In this document: piece after piece, positions 1-64,000 of the stretch | How the letters are laid out: each line of letters starts with the position of its first letter | Position numbering within the stretch: the first letter of the stretch is position 1 | Source: Buxus sempervirens | Taxonomy: Eukaryota; Streptophyta; Magnoliopsida; Buxales; Buxaceae | Length of the DNA: 64,000 nt | Direction of reading: 5' to 3' | Assembly (NCBI GenBank): GCA_947561395.2 | Contig: OX387190.1 | Span: forward strand, 41,900,392-41,964,391 | Made by a program: the position numbers and the translations under genes | Notes under the pieces: model-generated | Told to the model about the DNA's origin: nothing | Seen by the model: the letters and a program-made list of their open reading frames with translations, nothing else | Database searches by the model: none

Positions 1-48
1 ACGTACGATGAATTGAAAACGACGAAGGTGTCCATTGCCTCTTAAAAT

Positions 49-232
49 ACGAATCACTTACTGTGGTGGTTTTATCTGCAGCTCTTAAGTGAAGTCTTCA
101 CATGATGCAAACACGTGTTATGTGACTAAAAACTGTTAGTTGCGTATTTGCATCCACAGGACACGTGTTTGCATCCTATGAAGGCTTCACTTAAGGACTG
201 CAGATAAAGCCACCACAGGAAGTGAATTGCGT
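49..232. repeat. MITE with long terminal inverted repeats
   Basis: Two arms of about 65 bp, each side of position 140, are inverted copies of one another; each contains CTGTGGTGG, TTATCTGCAG and GCAAACACGTG. AAAAT flanks both sides (44-48 and 233-237). The matching sites near 21550 and 44030 run straight from CTCTTAA into GTATCTTTAG, so they are empty. The bases to the left (1-43) belong to the flank that lies upstream of the chitinase genes in the other units, which suggests another chitinase gene beyond the left edge of the window. Confidence 0.75.
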
Positions 233-514
233 AAAATATCTTTAGGAGTAGTTTGAGTAGGGTGCTAATGTTGTAAACAGATTAAATTGAATCCTCAACC
301 GTCCAAATAAATAATTTTCTAGATTTCTTTGTCGGTGACCACATCATCCCACGTTCGTGGGCAAGGTGCTTGGGCAGTAGGGACGGTGGTGCAGCACGTA
401 GCCGAGGAATATTTCCATTGCTGTAAAGTGAAAACCTTTCACGTGGGGACCACTTTTTAAGCATCTCCCGTCGCTATTATATGATATAATAAAGTTATCA
501 ACATGTGTTATTAA

Positions 515-700
515 CGAGGTAAAATCCTGTGAATCTTTTATCTAGACTTCTTATGTGGATCCTCCACAAGATTGTGCCACATACTCCTTGAAGCATTTAA
601 AAAAAATAACATTTACACCATTCAAGGGCACATGGTATAATCTTGTGAATGATCTACATAAGGAGTCTAGATAAATGATCTACAGGATTTCAATTGGTTC
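515..700. repeat. MITE-like inverted repeat
   Basis: The left arm from about 521 contains ATCCTGTGAATC and TATCTAGACTTC. The right arm contains the inverted counterparts, GAGTCTAGATAAATGATC followed by TACAGGATTT. The internal loop is short and AT-rich. The surrounding bases match the flank near 39.1-39.25 kb, which lacks this insert. The exact ends and the target duplication are not clear. Confidence 0.55.
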
Positions 701-768
701 TTAACTTGCTCTTTCTCAACTCTCAAGATCGAGTCTTTTCACTATATTCCATTGCTGTAAAGTGAAAA

Positions 769-1975
769 CTAGCAGGCGGCCCGTGCGATTCACGGGCATT
801 GTATCTAGAATTGAACACTTGTAACTACTAACTCCTTTGTAACTATTTTTCTGAGTTTATAAACTTGAATTGTATAAAAGGATAAAGTATGTAAATGACA
901 GTCTTACAAAAACTTTTAAATAAGGCTGGCATGGCTGATCTCATATTAGTTACATGAACGTGAAAATAAGTATATAAATAGATCAATTAGTAGTATCTAC
1001 AGTAAACTTGAAAATTGTCATTGAGTGTAGATCTAAGCATTCCCATCTAAAAACACTGGAAGCTCCATGAAACAGGTTCAGAGATCCTAGAACAAAAATG
1101 AAATAGAATAAGAATAAAGTGAAACCAAAAGATATGTCATTGCTAATAAGATAATTAATGTATATGATCTCCATCCGCTTGGGCGGCTTGCCTCCTTTGC
1201 CACCAGACATATGGATGACAAGCACAATTTTTATGATTAAAGTAAGAAATCATGCTAACTTAGATGTTTGCGTTATAATTAAAAGCTAGCATGAACTGTA
1301 ACCGGTTTAGGGCTTTACTGTCTGAGTTTCAGATATTATAGAGATAATGCAATGTATTGCAAAGAAATTAAGCCTTACTTTCCAGGACTTCCAAGAATAT
1401 CTGAGGCAATTTTAGATGGGATATACTCGGATTGTATCATTTCTGGAGGCCAGCCTTTATTCACAGTGTTCTCAAGGTTTATGATCGTCTACAACCCTTG
1501 TCTGTAAAAAAAGGAGGATAAAAAAAAACGAATTCCTTTTTCAATTACTGATGTCCCAAGTATGGTTTTTGCCTGAGGACCAGTTGATCTAATTCCCATG
1601 TCATTTGCTGTGGGAAATTTTATTACAAACTTAGCATATATACACTCAAAAGTACACATCGATCCTTTTTCTCACTTAATTAGTACACATGAAGGCCACA
1701 TTTGAAACTCATGAAACAAAATTACAATACCTAGTTGCAAGAGTAGCATTTAAAACTTGAATTAGTCAGGTGGGTTCTCTAAATCTGACGTAGCTCATGT
1801 GCGCATTAGAGAACAAATGGAATCTTGACTGGTGTTACAAAAGAAAAAAAATAAGGGAATCTTGATAAGATTGGCATAGCTAGCTAGCTCCATTTAAAAT
1901 TGAAATAGTTCATGTATGATCTCGATCAGCGTAAAATGGTGGCATAAATAGACTAGTACCATTAGAACTACGGGT
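769..1975 (-). other. Possible Helitron 3' end with an exon-like fragment
   Basis: Read on the minus strand there is a GC-rich hairpin (GCCCGTG, loop, GCACGGGC) followed about 7 bases later by CTAG and then T, the layout of a Helitron 3' terminus. No 5' TC end was found. Inside, 1379-1501 (minus) is bounded by a TTTTTTTACAG-like acceptor and a GTAAGG donor and reads mostly open (for example ENTVNKGWPPEMIQSEYIPS), with one stop near its start. A second open piece at about 1150-1215 reads MSGGKGGKPPKRMEI. I do not recognise either protein. A gene-fragment-carrying Helitron is a possibility, not a conclusion. Confidence 0.3.
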
Positions 1976-2340
1976 GCAACTTTGGTCCGGCTTGGTTTAG
2001 TTTAGGTTGACATCAACCCAAAAACCAAAACAAGGTTCTTGGCGGTCAACCCAAATCTGAACTGACTCATACCAACTCAAAAAAATAAATACTGAAATTA
2101 AGTTAAAAACCTTAAAACCGTACCAATCCAACCCAAATTACAATTTGGTTTACCATTGGTCTGATTAGATGAATAAACACACATCAAATAAGTTCTCTCA
2201 TCTTATTAGTCTGTAAGACAGAAAGACAAGTCTTGTCTTAATTTGCACAATTGTATCTTTTGGTTTAATGAAATATATAAATAAGTCAGGTTTTAATTAC
2301 TTCAGTTCAGTTTAATAACCATGATATCAACCCAAAACGG
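1975..2340. repeat. Degenerate hAT-like repeat, GGTGCAAC/GGTTTGGTT family
   Basis: The stretch opens with GGGTGCAACTTTGGTCCGG, continues with a GACATCAACCCAAAA block, and is full of AACC/GGTT motifs. It resembles in layout the repeats at 60598-62286 and 62377-62861, but is much more diverged and its outer ends and target duplication are not visible. From 2340 to 2740 I see only AT-rich sequence, part of which recurs downstream of the other DUF241 copies. Confidence 0.4.
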
Positions 2341-2740
2341 AACTAACTTACATTGCGTTAACAATTTTGTCTATTTGGATACAGCAGAAATTGGCATTCT
2401 TAATTAGTGCCATCGATCAATCCCATCTGATAATAAAATATTTTATAAGACAGTGAAAATTTTATCCCAAGTATTTAGATAGACAAAACCCGAAATTGTT
2501 TAACCTGAAAATTCCACCAAAGAAAATCAAACGATTGACGAAAAAAATAATACCCCGGAAGAGTTATAGATGAGAAAAATGAGGGACATATTGCTTCTTG
2601 TTTCAATATATTATTGATGGTGTAACATGCTATACAATGTATTTCCTTTTAGAGTTGATATACAAAATTGCGTAAGCAAAATCCATTGGCAAATTCCTCT
2701 CTAGAAATATTTGGATGCCAATGGAGAAAGGACTCTGCAG

Positions 2741-3657
2741 CTAGTGGTTGAGGATGTTGAGAAGGGAGACCCTTGTTTTGATCAAACGCCTAAACACGCA
2801 CTCCATGCCCTTCTCAAGATCTCGAATGCTCAACTCCATTTTCTCCAATTCCATTAGCAAACTTTTCATGTCCACGACTTCGATGCCTTTACATGATTTG
2901 TGACAGACAAAAGCCTTCAATGCAACATCTACTTTCTCCATTTCACTGATATGTGCTTGCATTCCTTCGCAAACGATACGGTTTTTGAGCATCAATTTGG
3001 AAACTAGAGAACAACGACTTGGCTTGGACTGTGCCTTTGGTCCAGATGCAAAGGACAGAAGCGATCCAAAAATATGAAGAGTGATTTGTTCTACTTGATT
3101 CAGTGCATGAACTATCGCCACAAGGGTATTATTATCTCCGTCCAAAAGATCAGAGAAAGCGCATTTGTTCTCTACTTTCCTCAGATCTGCAACACATCTG
3201 CGCATCTGCTTGATCATCCTCTTTCTAAAGATGATGTACTTTTTGACCTCACTTCTCTGGTCGAGTTCTGAACATCTTCTTCTTCGGCAAGCAGACTGGA
3301 GATCTTGCACGTGTTCTCTCATCTGTGACAAGACATCTCTAGCAGTACTGCCTGAATCGACCAATCTGAGAGATCCATTCAAGATCTCATCTACACATTT
3401 CTCTTGTCGTTCATGGGCGAGGATTTGTTGGGTGAGAGGCAACTGAAGCAACGCATCAACACGATCATACAAGTCCTTGAGTTGAGACCATTCAAATTAT
3501 GAGATATTGCTGAGGATGGGGATGAGGGAGTGGCTTCTAAAGCTCTTAGATAATGCAGCTGCTCCTCTACTTGCAGGGTGGCTGGATGAGATTTTGAAGG
3601 TAAACTAATAGAGCGGGCATGTTTAGGAACTCTGGAGCTAGCAGTTGAAACAGCCAT
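2741..3657 (-). pseudogene. DUF241 gene, copy 1 (frameshifted)
   Basis: The N-terminal part starts at 3657 with MAVSTASSRVPKHARSISLP, a typical DUF241 opening, and the rest of the protein continues in another frame from about 3475 to the stop at 2741, ending RRLIKTRVSLLNILNH. The frames disagree near 3478-3487, where the intact copies read GGTCTCAGGGACTTG; here AACTCA has been added and one G lost. This would give a short truncated product. The family is plant-specific, about 300 residues, helical with coiled-coil character and of unknown biochemical function, sometimes annotated as BYPASS1-related. A TATA-like TTTATATATAGG lies about 90 bp upstream. Closest relative in the window is copy 3 (shared VSTASSRVP and ILAHERQEKC). 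Confidence 0.85.
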
Positions 3658-5323
3658 CTTCGATCTCTTTTGTAGAAGAAAGCCTATACAACAACAAAAT
3701 GCAGAACTCTATCTTGAAATTAAGATAGTGATTTCCCTATGTGCACTTTATATATAGGTAGAGATCAGCGAGATGAAAGAAACATAAGGAATCTCATCCT
3801 GTCTTTCTCTTTGGATGACAATGTGAGATAGTTTTCCCACATGTCCAGCGATTGCTCTTAATTATTTCCTTACAAACACATATAAATCATACTTGTGTGA
3901 ATAGCGATAACATAAAGTAGGACCATCGTTAAAATATTTATATAAACAGTATAGTACACACCAGTGGAGTGCAAAATCCCCGCAACCATGTCCCCGAACA
4001 GATGGACAACATGCAAACACGTATTTAATTTTTATGAAATGTATCCTATGAGATCTCAGGTGATCTCTTTCTATCTGTAATCAGTGTTCATAAATATGAT
4101 CAAAGGACAGGGTCGGTTAGAAAGGAGACACTTAGAATATATATTGCCAACATTGAATTAAATTAATTTAAGTATCAATCCCTTGTGTAAGGCTAGCTAG
4201 GTGCGATGGAGCATTTTGTTTATGTTTCAGATGCCAGATGTAACCCCCATAATTTAGATTTTATCAACAGCTTGCCAGCCTAATTTTTGTATTCTTTACT
4301 AGTTCTGTGGCAGAAACCGATCGATGCATGCCTGGCTGAGAACAATTGGAATCTTCTCAGCTTTGTGTTCATGAAATTGTATTAATGTGCACCATGTGGG
4401 TCTTCTTTTGTTGCAGCAAGATGCTCCCTACCCGCAAGAACCTCCTACCGCCATACATATGCGCTGTCAAAAAACAGACAGGTTGCTTAAATGAATAGTC
4501 TAACTAACAGGAAAAAATATGATGTTTATATAAATAGATTAACTGTGAGATTTTAGATCCCTCATTATTCCAAGAGGGAAAGATGAAGGTCTATTTATGT
4601 AAGCTTGTGACTCCTTTAAGTAGGAGGTTGTTCTGGATAATACCTATGAGCAAAACCGTTAGGCTCAGTAGGCCAAAGTGGATAATATTGTTACGGATGG
4701 AGTTACGGCATTACATTAGCAACATGGAAACGCCTTTTTTTTTTCTTTTTTCTTTTTTCTTTTTTCTTTATTTATTTTTTATGTTAGCTATCAAATTCAA
4801 ATCCACTTTTGACTTGTCTAATCTCCAAAATGTGTGCAATCCACCATACACTGTGTTTAATACAACATGTATCGCAGAGATATTGAGAAAGTGGATAACA
4901 TAATGAATTCAGTTCGGTAAGAAGAAACAATTAAAATACCTATGGTTGGGTACTCATTCAATGTCATTCCACATAAAATCTTTTACGAAACTAAAAATGA
5001 GGACAAAATTAAATTAAATCAGGGAGTAGGAGCTAGTTGCAGTTAGCGTTAAAGTATTTAACCTGAAAAATCCATAAAGTAAAATTAAATAATCAAAATA
5101 TCAGAAGAATGATAGATGTGAAAATTCAGATGAATGTGGCTTCTTGTATACATTTATTATTGATTTTGTAACATGCTATACAATGCATTTCTTTGTAGCT
5201 AGAGATGATACACAAAGGCAAAATCCACAGGCAAATTGCTTTTGAGAAAATATTTGGATGCCAATGGGAGAAGGAATTTGGACATGCACCACTAAGGGAA
5301 TATCATGGAATCTCACTCCCTAG
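3658..5323. other. Spacer between DUF241 copies 1 and 2
   Basis: There is no gene here. The stretch is the promoter-side flank of copy 1 followed by the 3' flank of copy 2. Most of it recurs with modest divergence at 25.7-26.6 kb and 46.2-48.3 kb, so it is part of the duplicated unit. A pyrimidine run lies at about 4733-4775. The block at about 4570-4690 (GACTTGTGACTCC-like core, then AGGCCAAAGTGGATAAT) recurs at 32.1, 47.6, 51.2 and 51.45 kb. Confidence 0.7.
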
Positions 5324-6229
5324 CTAGTGATTGAGGACGTTAAGCAGGGAGACTCTTGTTTTGATCAAACGCCTAAACAAACACTCCATGCCCATCTCAA
5401 GATCTCGAATGCTCAACTCCATTTTCTCCAATTCCATTTGCAAACTTTTCATGTTCACAACTTCGTTGCCTTTGCAAGACTTGTGATTGACAAAGGCCTT
5501 CAATGCAACATCTACTTTCTCCATCTCACTGGTATCTGCTTGCGTTCCTTCACAAGCTATACGGTTTTTGAGCGTCAACTTGGAAACGAAAGACCAACCA
5601 CTTGGGTTGGACTGCCCCTTTGGTCCAGATACAAAGGACAGAAGGGATCCAAAAATATCGAAAGTGATTTGTTCTACTTGATTCAGTGCATGAACTATCG
5701 CCACAAGGCTATTATTATCTCTGTCCAAAAGATCACAGAAAGCGCGTTTGTTCTCTAGCTTCCTCATCTCTGAAACACATCTGCGAATCTCCTTGATCAT
5801 CTTCCTTCTAAAGATGATGTACTTTTTGACCTCATTTGTCTGGTCGAGTTCTGAACATCTTCTTCGGCAAGTGGACTGGAGATCTTGCACATGTGCCCTC
5901 AACTGTGACAAGACATCTCTAGCAGTGCTGCCCGCATCAACCAACCTGAGAGATCCATTCAAGATCTCATCCACACAATTCTCTTCTCGTTCACGGGAGA
6001 GGATTTGTTGGGTGAGAGGCAACTGAAGCAACGCATCAACACGATCATACAAGTCCCTGAGACCACTCAAATTATGAGATAAAATTGCTGAGGACGAGGG
6101 AGTGGCCTCTAAAGCACTTAGATGATGCAACTGCTCCACTATTTCGAGGGTTGCTGGATGAGATGTTGAGGGTAAACTAATAGAGCGAGCATGCTTAGGA
6201 ACTCGGGGGGTAGCAGGAGAAACAGCCAT
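5324..6229 (-). CDS. DUF241 protein, copy 2 (intact)
   Basis: Single-exon gene of 301 residues. It opens MAVSPATPRVPKHARSISLP, which matches the basic, Ser/Pro-rich N-terminus with an RSISLPS box usual in this family. It continues through the conserved LPLTQQILSRERE, NGSLRLVDAGSTARDVLSQL and RRCSELDQTNEVKKYI blocks and finishes with LGIRDLEMG-like and RRLIKTRVSLLNVLNH. The length agrees with the family. There is no signal peptide or membrane segment; most of the protein should be alpha-helical with heptad-like stretches. The function is not known; family members have been linked only loosely to growth or BYPASS1-like roles. A TATA box lies about 90 bp upstream. Together with copy 7 it is one of two fully intact copies in the window. 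Confidence 0.9.
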   Translation of the reverse strand: MAVSPATPRVPKHARSISLPSTSHPATLEIVEQLHHLSALEATPSSSAILSHNLSGLRDLYDRVDALLQLPLTQQILSREREENCVDEILNGSLRLVDAGSTARDVLSQLRAHVQDLQSTCRRRCSELDQTNEVKKYIIFRRKMIKEIRRCVSEMRKLENKRAFCDLLDRDNNSLVAIVHALNQVEQITFDIFGSLLSFVSGPKGQSNPSGWSFVSKLTLKNRIACEGTQADTSEMEKVDVALKAFVNHKSCKGNEVVNMKSLQMELEKMELSIRDLEMGMECLFRRLIKTRVSLLNVLNH

Positions 6230-6315
6230 CTTCTCTTCTGTGGAAGAATGCCTAAAAGCAACAGAATATATAATTCGATCTTGAAAGATATCTAGTTGCC
6301 CTAGCTTTTTGCACC

Positions 6316-6324
6316 TTATATATA
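6316..6324 (-). promoter_or_regulatory. TATA box of DUF241 copy 2
   Basis: On the minus strand the sequence reads CTATATATAAGG about 90 bp upstream of the start codon at 6229. The same element stands at the same distance before copies 1, 3, 5 and 7, and as TATATAAGG before copy 4, which supports a functional core promoter. Confidence 0.6.
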
Positions 6325-6599
6325 GAGAGAGCTAGAAGCCTAGAACGATGAAAGAAACATAAGGAATCTCATCCTGTATTTGTCTTTGGTTGGCCAGCGA
6401 TATCTATTAATTGTTTTCTTAATTAATTAGATATACAAATAGATACCTGTATGAAGTGATTATATAAAGTGGAATCATTGTGAAGTTATTGATATAATTA
6501 GCACATCATCTTACACACGGGTGGAATACAATCTCCCTGCTGCAACCTTGTCCCCAAACGGATGGACAAGAAGCACGTATTTTTTTGCTAAATTTGGCC

Positions 6600-6934
6600 T
6601 ATATATGAGATCCCAGGTGATCTCTCTCTATCTGTAACGTAATGCTCATAAATATGATCAAAGGAGAGCGTCGCTTAAGAAGGAGACACTTGGAATCTTC
6701 ACAGCATTGAATGCATTCATTGAGATTATTTATCAGCCTGAGATTATTTACATATGACCAAGCCCGTCTAAGAATAATGCCCTTGCGGGTAATAATTTTG
6801 ACTAGGATTACAAGGATAGTGGGGATTAACACGTACAGTAGTTGGCGGACTTGTCTACACACTCTACCAAGCAATATGCGTGAGTATATGCTTTTGGAAA
6901 CCCACCTGAATGCATTCATTGACAAATTAGACAC
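6600..6934. other. Spacer with a small repeat scrap
   Basis: The stretch includes the conserved GAGATCCCAGGTGATCTC palindrome-like block that recurs at about 4.05, 26.0, 34.2, 46.46 and 49.6 kb. A short piece at about 6725-6800 (GACCAAGCCCGTCTAAGA) is also found near 50.98 kb. No gene is visible. Confidence 0.5.
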
Positions 6935-7090
6935 TTCATTCCATTTTTGGAATCTCCCACGACAATCTCCATCACCTCTATGCTTCAAGAGTTGTTCAAA
7001 AAGAGATTTGCTGATGATGGCTACGATCATGGCCATTACACTCATGGCTTTGTGCTGCCAAAGCAGCTCCTAGCATGGAGCACAAGGAAA
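6935..7090 (-). pseudogene. Chitinase remnant without hevein domains
   Basis: On the minus strand, 7055-7090 encodes [12 protein letters not shown], the end of the signal peptide of the two full chitinases here ([12 protein letters not shown]). Some 40 bp later another frame reads SKSLFEQLLKHRGDGDC, matching the start of the GH19 domain ([17 protein letters not shown]). The hevein-coding region between them is missing, the frames do not agree, and the catalytic core is absent. A sister remnant lies at 36.45-36.6 kb. It is a relic of a third chitinase gene of the array. Confidence 0.75.
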
Positions 7091-7748
7091 ACAAAACCAG
7101 CACCCTCGGATGTCGTGCCGACCCGCGACAATTATAAGGATGGTGTTAATGACTTGAACCTTCATTTATCATTCCAACAACTTTTATGGTAAAGTGAAAA
7201 AGTTTCGAACTAGGATACAAAGAAAAGCTGCACTATTTCAAAATTTTATTCATGATTGTAATCTCATAGAAGTCCCTTGCAAAGGAATGCGGTTCACTTG
7301 GAACAATGGTAGGGAGGGTAATGGGAAAATCAGAGAAAAAATTGATAGGGTGCTATGCTGTACTGACTGGTGTAATTTGTTCCCTAGAGCTATGTTGTGG
7401 CAAGACCCTATAGTGGGGTCTGATCATGCCCCTTTGTGTTTGAATTTAAAATGTGATATTAAAAGACATAAAGTTTTCCGTTTTGAAAAATTTTGGATCG
7501 ATGAACCTCTCTGCAGTAGCATTGTTCAGAAGAGTTGGGAGACCAGTAGGGGGAACCTGAGAATAAAAATGATGCATCTTAAAGGTTGTTTAAGTAGATG
7601 GAACAAAGAGGTGGTAGGAGACATAAACAGAAGAGTAGTAGATTACCATGATAAGATGAAAATCTGTCAAAAAGCTTTGGAGCTCCAAGATAACCCGACT
7701 CTCATTAGGGAAGAGCAACAAGCCAGAATTAATTACATTAGTGCTCTG

Positions 7749-10199
7749 TGTGCGCACCCCCTAATTTCGGTTTCGGGCCGCACGACGAGGTGCATGTAGA
7801 AATGATGCTCGCCTCGGGACTGTTTTGGTTTGGAGTCGCCACTGCCTGAGAGGTGCAGGCAGACACAAAGGGGCACCTATTCGGGTCTAATTTTCTGGTC
7901 TGCGGCTTTATTAGAGTTCTGAGTAAGTTCTCGGTTACGTCTAGGGAAGCCCGAAGACACCCTAGCCCGCCCCGTCGATTGACAGGTCCCGTGGATCTCC
8001 TTGGTCTGAGTCAACTTAGTTTTCACCCAATTCCTCAACCAGCATGCACACTTATTTGGTCTGGTGGGACCCTCTGATGGTGTGGGTCCCCTTTTTATTT
8101 GATTTTATCTTTTATTAATTAGTGAAGTAGGTCGGCCACGGGCCCTGTTGGAAGGCCCGCGGGTTGCCATGGTTGGGCCTTGGGCCCAGTTGGGTTATTG
8201 GGTAACCCTTTTTTTGGTTATTTAAATTTTATTTATTTACACTTTTATTTGGGCTTATTGGGCTTGGATTTGGCCCATTAGCCAAGGGTCAAAGGGCCTG
8301 GGCCTGTTTATTGAAAACAGGCCTAGTATGGGCCAGTCAAAAGTGGGCCCCACGAGTGGGCCAAAAAGGGGGTCTTGGTGGGCCCATGGTCCAAAGATGG
8401 GCTTAAGATAGCCCAAATTGTTTAAGGGATTGGTTCAGGCCGGTTTAGGTCGAATTAGGTTCAACCAGGCCGGAAAATTACATTTTTTAAGTTATTTACA
8501 GCTTTGACCGTATTTCATTTACGGTCCGGGCTGAACCGTAATTTTAATACGGTTCAGGTCGGACCGTAGGTTAACTACGGGCAGGCCTGGACCGCTCTGA
8601 GTATACGGGTGAGGCTTATTCTGCACTTTTGCTGCCGATTCTGCTTGGGATCAATCCGGTGAGTCTCCTGGTTGTTCTGGCAGCTTCAGTGGTACTTCAA
8701 GGTCCTCCGAATTCCTTTGTTGCCTTCAATTGGCTAAAAAGGTCTTATTTTTCTTCTCCTTTCTCCTTGGGTTCTTGGCTGAAAGATCAACCCCTTTGCT
8801 AGTTGTTCATAGTCACTTTTTAAGAGGGGAAATGGATGATTTACAGGGGATACCAAGGGCTTCAAAAGAACCTCATATTCTCCTTTCCAGAATAGTAATT
8901 AAATGGAATGAAACACTCCTTTTAAGACCCTTTTTTTTGTTTGGTGACTTTTTGTCACTATTTCATCTCTTTTCCATGATGATGATCTTTCCTAGATTAA
9001 AAATTGTCATCTCACACAATACTTCAAGATAGGTTAGTGACATAAAAAAGTTAGTAAGAAGGAAAGAAAAGTGGAATTAATTTAAAGGAAAAGAACATGC
9101 TTACAATGCAATTGTTTACTTTTACTGATTTGGTGATCCTCCAGAAGTTTGAGCAGCGCTTCCGCGTCCTCCTTATTTTGCGGGGAAGAATTGGGAAGAG
9201 CTTGGTTAAGGTGGATGGGTTCAAGACCAAGTTTAAGAGGATTTGGGCATGGTTTTGGGGTAGTTTAGGAGTATAGGGGTAATTTGGGTATCAAAAGGGT
9301 TTAGGTTTTGGGGTGGTGGTATTTGGACAGGGTGTGGCCGAGATAATCACATAGGCAGAGGGGGGAGAGGCCAAGGGATCAGGCTTGCTCAAATGAGGGG
9401 GGGTGGCATCTCTATTTATAGGCAAAATTTTCGTGCCCGTATTTGAACTACGGGCATGCCTTGCCCGTACTTTAAGTACGGGCGTGCCTTGCCCGTAATT
9501 CAATTACGGGCGAAAAACGAATATTTGCAATTATCGCAGATTCTTCCGTACGGGACGCGTGTCCCGCCACGCGTCCCCTTCTAGAAGCTTGCCCGTAGTT
9601 GAAGTACGGGCATGCCTCGCCCGTACTTCAAATACGGTCCCGCACGTTTTTAAAATGTTTGGATTTCAAACCTTTATTCAATTTGGTTTATTTAAAGATT
9701 TTTATCCGATTTTTTGATTATTTTATTATAAAATGAGATTCTCTTATTAAAATAATATTAAAAGATTATTTTTATTTATTTAATTCATCTATTCTGCTTT
9801 TTTACTGCTGTTTTGCCACATGGGCAGCTTTCTTGAAACTTCAACTGCCCATAACTTTTCCGTTCGATGTCCGATCTTAGCAAATTTGGTGTCGTTGGAA
9901 TCAGCTCGGAACATACTATCCACTGGGATTAAATTAGGCAGTTGAATTGGAGTCGAGCAAAAAGTCAACTTTCGCTTCCCCAAAAGTTTGACCGGCTCAT
10001 AACTTCCTTATCCGGACTCCGATTCTGGCAAACTTGGTTGCGTTAGAACCGTGTCGAAATGCTCTTTTCAATGAGAGGAAGTTTGATGGCCAATTCTCTT
10101 TGAATCAAAGAGTCAAATTTTGGCCCCCCCAGGGTTTGACTTTTTAATTGAAATTTTCATTTTCTTCATTTTCTGGGGTGCAAAAATCAGGTGTCTACA
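7749..10199. mobile_element. Solo LTR, probably Ty3/Gypsy Tat-like
   Basis: A 2451-bp block inserted in the LINE, beginning TGTGCGCACCCCC and ending GGTGTCTACA, flanked by the 5-bp repeat CTCTG (7744-7748 and 10200-10204). There are no internal gag or pol sequences. The length, the TGTGCGCACCCC start and the GGTGTCTACA end are usual for LTRs of the Tat lineage of Gypsy elements; orientation is therefore likely plus. Short open frames inside it are not genes. It appears whole as a solo LTR and is younger than the LINE that carries it. Confidence 0.85.
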
Positions 10200-10944
10200 C
10201 TCTGAAAGCCCAAGAGGCCATGTGGCACCAGAAATCTAGGGTCAAGTGGCTTAAGGAGGGGGACTTGAACACTAAATTCTTCCACACATCTACCATCCAC
10301 AGAAACCACATCAACAGAATTGTCACTTTGAAAAATGAGAACAACGAGGATGTCACTGATATGAGAGAGATAGAAGGAATGGTTGAGGACTATTTTGCTG
10401 ATTTGTTTCTCTCTGATAATTGCTACAAGGATCTCTCTAGCCTGAACCTGATTAATCCTGTTGTGTCTGAACTTGATAATAACATGTTAATGAGACCCGT
10501 TACTGAAGATGAGATATGGAATACTGTTAAAAAATTGGGGGCTCTCAAAAGCCCCGGACCTGATGGGTTCCAGGGGGTGTTTTACCAGAATTACTGGGAA
10601 ATTGTGAAGGATGAGATCTATGACTTGGTCAAGGGGTTTTTTCTGAATGGGAGTTTTGATAAAAAATTAAATCATACCTTTATTGTGCTGATCCCAAAAA
10701 ACGATAACCCTAGGAGGCTAACGGAGTATAGACCTATAAGTCTGTGTAACTTTTGCTATAAGATCATCTCCAGAATCCTGGTTGATAGGCTCCGTCCCCT
10801 TATTCCAAAATTAATTTTCCCTCATCAAAGTGCTTTTGTTCCGGGTAGGAATATCCATGAGAATATCATAGCTGCGCAAGAGCTTTTCCACTGCATTAAG
10901 GAAAAAAAAAAAAGAACTCCAAACAAGGTTTATTTGTTGTTAAA

Positions 10945-13323
10945 TTGGACCTTGCGAAAGCTTATGATAGAGTGGATTGGGCCTTCATTCAAAAGTCTCT
11001 TCAGGTTTATGGCTTTAAGCAGCAGTTTATTGATCTTATTATGTTTTGCTTAACCTCTGTCTCTTATAGTGTTTTGGTCAATGGGAAACCTTGTGGGCTG
11101 ATTAACCCTAGGAGAGGCATTCGTCAAGGGGACCCGTTGTCCCCCTATTTGTTTATTCTGACCCAGCAAATGTTGTCTTTTGCCTTGGTTAAAGCTAAAC
11201 AGAGTGAGGAGATCCATGGAATAAAAGCTTCGAGGATGGCTGAGCCTATCAGCCATCTCATGTATGCGGATGACCTCATTCTATTTGGTAGAGCCTCTGT
11301 GAGAAATGCGTCCAACTTTTGTTGGGTGATCGACAGTTTTTGTGAGATGGCTGGGCACAAGATTAATAAGGAAAAATCTGAGCTTTACCTTAGTCCTAGC
11401 ATTAAGGGAAGAGATAAGGGAAATCTGATCAGGATTTTTGGGATTAGACCTACTAAAAACCCCAGTAAGTATCTTGGTATCCCCACCTTCTTAAAGGCCC
11501 CTAAAGTAAAAGACTTTCAAAATCTTATGGATAAAATCAATAAAAGATTGAAAAGTTGGAAAGCTTTGCTCCTCACACAGGCTAGGAGGCTCACCTTGAT
11601 TAACTCCGTTCTCTTGAGCACGGCTCAGTACTATATGGGGTGCCTTCTTATCCCGTGCAAGGTTGCTGATAAAATTGATGGGACTGCTAGGAGTTTCTTC
11701 TGGTACCAGGCAAATAAAAATAGGCCTATGCACTCCATATGCTGGGATAAACTCTGCCTTGCCAAGAGACATGGGGGCCTGAACATCAGAGATAGTCGCA
11801 AGTTTAATCAAGCTATGTTTGGTAAGATGACTTGGAAGTTGGCCAATGATGAAGGTAAGATATGGACTAGGCTTTTTAAAGACAAATATTTCCCAAATGA
11901 AAATTTCTTTCAAGCTAAATACAGGAAAGACTTGTCTTGGATATGGAAGCAAATGTGCCGATCGAGGGAGTGGCTGGATATGGGTAGAAGGTGGAGTGTG
12001 GCAAATGGAGAGGACATCATCTGTGATGACAGAGCATGGATGCTACAATCGCAGACCCCTAGTCAAGCAAGCACAGAGGATGACAGTCACAGGTATGTGG
12101 CCGATTTAATTGACCAACAAACTCGGACCTGGAAAGTGGAAGCATTGAGAAACAGATGGACAGAGCTTCAAGTACAACAGATCTGCAAAATCCCCATTAA
12201 CAGGTATGCTCATAGTGATAAACATGTTTGGATTGGCACTGCCTCTGGTCACTACACAGTAGCTTTTGCGTATAGAATAATTACTCAGGTTGATGATCTC
12301 TTTGAAGAGGAAAGAAAGTGGCTAACCATTTGGCGTATCCCATGCCCCCAAAAGATTAAATTCTTCTTGTGGAAGTTAATGCAAGGAGGAAACATAACCA
12401 ATGATCTTTTGCACAGTCGTATTGGAGTCCCAATTGAAATGTGTGTTTTGTGTAATAAAGAGCAAGATACTAACTTATATCTTTTTTTCAGGTGTGACTT
12501 CATAAGAGCCCTTTGGTTTGGATGTATGGGAGGCCGATTACCATTATCTGTGAACATCCAATCGTGCAAGAGCTGGGTTTTTGACCACCTGTGGAATATG
12601 GAAGAAGACAGATACAATGAAAGAGATCAGTGGCTTGCTGCTTGGGCTAATATCTGTTGGATAGTGTGGACTACTAGGAATAAAGTGTTATTTCAGAATG
12701 AGAAAGTGGATGTGAACTCATGTATTTCCCAATTTTGTTCCATGCAGGTGGACTCCAAAACTATATCAACAAAAGACGGAAAGAAGATGAAAAGAAAGAA
12801 ACAGGAAGTATTTATCAGATGGGCTAGACCAACGGGAGAGTGGAAGAAGCTTAACATTGATGGTGCGGCAAGGGGAAGTCCAGGCGATGCAGCTATAGGT
12901 GCGGTGCTAAGAGATGTTGATGGGCGTGTTATGGGAGCCGTAGCGCATAGGATTGGGAGTGCAAACGCCATTTTTGCAGAAGCTTCTGCCATGATTGAAG
13001 GCCTAAAGTTAGCTGTTGCCATGAAATGTTCTAAAATTTGCATAGAAAGTGACTCAGTTGTGATTGTGAATTGCTTGCTGGATCCGGTGAAGAGGCCATG
13101 GAGGATTGCTCACCTGCTAGACGAAGCCAGGCACCTCTGTAGCCTGTTCGTTGAAGTCAAAATTGCTCACATCTTTAGAGAGGCCAACGGCGTCGCTGAC
13201 CAGTTGGCGAATTTTGCGCTTGATTTTTTTCCATGTTTTTGGTTGTCTAATCTTCCAGCAGAGATTTCCCAGGTAGTGCTGGATGACGCTATTGGGAGAT
13301 CCTTTGCTCGGGTCGTTATGTAA
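10945..13323 (+). CDS. LINE reverse transcriptase and RNase H reading frame
   Basis: A 792-codon open frame inside the LINE. It covers the reverse transcriptase from motif A (KAYDRVDW) through YADD and the thumb, the zf-RVT region (about residues 480-540) and a C-terminal RNase H of the RVT_3 type (from about residue 635, with the DGAA, AEA and ESDS catalytic neighbourhoods). The upstream part of the same protein lies at 10205-10910 in another frame. The open length suggests recent insertion. It is not a host gene. Confidence 0.9.
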   Translation: MDLAKAYDRVDWAFIQKSLQVYGFKQQFIDLIMFCLTSVSYSVLVNGKPCGLINPRRGIRQGDPLSPYLFILTQQMLSFALVKAKQSEEIHGIKASRMAEPISHLMYADDLILFGRASVRNASNFCWVIDSFCEMAGHKINKEKSELYLSPSIKGRDKGNLIRIFGIRPTKNPSKYLGIPTFLKAPKVKDFQNLMDKINKRLKSWKALLLTQARRLTLINSVLLSTAQYYMGCLLIPCKVADKIDGTARSFFWYQANKNRPMHSICWDKLCLAKRHGGLNIRDSRKFNQAMFGKMTWKLANDEGKIWTRLFKDKYFPNENFFQAKYRKDLSWIWKQMCRSREWLDMGRRWSVANGEDIICDDRAWMLQSQTPSQASTEDDSHRYVADLIDQQTRTWKVEALRNRWTELQVQQICKIPINRYAHSDKHVWIGTASGHYTVAFAYRIITQVDDLFEEERKWLTIWRIPCPQKIKFFLWKLMQGGNITNDLLHSRIGVPIEMCVLCNKEQDTNLYLFFRCDFIRALWFGCMGGRLPLSVNIQSCKSWVFDHLWNMEEDRYNERDQWLAAWANICWIVWTTRNKVLFQNEKVDVNSCISQFCSMQVDSKTISTKDGKKMKRKKQEVFIRWARPTGEWKKLNIDGAARGSPGDAAIGAVLRDVDGRVMGAVAHRIGSANAIFAEASAMIEGLKLAVAMKCSKICIESDSVVIVNCLLDPVKRPWRIAHLLDEARHLCSLFVEVKIAHIFREANGVADQLANFALDFFPCFWLSNLPAEISQVVLDDAIGRSFARVVM

Positions 13324-13383
13324 TTTCCTTTTTATCTAAATAAAGCATCTTTTCCAATCAAAAAAAAAAAAGGATACAAAGAA

Positions 13384-14177
13384 TTATACACCACTCATAT
13401 ATATAATGATAGATCAAACTGGCCCAGCTAGGATCTACTTTCGAATCCCATTTCAGAGTTGGTCCTTCGATGAAATATTGATTTCTCTTTTAAAAAAAGG
13501 TAAAATTACTAAAACAGCCGTCTTTTAGAAAATTAATACAAAAAAGAACGTTGAAAAGTCTTTCCTACCAAACCCACCAACTTTTTAAAAAAATTTACAA
13601 AGTGGTTTACGGATACAATTGTAGGAATCGTAGGATACCATCTTATGCTTCGTGATTGTTCAATGACAAACTATTAGTATCCCTCGATTAATAGAATTGT
13701 ATCCCACATGAATATAAATTGTATCCACTGATTCTAGGATTGTATCCCATGACATAGATTAATCGAAATTTAAAACCTCAATGACCATTTCGATTTCAAT
13801 AAAATTCATCGATTAATCGGAAATATTAACGATCTATACACATGGTAGCGGTATACCGGTATCAACAACTTTCAATTAATCGCGCACATCCCCATTAATC
13901 ACAAGTAATTTGATTAATCGCACTTTCATCCTTTGACTCACCTAGTTGCACAATTTTCGATGAAACATGGACCGTTGATTGTTAAATAGAGGCAAAAAGA
14001 CTCAACCAAATTAGAAGTTCGGATTTCAGAAAAGCTAGGTATATAGAGGCCAAAAGACTCAACCAAATCAAAAAGCGTTTGCTTTTTTTTTTTGGTAGGG
14101 CACTTTCTCAACTCTCAAGAGCTGTTTGGTTAAAGACCTTGGGAGGCACAACACATATTGCAGGAGGTCCCGTTGAA
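13384..14177. other. Gene-free stretch after the LINE
   Basis: The first 60 bp continue the flank also seen at 36.76-36.8 kb (GATAGATCAAAC). From about 13.5 to 13.95 kb the sequence is AT-rich with repeated TTGTATCC and GATTAATCG words, an unrecognised repeat. From about 14.09 kb (TCTCAACTCTCAAGAG) it matches 39.18-39.26 kb. Confidence 0.5.
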
Positions 14178-14609
14178 AACTAAACTATTATTAATTTATT
14201 TTTTTTTTATAGAGAAGAAACCATATATTGGAAATATCAGCCTACAAAAGTCCTACCCCTAGCCTCATCCATTAACATGAGACTTAGAAAAGGAGGGGGG
14301 TATTGATCCATACATTGAAACTAATCTAATGCAAAGTTATCCAATCTATCTGCAATCTAATTTCGTTCACGGTAGGTATGATTGAACTTTACTAATAGAA
14401 AAGATGAGCATAACTGCTTGAAATCTTCTAGTAAAGAATACAAACGCCAAGGCCAAATAGGACCATATTGAGATAAGAGTGAAATGATAAGCCTCGAATC
14501 CCCTTCTAGGATAATCCGATTATCACCGATTTCCAATGCCAATTTGAGACCCTCGCTGCTATAGCCTCAGCCTGGATTGCTGAGTCAACTGAAGCCAATG
14601 TGGAAACAA

Positions 14610-14826
14610 GGGATGAAATGAGTCTGCCACAAGGTTCCTGGGGCACCTTGGATGCTACCATGTGTAGCAACCAATGGTGGCTATTCATTCAATGTAAAAT
14701 GTCAATGAAGTGACATTTTACAATGAAAAAAGTGAAAGAATAGCCACCTTAGGATGCTGCGCGTGGCAGCATCCTAGATGGCTGTAGGGTTTGTCGCAGC
14801 AACCCTGTGGCAGACGATATCATCCC
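14610..14826. repeat. TIR MITE, copy 1 (GGGATG...CATCCC family)
   Basis: Terminal inverted repeats of about 45 bp (GGGATGAAATGAGTCTGCC on the left, GGCAGACGATATCATCCC on the right) surround a centre containing CAATGGTGGCTATTCATTC. It is inserted in the RNase H part of the older LINE. A second copy with the same ends and centre is at 40772-40968. No clear target duplication is visible at either copy. Confidence 0.7.
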
Positions 14827-14949
14827 CTCCAGCTCCTAGAAAATTACGATAACAATCTCTACATTCTGCACCTGCCGTGGCTGATTTTGAGGATTGTCAA
14901 TTAACCTTTACATACTCAACAGGAGGTGAATTCCATTTAACCAGTAGTG

Positions 14950-15675
14950 GCTCTGCTTTAGGCTCGTAACTTAAAGAGCTTGAGCGGGCTCGGCTGGGTT
15001 AAAGCTCGGCTCATTAAATGTATAATATATATGTATATTATATATTACTACATCAAACATATATGTGATGATAAATAATTAGTAAATTTTAACTCATAAT
15101 TAAATATTATTTAAGCATGGTTTTTTTTCTTTGTTATTATGATTACATGAGTAATTTTTTTTTACTTTTTCATGTATGTTTTGGATTCTATTAATTCTTA
15201 ATATTTAATAGATAAAGGTCACAATGACTATGGATAAAGAAGCCTTAACTTATTTAATTTTTTACTTTTTAGTTATTATCTGTTGACTCAGTTGTTTTCA
15301 ATCATCTATTTCAGTTGTTTTCAATCATCTATTTTTTCTTTTTTTTTTTCCAATTTTTGGATATCTTTGTCCTTATGTGATGTATACATTTATAACCACT
15401 TTTGAGGATTTTCTTAATAATTTTTTAGAATGAATATTTTTTGATCATATGATGTAAGTTGGTATTATTTTACTTTACACATATATAAACAAAGCAAAGG
15501 TTAAAATCAAATTTTAATCAATCATGCCTTTAATTTGTTAGTATAGCCCTTAACGAGCCGTGTCTGAACTTAGAATTTTTGACAAGTCTGCCTAGCTAAA
15601 GTCCAAAATTTTTCAATGAGCTTGAGTTGAGGTTTACAAAGATCGACTCAGCTTGACTTGTTTACAGCCTTAGTG
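14950..15675. repeat. hAT-like non-autonomous element, AT-rich centre
   Basis: The left end TTAGGCTCGTAAC followed by GAGCTTGAGCGGGCTCGGC mirrors the right end, where CGACTCAGCTTGACTTG is followed by TTTACAGCCTTA. The centre is AT-rich and non-coding. The flanking 8-mers, GTGGCTCT and GTGGTATC, agree only in part, so the target duplication is uncertain. Confidence 0.5.
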
Positions 15676-17020
15676 GTATCTTGAATTTTGGGACCAACCA
15701 TAATGCGTTCTCAATGAATGCATTTTCTTTGGTACCGTCGACTGGGTTTGTACTTTGGGATGTGGCTATTGTCACAAGCATGAATGCATTTCCTTTGCTA
15801 TAGTACCATGATATAACTGGCTTGGATGGTGTTTGAGGCGAGGGTGGGTGGGTGGAGTGGGTTGTTGTGCAAGGACGAGCCCCTCTTGAAACAGGACATG
15901 CGTCTGTCCGTTTCATGATAATATAGCAGTGTGTAATACCAAACCAAAGGAAACGATGGTACCATTGAGTGGCCCCCATTACCGCATATGCATCGATTCT
16001 ATTCCTAATGTTACTTTTGTTTTATACATGCAATACTTTTCAGAGGGTATCTTATTTATAATTTTACTATTATTAAAATATCCTAATCCATATATCATGA
16101 CCCTTCTCTCTCACGACAAAGATGGAAAATAAGGTGGAAAGGAACCTCTGTTATTGGGTTGATCTCTTCACACCCTCTTATATGTGTCCCCTTTTGATTG
16201 TCAATCTGGAAAAGTAATAATGCTTTAAGATAATACATAGATACTTTATTTTGAATTTAGCATGCACCAAATAAATAAATAAGGTTAAATAGTCTAAAAT
16301 TTGGCAAGATTAAACATTCATAATGTTGATATGATTAATTAATGGAGCATTAGATAATTCCAAAATATTGAAACTCGATCATTGTAATGGAGGAGTAATA
16401 TAAAGATTTCTGATTGGGAAAATGAAAAGAAATGGGCAGCCGAATTACTAGTCCACAAAATATCTTCCCTTACGTACAAGTACAACGTTAGAAGACTTTA
16501 CTTTTAAGGGGTTGATTGTGGCCCGTCCTTAGATTTCTCATCCGGACAATGACAGCGCCGACCTTTTTTTATTTTTTTATTTTTGTGTGGTAGTGATGAT
16601 AATAATGATAGCGCTGACTGCTGCCGTTTGATCAATGCAGACCATTTATTGTTGGGTCCTATAGATTATGGACATCCATAGATTTTTTTTTTGGTTCTTT
16701 CTCCTAATTGATCTTAATTGTGTCTTAATTCGCTCCCCCTAAATCCGTTTTTAGACGCTCAAAGCCACTTTTACCTTTTATTTTTCTTTATCATGCTTTT
16801 TCTCACTCTTCCTACCCCCAAAAAAAAAAAAAAATGCTTTTTCTCACTCCAACTCCAAGCTATTCTAATGTTCTTTTTGTCAAAGACTTGACTTTTAGGT
16901 TCCCCTTTTTTGTTTGTCAAAAAGCTATTCTTTCCTTATCACAACTAATTACTCAATACTTTCTCACAACTCGTTTTACACCCATTTGAAAAAAGGATAA
17001 GTCAAGTTTAAATCAACAAA
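15676..17020. other. Gene-free stretch inside the older LINE insertion
   Basis: I see no gene here. The stretch has scattered homopolymer runs (A-run at 16819-16833) and short open frames without recognisable motifs. It is probably further nested, decayed repeat sequence. Confidence 0.4.
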
Positions 17021-17930
17021 AAACTATAAGGAATTGAAGTAACGATTAATAAGAATGTTGTCTCTTATAGATCTCAATGGAAGGAAAGCAGATTGTTGGA
17101 TGATCATTGGCCTGAAATCACATAAACTTATTGGTCTGAAATCAACAATCTTTCTTGGATGATCATTTTTTTGGGAATCAAATTTATGAACTAAAATATT
17201 ATTAATGGTTCCAACAAATAACATGTCTTAATTAAATTAATTAATAATTATCCTCGTGAATGCATGCCAGTGTTTTGTGTTTTGTGTGTAATTGTTTCAC
17301 TAATTTCGTCATATATATGTGTTGACATATGTATGGAAAGAGTTGATTTCAAACTTTTGTCCATATAGGATGTTCCTACAAATAAACTCAAGCATGTTTT
17401 AGAAAAATGTTTAAATTTGTCTTTAATGTATTATCTAAAATAATCATAATTTAGTCCCATTATATTTTTTGAAAAAAAAATTATAATTTCAGTCTTACAT
17501 CTATGGATGATTTCTCTGTATTTTTATCATGAACTGTAATCCATTATTAAAAGAAAAAAAAAAGGATAAATAAATAGAGTCGGTGAGTTCCCAGTTGTCT
17601 CCAGCCTATATCAAAAATATTAATTGGTTTAAGTATAAGCATTGTATCTAATCTATCTAACCCATTGGTTTTCAAGTGTTTGTTAGATACGGACTCATGA
17701 TCCATAAGACGTGAAGAACCGAAAACGAGGCATAGATAGATTAAGCTTGTTGTCATACTACATAGGCACAACTAGTGCAACTGTTATAATTCAAAATACC
17801 TTTTCTAACAAAGGTTTTACAAACCGGGCTAGAACAGCAGCATCACCCCCCGCTACACAGCATAGCTTTCAAACATAGTATAGGAGAAAGCAGTTATTTA
17901 TTTACTACAAAGCGAGAGGAATTAGGCTTC

Positions 17931-19264
17931 TTAGATTTCTTCGGGTAACAGAAGATTGCCAAATGGCCTTTGATTATCACAGTCGAGGTTGTCGCCATAG
18001 CTCACCCCCAGCATGTCACAGTACCTCTTGTAGAACCCAATCCGGTCCTGAGCTTGCGGATTGGGTCCTTTACCGCACTCCAGACCTCCAATAATGATGT
18101 TGGTGATGACACCATAACCGGGATGGCGATCTGCACTAAGGTCGGCTCCAGATGGCATCCATCGTCCGGTGATGACGTCATGACACGAAGGCTTTGGCGA
18201 TTGCGGGGTCATCCAGAACCAGATTGCAGTCTCGAAGGAAATCACCGGGTCGGTGGCTACCAGATCCGGATTTCTTAGCAGGTCCACCCCTAAGGCTTGC
18301 CCCGCTTGCCCATAGTTGTAGTTGCTGCAAATGTAAATTAATTAAAGCCATCCTTAATATCAACATCGACAACATCATCAGGACCACCATCAAACAAGGA
18401 AAGAAAATGGGTATCAAAATGTATCACTTACTTCTTAAGCTGGATGGGCCCTCGTCCGTAATACTTCTTACCAGGAGCGCAGGGATACTGGGCACTTGGA
18501 ACACAGTAGTTCCCCGGATTGCCTAGTTGCTTTGCCCAGCAATACCCCCAGGTGTATGGTTCATCTATTGCATTTAGCCACCCCCCTACGTACATGTACA
18601 TGCATGGACATTTCATTAGCTTACATAAGCTACTTGCGTGGGATTATCAGAACAGATCATCTGTTTTGTCATTTAATTTAATCTAAGAAATTAATCAAGT
18701 CTAACCATTAGTTTCATGGGAGGTTTGAGCCAGGAAAGCAGCGATCTCCCTCTTCCGTGTGTCTGTGTCACCCGTAGTTCCAAATGCAGTAAAGGACTTG
18801 GCGGCGGTTATGAAGGCGTTGTAGGTATAGAAGCTCTCATGGCATCCATCATCACCGCTATGCTTTAACAATTCATTAAAAAGCGATTCGCTGATAAGAG
18901 AGCTCAAATCACTTTCATTAAAAAGCGATTCGCTGATAAGAGAGCTCAAATCACCGCCACGGCGACACTGACTTTGGCAACCCTTACCGCAGTAAGCCGG
19001 GGTGCTACCACAGTAACCCCACTGACTGCAACAAAGTCTACCTGGACAACGAGCCCAACCGCCCTGGCGTCCACAATGTGGGCGACACTGACTTTGGCAA
19101 CCCTCAGCGCAGTAAGCCGGGGTGCTACCACAGTAACCCCACCTACTGCAACAAAGTCTACCTGGACAACGAGCCCAACGGCCCTGGCGTCCACATTGTG
19201 CAGCCAAAGCTGCCCCTAGCAAAGAGCACAGGTAAAAGAAAACTAAGACCTCAAACCACTTCAT
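17931..19264 (-). CDS. Class I chitinase-like protein, two hevein domains
   Basis: Three exons: 19264-18706, 18585-18432 and 18324-17931, all with GT-AG borders, giving 368 residues. Layout: signal peptide 1-21 (ending GAALA), hevein domains about 22-62 and 63-102 (eight Cys each, [15 protein letters not shown] type), a linker in which the 14-residue [15 protein letters not shown] segment is duplicated (perfect 42-bp repeat), then a GH19 domain to the end. The C-terminal NLLLPEEI after QRPFG resembles the short vacuolar propeptides of class I chitinases. Catalytic Glu184 in HETNG is kept. Alignment by eye to barley chitinase puts Gln206 at the second catalytic glutamate (E89), Lys237 at S120 and Ile316 at N199; Glu320 and Arg332 are kept. 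Full hydrolytic activity is therefore doubtful. Architecture equals the nettle agglutinin precursor. Confidence 0.93.
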
Positions 19265-19319
19265 CTCTGATACTTTGATGCTCAGGAAAAACTTGGGTTC
19301 CTTCCGAGGTGAAGCGTGG

Positions 19320-19327
19320 TTTATATA
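19320..19327 (-). promoter_or_regulatory. TATA box of the two-hevein chitinase gene
   Basis: Minus-strand TATATAAA, 56 bp upstream of the start codon at 19264, within a flank (about 19265-19460) almost identical to that of the second chitinase gene. Confidence 0.65.
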
Positions 19328-19689
19328 GGGGTGAGCTCAGGCCAGGTGGGGAGTTGTCTTGAAAGAAAATAATTAACAAAATAAAAGAGAGAGGCACGGG
19401 ATGTGGTTATTGGTTAGGCACAAATGCAAGATACCGTCAACCAATCAGCTTTTCTCACCTCTAATTTCCAACCAATTTTGATCGTATTCGTGTGGGACGT
19501 TTATCTACAATCTTAACCGGAGTCTGTGGCCTTCTATTAGGATCATGTCATGTGCATTGTGAGGAGACGACGTCGTTTTTACGGTGTTTGCTACGGCATT
19601 TTTACGGCGTGCATAAAGAAACGACGCGTGGACATTCAATGAATGACTAACGACAAAATGATTTTTTCAAGAAAGACTTTTTTATTTTT

Positions 19690-20215
19690 TTCCACAAAAA
19701 CAATACACATGTGGGAGTCTTTTCCTCCGTTTTTACGGCGTGTATAAGGAAACACAACAGCTCAACAATAAGCCCACGTGTTTCTTGAAATGTGTACTTG
19801 CATCTCACAAAAGACAATATACATGTGGGAGTCTCTTTCCTCCATTTTTATGGCGTGCATAAGGAAACACGGCCGGCCCACCTGTCTCTTCAAATGTGTG
19901 CATGTATCTCACAAAAAGCAATGCACATGTGAGAGGCTCTTTCCTCCGTTTTTACGGTGTGTATAAGGAAACACGGCAGGCCCACCTGTCTCTTGGAATG
20001 TGTACTTGTACCTCACAAAAAGACGATACACATGTGATAGTCTCTTTCCTCCGTTTTACAGCGGAAACGCGGCAGTTCAAAAATAAGCCACGTGTCTCTT
20101 GAAATGTGTACCTGTGAGTCTCTTTCCTCCGTTTTTATGGCGTGCATAAGGAAACACGGCAGCTCAACAATAAGCCCACGTGTCTCTTGAAATGTGTACC
20201 TACATTTCATAATTA
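19690..20215. repeat. Tandem repeat of about 100-120 bp, about five units
   Basis: Each unit contains TCTTTCCTCCGTTTTTA, GGCGTGCATAAGGAAACACG, CCCACGTGTCTCTTGAAAT and GTGTACTTG. Units differ in length through internal losses, the fourth being the shortest. It lies in the large inverted-repeat element. The open frames across it have no support as genes. Confidence 0.7.
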
Positions 20216-20365
20216 TTATTATTTTATGTATGGAAAATCAGAAAGTAGAATTGTATTATTACTAAAAAAAAAAAAAAAACAAAAACTAAAAATTAAAAAC
20301 TAGAATTGTATTAATTTGGAAATTGATTTGTACGAATGTATCCATGTGTCTCTTCAACGTATCGG

Positions 20366-21057
20366 GGCATAGTAGGACTTGTAATCAAATATGGTGGGAC
20401 TTGTAACCTGGCATGTAGTACTTGAACTTGTAACCTGCATGATAGGACTTGTAACGGAGTATGGTGAGACTTGTAATAGGGCATGGTAGGACTTGTAACC
20501 GAAATCCCCATCATAATTCACGCGTCGTTTCTTACCATGCCAGGTTACAAGTCCTACAATGCCTTGTTAAAAGTCCTACCATGCCCGATTACAAGTCCCA
20601 CAAAGCCTGGTTACAAGTCCTACCATGCCTGGTTACAAGTCCCACCATGCCACGTTACAAGTCCTACCATGCCCAGTTACAAATCCCACTATACCTGGTT
20701 ACAAGTCCTACAATGCCCCGTTACAAGTCCCACTATGCCAGGTTACAAGTCCCACCATGCCTGATTACAAGTCCTATCATGCCCGGTTACAAGTCCCACT
20801 ATGCCTGGTTACAAGTCCTACCATGCCTGGTTACAAGTCTCACAATGCCCTGTTATAAGTCCCACAATGCCTAGTTATAAGTCTTACTATGCCTTGTTAC
20901 AAGTCCTATCATGCTTAATTATAAGTCCTACCATACCCGGTTACAAGTCCCATCATGCCCGGTTACAAATCTTACCATGCTTGGTTACAAATTCAAGTCC
21001 TATCATGCCTGGTTACAAGTCCTATAATACCTGGTCATAAATCTCACTATGTCCTGT
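20366..21057. repeat. 22-bp minisatellite in two opposite orientations
   Basis: The unit is close to GTTACAAGTCCTACCATGCC plus two bases. About 23-24 head-to-tail copies run from 20534 to 21057. About six copies in the opposite orientation run from 20366 to 20505, and the two arms are separated by about 28 bp. Units differ by scattered substitutions (CCTACC/CCCACC/CCTATC). Because 22 is not a multiple of three, open frames extend through it in several frames (for example repeats of MPGYKSHHA), which are artefacts of periodicity. Confidence 0.9.
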
Positions 21058-21733
21058 TATGATTTTTTGAGTTTTTAAAGATATTTTCTCAAACGGAAAA
21101 CGTTTGACGTCCGTTGGAAAAATCATTTCTGACGTCATAGCCTGTACAAACACATGAGTTGGAGCATCTCCATCATAACCCACGGCCACAAGAACTGAAG
21201 TCTCCACGCGTCGTTTCCTTATGAATGCCGTAAAAACGCTGATGAGGATTTCGGTTCGCATTGTGAATGGCATATTTACAAATTTTTAAATAATCCTCTG
21301 AAAAAACTACAAATGAGGTTCTGGATAAAGGTACTCCGGATTTGGACTGATTTCCGAGTCTTCGAAACGAGGAAGGCGTGAATTGCCAGGTGGTTGGTTG
21401 CCTTGAAAAGAAAATAAATTAAGGAATAAAAGACAGGGACAAGGGGTGTGATTACTGGTTAGGCACAAAGGCGAGACACCATCAATCGGTTAGCTTTTCT
21501 CTCTTCTAATTTCCGAGTTTCGACGTATGATGAATTGAAAACGACGAAGGCGTCCATTGCCTCTTAAGTATCTTTAGGAGTAGTTTGAGCAAGGGGTGCT
21601 AATGTTGTAAACAAATTAAAATTGAATCCTCAGCCGTCCAATTAATTTTCTAGGATTTCGTTGTCGGTGACCATGTCCTACCTACTAGCATCCTACCTTC
21701 GTGGGCAAAGCGCTTCCCATCCTGGGGCATTAC

Positions 21734-22345
21734 GGCTGTGTTTGGAATCTCGGATTTGGGGAGAAAAGAAAAGAAAATGCTAAAATTTTCTTTTCTCTTA
21801 TTTGGTTTAGATGAAAGAAATTGAGATTTTCTCTTCAAATTTTCTCTTCCTCTTTCTTTCCAAAGTAAAAAATTTTCTCTCTACAAAAATAGGAATTTTG
21901 AAAAAAAAGAAAATTCACTATCACTTATCACTGTTTATACTACCCACCCATCCCACCACTAACACCATCTACCACCACCATAACCCATCACCCACCATCA
22001 CCCACCACTATCGCAGACCACCACCACCCACCACCACCACCATTTGCCACCACCGCCAACCACCACCCACCACCACCACCACTAGCTGCCACCACCACCA
22101 CCATCATCTCTCACCACCACCACTACCACCACCGCCAACCACCACCCACTGCCACCCGTCACTACCGCCCACCACCCCAACCCATTATTTTTACTAAAAT
22201 ATATATTTTCTCTTCTCATTTCTTATCTCATCCAAACATCAAAAAAGAAAAGAAAATCAGTATTTTTTTTTTCTTTTCTCTTCTTTTCTTTTCCTTTTTA
22301 GCTTTCTTTTCTTTTCTCCCTATATCAAAGATTCCAAACACAGCC
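21734..22345. repeat. PIF/Harbinger-like MITE with CCA-rich centre
   Basis: Terminal inverted repeats GGCTGTGTTTGGAATCT on the left and AGATTCCAAACACAGCC on the right, flanked by TAC on both sides (21731-21733 and 22346-22348). A 3-bp duplication and a G-rich TGTTTGG terminus suit the Tourist/PIF group. The centre includes a CAC/CCA microsatellite (about 21950-22190), in which open frames rich in His, Pro and Thr are not genes. Confidence 0.75.
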
Positions 22346-22429
22346 TACAGGCGGCGGTGTGGCATGTAGTCCAGGAATGTTTCCAAGCCGCATCCTATCC
22401 CCTCTTGTTATTAACGTTAGCACAACAAA

Positions 22430-22800
22430 ATGAAAAAAATTGGTTTTTAGTGATATTTTTTCAAAATAATTCAGATTTAGTCTGTCAATTCTTGATAATT
22501 GGTTTTTAATAATACTTCTTTAACATATTTGAAAATCGATATCATTTTAATGTTCATCAAGAATTTCTTTCAAAAATGCCATCCAAAGATTTTGAAAACT
22601 TTTTCATTCATTTTATTACAAATGAAGTTTGCAAGTCTTTTTTAGGGCATTTTCGGAAGAAACTTGTGATGAACAAATACTGATTCTCAATTATATTAAA
22701 AAAGTTTCACTAAAACAAATTACCAAGAAATCAACAACTGAATCTTAAATTTTTTTCAAGAAATATAATTAAAAACCAATTTCCCCATTTTCTTTTTCTT
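22430..22800. repeat. AT-rich TIR element, shared with 44.2-44.56 kb
   Basis: The left AATTGGTTTTTAGTGATAT and the right ATATAATTAAAAACCAATTT ends are inverted copies. An equivalent element at about 44210-44560 has the same neighbours, so this one was already in place when the unit duplicated. Just after it, a 55-bp segment (CGATTTGGAAAA, then TTCCTTTCTCGTTTTC) is tandemly doubled at about 22830-22935. Confidence 0.6.
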
Positions 22801-22939
22801 TATACTAACATTAATAATGAGAGGGGATAGGCGATTTGGAAAATTTCCTTTCTCGTTTTCTATTCATCGTACGTGGAGACTCGATTTGGAAAAATTCCTT
22901 TCTCGTTTTCTATTCATCGTAGGTGGAGGCTCGGCCCAC

Positions 22940-24850
22940 TAATGAAAAGTATCATCCATCCGCAAGTTTTATGTTGAAACCATTGAGTGGCTCCAGATGA
23001 AACGATCTCGAAAATTAAAGAGAGAAAAGCTGATTGATTGAAAAAGCATTACTAAAAAAGCATCACTAAAAGGTGATTGATTGAAAGGAGCATCCATGGG
23101 GAAGGTCGATCCGTAGCATCTCATTTCCCGCATCTTCACCTAAACCCTAAAGGGCCAACACGGCATGGCCCGTGGCCCATGCCTTACTGGGCCGTGCCAA
23201 CTTGCGCTTGGTATGTTCTGCCCATTTTTTATTGTTAAACTTAAAAAAGGAAAAACAGAATGTAAATAAAAAAGATAAATTAGAAAACATTAATGTAAAT
23301 AAAAACAAATTCGCATCTTTTACAAATTGTGTTCTTCGGAATGAGAAAGGTTATAGGTGTTTATAAGCATTTCTAATTTCTCCTTTATCATTTTCACCCC
23401 CAACTATGATTACTAATGTAACATCCCAAATTCTTCAAATTTGGTGCTTTGAATTAAATGTGAAGTTTTTTTTTTAATTTTGATGAATTATTTTATGCGC
23501 ACGTTTTGGATGCCATAAATCTCAAAATCCAATTTTAATAACTTTCTATTGATTGTGGTAAATTTTTGGTATTTATTGGATTTTATTTGATTTTTAGAAG
23601 GATTAAAATAACATTAAAGGGTTTAGTTTATTCTTATTGGGTGAAGGTTTTGGAGGATAGTTTTAGGGTGTTTGGCCTTGGACCCTAGTTACGTGTTTTC
23701 TAGTCACGTGTTTGGCCTTGGACCCTAGTCACACTTGGTTGAGCGGTCATTTCAATTAAATGGGTTGAGGTACGGATGAGTTACATGGTTTGGCACCATA
23801 TATTATCAAATTTCATAAGTTTATTTGAAACTTCCCAGAGACGTGTTGAGCATGCTGGAATCGTCAAGTCGATCTACAATTCTTCCCTGTTACTTCTTCC
23901 AATTTCATCCTCTTCTAGTGCTTGTGTTGGAGTTGGGTTTTTAATAATTAATCAGGTGGGGTGATGCTGTGAGAAGGGTAATTCTTTCATTTTTTTTCAG
24001 CTGGATTTGATTCCTTGGTGTTGTAAATCTCATCTGATTGGTCTGAGAAGGATTTTTTGATTGCTACTTGTCTGCACGGATGGAAGAGGTAAACTGTCAT
24101 ACTATTTAATTGGTGGTTTTAGTCAATTGTATTGTATGTGTATGATAAACTAGTATTTTGTTTGTTGAGTTGTAATAGTTGCAGTGAGTTGTCGTCAGAT
24201 TTGGGATTGTAAGTATGAATTATTTTCTGTTAAATGATGCTTAATTAAAGCTTGAAAGTGAATAGTTACTATCACTCGGTTTTAGTTACAGTAGATTTTA
24301 GTCGTCCCTGTTTCATTCATTATCTTCAATTTGACAAAATCTGGTCAATAGATTTCAGCAGTCCTTGTTTCATTTTGTTATCTTTAATTTAGCAAAATCT
24401 TATGCTTTACGTATTTACAAGTTTCAATTTAAAATCAATGGTTATGATGGGTGCCCTCGAATAGTTTATCACATGGGTTTATAGCCATCATTGATTTCAG
24501 CTAATTATTTCACCTAAATTACAATTTTTCTCTTTACTTTTATTAAATTGATCTTATCCTATTTTTAAAATAATTTATAAATCCTAAAAATCACTTTTAA
24601 ACACTTTTTTTTTTGAATTTTGATTTTTCTTCCAAAATGTGACTAAAATGTAATTATTTATTAGGGTTCGAGCTTATATGTTGAATTTAACAACAATCTG
24701 AATTAAAATTTAATTCTTTAAGTTCTGCACACTAATTTATCAATAACTCTCTCCTTGTATATTAAACCTAAATATTTATTCTCTATATAACTGTTTTTGG
24801 ATTAAGATATAAAATTTGTACTGAATTTAACATCTTTTCAATCGTCGACG
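22940..24850. other. Gene-free stretch upstream of DUF241 copy 3
   Basis: From about 22.94 to 23.40 kb the sequence matches 44.64-45.07 kb (TAAACCCTAAAGG, GGGCCGTGCCAA). At 23419 it switches to TGTAACATCCCAAATTC, which looks like an LTR start of Gypsy type, and continues to about 24.85 kb as sequence not found in the other units. I could not find the matching end or a target duplication, so this is only a suspected LTR fragment. No host gene is visible. Confidence 0.4.
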
Positions 24851-24904
24851 ACTGTTCACACATTTTCTGTGATTATATGGCTTACTTTGACGATTTTTAT
24901 GGCC

Positions 24905-25643
24905 CTCAATGCAACATCTACTTTCTCCATTTCACTGATATCTGCTTGCATTCCTTCGCAAGCGATACGGTTTTTGAGCATCAATTTGGAAACTAGAGAA
25001 CAACGAATTGGCTTGGACTGTGCCTTTGGTCCAGATGCAAAGGACAGAAGCGATCCAAAAATATCAAGAGTGATTTGTTCTATTTGATTCAGTGCATGAA
25101 CTATCGCCACGAGGCTATTATCTCTCTCCAACAGATCCGAGAAATCGCGTTTGTTCTCTACTTTCCTCAGATCCGCAACACACTTGCGCATCTCCTTCAT
25201 CATCCTCTTTCTAAGACCAAGTACTTGTTAAACTCATTTGCCTGACGGAGTTCCGCACATCTTCTTCTTCGGGAAGCAGACTGGAGATCTTGCACGCGTT
25301 CCCTCATCTGTGACAAGACATCTCTAGCAGTACTGCCCGCATCGACCAACCTGAGAGATCCATTCAAGATCTCATCTACACATTTCTCTTGTCGTTCATG
25401 GGCGAGGATTTGTTGGGTGAGAGGCAACTGAAGCAATGCATCAACACGATCATACAAGTCCCTGAGACCACTCATATTATGAGATATTGCTGAGGATGAG
25501 GATGAAGACGAGGGAGTGGCTTTTAAAGATCTCAGATAATGCAACTGCTCCTCTACTTGGAGGGTGGCTGGATGAGATTTTGAAGGTAAACTAATAGAGC
25601 GGGCATGTTCAGGAACTCTGGAGCTAGCAGTTGAAACAGCCAT
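24905..25643 (-). pseudogene. DUF241 gene, copy 3 (broken and 3' truncated)
   Basis: The N-terminus is intact from 25643 (MAVSTASSRVPEHARSISLP) as far as ASRRRRCAELRQANEFNKYL. The frame then changes at about 25200-25215 and continues as MMKEMRKCVADLRKVENKRD to ISEMEKVDVALRA. Homology stops at about 24905, so the last 50 or so residues, including the terminal RRLIKTRVSLLN block, are gone and unrelated sequence follows. A TATA-like TTTATATATAGG lies about 90 bp upstream. It pairs with copy 1 in sequence and in position within the unit. Confidence 0.85.
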
Positions 25644-26706
25644 CTTCGATCTCTTTAGTAGAAGAAAGCCTATACAACAACAAAATGCAGAACTCTATCT
25701 TGAAATTAAGATAGTGGTTTCCCTATGTGCACTTTATATATAGGTAGAGATCAGCGAGATGAAAGAGACATAGGGAATCTCATCCTGTCTTCCTCTTTGG
25801 ATGACCATGTGGGATAATTTTCCCACGTCCAGCGATTGCTCTTAATTATTTTCTTACAAATATATACATATAAAACATACTTGTGTAACTAGCGATAACA
25901 TAAAGTAGGACCATTGTGAAATTATTTATATAAACAGTATAGTACACACCAGTGGAGTGTAAAATCCCTGCAACCATGTCCCCAAACGGATGGACAACAA
26001 AAATATATTTAATTTTTATGAAACGTGTCCTATGAGATCCCAGGTGATCTCTTTCTATCTGTAATCAATGTTCATAAATATGATCAAATGACGGGGTTGG
26101 TTGGAAAGGATACACTTGGAATATATATTGGCAACATTGAATTAAATTTAAGTATCAATCCCTTGTGTAAGGCTAGCTAGGTGCGATGGAGCATTTTTTT
26201 TTATGTTTCAGATGCCAGATGTAACCCCCATAATTTTGATTTTATCAACAGCTTGCCAGCCTAATTAGTGATTAATTGTCCACCACAGAGCCGTGCACGA
26301 TCCGCAGAAGCCACACCGCATCTTAATTTCATATGTTTTAGAACTGTATATATAGCATGATCAACTCTCGAATAAGTGAGTACTCCGACTATTTTAACAT
26401 TTTGAACATTAAGGAAGACTTATTGTTTCTTATCTATTTATCAATCTCATCCTTATGTACTCTACATCAATCCTTTCTAATTTTTGCATTCTTTATTAGT
26501 TCTGTGGCCGGCAGAGACCGATCGATGCATGCGTGGTTGAGAACAATTGGAATCTTCTCAGCTTTGTGTCCATGAAAGTGTATTTATGTGCACCACTTCT
26601 TTTGTTGCAGCAAGATGCTCCCTACCGCCATACATATGCGCTGTCAAAAATATATTGTTCCATATATGTGTGTACAAAAACTATGAATATGAGCTTATTT
26701 ACATGT
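25644..26706. other. Duplicated spacer between DUF241 copy 3 and the Copia element
   Basis: This stretch is colinear with 46.23-47.15 kb at very high identity and with 3.7-4.45 kb at lower identity. It contains no gene. Confidence 0.7.
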
Positions 26707-26711
26707 CTATG

Positions 26712-27049
26712 TGAAAGACTAACAGAAATGATTAGAATTAATCTTCCTTACCGTTCTCAAAGATACGGTAGTATATTTAACAAAGTAATAAGATTTGTTA
26801 CAGTTGTTACAAAACTGATGAGTCACCTAATTCTTAGGAACTCTTCTAAAAACAAATTAAACAAACTCTTAGGATAAGCTATCTTTTAGAGACTGTTATC
26901 TAGAAGATAGATACAAGAAGTTACAGCAGTTTTATCCTAATCTAAGCTGGTCCTTGAACGACCTCTTTTGAATCTGATCGTTGGATATATTTTGAATCTG
27001 ATCATGATCTTTGGAGCTGATCATTGGTTGATCAGTTTTATCATTAATA
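26712..27049 (-). repeat. 3' LTR of the Copia element
   Basis: On the plus strand it begins TGAAAGACTAACAG and ends ATCATTAATA. It is followed inward by CCCCCCCGC, the complement of the polypurine tract. Confidence 0.93.
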
Positions 27050-30000
27050 CCCCCCCGCAAGCGTAGCGTACCATCTAGAACAGCAAGCTTGGAACACAGC
27101 AAATTGAACCGTGGACCAGAGAGAGGTTTAGTTAGCACATCTGCTAACTGATCAACTGAAGAGACAAACCGAATATGAAGATTTTTCTTAGCAATTCTGT
27201 CACGAATGAAATGTTGATCGATTTCAATATGCTTCGTCCGAGCATGTAATACTGGATTAACCGCTAAATATGTTGCTCCGATATTATCACACCAAAGTGT
27301 GGGAGCCTGAGGTAATGGAAGACGAAGTTCAGAAAGAAGTGACTCGATCCAAATTAATTCAGCTGTGGCCAGTGCAAGGCCTCGATATTCGGATTCAGTA
27401 CTGGAGCGAGCTATAGTGTGTTGTTTGTTGGAAGTCCACGAAATTGGGTTTGGACCGAGGAAAACACAATAGCCACTTGTAGACTTACGATCATCAGGGC
27501 ATCCGGCCCAATCAGCATCAGAAAAACAGTGAAGAGAGAAGTTATCCGATTTTCGGATAAAAAGTCCTGAGCTGACCATATATTTCAAGTAACGAAGTAT
27601 ACGTTTGACCGCACTCCAATGAACGTCAATAGGAGAGTGCATAAATTGACATACTTTGTTCACCGAGAACGCTATATCCGGTCGAGTAAAGGATAAATAT
27701 TGCAATGCTCCTACAACACTTCGATATTCAGTAGGATTTGGGAGCAAAGTACCATCTAGCCGAGATAGAATTTTTCCAGTTGCCATAGGAGTACGACAAG
27801 GTTTTGCACCATCCATCTTTGTGCGGTGTAATAAGTCTACAACATATTTGGATTGAGATAAAAACAATCCAGTGGGGGAACGAGTAGCACATATACCCAA
27901 GAAGTATGAAAGTTCACCTAGATCTTTCAAAGTAAACTCAATACTTAGTTGATGAATGAAGGATGAAATGAGCACCGAATTTGAACCAGTGATGATTATA
28001 TCATCCACATAGACTAAAATATATGTAGTTGCCTGAGACGTGTGCTGTATGAATAGTGAAGAGTCGGATTTGGACCCAAGAAAACCAAGTTCTAGAAGGA
28101 ATGTACTCAAGCGATGAAACCATGCACGAGGAGCCTGTTTAAGACCATACAATGCTTTGTGAAGTTTGCACACGTGAGTAGGGTGCAGTGGATCGATAAA
28201 CCCAGGTGGTTGGGTCATAAAAACATTCTCCTTCAGATTGCCATGAAGAAAGGCATTGGACACATCCAATTGCCGAATAGACCAAGTCTTAGATATAGCA
28301 AGAGAAAGAACAGTTCTGATTGTAGCAGGTTTAACAACAAGGCTAAAAGTTTCACCATAATCTATACCTGGTTGCTGATGAAATCCCTTGGCAACTAGCC
28401 GAGTTTTGTATCTGTCAATACTCCCATCAGATTTCTGTTTGAGTTTGAATACCCATTTACAACCCACGAGATTCATGTGAGATGAAGAAGGCACAAGTGA
28501 CCAAGTATGATTTGCTAGAAGAGCATTGTATTCGGTATCCATAGCACTGCGCCAGTTTGGATCTTTACTTGCTTGAGAGAAGCAAGTTGGTTCTTGAAAA
28601 ATGGAGGACGAATGAGCAAGATGTGCTTGAGGCAAAGGATGCCGAGTAGCCCAAAATAACTTTGGCCGTCGAGTACCATCACGGGTACGGGTAACCATAG
28701 GATGCCGGGATAGAATATGTGGTGATGTTGAAGGTGAAGTATTGAGATCCACAATCAAATTGATGCCAGTAGGGGTCGAGCAATGTTGTGGAGACAAAAC
28801 GGGAGCAGCAGCGGCATTGGTATTGGAAGACGATGCCATAGGAGATGTTGCCGGTGGCATAGGGGATGGTGACACGGATGAGGAAGGTGCTGCCGATATA
28901 GAGGGTGTTAAAGCCGTAGTGGGTGTTGAAGTAGGAGAGGCCCATTGTTCCATAATTTGAGATGGAACCATAATATCAATACCAGCACATGGAGAGGTGG
29001 GTGAGGCAGGAGCTGAGCGTTGCTTGGCAAAGACAAAATCATCATCATTAAATACAACATGTCGAGAGACATATAACCTTCCAGATTTGAGATCAAGACA
29101 GCGGTATCCACGATGAGATGCACTATAGCCAAGAAAAATACATGGTGTAGATCGGAACTCGAACTTCCGATTGTGATAGGGCCGGAGATAAGGAAAGCAA
29201 GTACAACCGAAGGTGCATAACAAGTGATAGTCAGGTAGCTTGTGAAAGAGCATTTCATAGGGACTTTTATTGCCAAGAACCGGTGTGGGGAGACGGTTGA
29301 TGAGGTACACGGCGGTTTGAAAAGCATCTGCCTAGTACCGAAGTGGCATGGAAGCTTGAGCAAGCAAAGTAAGTCCAGTGTCGACTATGTGTCGATGTTT
29401 GCGTTCGGCAGACCCATTTTGCTCATGGATATGTGGACACGCAAGGCGATGTTGAATACCATGTTGGTTTAAATAAGTGCTAACAGATCTGTACTCACCT
29501 CCCCAATCTGAATGTAAGGCTTTAATGGGTCTGTCAAACCATTTTTCCACATGTTTCTAAAACTGAAGAAATACAGAGAAGACATCTGATTTTTTTTCAA
29601 GTAAGAAAATCCAGGTAAACTTGCTGTAGTCATCAAGAAAATGAACATAAAAACGACTACCATTAGACGACAAGATGGGAGCGGGTCCCCAAACATCCGA
29701 ATAAATTAAATCTAAGGGTCCAGATGACCGAAATAAGGACCGAAAGAAAGGAAGCTTATGACATTTTCCTAACTGACAGGAAGAGCAAAAGACAGACTCT
29801 TTATTAGGCCTATGCACAGGCAGATTATTTTTCGACAAAATATAAGTAACTGTGCCAACTGCAGGATGTTCAAGACGACGATGCCAGGTACTGAAGTACG
29901 TCTTTTCACCAACTAGTGCTTGCTTATCTCCGAACGAACTAGATGACGGAATTTGGTATAAACCGTTCCTAACTTGTCCTTGTAGAAGAACCTTCCCCGA

Positions 30001-31365
30001 TTGACGATCCTTAACCAAGCAATGAGAGTTAGTAAACTCAAAAATAACGTCATTATCAGACGTAAACTGATGAACTGATAAGAGATTCTTTTTAATAGAC
30101 AGCACATGGAGAATATCATTCAGAACAAATCCGTTATGGAGCAAAGAAGACCCGATATGAGTGATAGCCAAACCTGAACCGTTTCCAACCCGAACTTGAT
30201 CACGTCCATGATAATCAGAATGAAGAGATAAATTGTTCAGATCTGATGTAATGTGATTCGTAGCTCCTGAATCAGGATACCAGGCTGACTCAGTATAAGA
30301 AGGAGAGCTGGACTGATCAAGTAGGGCAACAAGAGCAGATGGATCATCATTTTGAGTGACACGCTCATAGCGACTGTAGCAACGGGAGGCAGAGTGTCCA
30401 GGTTTGTCACATATCTGACATATAAATGACTGATTGAACGAAGAAGATTGTGTGGCTGCAAACTGACCATTATAGGATGATCGGTTGTTCTGGTTTGGAA
30501 AACTACGACCACGTCCGCGACCTCTTCCTCGACGATGCTGATTTGGGAAGGATCGTGGAGAGTAGTCCCTATTTTGAGACTGATGTATATTACGGATGGC
30601 GGTATTAGCAATAAATGAAGGTTCTTCAACTGAGATGGAATTATTGTGAGTCAATCGGATTTCTTGGTTACATAGAAGATCATGTAACACATCAGTAGTA
30701 ATAGCATCCGTGCGAGTTGTGGTCGAGGTCACAAATGACTCATACGCAGTGCCTAATCCACCAAGAATATGAAGAACGAGGTCTTCATCAGACACTGGTT
30801 GAGCAGCTGCAGCAAGACTATCAGCAATGCCTTTAGCCTTTTGGAGGTAATCGGGTATAGTCATTGAACCTTTCGTCAAGGTTTGTAATTGCAGCCGTAG
30901 TTGCATTATTCGTGCTCGGGAATGGGAGGAAAACATGCGCTCAAGAGCATGCCAGACGTCCTTAGCACTTGACAACCCAACGACATGAGCGAGAACACTT
31001 TCACTCAATGAAGATATAATCCAGCTAAGCAGTAGCTGATCTTTCTTCTGGTAAGCCACAAAATCTGGGTTGATGTTGGTGGAATCAACGCCATTTTCAT
31101 TGGAGAGAAACTTTGGTGGACATTCCACTTCTCCATTCACAATGCCAATGAGCTCATAGAGTCTCAAAATGGGCATAAACTGGGATTGCCATAGCAGATA
31201 ATTATGACGATCTAACTTGAGAGAGATGAAATGGTGAATGTTGCCAATAGATGGAATGGTATTGACTGGTGCAATTTCAGCATTGGTAACGTTGACACTG
31301 GATGCAGAATCCATTAGAAGAGAGAAAAAAAATATCTGACTTACGTCAATAGAGCTCTGATACCA

Positions 31366-31706
31366 TGAAAGACTAAACGAAATGATGATTAGAATTAATC
31401 TTCCTTACCGTTCTCAAAGATACGGTAGTATATTTAACAAAGTAATAAGATTTGTTACGGTTGTTACAAAACTGATGAGTCACCTAATTCTTAGGAACTC
31501 TTCTAAAAACAAATTAAACAAACTCTTAGGATAAGCTATCTTTTAGGGACTGTTATCTAGAAGATAGATACAAGAAGTTACAGCAGTTTTATCCTAATCT
31601 AAGCTGGTCCTTGAACGACCTCTTTTGAATCTGATCGTTGGATATATTTTGAATCTGATCATGATCTTTGGAGCTGATCATTGGTTGATCAGTTTTATCA
31701 TTAATA
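31366..31706 (-). repeat. 5' LTR of the Copia element
   Basis: On the plus strand it begins TGAAAGACTAAACG and ends ATCATTAATA. The inner neighbour GCTCTGATACCA is the complement of the primer-binding site. Confidence 0.93.
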
Positions 31707-31711
31707 CTATG

Positions 31712-32838
31712 TACGTGTGCTTATTTTCGGTATGTTTCTGCACGAGGGTGTGCATAGATCTATATATATGTATGCAAGAGTGGCATGTCAGCTTATCTCC
31801 CAGACACACAGATTTAAGTACTTGAATTAATAACTTGCTTCTGGAACTCTGGTTGATGTATGTAAGATCGAGAACAAGTGGAATCTTGACAACCTTGACC
31901 TCCATTTAAAATTGAAACAGTTCATGTGTGACATGATTGTCGGTACGCAGGATAAGACGAGATCTGCATTTGGACGCATGAAGTTTAAGTGAAATGGTGT
32001 TTCACATGAATTCAATTATATAAACAAAAAAGCAGACAAGTTGCTTAAACTAATAGCAAAAAATAGGATGTATATATAAATAGATTAACTGTGAGATCTC
32101 AAATCCCATATTGTTTAGAGAGATGAAGGTGAATGTCTATATATGTAGGCTTGTGACTCCCTTAAGTAATGAGGCTTTTTGGGGTAATACCTAAGAGCAA
32201 AACCATGAGGGTCAGTAGGCCAAAACGGATGGAGTCAGGTCATTACATTAGCAACATGAAAACCTCTCTTCTTCTTCTTCTTTTTTGCTTTTTTGGTTTT
32301 TTGTTGTTGTGTGTGTTACCTATCAAATTCAAATCCACTGTTGACTTGCATAATCTCCAAATTGTGTGCAATCCACTACACATTAAGTGTTTAACACTAC
32401 ATGTATCACAAAGATAATGGCACAGTACGGCTTTACCAAAAAAAAAAATAATGGCACAGTACGGAGAACAGAATGAATTCATTTCAGTAAGAAGAAATAG
32501 ATAAAATGCCTATGGTTGGATACTCATTGAATGTCATCCCGCATTAAATCTTTTACGAAATTAAAAATAAGGACTAAATTAAATTAAACCATGGAGTAAG
32601 AGCTAGTTTCAGTTAGCATTAAAGTATTTAACCTGAAAAATCCATTAAGTAAAATTAAATACTTGACAATCAAAGCAAAATATCAGAAGAAAGATGGATG
32701 AGAAAATTGAGAAGAATGTGGCTTCTTTTACAAATATATTATTGATTTTGTAACATGCTATACAATGCATTTCTTTGTAGAGATGATATACAAAAGCAAA
32801 ATCCATAGACAAATTCCTTTTGAGAAATATTTGGATGC
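31712..32838. other. Duplicated spacer between the Copia element and DUF241 copy 4
   Basis: Colinear with 47.16-48.31 kb at about 98 percent identity by eye. It includes the GACTTGTGACTCCC repeat block (about 32.15 kb). A short duplicated scrap (GATAATGGCACAGTACGG) occurs twice near 32415-32465 but once in the sister block. There is no gene. Confidence 0.7.
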
Positions 32839-33798
32839 CTATAGGAAAAGGACGTTTTGGACACGACTAAGTGAATCTGATGGACTCTCCAGCCAGTGAT
32901 TGAGAACGTTGAGAAGGGAAACTCTTGTTTTGATCAAACGCCTAAACACACACTCCATGCCCATCTCAAGATCTCGGATGCCCAACTCTATTTTCTCCAA
33001 TTCCATTTGCAAAAGTTTCATGTCCACAACTTCGTTGCCTTTGCGAGACTTGTGATTGACAAACACCTTCAACCTAAGATCTACTTTCTCCATCTCACTG
33101 ATATCTGCTTGCGTTCCTTCACAAGCTACACGGTTTTTGAGCATCAATTTGGAAACGAAAGACCAACTAATTGGCTTGAACTGTCCCTTTGGTCCGGATA
33201 CAAAGGACAGAAGGGATCCAAAAATGTCAAGAGTGATTTGTTCTACTTGATACAGTGCATGAACTATTGCCACAAGGCTATTATTATCTCTATCCAAAAG
33301 ATCACAGAAATCACGTTTGTTTTCTAGCTTCCTCATTTCTGCAACACATATGCGCATCTCCTTGATCATCCTCTTTCTAAAGAAGATGTACTTTTTGACC
33401 TCATTTGTCTGGTCGAGTTCTGAACATCTTCTTCGGCAAGCGGACTGGAGATCTTGCACATGTTCCCTCAACTGTGACAAGACATCTCTAGCAGTGCTGC
33501 CCGCATCAACCAACCTGAGAGATCCATTCAAGATCTCATCCACACAATTCTCTTGTCGTTCACGGGAGAGGATTTGTTGGGTGAGAGGCAACTGAAGCAA
33601 CGCATCAACACGATCATACAAGTCCCTGAGACCACTCAAATTATGAGATAATATTGCTGAGGACGAGGGAGTGACCTCTAAAGCACTTAGATGATGCAAC
33701 TGCTCCACTATTTCGAGGGTTGCTGGATGAGATGTTGAGGGTAAACTAATAGAGCGAGAATGCTTAGGAACTCTGGGGGTAGCTGGAGAAACAGCCAT
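32839..33798 (-). CDS. DUF241 protein, copy 4 (stop codon lost)
   Basis: The start is taken at 33798, where MAVSPATPRVPKHSRSISLP matches the family; the frame runs open 65 codons further upstream, but that part lies in the promoter and 5' leader. The protein follows copies 2 and 7 throughout to RRLIKTRVSLLNVLNH. There the usual TAG has become TGG, so translation would continue 18 residues (WLESPSDSLSRVQNVLFL) to a stop at 32839. Predicted length is 319 instead of 301 residues. All conserved family blocks are present. A TATA box lies at 33885-33892. It may be functional with a longer tail, or be an early pseudogene. Confidence 0.85.
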   Translation of the reverse strand: MAVSPATPRVPKHSRSISLPSTSHPATLEIVEQLHHLSALEVTPSSSAILSHNLSGLRDLYDRVDALLQLPLTQQILSRERQENCVDEILNGSLRLVDAGSTARDVLSQLREHVQDLQSACRRRCSELDQTNEVKKYIFFRKRMIKEMRICVAEMRKLENKRDFCDLLDRDNNSLVAIVHALYQVEQITLDIFGSLLSFVSGPKGQFKPISWSFVSKLMLKNRVACEGTQADISEMEKVDLRLKVFVNHKSRKGNEVVDMKLLQMELEKIELGIRDLEMGMECVFRRLIKTRVSLLNVLNHWLESPSDSLSRVQNVLFL

Positions 33799-33884
33799 CT
33801 TTTCTTTTGTGGAAGAATGCCTTACAGCAACACAATATAGAATTCGGTCTTGAAAGATATATAGTTGCCCTAGCTTTGTGTACC

Positions 33885-33892
33885 TTATATAT
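33885..33892 (-). promoter_or_regulatory. TATA box of DUF241 copy 4
   Basis: Minus-strand ATATATAAGG, about 90 bp upstream of the start codon at 33798, in the same place as in the sister copies. Confidence 0.55.
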
Positions 33893-33899
33893 GGAGATC

Positions 33900-34690
33900 G
33901 AGAGCTAGAAATTAGAACGTACGATGAAAGAAACATAAGGAATCTCATCCTGTATTTGTCTTCGGTTGGCCATGTGGGGTTTTCCATGTCCAACGATATC
34001 TATTAATTGTTTTCTTAGATATACAAATAGATACCTGTATGAAGTGATTATATAACGTGGAATCATTGTAAAGTTATGGAAGTGATTATAAAAATACACA
34101 CGAGTGGAATGCAATCTCCCTGCTCCAACCATGCCCCCAAACGGATGGACAAGAAGCACATATTTTTTTGCTAAATTTGGCCTATATATGAGATCCCAGG
34201 TGATCTCTCTCTATCTGTAACGTAATGCTCATAAATATGATCAAAGGATAGCGTCGCTTGAGAATTAGACACTTGGAATCTTCATAGCATTGAATTAAAT
34301 TTAAGTATACCATCGTAACCATCCTCGTGTAAGGCTAGTAGGGGATCGAGAGGGATTTTGTTTATTTTCGCTGATGCCAGATAGTCCTCCCGTAATAATT
34401 TTGATTCCATCGACAGGTTGCCACTCTTACATCAATTTTAAAAGAGGGAAAAAGGGGGTGGTGCATGGGAATCCAAGTTGCGCCTAGCTACAATATTAGA
34501 AAGATCCTTAATGTCCACCCTGCAGGAGGCGCGCGTAGGTGCATGATCTGCATGGGGTCACACGAGGTTGTGCACGTGCGTGTGTCTATGTATAGATATA
34601 TGTTTGCATGGGTGGCATATATTTCAGCAGATATATCTCCGAGGCATAGCTTTTAAAACTTGAATTGATCATGTGCTTCTGGAAACTGGT
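33900..34690. other. Duplicated spacer upstream of DUF241 copy 4
   Basis: Near-identical to 49.33-50.12 kb. The match ends at GGTTGATGTAGGG (about 34.69 kb), where the CACTA-like repeat begins. There is no gene. Confidence 0.7.
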
Positions 34691-34694
34691 TGAT

Positions 34695-35237
34695 GTAGGG
34701 GCGGTAAAACTTTTACCGCCGCTAAAAGTCATTTACATTTTTTTAAGAAATGGACTTTTAGGGGCGGTAATGAATGTACCGCCGCTAAAAGTGATTTTTT
34801 GTTTTTTTAATATATGGTTTTTAGGGGCGGTAATGGATTTACGGCCCCTAAAGGGACTTTTAGGGGCGGTAATGAGTATACTGCCGCTAAAAATAATTTT
34901 TCGTTTTTTAATATATGGCTTTTAGGGGCGGGAAGGATCTCTTACCGCCGCTAAAAGTGTTATTACCGACGGACTGATACTGCCGGGAATCAGGTTTTTT
35001 TGGCGGGACCTTCCCGCCAACTTGTTGCCGGCGGTAGATATGTTAACGCCGGTAAAACTTAATATAGTACCGCCGCTAAAGGCTATTTCGCGCTGAAAAA
35101 ATGCACGCCATAGAATTTTTGCGCCAAAAAAATGGTAGATTAATTTTTAGGGGCGGGAAGTGCTTTTACCGCCGGTAATAGTGCTTTTAGCGGCGGGAAT
35201 TAGGTTACCGCCGCTAATTCTCCTCGTTTTTGTAGTG
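34695..35237 (-). mobile_element. CACTA-type transposon end, other end missing
   Basis: The plus strand finishes TTTTTGTAGTG, the complement of the CACTACAAAAA terminus typical of CACTA (En/Spm) elements. The body consists of subterminal repeats: about ten variants of TTTTAGGGGCGGTAATG and TTACCGCCGCTAAAAGT in both orientations. No CACTAC terminus occurs on the left, where the repeat abuts the duplicated flank directly. Downstream TAAGGGAATATCATGGAATC matches 5293-5312, where CACCACTAAGGG is uninterrupted. It is a fragment sitting at a joint between two duplicated blocks. Confidence 0.75.
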
Positions 35238-35262
35238 TAAGGGAATATCATGGAATCTCTAG

Positions 35263-36171
35263 CTAGTGATTGAGGACGTTAAGCAGGGAGACTCTTGTTT
35301 TGATCAAACGCCTAAACAAACACCCCATGCCCATCTCAAGATCTCGAATGCTCAACTCCATTTTCTCCAATTCCATTTGCAAACTTTTCATGTTCACAAC
35401 TTCGTTGCCTTTGCAAGACTTGTGATTGACAAAGGCCTTCAATGCAGCATCTACTTTCTACATCTCACTGGTATCTGCTTGCGTTCCTGCACAAGCTACA
35501 CGGTTTTTGAGCATCAACTTGGAAACGAAAGACCAACCACTTGGCTTGGACGGCCCCTTTGGTCCAGATACAAAGGACAGAAGGGATCCAAAAATATCGA
35601 AAGTGATTTGTTCTACTTGATTCAGTGCATGAACTATCGCCACAAGGCTATTATTATCTCTGTCCAAAAGATCACAGAAAGCGCGTTTGTTCTCTAGCCT
35701 CCTCATCTCTGAAACACATCTGCAAATCTCCTTGATCATCTTCCTTCTAACGATGATCTACTTTTTGACCTCATTTGTCTGGTCGAGTTCTGAACATCTT
35801 CTTCTTCGGAAAGCAGACGAGAGATCTTGCACATGTTCCCTCAACTGTGACAAGATATCTCTAGCAATGCTGCCCACATCAACCAACCTGAGAGATCCAT
35901 TCAAGATCTCATCCACACAATTCTGTTGTCGTTCATGGGAAAGGATTTGTTGGGTGAGAGGCAACTGAAGCAACGCATCAACACGATCATACAAGTCACT
36001 GAGACCACTCAAATTATGAGATAATATTGCTGAGGACAAGGGAGTGGCCTCTAAAGCACTTAGATGATGCAACTGCTCCAATATTTCGAGGGTTGCTGGA
36101 TGAGATGTTGAGGGTAAACTAATAGAGCGAGCATGCTTAGGAACTCTGGGGGTAGCTGGAGAAACAGCCAT
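35263..36171 (-). pseudogene. DUF241 gene, copy 5 (two nonsense codons)
   Basis: The start at 36171 (MAVSPATPRVPKHARSISLP) and the end are those of an intact gene, and the sequence is colinear with copy 2. A TAG replaces the tyrosine codon after NEVKK (about 35757), and a second TAG replaces glutamate in TSEMEKVD (about 35458). Apart from these the coding sequence is well kept, so inactivation is recent. Its N-terminal half closely matches that of copy 7 (ILEQLHHLSALEATP, ILSHERQQNCVDE), pointing to sequence exchange between the two. Confidence 0.88.
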
Positions 36172-36429
36172 CTTCTCTTTTGTGGAAGAATGCCTTACAA
36201 GCAACACAATATAGAATTCGATCTTGAAAGATATATAGTTGCCCTAGCTTTGTGTACCTTATATATAGAGAGAGCTAGAACGTACGATGAAAGAAACACA
36301 AGAAACACAATTAAAGTGGAATCATTGTGAAGTTATTGATATAATTACCACATCATAATACACACGAGTGGAATGCAATCTCCCCGCTGCAACCATGTCC
36401 CCAAACGGCTGGACAAGAAGCACATATTT

Positions 36430-36610
36430 CTTGCTAAATTAAACATTCATTCCATTTTTGGAATCTCCCACGACAATCCCATCACCTCTATGCTTCAAAA
36501 AGAGATTTGCTGATGATGGAGCTCAAATTACCACGATCATGGCCATTACACTCATGGCTTTGTGCTGCCAAAGATAAAGGCCCTACAGGATCTCAATTGG
36601 CCTATAACAT
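36430..36610 (-). pseudogene. Chitinase remnant, sister of the one at 7 kb
   Basis: The order of scraps on the minus strand is as near 7 kb: the signal-peptide end (complement of GGCTTTGTGCTGCCAAAG), then the linker-like complement of GCTCAAATTACCACGATC, then the start of the GH19 domain (complement of ATGCTTCAAAAAGAGATTTGC). The hevein domains and catalytic core are absent. Bases at about 36575-36610 interrupt the signal-peptide part relative to the 7 kb copy. The empty site of the 7.2 kb LINE lies just beyond, at about 36745. Confidence 0.7.
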
Positions 36611-36929
36611 GGAGCACATGGACAAAAGAACCAACACCCTCAGATGTCGTGCCGACCCGCGACAACTATAATGATGGTGTTAATGACTGAACCTTCATTT
36701 ATCATTCCACAACTTTTATGGTAAAGTGAAAAAGTTTCAGACTAGGATACAAGGAATAATATACCACACATATAATGATAGATCAAACGGGCCTAAAAAA
36801 ATTCAAAAAATTAGACTGAGTGTCTGGAATTTTATATAAAGTAGTATTACACATCTAAATAATTTATTTTGATGTATTATCTAAGATAACCATATTTTAG
36901 TTCCATTATATTTTTTGAAAAAAAATTAC

Positions 36930-37010
36930 AACGGTCATGGCCATTACACTGGCTTTTTTGCTGCCAAAGGAGCTCCTAGCATGGAACACATGGACAACAG
37001 AACCAATACC
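36930..37010 (-). pseudogene. Chitinase signal-peptide scrap
   Basis: TTGCTGCCAAAGGAGCTCC and GCATGGAACACATGGACAAC repeat the signal-peptide piece seen at 7050-7100 and 36555-36630. Nothing else of the gene is present. It indicates a further local duplication. Confidence 0.5.
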
Positions 37011-37098
37011 CTATACCACCTCATCTTTTGGCTTTGTGATTTGCTTCCTTTCAAGGAGGAGAGGGTGATATGGGGGATAGGGGGGAGACCAGGGCAGG

Positions 37099-38709
37099 GG
37101 GTCTAGAGCTGGCAACGGGTCAGGTTCCGGTTGGGTCGGGTTGACCCCGATTACTGATGGGTTGGAAAAACCCCAACCTGCCAACCCGATTATTATTATT
37201 ATTTACAAATAATATGATTAGAACAGCTTATACTAGCTGAGGTTGTTCCTGGCCTTCTGGCCTACAGCGTGGTCAATCTATTAATTAATGCCGACGGTCA
37301 CAACGAGAGGCGTGGTCGGTTTAGACTTGACAGACTGACTGGGTCCTCACTTGGGACAGGTTTGATTCGGCAAATTAACATCAAAGATACATATTAATTC
37401 AAGACGATCAGGTTTGAACGTTAGATTCCAAAGACACTTGTCCCTTCACCAATTCAATAACGGTTGCCTGAAGAAGCACATGTGACAGGGTCCCTCTAGT
37501 AGCCTAAGCCCAACGCTCCTTTGGGCTCCTTCGTGAAGACCAAGAGCCAGCCATTAAACCTGTTGCTTTAGTCACCATTGAACCATGTCTTGATTGTTTA
37601 ACTACCAGAAGGCTTGTAGCTGTAGCTTGTTTTTTTTTTTTTTCTGATGGAAAGCTGTAGCTTGTTGCTCCTAGCTCATGTGAGCTCCCTCTTTGTTTCA
37701 AGGACATGGGATGCACAGCCTAAAGGCCCTCTCTTTTTGACAGTTGTGAACCCAACCAAAAAGCCTGTGGCAAAAACCATCTATGAGCAGTTGTCTATGT
37801 CGAAAATTAAAGGAGGATGTTCATGAAAGCCCCATCTCTCCACTAACTAATTAAATCAAACTGCTTCTACCAAAAAAAAAAACCAAACTGCTCCTAAAGA
37901 AGCTTTAATTCTTAAATAGAAAAGAAGATTGACTTTAAGAACAAATCGAACAATTTCAATTTCAATAACACACGCAAACCCAAAAACAAAAGAATTGAAG
38001 GCTACAGACCAACGATCTCAAGATCAAGAAGAGAACCAAAATAAAATAAAATAAAATAAAAACGAAAATATCCACGGATCTGAAGTGAAGAGTCTCCAAG
38101 CAAAAAAAGCTTACAAATAATATGAGGAACACCGAGAAGAATGCGACCGAAATAGGGCTTGAATCAAGGGTTTTGTGGTGCCAAACCCTAAAAGAATGTG
38201 AGAAGAGGAAACAAACGAAGGAGACTTCGCCGGGCCACTGGCTCTTTTTCGTGACAGGGTGCTTTACCAGGGAACGAGATTGAGTCAATACTCAACACAG
38301 CAGAATCGTAGCAAAGCCAAATTAGGCAAGAGGCATGAACGATGATCTCCTTTTCAAAAATACCACAGGAGGGAACTCTTTCATGAACTTGGGTCGCTGG
38401 AGCTAGACTTTTCTGCCTTTAAAGTTGCGGAATGGAAGAGGAAGAAGAGGGCGAGACCGCGAGAGGCGAAGACAAAACAAAATATACTCAAATAGTGAAA
38501 GCAGAAGTAAAACCTTAGAGATTATGTAAATAGTTTAATCGGGTAACCCGTCGAGTGGCCAGGTTATAATCGAGTTGATCCAATTACGGACGAGTTGGGA
38601 AAACCTCAATCCGCACTCAACCCAATTAATATACGAGTGAACCCAAATCCGTTTAAATCAGATTAATCGGGTTGACCGTCGAATCAGTTCGCTTTTTACC
38701 GACTCTAGT
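37099..38709. mobile_element. Composite hAT-like element carrying unique sequence (tentative)
   Basis: The left end TAGAGCTGGCAACGGGTC with GGGTCGGGTTGACCC and AACCCCAACCTGCC is mirrored on the right by GGGTTGACCGTCG and TTTTTACCGACTCTA. The layout equals that of the element at 60598-62286: diverged AACCC-rich ends around a non-repetitive centre. The centre (about 37.5-38.5 kb) contains CCAAACCCTAAAAGAATG and purine-rich GGAAGAGGAAGAAGAGG stretches that look like 5' leader sequence, but no protein I recognise. The flanking octamers do not match, so the ends may be misplaced. Confidence 0.4.
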
Positions 38710-38826
38710 ACGGACTTGTGTCAGCAAAAACACCGTTTAACTTGGCTAAAAGAAAGGCTCTTCTCTCGTCCACCGCTCAAATTTCCATTACACGACAACG
38801 GCAATACAGCAATATCTACTGCAAAT

Positions 38827-39108
38827 CACCTGCAATGTCTTATCACTGAATTCCATTGCTATAAAATGTTTCACGTGGCGACCACTTTTTAGCGTCTCTC
38901 TGTCGCTGTTACATAATGAACACCTGCAATGTCTTATCACTGTATTCCATTGCTATAAAATGTTTCACGTGGCGACCACTTTTTAGCGTCTCTCTGTCGC
39001 TGTTACATAATGAACACCTGCAATGTCTTATCACTGTATTCCATTGCTATAAAATGTTTCACGTGGCGACCACTTTTTAGCGTCTCTCTGTCGCTGTTAC
39101 ATAATGAA
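38827..39108. repeat. 94-bp tandem repeat, three copies
   Basis: The units begin at 38827, 38921 and 39015 (CACCTGCAATGTCTTATCAC) and contain CATTGCTATAAAATGTTTC and ACGTGGCGACCAC. The copies are almost identical, so the expansion is recent. A single related, diverged unit lies at about 410-480, in the equivalent flank at the left edge. Confidence 0.9.
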
Positions 39109-39268
39109 ATGACACAAGTTATCAACATCTGTTCTAAACATGCCCCTTCTCATATTACCCACACACAAAAAACTTGCCCCTTCTCAACTCTCAAGAGTTG
39201 TTTGGTTAAAGAGGCACAACATCTGTTCTTAACTTGCTCCTTCTCAACTCTCAACAGGCACAACACAT

Positions 39269-40221
39269 TGTAGATGACCGTGTTTATAACTTGACACGTC
39301 ACCTATAAAATGATTTGGCATGGATGATTTGTCACATGATAATAACAAATTTGTCATGAGTTATTTGTCACCCGACAGAAACAATCCGTCATGGGTCATC
39401 TGTTACCCGATAAAGTAATCTGTCATGATTTATTTATATTAAATGTATCTGGCATATTGGAGTGGAGATCTCCGTCTTGGGCGAAAGTCCACTTAGGGGG
39501 GTTTATGGCGGTCTCTAAGGTGTGGCGGACACGGGCGTGGGAATCGTCGGTAGCCAATGACAAATCACGGTATGTCGACCTAGAATGACGAAGACATCAA
39601 GTGATTTATAATTCCATATCCTATATGTGGGACCCGGTATACAAATCAGAGAACTTTATCTTTTATCATCACTATTTCTTATTTTATTCTTATCATGAAC
39701 TTAAACATCTATGAGACCAGATTCAAGATAAATATGAGAACATCCTAAAGCCTCAAATCGTGACAAATGTCACAATCCTAGAGACCCATTTCTTTTATAA
39801 ATATGAGAACCCTATTCCATTTGAGGGCCCCCCACCCGGGATCTTTGGTTACTGAGAGCAGTACTTCTTTTCCTTTGGACCTTCTCCAAGTCTACCAGGA
39901 ATTCTCTAAATCCATCTTTGGATTTCTGTCTTCTATACTTTCTGGAACCATGAAAGGAGCTCTCTGACATGGCATACGTGAAGAACACTTGAGTATCTCC
40001 TGTCTCTCATTCTAGCCATTGCCTACCTCTCACGCCTTATCGACTCCAACCCCTCTTCTGTTCAGTAACGGCGCGGGAACGACTGCTGAGTCGGTGGTTT
40101 AGGCCAACGTCGGACATACCTCTCCTACTCAAAATCGAGATCTGAAGACACGTCATCGGCATTTCGACACAGTGGAGGAAATACTAGATGCGTGGACGTG
40201 GATTCAAAAAAGGCACCTACA
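39269..40221. mobile_element. Solo LTR, 953 bp
   Basis: The block starts TGTAGATGACCGTG and ends GGCACCTACA, with CACAT on both sides (39264-39268 and 40222-40226). No internal retroelement sequence is present. The paralogous site near 14145 reads ACAACACATATTGCAGG without interruption. The superfamily is uncertain, Gypsy being more likely from size and ends. It looks whole as a solo LTR and is younger than the unit duplication. Confidence 0.88.
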
Positions 40222-40308
40222 CACATATTGCAGGAGGTCCTGTTAAAAGCTAAACTATTATTTATGGTTCCAACAACTAACATGTCTTAATTAAATTAAT
40301 TAATAATT

Positions 40309-40560
40309 TGATTCAGATCATCTACGGTTGAGCTTGTAAATTGGCTTGACCATACCCAATAATAGCTTCCCCTCAACCATACCCAATAACAGCTTGCCAA
40401 GTAGGCAAGCAATCCTTCACTCAAAAAGTGATTTTCACTTTTTCGTTTTCCTATACAAAGAGAGAAAGGAGAGATAGTTTTTCTTGCGTACATGGCAAGC
40501 TGTTATTCGATAAAGTGGTTGAGCCAATTTACTGGCTCAGCCGTAAATGATCTGAATCCA
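40309..40560. repeat. MITE with 7-bp target duplication
   Basis: Terminal inverted repeats TGATTCAGATCATCTACGG and GTAAATGATCTGAATCCA, flanked by AATAATT at 40302-40308 and 40561-40567. The paralogous site near 17250 is AATAATTATCC without the insert. Arms of about 38 bp contain TTGAGC and AAATTGGCT. Confidence 0.75.
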
Positions 40561-40771
40561 AATAATTATCCCCGTGAATGCATGCCAATGTTTTGTGTGC
40601 ATCACACACGTGACACACGTGGTTAAAGACTTTAACAGTGCCCGATGATCGATGATGGAACATTCCTATTTAATTATTAGGGACATTGCACGAACCTTTT
40701 CCAAAGGATTGGCAAATTTACAGATACATCCCATTATATTAATTATTTGTAGCGATCTAGCAAACCAACAA

Positions 40772-40968
40772 GGGATGAAATCGTCTGCCGCAGGTTGCTG
40801 CGGCAGACCTTGCAGCCACGTTGGATGCTGTCATGTGTATCATCCAATGGTGGCTATTCATTCAATCTAAAATGACATTTTACGGTGAAAAAAGTGAAAG
40901 AACAGCGCAACATCCTAGGGTGACTGTAAGGTCTGTCGCAACAACCCAACGGCAGATGATATCATCCC
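40772..40968. repeat. TIR MITE, copy 2 (GGGATG...CATCCC family)
   Basis: Same ends and centre (CAATGGTGGCTATTCATTC) as 14610-14826; the left arm reads GGGATGAAATCGTCTGCCG. The host sequence around it is different, so the two copies are independent insertions. Confidence 0.7.
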
Positions 40969-40979
40969 AACAGGTATTA

Positions 40980-41700
40980 GTAGATTCAAGACTACAAAAA
41001 AAAAAAGTATTAGTAGATTCAAGGATAAAAAAAGTGTCAATTCCACTTTCGAATATTTAAGAAACAAAAACTTTATATATCCACGTGGCATTGTTAAGTC
41101 TCCTATTAAGAGACGTGCAAAACATTACTCACATGCAAAAACCCGTTGTTTTTTTTTTTTTTTTAAATACTTGCTAGTGAGTTCATAGTAACTATTTCAC
41201 TAATTTCGTAATATATACGTGTTGACATGTGTATGGAAAGAGTTGAATTCAAATTTTTGTCCATATAGGATGTTCCTACAAATAAACTCAAGCATGTTTT
41301 AGAAAAATGTTTAAATTTGTCTTTAATGTATTACCTAAAAAAAAGTAATTAAATAGAGTCGGTGAGTTCCCGGTTATCTCCAGCCTATATCAAAAATAAT
41401 AATTGGTTTAAGTATAAGCATTATATCTAATCCATCTAACCCATTGGTTTTCAAGTGTTTGTTAGATACGGACTCATGATCCATAAGACGTGAAGAACCG
41501 AAAACGCGGCATAGATAGATTAAGCTTGTTGTCATACTACATAGGCACAACTAGTGCAACCGTTATAATTCAAAATACCTTTTCTAACAAAGGTTTTACA
41601 AACCGGGCTCGAACAGCAGCATCAACCCCCGCTACACAGCATAGCTTTCAAACATAGTATAGGAGAAAGCAGTTATTTATTTACTACAAAGCGAGAGGAA
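40980..41700. other. 3' flank of the four-hevein chitinase gene
   Basis: From about 41.2 kb this is colinear with 17.3-17.9 kb at high identity. Before that are a doubled TATTAGTAGATTCAAG piece (about 40975-41025) and a T-run at 41149-41163. No gene is visible. Confidence 0.6.
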
Positions 41701-41709
41701 TTAAGCTTC

Positions 41710-43241
41710 TTAGATTTCTTCGGGTAACAGAAGATTGCCAAATGGCCTTTGATCATCACAGTCGAGGTTGTCGCCATAGCTCACCCCCAGCATGTCACAG
41801 TACCTCTTGTAGAACCCAATCCGGTCCTGAGCTTGCGGATTGGGTCCTTTACCGCACTCCAGACCTCCAATAATGATGTTGGTGATGACACCATAACCGG
41901 GATGGCGACCTGCACTAAGGTTGGCTCCAGATGGCATCCATTGTCCGGTGATGACGTCATGACACGAAGGCTTTGGCGATTGCGGGGTCATCCAGAACCA
42001 GATCGCAGTCTTGAAGGAAACCATCGGATCGGTGGCTACCAAATCCGGATTTCTTAGCAGGTCCACCCCTAAGGCTTGCCCCGCTTGCCCATAGTTGTAG
42101 TTGCTGCAAATGTAAATTAAGTAAAGCCATCCTTAAGATCAACAGCGACAACATCATCAGGACCACCATCAAACAAGGAAAGAAAATGGGTATCAAAATG
42201 TATCACTTACTTCTTAAGCTGGATGGGCCCTCGTCCGTAATACTTTTTACCAGGAGCGCAGGGATACTGGGCACTTGGAACACAGTAGTTCCCCGGATTG
42301 CCTAGTTGCTTTGCCCAGCAATACCCCCAGGTGTATGGTTCATCTGTTGCAGTTAGCCACCCCCCTACGTACATGTACATGCATGGACATTTCATTAGCT
42401 TACATAAGCTAGTTGCGTGGGGTTATCATAACATATCATCTGTTTTGTCATTTAATTTAATCTAAGAAATTAATCAAGTCTAACCATTAGTTTCATGGGA
42501 GGTTTGAGCCAAGAAAGCAGCGATCTCCCTCTTACGTGTGTCTGTGTCACCCGTAGTTCCAAACACAGTAAAGGACTTGGCGGCGGTTATGAAGGCGTTG
42601 TAGGTATAGAAGCTCTCATGGCATCCATCATCACCGCTATGCTTTAACATTTCATTAAAAAGCGATTCGCTGATAAAAGCGCTCAAATCACCACCACGGC
42701 TACACTGACTTTGGCAACCCTTACCGCAGTAAGCCGAGGTGCTACCACAGTAACCCCATTGACTGCAACAAAGTCCATCTGGACAAAGAGCAAAACCAGC
42801 CTGGCGTCCACAGTGTGGGCGACACTGACTTTGGCAACCCTCAGCGCAGTAAGCCGGTGTGCTACCACAGTAACCCCACTGACTGCAACAAAGTCCACCT
42901 GGACAAGGAGCCCAACCGCCTTGCCGTCCACAATGTGGGCGACACTGACTTTGGCAACCCTCAGCGCAGTAATCCGGGGTGCTACCACAGAAACCCCACT
43001 TACTGCAACAAAGTTTACCTGGACAAGGAGCCCAACCGCCCTGCCGTCCACAATGTGGGTGACACTGACTTTGGCAACCCTCAGCGCAGTAATCCGGGGT
43101 GCTACCACAGACACCCCACTTACTACAACAAAGTCCACCTGGACAAAGTTTCCCACCAGCCTGGCTTCCACACTGTGCAGCCAAAGCTGCTCCTAGCAAA
43201 GAGCACATGTACAAGAAAACTAAGACCTCAAACCACTTCAT
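41710..43241 (-). CDS. Chitinase-like protein with four hevein domains and a GH19 domain
   Basis: Exons 43241-42485, 42364-42211 and 42103-41710 with GT-AG borders encode 434 residues. The start is the ATG at 43241, the equivalent of that in the sister gene; the frame is open a few codons further but without an ATG. Layout: signal peptide 1-21, hevein domains about 22-62, 63-102, 103-142 and 143-182, each with eight Cys, then linker and GH19 domain. In the aromatic sugar-contact position after WG, domain 1 has Val, domain 2 Phe, domains 3 and 4 Tyr. Glu250 (HETNG) is kept; Gln272, Lys303 and Ile382 stand where active GH19 enzymes have Glu, Ser and Asn. C-terminus NLLLPEEI suggests vacuolar delivery. 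Likely a chitin-binding defence protein with weak or no hydrolysis. Introns and exons 2-3 are almost identical to the sister gene. Confidence 0.93.
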
Positions 43242-43296
43242 CTCTGATACTTTGATGCTCAAGAAAAACTTGGGTTCCTTCCGAGGTGAAGCGTGG

Positions 43297-43304
43297 TATA
43301 TATA
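43297..43304 (-). promoter_or_regulatory. TATA box of the four-hevein chitinase gene
   Basis: TATATATA, about 55 bp upstream of the start codon at 43241, immediately before the tandem promoter repeats. Confidence 0.65.
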
Positions 43305-43835
43305 GGGGTGAGCTCAGGCCAGGTGGTGGGTTGCCTTGAAAGAAAATAATTAACAAATAAAAGAGAGAGGCACGGGATGTGGTTACTGGTTTGGCACAAA
43401 TGCGAGACACTATCGATCAATCAGCTTTTTAATATAGGGGTGAGATTAGGCCAGGTGGTGGGTTGCCTTGAAAGAAAATAAATTAACAAATAAAAGAGAG
43501 AGGCACGGGATGTGGTTACTGGTTTGGCACAAATGCGAGACACCATCGATCAATCAGCATTTTAGTACAGGGGTGAGCTCAGGCAAGGTGGTGGGTTGCC
43601 TTGAAAGAAAATAAATTAACAAATAAAAGAGAGAGGCACGCGATGTGGTTACTGGCTTGGCACAAATGCGAGACACCATGGATCAATCAGCTTTTTAGTA
43701 TAGGGGTGAGCTCAAGCCAAAGTGGTGGGTTGCCTTGAAAGAAAATAAATTAACAAATAAAAGAGAGAGGCACGGGATGTGGTTACTGGTTAGGCACAAA
43801 CGCGAGACACCATCCATCAATTAGCTTTTCTCTCC
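43305..43835 (-). promoter_or_regulatory. Upstream region amplified as four 133-bp tandem units
   Basis: Units begin at about 43305, 43437, 43570 and 43703 (GGGGTGAGCTCAGGCC or close variants). Each contains GGTGGGTTGCCTTGAAAG, AAATAAAAGAGAGAGGCACG, GATGTGGTTACTGG, GGCACAAATGCGAGACACC and ATCAATCAGC. The two-hevein gene has only one unit next to its TATA box and a second, separated by the inverted-repeat insertion, at about 21388-21510. Repeated cis elements would be expected to change expression, but I cannot name a specific binding site. Confidence 0.8.
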
Positions 43836-43839
43836 TTTA

Positions 43840-45560
43840 ATTTCCGAGCAATTGAAATCCTATGGGATTTTTACGTGCAACCTTATGTTAATGGCATATC
43901 TGTAAATTTTTAAACAACCGTGTGAAAACCTACAAATAAGATTGTAGGTAAAAATACTACAGGATGTGAAGTGATTTCCGAATCTCCACGTATGATGAAT
44001 TGAAAACGACAAAGCGTCCATTGCCTCTTAAAGTATCTTTAGGAGTAATTTGAGGAGGGGGTGCTAATGTTGTAAACGGATTAAAATTGAATCCTCAGCC
44101 GTCCAATTAATTTTCTAGATTTCGTTGTCGGTGACATGTGGTTTAAGGAATATTCCCAAGCGGCATCCTACCCCTCACGTTATTAACGTTAATTAGTACA
44201 AACAAAAAAGCAAATGGAAAAATTGTTTTTTAGTGATATTTTTTAAAATAATTCAGATTCAAGCTATCAATTCTTGATAATTAAATTTTAATAATACTTC
44301 TTTAACATCGGTATCATTTTAATCTTGATGAAGAGTTTTTTCCAAAAATACCTTCCAAGTTCCAAAGATGTTGAAAACTTTTTTATTTATTTTGTTGCCA
44401 GTCTTTTTAGGGTATTTTCGGAAGAAAATTTTGATGATTTAGGCTGATTTTCAATTATATTAAAAAAGTTTCATTAAAAACTAATTACTAAAAAATAACC
44501 GACTGAATCTGAATTATGTTAAGAAATATCATTAAAAACCAATTTCCTTAGTTTCTTTTTCTCCATTAATAATGAGCAATAATGAGAGGGGAGAGGCGGC
44601 TTGGAAATATTCCATTGTCGTTTTCCATTCATAATAAGTGGAGGCTCAGGAAATTAGAGGAGAGAGAAGCTAATGATTGAAAAAGCATCACTTAAAAAAA
44701 AACACATCACTAAAAGTTGATTGATTGAACATTACCGAAAAATAAAAAAAATAAAAAGGTGTTTTTTTGGTAACATAAAAATAAATAAATAAAAAGGTTG
44801 ATTGATTGATTGAAAGAGCATCACATTTACCGCATTTTTGGCCTAAACCCTAAAGGACTAACACGGCATGGCCCGTGGCCTATGCCTTACTGGGCCGTGC
44901 CAAGCTATCCATTTTTTATTGTTAAACTTAAAAATGGAAAAGCAGAATGTAAATTAAAAAACATTAATGTAAATAAAAACAAATTTGCATCTTTTACAAA
45001 TTGTGTTGTTTGTGAGGAAGGCTATGGCTGTTTATAAGCATTTCTAATTTCTCCTTTATCAATTTCACCCTCAACTGTGACTCTACTAATTAGTAGTTCC
45101 TTTTTTTTCCTGCGGAAGGTGCTATTAATTAGTAGTTGCAATGGCTATAAATTTCTTTTTAATAATTTTACAAGTTTACCCCCATAAACCAATGATTTTT
45201 TTGGCTGTTACGAGGTTAAAATTCGTAATTGACTGTAGGCTTTTTAAAGCCTAAAATTAGAGCGAGGGCGAGTTGGAAGTTGTTTTTGGGTATTTAATTA
45301 CCTGAAAGTTCTATTAAGGAAAATCAAATGCTTGACATTAATCAAATCAAAAAATCAGAAAAATAAGATGAAGAAATTGAGAAAACCGTTGCTTGCTGTC
45401 TAAATATATTATTGATTTTGCAACATGCTATAGAATGTATTTCTTTGTAGAGATGATATACAAAAGCAAAATCCATAGGCAAATTCCTTTTGAGAAATAT
45501 TTGGATGCCTATGGGAGAAAGAAGGTGAACAGCAGTAATTGAATCCCATGAACTGTCCGG
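43840..45560. other. Duplicated flank between chitinase 2 and DUF241 copy 6
   Basis: From about 43.98 to 45.05 kb it is colinear with 21.52-23.40 kb, but without the PIF-like MITE. It includes the AT-rich TIR element (about 44210-44560). From about 45.07 to 45.55 kb it becomes the usual 3' flank of a DUF241 copy (TTTGAGAAATATTTGGATGCC). There is no gene. Confidence 0.65.
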
Positions 45561-45564
45561 CTAG

Positions 45565-46230
45565 CTAGTGGTTGAGGATGTTGAGAAGGGAGACTCTTGT
45601 TCTGATCAAACGCCTAAGCACGCACGCCATGCCATTCTCAAGATCTCGAATGCTCAGCTCCATTTTCTCCAATTCCGTTTGCACGCTTTGCATGTCCAAA
45701 ACTTGGATGCCTTTGCGTGTCTTGTGACCAGTGGCGGAACCAGGCATTGGCTAGGGGGGGCAATTGCCCCCCCTAACTTTTATTTTTTTATTAAAAAGGT
45801 ATATATTTTATATATTTTTTAATTAAAATATATGTTTTGCCCCCCCTAAAATTTTTGATTTGCCCCCCTAACCCATTGAAAATTTTTCTATTTCATGAGA
45901 ATCATTTCTAAAATTTCTAGTTTGCCCCCCCAATCCATTGAAAATTTTTATATTTCATGAGAATACCCTCTAAAATTTCTGGTTTGCCCACCCCCAACTC
46001 ATTAAAATTTCTATATTTTATGAGAAGTGTTAATTGAAAATTTTTTTTGCCCCCCCAGATTTAGAGTCCTGGTTCCGCCACTGCTTGTGACCCACGATGG
46101 CCTTCAAGGCAACATCTACCTTCTCCATTTCACTAATATCTGGCTGCCTCCCTTCAATTTGGAAACGAAAGACCAACCACTTGGCTTGGACTGTGCCTTT
46201 GGTCCGGATACAAAGGACAGAAGGGATGGT
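45565..46230 (-). pseudogene. DUF241 gene, copy 6 (C-terminal scrap)
   Basis: The C-terminal residues are present from the stop at 45565 (LRRLIRTRVSLLNILNH) back to QVLDMQSVQTELEKMELSIR. A hAT-type MITE then splits the gene at 45729-46083, and the sequence resumes as ISEMEKVDVALKAIVGHK. At about 46230 it ends abruptly at the spacer, so the N-terminal two thirds are deleted; the block encoding the VSKLMLKNR region is also shortened. It occupies the position of copies 1 and 3 within the unit. Confidence 0.85.
45729..46083. repeat. hAT MITE with 8-bp target duplication
   Basis: The ends CAGTGGCGGAACCAGG and CCTGGTTCCGCCACTG are perfect inverted repeats, and CTTGTGAC flanks both sides (45721-45728 and 46084-46091). 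The centre contains repeated TTTGCCCCCCC blocks. The 8-bp duplication and the CAGTGGCGG terminus indicate hAT. The other DUF241 copies lack it. Confidence 0.92.
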
Positions 46231-48316
46231 TTTCCCACATGTCCAGCGATTGCTCTTAATTATTTTCTTACAAATTAACACATATAAAACATACTTGTGT
46301 GACTAGCGATAACATAAAGTAGGACCATCGTGAAATTATTTATATAAACAGTATAGTACACACCAGTGGAGTGCAAAATCCCTGCAACCATATTTAATGT
46401 CCCCAAACGGATGGACAACATGCAAACACATATTTAATGTTTATGAAACGTGTCCTATGAGATCCCAGGTGATCTCCTTCTATCTGTAATCAATGTTCAT
46501 AAATATGATCAAAGGACAGGGTCGGTTAGAAAGGAGACACTTGGAATATATATTGCCAACATTGAATTAAATTTAAGTATCAATCCCTTGTGTAAGGCTA
46601 GCTAGGTGCGATGGAGCATTTTTTTTTTTTTTATGTTTCAGATGCCAGATGTAACCCCCATAATTAAGATTTTATCAACAGCTTGCCAGCATAATTAGTG
46701 ATTAATTGTCCACCACAGAGCCGTGCACGATCCGCAGAGGCCACACCACATCTTAATTTCATATGTTTTAGAACTATATATATAGCATGATCAACACTCT
46801 AATAAGTGAGTACTCCGACTATTTTAACATTTTGAACATTAAGGAAGACTTATTGTTTCTTATCTATTTATCAATCTCATCCTTATGTACTCTACATCAA
46901 TCCTTTCTAATTTTTGCATTCTTTATTAGTTATGTGGCCGGCAGAGACCGATCGATGCATGCGTGGTTGAGAACAATTGGAATCTTCTCAGCTTTGTGTT
47001 CATGAAAGTGTATTTATGTGCACCATGTGGGTCTTCTTTTGTTGCAGCAAGATGCTCCCTAGTCCCTACCGCCATACATATGCGCTGTCAAAAATATATT
47101 GTTCCATATATGTGTGTACAAAAACTATGAATATGTGCTTATTTACTTGTGTATGTACGTGTGCTTATTTTCGTTATGTTTCTGCACGAGGGTGTGCATA
47201 GATCTATATATATGTATGCACGAGTGGCATGTCAGCTTATCTCCCAGACACACAGATTTAAGTACTTGAATTAATAACTTGCTTCTGGAACTCTGGTTGA
47301 TGTATGTAAGATCGAGAACAAGTGGAATATTGACAACCTTGACCTCCATTTAAAATTGAAACAGCAGTTCATGTGTGACATCATTGTCGGCAAGCAGGAT
47401 AAGACGAGATCTGCATTTGGACACATGAAGTTTAAGTGAAATGGTGTTTCACATGAATTCAATTATACAAACAAAAAAGCAGACAAGTTGCTTAAACTAA
47501 TAGCAAAAAATAGGATGTATATATAAATAGATTAACTGTGAGATCTCAAATCCCACATTGTTTAGAGAGATGAAGGTGAATGTCTATATATGTAGACTTG
47601 TGACTCCCTTAATTAACAAGGTTTTTTGGGGTAATACCTAAGAGCAAAACCATGAGGGTCAGTAGGCCAAAATGGATGGAGTCAGGTCATTACATTAGCA
47701 ACATGAAAACCTCTCTTCTTCTTCTTTTTTTTTGTTTTTTTGTTTTTTTGTTTTTTTGTTGTTGTTGTGTGTGTTACCTATCAAATTCAAATCCACTTTT
47801 GACTTGCATAATCTCCAAATTGTGTGCAATCCACTACACATTAAGTGTTTAACACTACATGTATCACAAAGATAATGGCACAGTAAGGAGAACAGAATGA
47901 ATTCATTTCAGTAAGAAGAAATAGATAAAATGCCTATGGTTGGATACTCATTGAATGTCATCCCGCATTAAATCTTTTACGAAATTAAAAATAAGGACTA
48001 AATTAAATTAAACCATGGAGTAAGAGCTAGTTTCAGTTAGCATTAAAGTATTTAACCTGAAAAATCCATTAAGTAAAATTAAATACTTGACAATCAAAGC
48101 AAAATATCAGAAGAAAGATGGATGAGAAAATTGAGAAGAATGTGGCTTCTTGTACAAATATATTATTGATTTTGTAACATGCTATACAATGCATTTCTTT
48201 GTAGAGATGATATACAAAAGCAAAATCCATAGACAAATTCCTTTTGAGAAATATTTGGATGCCTATAGGAAAAGGACGTTTTGGACACGACTAAGTGAAT
48301 CTGATGGACTCTCCAG
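46231..48316. other. Duplicated spacer between DUF241 copies 6 and 7
   Basis: Colinear with 25.8-26.7 kb plus 31.7-32.84 kb. It carries the uninterrupted Copia target (TTGTGTATGTACGTG at about 47150). A G/T-rich run of TTTTTTTG units lies at about 47723-47767. There is no gene. Confidence 0.75.
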
Positions 48317-49222
48317 CTAGTGATTGAGAACGTTGAGAAGGGAAACTCTTGTTTTGATCAAACGCCTAAACACACACTCCATGCCCATCTCAAGATCTCG
48401 GATGCCCAACTCTATTTTCTCCAATTCCATTTGCAAAAGTTTCATGTCCACAACTTCGTTGCCTTTGCGAGACTTGTGATTGACAAACGCCTTCAACCTA
48501 AGATCTACTTTCTCCATCTCACTGATATCTGCTTGCGTTCCTTCACAAGCTACACGGTTTTTGAGCATCAATTTGGAAACGAAAGACCAACTAATTGGCT
48601 TGAACTGTCCCTTTGGTCCGGATACAAAGGACAGAAGGGATCCAAAAATGTCAAGAGTGATTTGTTCTACTTGATACAGTGCATGAACTATTGCCACAAG
48701 GCTATTATTATCTCTATCCAAAAGATCACAGAAATCACGTTTGTTTTCTAGCTTCCTCATTTCTGCAACACATATGCGCATCTCCTTGATCATCCTCTTT
48801 CTAAAGAAGATGTACTTTTTGACCTCATTTGTCTGGTCGAGTTCTGAACATCTTCTTCGGCAAGCGGACTGGAGATCTTGCACATGTTCCCTCAACTGTG
48901 ACAAGACATCTCTAGCAGTGCTGCCCGCATCAACCAACCTGAGAGATCCATTCAAGATCTCATCCACACAATTCTGTTGTCGTTCATGGGAGAGGATTTG
49001 TTGGGTGAGAGGCAACTGAAGCAACGCATCAACACGATCATACAAGTCACTGAGACCACTCAAATTATGAGATAATATTGCTGAGGACGAGGGAGTGGCC
49101 TCTAAAGCACTTAGATGATGCAACTGCTCCAATATTTCGAGGGTTGCTGGATGAGATGTTGAGGGTAAACTAATAGAGCGAGCATGCTTAGGAACTCTGG
49201 GGGTAGCTGGAGAAACAGCCAT
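48317..49222 (-). CDS. DUF241 protein, copy 7 (intact, mosaic)
   Basis: Single-exon gene of 301 residues from MAVSPATPRVPKHARSISLP to RRLIKTRVSLLNVLNH. The frame is open 12 codons upstream of the chosen start, which lies in the leader; the chosen ATG agrees with the other copies. All family blocks are present. The C-terminal two thirds match copy 4 (KGQFKPISWSF, EKVDLRLKAF, LEKIELGIRD), while the N-terminal third matches copy 5 (ILEQLHHL, SGLSDLYDRV, SHERQQNCVDE), so it is a mosaic. A TATA box lies at 49310-49318. The function is unknown. Confidence 0.9.
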   Translation of the reverse strand: MAVSPATPRVPKHARSISLPSTSHPATLEILEQLHHLSALEATPSSSAILSHNLSGLSDLYDRVDALLQLPLTQQILSHERQQNCVDEILNGSLRLVDAGSTARDVLSQLREHVQDLQSACRRRCSELDQTNEVKKYIFFRKRMIKEMRICVAEMRKLENKRDFCDLLDRDNNSLVAIVHALYQVEQITLDIFGSLLSFVSGPKGQFKPISWSFVSKLMLKNRVACEGTQADISEMEKVDLRLKAFVNHKSRKGNEVVDMKLLQMELEKIELGIRDLEMGMECVFRRLIKTRVSLLNVLNH

Positions 49223-49309
49223 CTTCTCTTTTGTGGAAGAATGCCTTACAAGCAACACAATATAGAATTCGGTCTTGAAAGATATATAGTTGCCCTAGCT
49301 TTGTGTACC

Positions 49310-49318
49310 TTATATATA
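49310..49318 (-). promoter_or_regulatory. TATA box of DUF241 copy 7
   Basis: Minus-strand TATATATAAGG about 90 bp upstream of the start codon at 49222, conserved among the sister copies. Confidence 0.55.
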
Positions 49319-49329
49319 GAGATCGAGAG

Positions 49330-50130
49330 CTAGAAGTTAGAACGTACGATCAAAGAAACATAAGGAATCTCATCCTGTATTTGTCTTCGGTTGGCCATGT
49401 GGGGTTTTCCATGTCCAACGATATCTATTAATTGTTTTCTTAGATATACAAATAGATACCTGTATGAAGTGATTATATAACGTGGAATCATTGTAAAGTT
49501 ATTGAAGTGATTATAAAAATACACACGAGTGGAATGCAATCTCCCTGCTCCAACCATGCCCCCAAACGGATGGACAAGAAGCACATATTTTTTTGCTAAA
49601 TTTGGCCTATATATGAGATCCCAGGTGATCTCTCTCTATCTGTAACGTAATGCTCATAAATATGATCAAAGGATAGCGTCGCTTGAGAATTAGACACTTG
49701 GAATCTTCATAGCATTGAATTAAATTTAAGTATACCATCGTAACCATCCTCGTGTAAGGCTAGTAGGGGATCGAGAGGGATTTTGTTTATTTTCGCTGAT
49801 GCCAGATAGTCCTCCCGTAATAATTTTGATTCCATCGACAGGCTGCCACTCTTACATCAATTTTAAAAGAGGGAAAAAGGGGGTGGTGCATGGGAATCGA
49901 AGTTGCGCCTAGCTACAATATTAGAAAGATCCTTAATGTCCACCCTGCAGGAGGCGCGCGTACGTGCATGATCTGCATGGGGTCACACGAGGGTGTGTAC
50001 GTGCGTGTGTCTATGTATAGATATATTTTTGCATGGGTGGCATATATTTCAGCATATATATCTCCGAGGCATAGCTTTTAAAACTTGAATTGATCATGTG
50101 CTTCTGGAAACTGGTTGATGTAGGGCACAA
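49330..50130. other. End of the duplicated array
   Basis: Near-identical to 33.9-34.69 kb. The match stops at about 50.12 kb (GGTTGATGTAGGG), which marks the right edge of the last array unit. There is no gene. Confidence 0.65.
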
Positions 50131-52500
50131 GTTTGAGAACAAATGGAATCTTGACGACCTTGAACTCAATAAAAAATTGAAATAGTTAATAATTAGAGTG
50201 TCATAAATGATCTTCAATTACATATGCTTGTTCCCATCTCAGAAGACAGGAATTTAAATTAGCAGCATAATTAATACTCCATTATTCTCCACCATTTAAA
50301 ATTTAAGGAAGCTTGAAGGCAATTTAATAATGTAATTATATAAATCGCCACCTAGCTAGAGCTGTCTCCGTTTGTTAGCTTTTCAATTGATACGAACGGA
50401 TTTCCGTTTTAAGAACGTAGACCCGGGGGTATACCTGTTTAAGAACTCAATAGCTCAGGATGAGTTACCGGCTGGTTAATTGTGATAGAAGACGGAGGAC
50501 GCGGAACAACAAGCATTATGATTATGCTGCTAGTGGCTGAGAAGGGAGATACTCTTGTTCCAATGGGATCTAAGCGCCATGTACGTCCGGCGATGTTTAA
50601 TTGTGTCTCCTCCCTCCAACACCCAATATTAATGTAATGTGGTACATATACAATCAGGTAATGCGTGTTGCGTTGGTGACTTGACATACTGTTAGGATCG
50701 AGCGCTTTCCACTAGACCAATAACTTAAATTATTAATTAGAATGCAACTTTATTTCCTTATACCATAGCAGGATGATGGACCTTGGCCCAACGTCCCCAA
50801 CACATACACCATGGCTGCTACCAATAGGCTAGTTACCAAAATGAAATGCATTGCCCGTCACCCATAAGCTAGCACATTCAATTAACTTTTTTAATTAAAA
50901 CCTTGTTCTTCATAACCAAAAATGTTCAACACGAAGCTTAATTGGTGGTGCGTGGCTTATCTGTCAGCCCGAGATTATGACCAAGCCCGTCTAAGATTAA
51001 TCGGGCTTTCAAAATCAAATCCGGCCCGACCATATGTCCAACATTCGCATGATCAAGCCCGTCCAAGAGCGGGCCCATCAGCTCGGGTTGGGCTACCCGG
51101 CTCATGAACACCCCTAAGCAGTAAGAATGTTTCATCAAGACCTATTGTGGGTCTTGAAATCCCATGCTACATGGAGAAGAGAAAGTGAAAGTCCATATGT
51201 GCATGTAGACTTGTGACTCCCGCAAGTAATGGGGCATTTTTGGGTAAAACTCAAGAACAAGACCGTGTGGCCAATGAGTCAAAGCGGATAATATCGTTAT
51301 AATTGGGATAGGGGTATTACGAAATAGTATCAAAGGCGAACCCCAACCAGCAAGTTAGTGCGCTAGTAGGCTATAGCACGGGGACATGAAACCCTTAATG
51401 GGGTGGATTGTGATCTCCTCGAATCCACATTGCTCAAGAAGGAGAAAGTGAAGGTCCATATATATATAGACTTGTGACTCCCTCAAGTAACAAGACCTTT
51501 TGGGGTTAAACCCAGAAAGAAAACCATGAGGCCCAATAAGCCAAAGCAAACAATATCATTAATTACAGATGAAATATCATTTGCATCTACAAATCTCACC
51601 TCCTCTTATCTTTAGTTCCCCATTTTTCATTTGGACAAGTACAATGTACCAAATGGCTGCAGATGGTTGATTACTTTGCTTAGAGGGAGATGTGCAACTT
51701 TTATTGATGATAACAATGGATAGAAAGGAGCAGTAGCATTAGACGATAAGCGTGCAGAGATATGTTGCAAAATAACCTATAATTCTGGGATTCCTCCTAT
51801 TGATGGTGTTAGTAGTGATGACATTGTGGATATTATCATGCACTTGCAGTTGAATCTTAGGTCTTTAAAAAGTCTAATCCCTCTTATACGAAGCTTCTTG
51901 TCAAGAGAGCCATCCTTGTCGCTGCCAAAGAAGATGATTAACAAGAAGGGATGAAATCTTCTGTTATGTTTATCTGAATTGGTTTATTGTGGTCATGAGA
52001 TCATACTATGTGGAACATCTCACGATTAATGTTTTTCGTGTAGAACCTACTTGAAACATTCATAACAATGAAAAAAACACAGATTGTACCACAGCAGGAA
52101 CGAATTCAGTAAACGTAGCACAAGATTTTAAGCCGGGAATACATTCCCTCCCATAACTTGGATAATGGGTTCTTTGAAAAAAAATAAGCACTTAAGTGGA
52201 TGGAACGCTCCGTCCCGTTAGTGCATAGATCTGGAAACGTGGCAGATAGCTATTACTGCTGTAATCCTCGCTGCAACGATAACGTTGCAGACAATGCGGA
52301 CTCCGTGAAGTTCCGTTACCCCACTTCCCTTGACAAATTTGATATTGTCTTTTCCCATTTGTCCCCTGCCTAGATTTCTTTTATCTCCTCAGGCCAAACG
52401 AAACGGTTGGACGATGACTCAACCACGTAGAAGCAACACTTGACACCTAAAACTCAAGGCTTCAATTAAAGCCCTAAAAATGCCTCTTACCTACTCTGGA
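50131..52500. other. Spacer between the array and the FtsH gene
   Basis: No gene is recognised. A scrap at about 50525-50565 resembles the 3' end of DUF241 genes (GCTAGTGGCTGAGAAGGGAG). At about 50930-51120 GGGCTTTCAAAATC and GAACACCCCTAAG suggest a hAT-like end. Two diverged copies of the GACTTGTGACTCCC block lie at about 51170-51300 and 51430-51560. The rest up to 52.5 kb shows no motif I can name. Confidence 0.45.
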
Positions 52501-52518
52501 AATGAACTCGACTTGCAC

Positions 52519-52527
52519 ATTATATAC
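52519..52527 (+). promoter_or_regulatory. TATA box of the FtsH gene
   Basis: ATTATATAC, about 125 bp upstream of the start codon at 52648, in an otherwise ordinary stretch. Confidence 0.5.
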
Positions 52528-52647
52528 ACTAACAAATGAGAGAGATTAGAGAATTATACACAGTCCCTCTGCCGGCAGAGAGATTGCATCGATTTCGAGT
52601 TGCCGAAGAACAGAGAAAGGCTGCCTGAGATCAGTCGAATCCAAACA

Positions 52648-54384
52648 ATGTCTTCCACAAGCAATCCTCTGCTCTCCTCGCCCTTCTTTGGTACTCCTCT
52701 CCATCTTTCCCCCCCAACACCTAAAACAACCAGCTCATCTTTTCCTCTGCCCTTCCTCTCTAGAAGAAAATTTTCGAGTACCCAATCCCTTTTAAATAAA
52801 AACTCTAATACAAAGAACATCAAAACCATCCCTTCCCAGGCTACTTTGGCTGCCCTAATTTTCTCTTCGATTACCCAGAGCACACCCTCAGCCATAGCCA
52901 TAGACAACATATCTTCTCCTCCTCCTGTAATTCAAGCTGAAGCCACCAAACCCAGCTCCCCAAATGCCTCTCCCTTCTCTCAGAATCTTCTCCTCACCGC
53001 CCCAAAGCCGCAGGCAGAGTCCACCTCTGATCTCCCCGAAGGTAGTCAGTGGAGATACAGCGAATTCCTTAATGCGGTTAAGAAAGGGAAGGTCGAACGT
53101 GTCCGGTTCAGCAAAGACGGCAGTACCCTCCAGCTCACCGCCATCGATGGCCGCCGAGCCGCCGTTACCGTCCCCAATGACCCGGACCTCATTGACATCC
53201 TGGCCATGAATGGTGTTGATATCTCCGTCTCAGAGGGAGAGTCGGGTAATGGTCTCTTCAATTTCATTGGCAATCTCCTCTTCCCTTTCCTTGCCTTCGC
53301 CGGATTGTTCTTCCTGTTCCGCCGTGCCCAGGGAGGCCCGGGTGGACCCGGTGGCCTCGGAGGTCCCATGGATTTCGGCCGGTCGAAATCCAAATTCCAG
53401 GAGGTTCCCGAGACTGGCAACACCTTTGCTGATGTTGCCGGTGCCGACCAGGCGAAATTGGAGTTGCAGGAGGTTGTTGATTTTCTCAAGAACCCCGACA
53501 AGTATACCGCTCTTGGAGCGAAAATTCCAAAGGGTTGTCTTCTTGTGGGACCTCCCGGAACTGGAAAGACCCTCTTGGCTCGGGCGGTCGCTGGAGAGGC
53601 TGGAGTGCCATTCTTCTCATGTGCAGCGTCGGAATTCGTGGAGTTGTTTGTTGGGGTTGGAGCGTCGAGGGTTCGGGATCTGTTTGAGAAAGCAAAGTCG
53701 AAAGCCCCCTGTATTGTGTTCATTGATGAGATCGATGCTGTGGGTAGGCAGCGTGGGGCGGGGCTTGGAGGAGGTAATGATGAGAGGGAGCAGACTATTA
53801 ACCAGCTCTTGACGGAGATGGATGGATTCTCCGGCAACAGTGGTGTCATAGTGCTTGCAGCGACTAACCGGCCAGATGTCCTAGATTCGGCCCTACTAAG
53901 ACCCGGGAGGTTTGATAGGCAGGTCATGGTGGACAGGCCTGATGTCGCTGGTAGAGTTAAGATTCTTCAGGTTAGCTCAAAGCTCAATACAATTCCCTTC
54001 AATTGCATCTTCCATTTTATCAAATATCAGTTCTTATTAAGGGAAAACTCTGGGAGATTACCACAAATCCAGTTGATGATCACACACTAAGCTCTTTTCA
54101 TTCTTATTAGGTACTGTAAAGGTACTTTACCACCTCACTTCAAATTGCCTATTTGTTAAAATAACACTTCACCTACACCTACATACAGCCGACTCATTTA
54201 CAGAAGAAAAGAAACTCACACACAAATGAACACACTGATAGATAGCCAATGCATAGATGTTTTGTGAAGTTACTGCTGCCAAATCTAACGTAGGTTTCTT
54301 TAATTCAAGGCATTGCCCGTGATAACAAGCAAATAATCTTTGTTTGTACTAAAACTGATAAGATTTTATCATAACATAAAAAAG

Positions 54385-54433
<49 letters not shown>

Positions 54434-57031
54434 TAAAAGAGGTAATATATTATAGTAATTAAAATATGATTAGAACATAGGGGAGGTGAACACAAAGTGT
54501 GCAACCTCCTTGAAAACTCCTTAGGACCCAAAGATCCAATCATCCAAGAAGGAAAAAGAGAAATAAACAAAACTTCCCAAGTTAGATGACTTCTCAGGAC
54601 TCAAAGCTCAAAGAGATAGTCACAATTCAAGAACACTTTTAGGGACAGATTGGAGAAACTTGGAAGAATCAATGCCCAGATGAAAATCAGATGCAAGGCT
54701 GCATGGAACAAAACTTCTGCTGACTTCTCTTCACCTCTAAAAATTGTGTGATACCTTTCTCCCCATAACACCCACATGATTGCCACAGGATATGAATTCC
54801 ATAACGAATTCCTCCTTTCCTTTTTCTTTCTCCTCCCCCGCCCAATTACAGCTTGCTGTGTCGTGGCCAGTTGAACCCACATAATTCCCCATTTTTAGAT
54901 AATTTAACTCCATATCTTTGTAGCCCCTTTACAATGCAAAGAGTTTCTGCTGCCATTTCAACATGCATCTTACAAGCATTCCAATTACCAAGCAATTGTA
55001 AATTTCTCCAGAATGTGCCCTTTTAGTCGTTGCACAAACTCCTTCAGATTAGTCATATGCAGTGGCCTTTTTGTCATGGTTTACAATATACTAAATTATC
55101 TTTAGGTATGAATAGCGAATTATAGTTGTTAAGTGAGAAGAAGGGCAAGGCAAAGAATGTTTATATGGGAGCAGAAACTCTTTACTTTAAATACCATATC
55201 TACCACGGTGTCATAAACTACTGTAGGAGTAAAGAAAATGGGATCTCTCATACAGTCATACTTATGGAGCTACAGATCTTTGCTTTAGGATTATTTAGTT
55301 TCATAATCGTCTCCTCGTCTACTGTCAAAAACTTCTAAATACTCTGGCTCCTGTATATCTGAGATCTACATAGAAAAATTTTAAAAAACAGTCATACTTG
55401 TGTGTGTGTGTGTGTGCTTGTCAGTCAAAGAGCTATTCATATTGCAAGCTTATGATGCCATCTTTTGCTCTGATCTGTTTAATTTTGGTAACGCCTTTGC
55501 CATATGTGACAGGTGCACTCCAGAGGAAAGGCACTAGCAAAGGATGTTGACTTTGACAAGATTGCTAGACGAACCCCTGGCTTTACAGGAGCAGATCTAC
55601 AAAATCTAATGAATGAGGCAGCCATTCTGGCAGCCAGGCGTGACCTCAAAGAGATTAGTAAAGATGAGATATCTGATGCTCTTGAGAGGATTATTGCAGG
55701 ACCCGAGAAGAAGAATGCTGTTGTATCGGACGAAAAGAAGAAATTGGTTGCCTACCATGGTATATCTCTCTCCTTCTCTATCTCTGTGTATATGTATGTG
55801 TGTTTTGTTTTGAGTATGTGACTGTAAAAATTACTTGCAGAGGCTGGGCATGCTCTAGTTGGTGCACTCATGCCTGAGTATGATCCCGTTGCCAAGATCT
55901 CCATCATCCCCCGTGGTCAAGCAGGTGGACTGACCTTTTTTGCTCCAAGCGAAGAAAGACTTGAATCTGGACTATACAGCAGAAGCTATCTAGAGAATCA
56001 GATGGCTGTGGCACTTGGTGGAAGGTTTGTCTTAAACACCATATTCTCAAATGCTCTCTCTGCCTTTAGGAATGAGATCTAGGGTCAGGGGATCTCTCAT
56101 GACCCATATCTTGACTGGAAGAAGTTCTAGGAGAATGATATGATCATGTTTGAGCTCAAAAAGCCCTAAGTGTGAACTTTACATACTCTGGCGATGCTTG
56201 AGGGTTCAATGCCTTACTTTGAAATTCACATATTCTGTCGATGCCAAGCAGTTCAGGTCATGCAAACGGCCTCATTGGTGTGGACAGATGAATTGGTGGA
56301 ATGTGAATAATCCACAATCCAAAAACCACACCGATTCAAATGATGTTGAACACTGTATGAATGGAGCTATGTAGTTATATCCAAGTCTTCATCTGGTATT
56401 CTTGATTTAAGCTATATAATATTTCTTGGGCAGATGATCGAAGATAAGTCTAATTCAATGTATTCAATTTTGATGGGATTGTATCATGAAAAATGCAAAG
56501 TTTTCTGTGTGCTGGATGCTCATTGAAACCGTCATTGCAGGGTTGCGGAAGAGGTCATTTTTGGGGAGGAGAATGTGACAACCGGAGCATCAAACGACTT
56601 TATGCAGGTTTCAAGGGTGGCAAGACAGATGGTTGAGAGATTTGGATTCAGCAAAAAGATTGGGCAGGTTGCTATTGGCGGACCGGGTGGAAACCCCTTC
56701 TTAGGTCAACAGGTATGGATGAGCTAGGGCTAACGGGTATTCATTTTAAACCTTTATGAGCATCTTCATTTTTTCTGCAAATTCTCACCATTCCCATTCA
56801 AAAACACAGATGACAACTCAGAAGGATTACTCCATGGCAACTGCGGACGTAGTGGATGCTGAGGTAAGGGAGCTGGTGGAGAAGGCATATTCAAGGGCGA
56901 AGCAGATTATCACAACCCAGGTTGACATTCTCCACAAGCTTGCTCAACTTCTAATAGAGAAAGAAACAGTTGATGGGGAAGAGTTCATGAGCCTTTTCAT
57001 CGATGGCAAGGCTGAGCTATATGTTGCGTAA
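52648..57031 (+). CDS. FTSH: Chloroplast FtsH protease, type A (FTSH1/FTSH5-like)
   Basis: Five exons, 52648-53970, 55513-55759, 55841-56024, 56541-56712 and 56820-10 short of that figure is not used: the last exon begins at 56810 and ends at 57031. All borders are GT-AG and the protein has 715 residues. Layout: Ser/Thr-rich plastid transit peptide (about 1-75), an Ala-rich thylakoid-transfer-like segment ending near AIAID, a membrane segment ([20 protein letters not shown]), the AAA+ domain with Walker A GPPGTGKT (301-308), Walker B FIDEID (Asp360, Glu361) and SRH, then the M41 zinc protease with HEAGH (523-527) and a third ligand Asp604. FtsH hexamers of type A and B subunits sit in thylakoids and remove damaged D1 during photosystem II repair. 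The ATG at 52648 aligns with known type-A starts; an upstream in-frame ATG at 52600 does not. It looks fully functional. Confidence 0.97.
54390..54431. repeat. AT microsatellite in FtsH intron 1
   Basis: About 20 AT dinucleotides follow an A-rich run, in the 1.54-kb first intron. Confidence 0.9.
54480..54890 (-). mobile_element. LINE 3' fragment in FtsH intron 1
   Basis: The minus strand reads [20 protein letters not shown], then [19 protein letters not shown], the C-terminal tail pattern of plant L1 elements (W...IW.ERN..IF). Only this tail remains. It is antisense to the FtsH gene and intronic, so it is not expected to disturb the protein. Confidence 0.55.
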
Positions 57032-57299
57032 CCACCCATTGCATCCCTTAAAAAAAGCATTGTCATGTTGTATTATTCATGTACAGTGACATTTCAGGAA
57101 GCAGACAATCGCTTCATCAAATGAAATGGAGAAAATTATATGCATTAATGTAATGAAAACTAAGAATTTCTCTATATAATACAACTTTTTTTTTCATGGT
57201 TGAGAAGCCGAAATCCCAAACCGAATTACAGAACTCTAATCAAGTTCAATTTAACAATGGCTGGTGGATGGATTATTATTGATTACATGGTCGGTTTCA

Positions 57300-59316
57300 T
57301 CAGGATCCTTTACCACCCCGTTGCCTCTTTTCTTCCAATCCTGCAGCATCATTCAACATGTCAGCAGCATCCTTCTGCATGTTCAGTTTGGAAAGGGCAA
57401 CTGCCTGCATATAGAAAGCCGTGGGCCAGTCCGGATACACGCATTGTGCTTGCATTGCATCTCGCAGTGCAGCATCTGGCTGATCACAGAAGAGATAGCA
57501 GAGGCTTCGTCGTGCATAAACTGTTGGTGAAACCATTGTTCCAACATCTATAAACTGCATAGAAAACAGAAGCAAAGACAACCAAAGCAAACACGTCAAA
57601 ACGCAACAGTTTTTCTTTTAATGTGTGCGCATGCCTAGATCAGAGAGACATTCCCAAATTTAAATGCATCAAACCAGCATTTCAATTCCTTAGGTTTTTC
57701 TTCAATTTATCACTGATAAGAAATGATGACAAGTGGATATATTAACTATCCAATCCAATAATTATGAGCAAAGAAAAAAAAAATTTCCCCTTTTTTCCTT
57801 TCCACAACCGTTGGAAGCAGAAAATTGCCAACAGGTTGAAGAATGTAATTTCTTCTGGTTGATTAAAGAAAGCAGGCAGACAACTAGAAAATTATGAAAT
57901 GGTCGTCAACAGAGATATGGTTATGCATTAGTATAACATTTGAACAACCATGATCACCTGGATCAATGAGGAAAACTAGTGACTGCCATTGAATGGGCAA
58001 TCACAAATACAGTGGAAAACATTTTATCAGGACTTGAGAGATCCGGATCAATAATAAGGCATACCACAATTATTAAATGAGTGCCAATAGTTAAGGATAA
58101 ACCCAGAGGGATAATGAAAATAGGGGAAAAACGTACCTGAGAATAACAATCAATAGCATTTTTAAAATTTTTATCACGAAATGCAAAGTCACCATGCTTC
58201 CTTGCCTCAAGCATCTCTCTCATTTGTTGTGTCCACTCTTGGAATGATAACTGCGCCAATCCACAAATAAATAAATCTCAACTTATAATTTTAGGAACTG
58301 CAATATACTAAACCCTCTGTAAAAAGTTGATTACCTCATTGATCCCTTCGTCATCTTTGTAGTGCGTTGTCACCAACAGCTGATGAATAGCTGTGAGGTC
58401 CATACGTGAACATGCCTCACCCATTGGAGAAAGAGGGTGTTGGGGGGTTGCAGGTGCCTCCTCGTGCTTTGGGATTCCCAACATCACATAAGATGGAACC
58501 TGCAAAACAGAAAAATATAGTCAGGGACAAAGAAATGTGATCCTTGATCATAAGAGATCTCCTATGTTTACTATGTTGACCATTTCCTGCATTTTTGCTA
58601 TTCCTCAGGGGCCATTGTGTTTCATTTTTCACATTTTTTCCCATGCGCATTTCCCACTATTTACAGAGTCTACAAATAACTGACATAAATCAAGAAAAAC
58701 ATATTTCAATTTATCTTAAATTATCCAAATGCATGGATGTAATGATCCCCATACGGAAATAAAAAATTGAAAAATTGACATGTGATGATGGAAGACCAAT
58801 ATTTAATGTGCAATACAAGAGAATTCTTTCACAGATATAAATTTAACCTAGGATTCAAAGAAGAAACTCCATAACATTTTGTGTTTGCCTGCATTAGTTT
58901 TCAATATAAATTGCAATGCCAAGTAATCTTAAACAACATTTTGTCCTTGGTATCTTATGGATATGGGAAACTATATAAAAAAGCCATATTCAGCTCAACT
59001 GAAGGTAAGCTATGAAATCATAATCCCGGAAATTGCTTCTACTAGCCCTTTATAAAGCACAAAATTATTTCATTTTAGAGGATTTCAACATTGCAGAGCA
59101 ACCATAAAAGCAAAGATAAGAGCATACGTCAGGTTTTGTTTGCAGTGGAGCAAGTGTTGCAATAAGGTCCTTCAGATTAGGCCGTTCCCGAGGTTCAAAT
59201 TGCAAGCATTGGGAGGCAAGGCCAACAACCACGGTTGCCTCTTCTGTTGAATAATTTCCCTCCAAATGTGAGTCCATTAAGAGAAGAATATTTTTCCCTC
59301 GTATCATATCCAGAGC
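57300..59316 (-). CDS. BSK: BSK-type receptor-like cytoplasmic kinase, C-terminal four exons
   Basis: Exons on the minus strand: 59316-59128, 58499-58335, 58250-58137 and 57554-57300, with GT-AG borders and a continuous frame (63, 55, 38 and 84 residues, then TGA). The first ends the kinase C-lobe ([33 protein letters not shown]). The others form the TPR-like C-terminus of brassinosteroid-signalling kinases ([70 protein letters not shown]). BSKs are myristoylated plasma-membrane partners of BRI1 that pass on the brassinosteroid signal. An acceptor (TTACAG) precedes the first exon, so more exons should lie upstream, but I find none up to 64000; the N-terminus and most of the kinase are missing from the window. 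The gene converges on FtsH, with 268 bp between stop codons. Confidence 0.9.
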
Positions 59317-60077
59317 CTGTAAGAAGAACATAAGGAAAAAAATGCACATAAGATCAAATTATTGCCAGACTTTGATAAAACTACACGTAAGATTAACATA
59401 TCTAAACATGAAACATCCAATAATACCAGATAATTCAACAAGTATACCATTGCCTATCCAAATACATTCCATGGCAATACTACAGAATTATTAAGGGGAA
59501 ACAATTCTATCACCACTGTTTTTGCTCGTCAGAGCTTCCTTCTATACACTACCATGGAAAAGAACTGTTAGACAATGCTTGGATGACTAAAAACAAGAAA
59601 TGCAGAGACTTTAACCCTCGAAAAACTATAGGAGAAAAGTTGACTGACATTTTTCCTATTTAACCATCTTTGCAGACAACTACTAGCCAAAAAAGGAACT
59701 GTCAGAATTGTTGATGATTCACCATCTAAAAATTTAATCTTCCATGTCAAAGAGCTCACATGCTTTTGCTAATATTGATATATCACTCACTCAAAGATTG
59801 GACATCTATCAGATTGCCCATAATCATATGAAATGACAATGGATGTATTTGATGACTCAAGACCAAGGTCAGCCATGCCAGTTATGTTTTGGTGAGGGCC
59901 CAACATTCTGTTTCCGTAAAATTTCACCAACACACCACTTGTGCCATTGCATTTTAAAGAAATTATTAAAAAATTTTAAAATTTTAAAAATCGAAAATTC
60001 CAAAAAAATTATTAAAAAAATAAAAATTTATATTAAAGTAATGATAAGATATATTATTATTGATAACAGTTATAAAG

Positions 60078-60114
<37 letters not shown>

Positions 60115-60589
60115 GTAAAAGAATGGCATAAGCCCTTCTATCTCGACAACGACTAAAGAAGGAAAAGGTGGGCAACAACGCAACTCCGAAGAGTGACCAG
60201 GTACACGTTGCCTCCCTTCCCCTCTCCTCTCTATCTTGTCCTCCCCCTCCGCCTGTCCCTCTTAGTTCCTTCTAATATTTCCTTCTTTTTTTCTTGAGGA
60301 GCAAAGGAGGCGGTGCACCACCTTCCTCCCCATCGCTCTCCCTTACTCTCTTCTTTCTTCTCCTATCTCCCCCCTTCTCTTTTTCTTACCTTTTTCACAA
60401 ATTCTGCATGGCACGGATGCCATACAGAATCTGAAGATTCCAAAATCTGACTATTTCAGCAAAACACATAATGTGCCATCAAAGTCATTTGAATTTTGAT
60501 TGGCACAAGACAAAAGTTTGCTTGCACCAATTGAAATAGAGGAGCTTTTAATGGCAAATCGAAACCAAGTGTTTTTGGTGCGACTTCTA
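59317..60589. other. Intron or upstream region of the BSK gene
   Basis: No BSK exon or other gene is recognised. It contains a GT microsatellite at about 60086-60114, an AT-rich run before it, and a pyrimidine-rich stretch (about 60210-60395). At about 60403-60432 ATTCTGCATGGC and GCCATACAGAAT form a short palindrome. Confidence 0.5.
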
Positions 60590-60597
60590 GCTGACAC

Positions 60598-62286
60598 TAG
60601 GGGTGCGGTTTGGTTCAGTTCGGTTCGGTCCGGGTTGATGTCAACCCAAGACCAAACCGACACTACATCTATTCAACCCAAAACCGAACCGAACCGAATT
60701 CTAAACCGAAAACCTAAAACCGAAAACCGAATAAAAATTAAATGAAATAACCGAAACCCAAACCGAACCGAACCGAATTACATGAGATCGGTTCGGTTCG
60801 GATCGGAAAATATACAACTCAGATAAAATTACCTGTTCCTTGTGCGTGTACACATGTATAATGAGATCTCAAAATATCTTACCTGAAACCCAAACCTGGG
60901 AACCTCCCATGTATGGTGCAACAGACCTCTAAGGTTGTAGAAAGAGATCAAAAAGGTCTTGGACCAAGCCCACATGGCTAACATAATTAGGAAGCAGAAG
61001 GGCCACATGGGAATCAAGAACAATCTTGGTGTGAAGGGCAAAGAGCTGAATGATCTGAACACGAAGGGCACATGCATTGCTGACATAATGTCCACAACAT
61101 GAGCGAGGAAGACGAAGTCTGGAACTCTCCCTTTCTTTCCTGCAACATTTGGGGAAAATTCAAAACACAAACTAAAACAAAAAAAAGTGACAATTCAGCT
61201 CTTGCTTAGACACAAAGATGGTGTAGGCAACGCCATTAACAAGCTTGAGCTGTATAGGTGGGATTGTCCCCAAGTATTTATGACGAATTGACGGGTATTT
61301 ATTCTGACGCAAATATCGTTGAGAATATGCCACAAATATATGTCTGCATATATACATGCATGTCGATTCCCAATGACCTCCCCACGCCAAACCCTCATCC
61401 CATCAAACCCCCAACAGCACTTAAAGAAACGCACAGATGAGGGCGCTTAAAGAAACCCCCAACAGCACTTAAAGAAACGCACAGCTTCAAAGATGGCTTC
61501 CTGGATTTCAGCTCCTTGTGCACCAAAGGGAAATACCACACCGAAGACGGAAAAAAAAACAGAAGGCAGACCAACACAGACGAAAGAGAAACGAAACTCC
61601 GATCCACACGACGAGGCCAAAGAGTTCGAAGAGGGTGAAGTCAAAAGCGATGAAAGCGATTAAGAAGAACGCGATGAGGGTGCTGAGAGCGATGACGCCG
61701 AAGAAGAAAGCAATGAGAGCGATGAAGAAATGCACAGATGGTAGAGAGCTAGGAAGCAGAGTAACACAGCTATTCCTCCATGATCGTGTGATGAGATGAT
61801 GGCGGTGGCCGTCGCTTGGAGAACAAGAAACGGGAGATACGAAGTCTGCAACCGTCACACCCACTTACCTCGAATGCAATGGATGGAGACAGAAAATCGC
61901 CCTACACCGCCCCTTAGCCTTGCAACTACACTAATGGGGTTCTAGGGTTTGAAATTGTGAAAGATGAACGAATGGTGGGTCTTAAATTGTGAGGGATGAA
62001 CGAATGGTATGAATGAGAATATGAGATACTTAAGAGAGGGGTGGGGTTGTAATTTTTTTAAATTTTAAAGGTAAACTTATACAAATTTTAATATTATATA
62101 TAATGATTCGGTCTAGATAAATACCCTAATTCGGTTCGGTTCGGTTTAAACGAACACCAAACCCAAAACCGAACCGATTTAATTCGGGTTAGGTTTTATG
62201 GACCAAAACCGAACCGAAGTGTTAAAAAACTGAACCGAACCGAAGTCGGTTTGGTTCGGGTTTACCCGGCCCGAGTTGCAGCCCTA
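60598..62286. mobile_element. Non-autonomous hAT-like element carrying a host exon
   Basis: The ends TAGGGGTGCGGTTTGG and CCCGAGTTGCAGCCCTA are imperfect inverted repeats, and the 8-bp duplication GCTGACAC is exact (60590-60597 and 62287-62294), as for hAT transposition. The subterminal parts (about 60600-60830 and 62105-62285) are dense in GGTTCGGTT/AACCGAACC. There is no transposase. The centre is non-repetitive and includes a CER3-like exon (60883-61139, minus). Other parts of the centre (about 61170-62040) show a doubled 37-bp piece near 61410-61485 (CAACAGCACTTAAAGAAACG) and sequence resembling a gene's 5' leader and first exon, which I cannot assign. Confidence 0.85.
60883..61139 (-). 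pseudogene. CER3: CER3/WAX2-like exon inside the hAT-like element
   Basis: A 257-bp exon on the minus strand with an acceptor (TTGCAG) and donor (CAG/GTAAGAT) and an uninterrupted frame of 85 codons. It reads [20 protein letters not shown], then [33 protein letters not shown] and [11 protein letters not shown]. This corresponds to the segment of CER3/WAX2, a partner of CER1 in making cuticular wax alkanes, just before the YFLPFA...GINKQIEEAI region. The neighbouring exons, including that next region, are absent on both sides. It therefore looks like a single captured exon, too short to act as the enzyme. The match is from memory of the family, not from a search. Confidence 0.75.
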
Positions 62287-62376
62287 GCTGACACGAGCAA
62301 AATTGCACCGGCATGACTAGCCATGCTTGTGACTATGAGGAATTGTGGTTAAGTCAATTGCATATGATATAGCATT

Positions 62377-62861
62377 TAGAGTTGCAACTCGGGTCAGTTC
62401 GGTTCGGGTTGAGGTCAACTCAAGACCAAACCAAAAATATTTGTTGTCAAACCAAAAAGAAACAAATCGAATTGAAAACCAAAAACCGAACCGAAAATAT
62501 TCAGAAAAACCAAAACTGAACTGAACCGAATTACATGAGATCAATTCGGTTCGGTTTAGTTCAGGTTAGACCAATACATTCTTGTGCACAAACAATGGTA
62601 TTTTTTGTAATATCCTCAAAGTTTAAAGGTAAACTTTCAAAGCTATACATATATATAATAGATTATATATTATAATATATATATATATATATATGAATTC
62701 GGTTCGGTTCAGTTTAACCGAGCATCTAACCCAAAACCAAACCTACTTAGTTCGGTTTAGGGATTTTTTGACCGAAACCGAACCGAACCACTATAAAATC
62801 CGAACCAAACCAAACCAAAGTCGGTTCAGTTTGGTTTTAACCGAACCGAGTTGCACCCCTA
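62377..62861. mobile_element. Short hAT-like relative of the exon-carrying element
   Basis: The ends TAGAGTTGCAACTCGG and CCGAGTTGCACCCCTA are inverted repeats, and the flanks ATAGCATT (62369-62376) and ATAGTATT (62862-62869) match in seven of eight bases. Subterminal GGTTCGGTT/AACCGAACC stretches equal those of the larger element. The centre is an AT run. It is probably a deletion derivative of the same family. Confidence 0.75.
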
Positions 62862-62869
62862 ATAGTATT

Positions 62870-64000
62870 AATGCACCAAACAAGATAAATATAAAACAAC
62901 AATCATCAAGGGACAACTTGCAATCAAAATGTTTCAAAAATAAGTTTAGATTAAATACACGAAATGGAACTTTAGAAAAATGAGGCATAACAATAAAGCA
63001 CAGAAGTGGAACTTTAGAATAAAAAATCATAACAACAAAGCACCATAAGAATTAAGAACCAAAAGATTCTCAAATCCTTTCACTATCTTGGATCAATCTA
63101 TAATAAGGGAGATATTGAATATGCTTGTCATGGTTCTCTACAATCTAAAAATACCCTTAATATTGCCTAGAGATTGGGGGATTATCAGCATTTTCGTATT
63201 ATTCACATCATATGAGCCTGCTTATGGAGTTTTATTAAAGATCTATGGAATTCCACAATATCCTGAATTCCTGTTGAAATCACTGCAAAAGTGGCAACAC
63301 CCAAAAGCTTGCTTGGGATTTTTTTTTTGTTTTATAATTGTTTTTGTGTTCTTTAAAAATGTGTATGGTCAAGTTGTTATCAATTTGGAATACATCTTTG
63401 GGATTTTTAATTCTTCATCATGTACATGAAGATTATGTTTATAATTTTCTTAGGATTGTTTAGTTTTAAATTTTTTATATGTTCAATACCTTTATTAGTC
63501 TCGATAATGTTCCTGTTAGGTCCATTAATTATTGTGCCTTCTCAAGGATAGTCAAGTTCAGATTATAATAATCTCCTTCGTCTTTTAGATTACTTTTAAA
63601 ATTACTCCAAGAAGAGTACCATTTTGGAGTGACTAGTTAGTATGCTTTTCCTCATGATTCTAAAAAGAAGCGAATGAGTTTTATGGAGCTAATTTTCTAC
63701 CAACTAGAAAAAGAAAAAGGGATTTTCTGAAGTTCCTGAACCTTCTTAACCAAAAATTGGGATTCCCATGACCTAAAAAGGAGTTTTTTAATAATTGCAT
63801 TAGATGGAAACAGCAAATATCAGCAGCTTGCATTACAAGGCAAAATAAACCTGTTGGTTAAGCTATTGCTCGACATATGATTGCTTGACTCTAGCAGGCA
63901 AACTGACTCAAAAGTGGTGCCTGATAACCTCTCCAACCACTTTACAATGATTTCTAAGCTTATGAGATTTTTCTGGATTTAAGGGTATCCAAATCTCTGT
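62870..64000. other. Gene-free stretch at the right edge
   Basis: AT-rich sequence. A doubled GTGGAACTTTAGAATAAA-like piece lies near 62960-63025. The open frame at 63088-63429 has no motif I recognise and an unusual hydrophobic composition, so I do not call it. If the BSK gene is complete, this would be its long intron. Confidence 0.4.

What the first reader, a model, noticed from the sequence alone, without database searches (positions are those of the whole stretch)
41710..43241. Four hevein domains joined to a GH19 domain whose active site is altered
Class I chitinases have one hevein domain, and the nettle agglutinin precursor has two. This gene has four in tandem, the number found in wheat germ agglutinin, yet still carries the GH19 domain. 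At the same time the second catalytic glutamate is Gln (272), the substrate-contact Ser is Lys (303) and the contact Asn is Ile (382), by alignment to barley chitinase. Gain of sugar-binding modules alongside an altered catalytic site suggests a chitinase turning into a lectin. I do not recall a described four-hevein GH19 protein. The domain count and residues are read directly; the functional conclusion is inference.
Basis: partly seen in the sequence, partly recalled or inferred. Interest (0 to 1): 0.92.

Follow-up and report, generated by a model that had tools for sequence, protein, structure and literature searches.

The report
Four-hevein chitinase relative, water-site residues lost
A plant gene joins four chitin-gripping hevein modules to a chitinase domain that has lost residues thought to be needed to cut chitin, so it probably works as a multi-grip defence lectin rather than an enzyme.

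Summary
On the minus strand, three exons (43241-42485, 42364-42211, 42103-41710) encode 434 aa: signal-like peptide, four hevein domains, a GH19 domain and a short tail. Gln272, Lys303 and Ile382 do replace barley-type Glu89, Ser120 and Asn199. Of 26 GH19 columns invariant across three plant-type controls and 11 bacterial or viral-contig genes, exactly these three are changed; general acid Glu67 and 22 others are kept. The same Glu-to-Gln change abolished activity in a sundew class I chitinase (PMC12667207, passages). Best reading: a multivalent chitin-binding lectin with a non-hydrolysing GH19 domain; the altered site is shared by both copies, hevein number differs. Mulberry MLX56 and nettle agglutinin precursor are similar with two heveins. 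Five paper searches aimed at it listed no four-hevein GH19 protein (listings, one capped); plant proteomes could not be searched. Binding, inactivity and expression are inferred; neutral drift is not excluded (p = 0.30). New variant of a known kind.

The parts
42485..43241 (-). Gene A exon 1: signal-like peptide, four hevein domains, start of GH19 up to the general-acid motif
   Evidence: splicing; Pfam
42211..42364 (-). Gene A exon 2: contains Gln272 and Lys303
41710..42103 (-). Gene A exon 3: contains Ile382; ends in tail NLLLPEEI and stop
43176..43241 (-). Putative signal peptide, aa 1-22 (judged by eye, no predictor run)
   Evidence: translation
43062..43172 (-). Hevein unit 1 (aa 24-60); sugar-site residues S, W, V, Y (third position not aromatic)
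42942..43052 (-). Hevein unit 2 (aa 64-100); sugar-site residues S, W, F, Y
42822..42932 (-). Hevein unit 3 (aa 104-140); sugar-site residues S, W, Y, Y
42702..42812 (-). Hevein unit 4 (aa 144-180); sugar-site residues S, W, Y, Y
42492..42494 (-). Glu250 (GAA), equivalent of general acid Glu67, retained
42306..42308 (-). Gln272 (CAA) in place of general base Glu89
42213..42215 (-). Lys303 (AAG) in place of water-holding Ser120
41869..41871 (-). Ile382 (ATT) in place of Asn199
43300..43829 (.). Four-copy 133-bp tandem repeat upstream of gene A, next to its TATA-like box (43297); one such copy lies upstream of gene B (19323-19453)
18706..19264 (-). Paralogue B exon 1: signal-like peptide, two hevein domains, start of GH19, with a 42-bp tandem duplication (18872-18954)
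18432..18585 (-). Paralogue B exon 2: same Gln and Lys
17931..18324 (-). Paralogue B exon 3: same Ile; ends in the same tail

Best explanation
A secreted or vacuolar multivalent chitin-binding defence lectin derived from a class I chitinase. Four hevein domains (three or four with a usable sugar site) bind chitin or GlcNAc polymers of fungi or insects with high avidity. The GH19 domain keeps its conserved framework, its general acid and most tested cleft residues, but has lost residues that activate and hold the hydrolytic water, so it cannot cut; it may hold a chitin chain as a further binding site, or only support folding and targeting. Shown here: gene structure, domains, substitutions, paralogue. 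Inferred: loss of hydrolysis (from mutants of other chitinases), chitin binding, location, and role.
For: Four complete hevein domains; the region matches wheat germ agglutinin best among solved structures (6.9e-33). Ser19, Trp21 and Tyr30 equivalents are kept in 4 of 4 units and an aromatic at position 23 in 3 of 4. Of 26 GH19 columns invariant in 3 plant-type controls plus 11 bacterial or viral-contig genes, only Glu89, Ser120 and Asn199 are changed, while 57 of the 209 other columns differ from the Anc5 control, a gap counted as a difference. Glu89 is the general base and Ser120 the water-positioning residue (PMC2976769, passages). A Glu-to-Gln change at the second catalytic Glu (Glu167; its match to Glu89 is my inference from the spacing and motif) left Drosera adelae class I chitinase completely inactive with an almost identical fold (PMC12667207, passages). 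MLX56, with two hevein domains and a chitinase-like domain, is reported to bind chitin strongly, lack chitinase activity and be toxic to caterpillars (PMC5572373, passages). Both copies keep open frames and GT-AG splice sites.
Against: No expression, binding or activity data. Purifying selection on the GH19 part is not shown: 12 nonsynonymous changes per 571 sites against 13 synonymous plus intron changes per 388, p = 0.30. Mulberry LA-a and LA-b, similar to MLX56, showed small but significant chitinase activity in another study (PMC2827359, abstract and passages), so 'inactive' can depend on the substrate. One of 13 distant partial GH19-like matches also reads Gln in the Glu89 column, on a weak alignment (L019). 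AlphaFold on the hevein stretch alone gave a poor model (mean pLDDT 51.5) and adds nothing.
Confidence: 0.7

Rival explanations
1. Lectin precursor, as in nettle agglutinin (overlaps with the best explanation: a lectin in both): the GH19 domain is cut away after synthesis, leaving a four-hevein lectin of about 16 kDa like wheat germ agglutinin. The GH19 domain is then only a propeptide, which would explain why its active site is free to change.
For: Nettle agglutinin is processed to 86 aa holding only its two chitin-binding domains (PMC11768490, passages). The four-hevein part here is 158 aa, 16.3 kDa calculated.
Against: The link between hevein 4 (ends aa 180) and the GH19 match (starts aa 190) is shorter than the 19-aa nettle spacer. 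Outside three positions the GH19 invariants are kept, 23 of 26, more than a discarded propeptide seems to need.
Confidence: 0.25
2. Duplicated copies drifting neutrally: an inactive chitinase on its way to being a pseudogene, with the hevein array changing by chance unequal crossing over.
For: The selection test does not reject neutrality between copies (p = 0.30). Local tandem duplications are common here: 120-bp hevein units, 133-bp upstream repeat, 42-bp repeat in gene B. Truncated relics of related genes lie at about 6938-7106 and 36956-37024.
Against: Two intact frames with kept splice sites, and changes confined to 3 of 26 invariant columns; random decay would be expected to hit structural invariants as well. 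At about 3% divergence intact frames alone are weak evidence.
Confidence: 0.15
3. Still a chitinase, with another carboxylate or Gln itself serving weakly as base.
For: Glu67, Glu203 and Arg215 equivalents are kept; mulberry relatives show small activity.
Against: The Glu-to-Gln single change was completely inactivating in Drosera; here Ser120 and Asn199 are changed too.
Confidence: 0.08
4. A non-hydrolysing transferase: the general acid is kept while the base and the water-holding Ser are replaced, the two positions mutated to make a glycosynthase from rye GH19 chitinase.
For: [quoted passage not shown]
Against: Those reactions use an artificial activated donor; no natural donor is known to me, and Gln and Lys are not among the replacements that the passages seen name as working.
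Confidence: 0.03

Closest known systems
MLX56 / mulatexin of mulberry latex
   Same: Signal peptide, more than one hevein domain, C-terminal chitinase-like domain; reported chitin binding without chitinase activity
   Different: Two hevein domains with an extensin-like stretch between; here four in direct tandem and no such stretch. Its active-site residues were not compared here.
Nettle agglutinin (UDA) precursor
   Same: Tandem hevein domains followed by a GH19-like domain; lectin product
   Different: Two hevein domains and a 19-aa spacer; in vitro chitinase activity of its GH19 domain is reported though extensively purified native UDA is reported inactive. Its active-site residues were not compared here.
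GH19 chitinase-like protein of PDB 4mst (labelled class I chitinase; its rubber-tree origin is recalled)
   Same: GH19 domain with a lost catalytic Glu; 71.4% identical over 234 residues
   Different: It lost the general acid (Glu67 to Ala) and keeps Glu89, Ser120 and Asn199, the reverse of this gene
Wheat germ agglutinin
   Same: Four tandem hevein domains; best solved-structure match of that region
   Different: No GH19 domain
Cucumber CsChi24 and Brassica BjCHI1
   Same: Class I-like chitinase genes with two chitin-binding domains (for CsChi24; BjCHI1's two domains are recalled, its paper seen only as a reference title)
   Different: Two, not four; active-site residues not compared here

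Membership tests
Class I (GH19) plant chitinase | N-terminal hevein domain plus GH19 domain | tested here: met
   PF00187 x4 and PF00182
Class I (GH19) plant chitinase | Both catalytic Glu residues (67 and 89) | tested here: not met
   Glu67 kept, Glu89 is Gln in both copies
Class I (GH19) plant chitinase | Water-holding Ser or Thr at 120 | tested here: not met
   Lys in both copies; Ser in 4 of 4 plant-type controls and in 12 of 12 chitinase-type loci L001-L012 (L010 repeats L002)
Class I (GH19) plant chitinase | Hydrolysis of chitin | not testable with these tools
   Needs an assay
GH19 chitinase-like lectin (as MLX56) | GH19 domain with altered catalytic residues | tested here: met
GH19 chitinase-like lectin (as MLX56) | Hevein domains with sugar-site residues | tested here: met
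   S, W and Y kept in 4 of 4 units; third aromatic in 3 of 4
GH19 chitinase-like lectin (as MLX56) | Chitin binding without hydrolysis | not testable with these tools
   Needs an assay
Wheat germ agglutinin type hololectin | Hevein domains only, no other domain | tested here: not met
   GH19 domain follows
UDA-type lectin precursor | Tandem hevein domains freed from the GH19 domain by proteolysis | not testable with these tools
   Needs protein from the plant

The most novel reading that the evidence does not exclude
A four-hevein GH19 chimerolectin in which selection removed the water-activating side of the active site while keeping the general acid and cleft, giving a non-cutting chitin clamp with up to five binding sites: the GH19 cleft itself binds chitin, and hevein number varies between neighbouring gene copies to tune valency.
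Probability: 0.25. Interest if true: 0.7.

Novelty: new variant of a known kind. Interest (0 to 1): 0.55.

Why it matters
Plant hevein lectins and class I chitinases share modules (established knowledge), but intermediates between enzyme and multivalent lectin are few. This locus has two neighbouring copies that share the same altered active site and differ in hevein number (2 and 4), so the order of events, loss of catalysis first and change of valency after, can be tested. The set of changes (base, water-holding Ser, Asn199, with the acid kept) is a natural counterpart of laboratory mutants and differs from the chitinase-like protein 4mst, which lost the acid instead. If it binds as expected it would be a natural chitin-binding reagent with the hevein count of wheat germ agglutinin.

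Tried and rejected
Bacterial and viral collections were scanned with the full protein: 1 viral-contig locus (of 2 stretches that matched a pattern) and 8 prokaryote loci (of 13), 39-44% identical in the best segment; the matched query residues lie in the GH19 part (from aa 181 on) in 9 of 9. They served as controls. A search of 148 genomes of one bacterial phylum gave 15 with a match, 13 over the family's cut-off; the same family search rang in 0 of 14 control genomes. For the invariant-column count I used 11 genes, each column needing letters in at least 10 of them; L010 was dropped as the same gene as L002, and 13 short endolysin-type or partial matches (L013-L025) were left out by an E-value filter of 1e-30. 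Of those 13, the Glu89 column was covered in 7 and read R, T, Q, D, N, H and a gap; the Ser120 column read Thr in 11, Val in 1, Ala in 1. The protein of 4mst was left out of the definition of invariance because it lacks a catalytic Glu itself.

Using only the two sites known independently, Glu89 and Ser120, simple counting gives 24 of 2600, about 0.009 (my arithmetic, no call).

AlphaFold of aa 22-181 without an alignment: poor, not used. A first splice of paralogue B used a wrong acceptor and was corrected. No whole genome is held, so species and family size are unknown. Readings considered and rejected: a different splice restoring Ser303 (codon 303 is complete upstream of the donor), and sequencing error (both copies agree). 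The role of Asn199 was looked for without success.

Full report
WHAT IS THERE. The finding lies on the minus strand. Three exons, 43241-42485, 42364-42211 and 42103-41710, with GT-AG introns of 120 and 107 bp, give one open frame of 434 aa. Pfam reports four Chitin_bind_1 stretches (5.2e-50) and a Glyco_hydro_19 domain at aa 190-419, model positions 2-232 of 232 (2e-122). The hevein array is a 4.0-copy tandem repeat of 120 bp (40 aa) with 89% matches. The protein begins with a signal-peptide-like stretch (by eye) and ends, after the usual GH19 end RPFG, in NLLLPEEI. [quoted passage not shown] a vacuolar location here is plausible but inferred.

THE ACTIVE SITE. Glu67 (general acid), Trp72, Gln118, Asn124, Lys165, Glu203 and Arg215 equivalents are kept in both copies. 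I defined invariant columns from three plant-type controls (4dwx, 3cql, Anc5; the plant names rye and papaya are recalled) and 11 bacterial or viral-contig GH19 genes: 26 columns. Both window genes depart at exactly three, Glu89, Ser120 and Asn199, and keep 23 of 26; outside those columns gene A differs from Anc5 at 57 of 209. Glu89 is the general base and Ser120 positions the catalytic water (PMC2976769, passages). The role of Asn199 rests on recall; one paper search and look-ups in two papers gave no passage. A Glu-to-Gln change at the second catalytic Glu of a class I chitinase of Drosera adelae removed all activity while the fold stayed almost identical (PMC12667207, passages). Rye chitinase mutated at Glu89 and Ser120 together serves as a glycosynthase with an activated fluoride donor (PMC10536575, passages). 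Loss of hydrolysis is therefore a strong inference, not a result.

THE SECOND COPY. The window holds an intact paralogue B at 19264-17931 (minus), 368 aa, with two hevein domains and the same Gln, Lys and Ile. The GH19 parts differ at 18 of 732 bases and 11 of 244 residues. The copies sit in duplicated blocks: pieces of about 17.3-19.5 kb and 21.5-26.7 kb match pieces of 41.2-47.1 kb. So the altered active site predates the duplication, unless gene conversion spread it, and the hevein number changed afterwards in one copy or the other. The direction, gain in A or loss in B, is not settled. Gene A also has four copies of a 133-bp repeat just upstream, next to its TATA-like box, where B has one, and B has its own 42-bp duplication: short tandem duplication is common at this locus.

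THE HEVEIN DOMAINS. The six units of A and B each have eight Cys. Residues equivalent to hevein Ser19, Trp21, Trp23 and Tyr30, contacts to GlcNAc in the nettle lectin (PMC3662789, passages), read S-W-V-Y, S-W-F-Y, S-W-Y-Y and S-W-Y-Y in A, and S-W-Y-Y in both units of B. Unit 1 of A probably binds more weakly (inference). Among solved structures the region matches wheat germ agglutinin best. Units are 84.7 to 95.5% alike in DNA, with more amino-acid changes than silent ones between them, but numbers are small and no claim of selection is made.

SELECTION. Between A and B in GH19: 12 nonsynonymous changes per 571 sites, 6 synonymous per 161, 7 intron changes per 227; nonsynonymous against the pooled rest, Fisher p = 0.30. 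Purifying selection is not shown, and drift is not excluded.

COMPARISON WITH WHAT IS KNOWN. The nearest described kind is the GH19 chitinase-like lectin. MLX56 of mulberry has two hevein domains and a chitinase-like domain, binds chitin and is reported without chitinase activity (PMC5572373 and PMC2827359, passages), though the similar LA-a and LA-b proteins showed small activity (PMC2827359, abstract and passages). Nettle agglutinin precursor has two hevein domains and is cut to the lectin (PMC11768490, passages). Cucumber CsChi24 has two (PMC6861899, passages). A survey of five plant genomes names hevein/GH19 and hevein/hevein/GH19, with four tandem heveins only in rice sequences (PMC5485960, passages). 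The GH19 database paper, covering 22,461 sequences, says CBM18 was lost or duplicated in some plant sequences (PMC8547705, passages and section 13); the parts seen give no four-module plant protein, and its supplements were not seen.

LITERATURE LIMITS. Ten paper searches were made. Five were aimed at multi-hevein GH19 proteins: 25 of 36 papers listed; 2 of 2; 0 found; 3 of 3; 3 of 3. The other five concerned neighbouring proteins or the active site (two searches listed 20 of 26 and 10 of 25). None of the titles and abstract starts listed describes a four-hevein GH19 protein. In one search, five listed papers hold the phrase 'four hevein'; I read the passages in three and not in the other two (PMC11431102, PMC11455875). 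The two uses of 'three hevein' in a Selaginella survey (PMC10378081, listing only) were not read. Plant proteomes were not searchable, so 'first' cannot be claimed.

VERDICT. The likeliest function is a multivalent chitin-binding lectin with a non-hydrolysing GH19 domain. It is a new variant of a known kind: a higher hevein count than the described relatives found here, and a three-residue loss on the water side of the active site.

Noticed in passing
6938-7106 and 36956-37024 (-): Relics with a similar signal peptide and, at 7027-6938, the start of a GH19 domain, with no hevein domain seen in the translations: truncated chitinase-like gene pieces.
   Followed up: partly
2741-3472, 5324-6229, 25200-25643, 32839-33993, 35758-36207, 48317-49258 (-): Family of BPS1-like genes (PF03087 in the two copies tested, 5324-6229 and 48317-49258; the other four by DNA similarity) repeated along the window; some lie in the blocks duplicated with the chitinase genes.
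   Followed up: partly
26712-31707: Copia-type retrotransposon with end repeats 98% identical (26712-27050 and 31366-31707), so perhaps fairly young.
   Followed up: partly
10945-13323 (+): LINE-like reverse transcriptase reading frame (RVT_1, zf-RVT, RVT_3). A frame at 7194-7799 had no Pfam match.
   Followed up: no
52600-54090 (+): Start of an FtsH-like protease gene (AAA match strong; FtsH_ext match below its curated cut-off); chloroplast location is a guess.
   Followed up: no
43300-43829 and 19323-19453: 133-bp upstream repeat: four copies before the four-hevein gene, one before the two-hevein gene, one more diverged at 21385-21498; could affect expression.
   Followed up: partly
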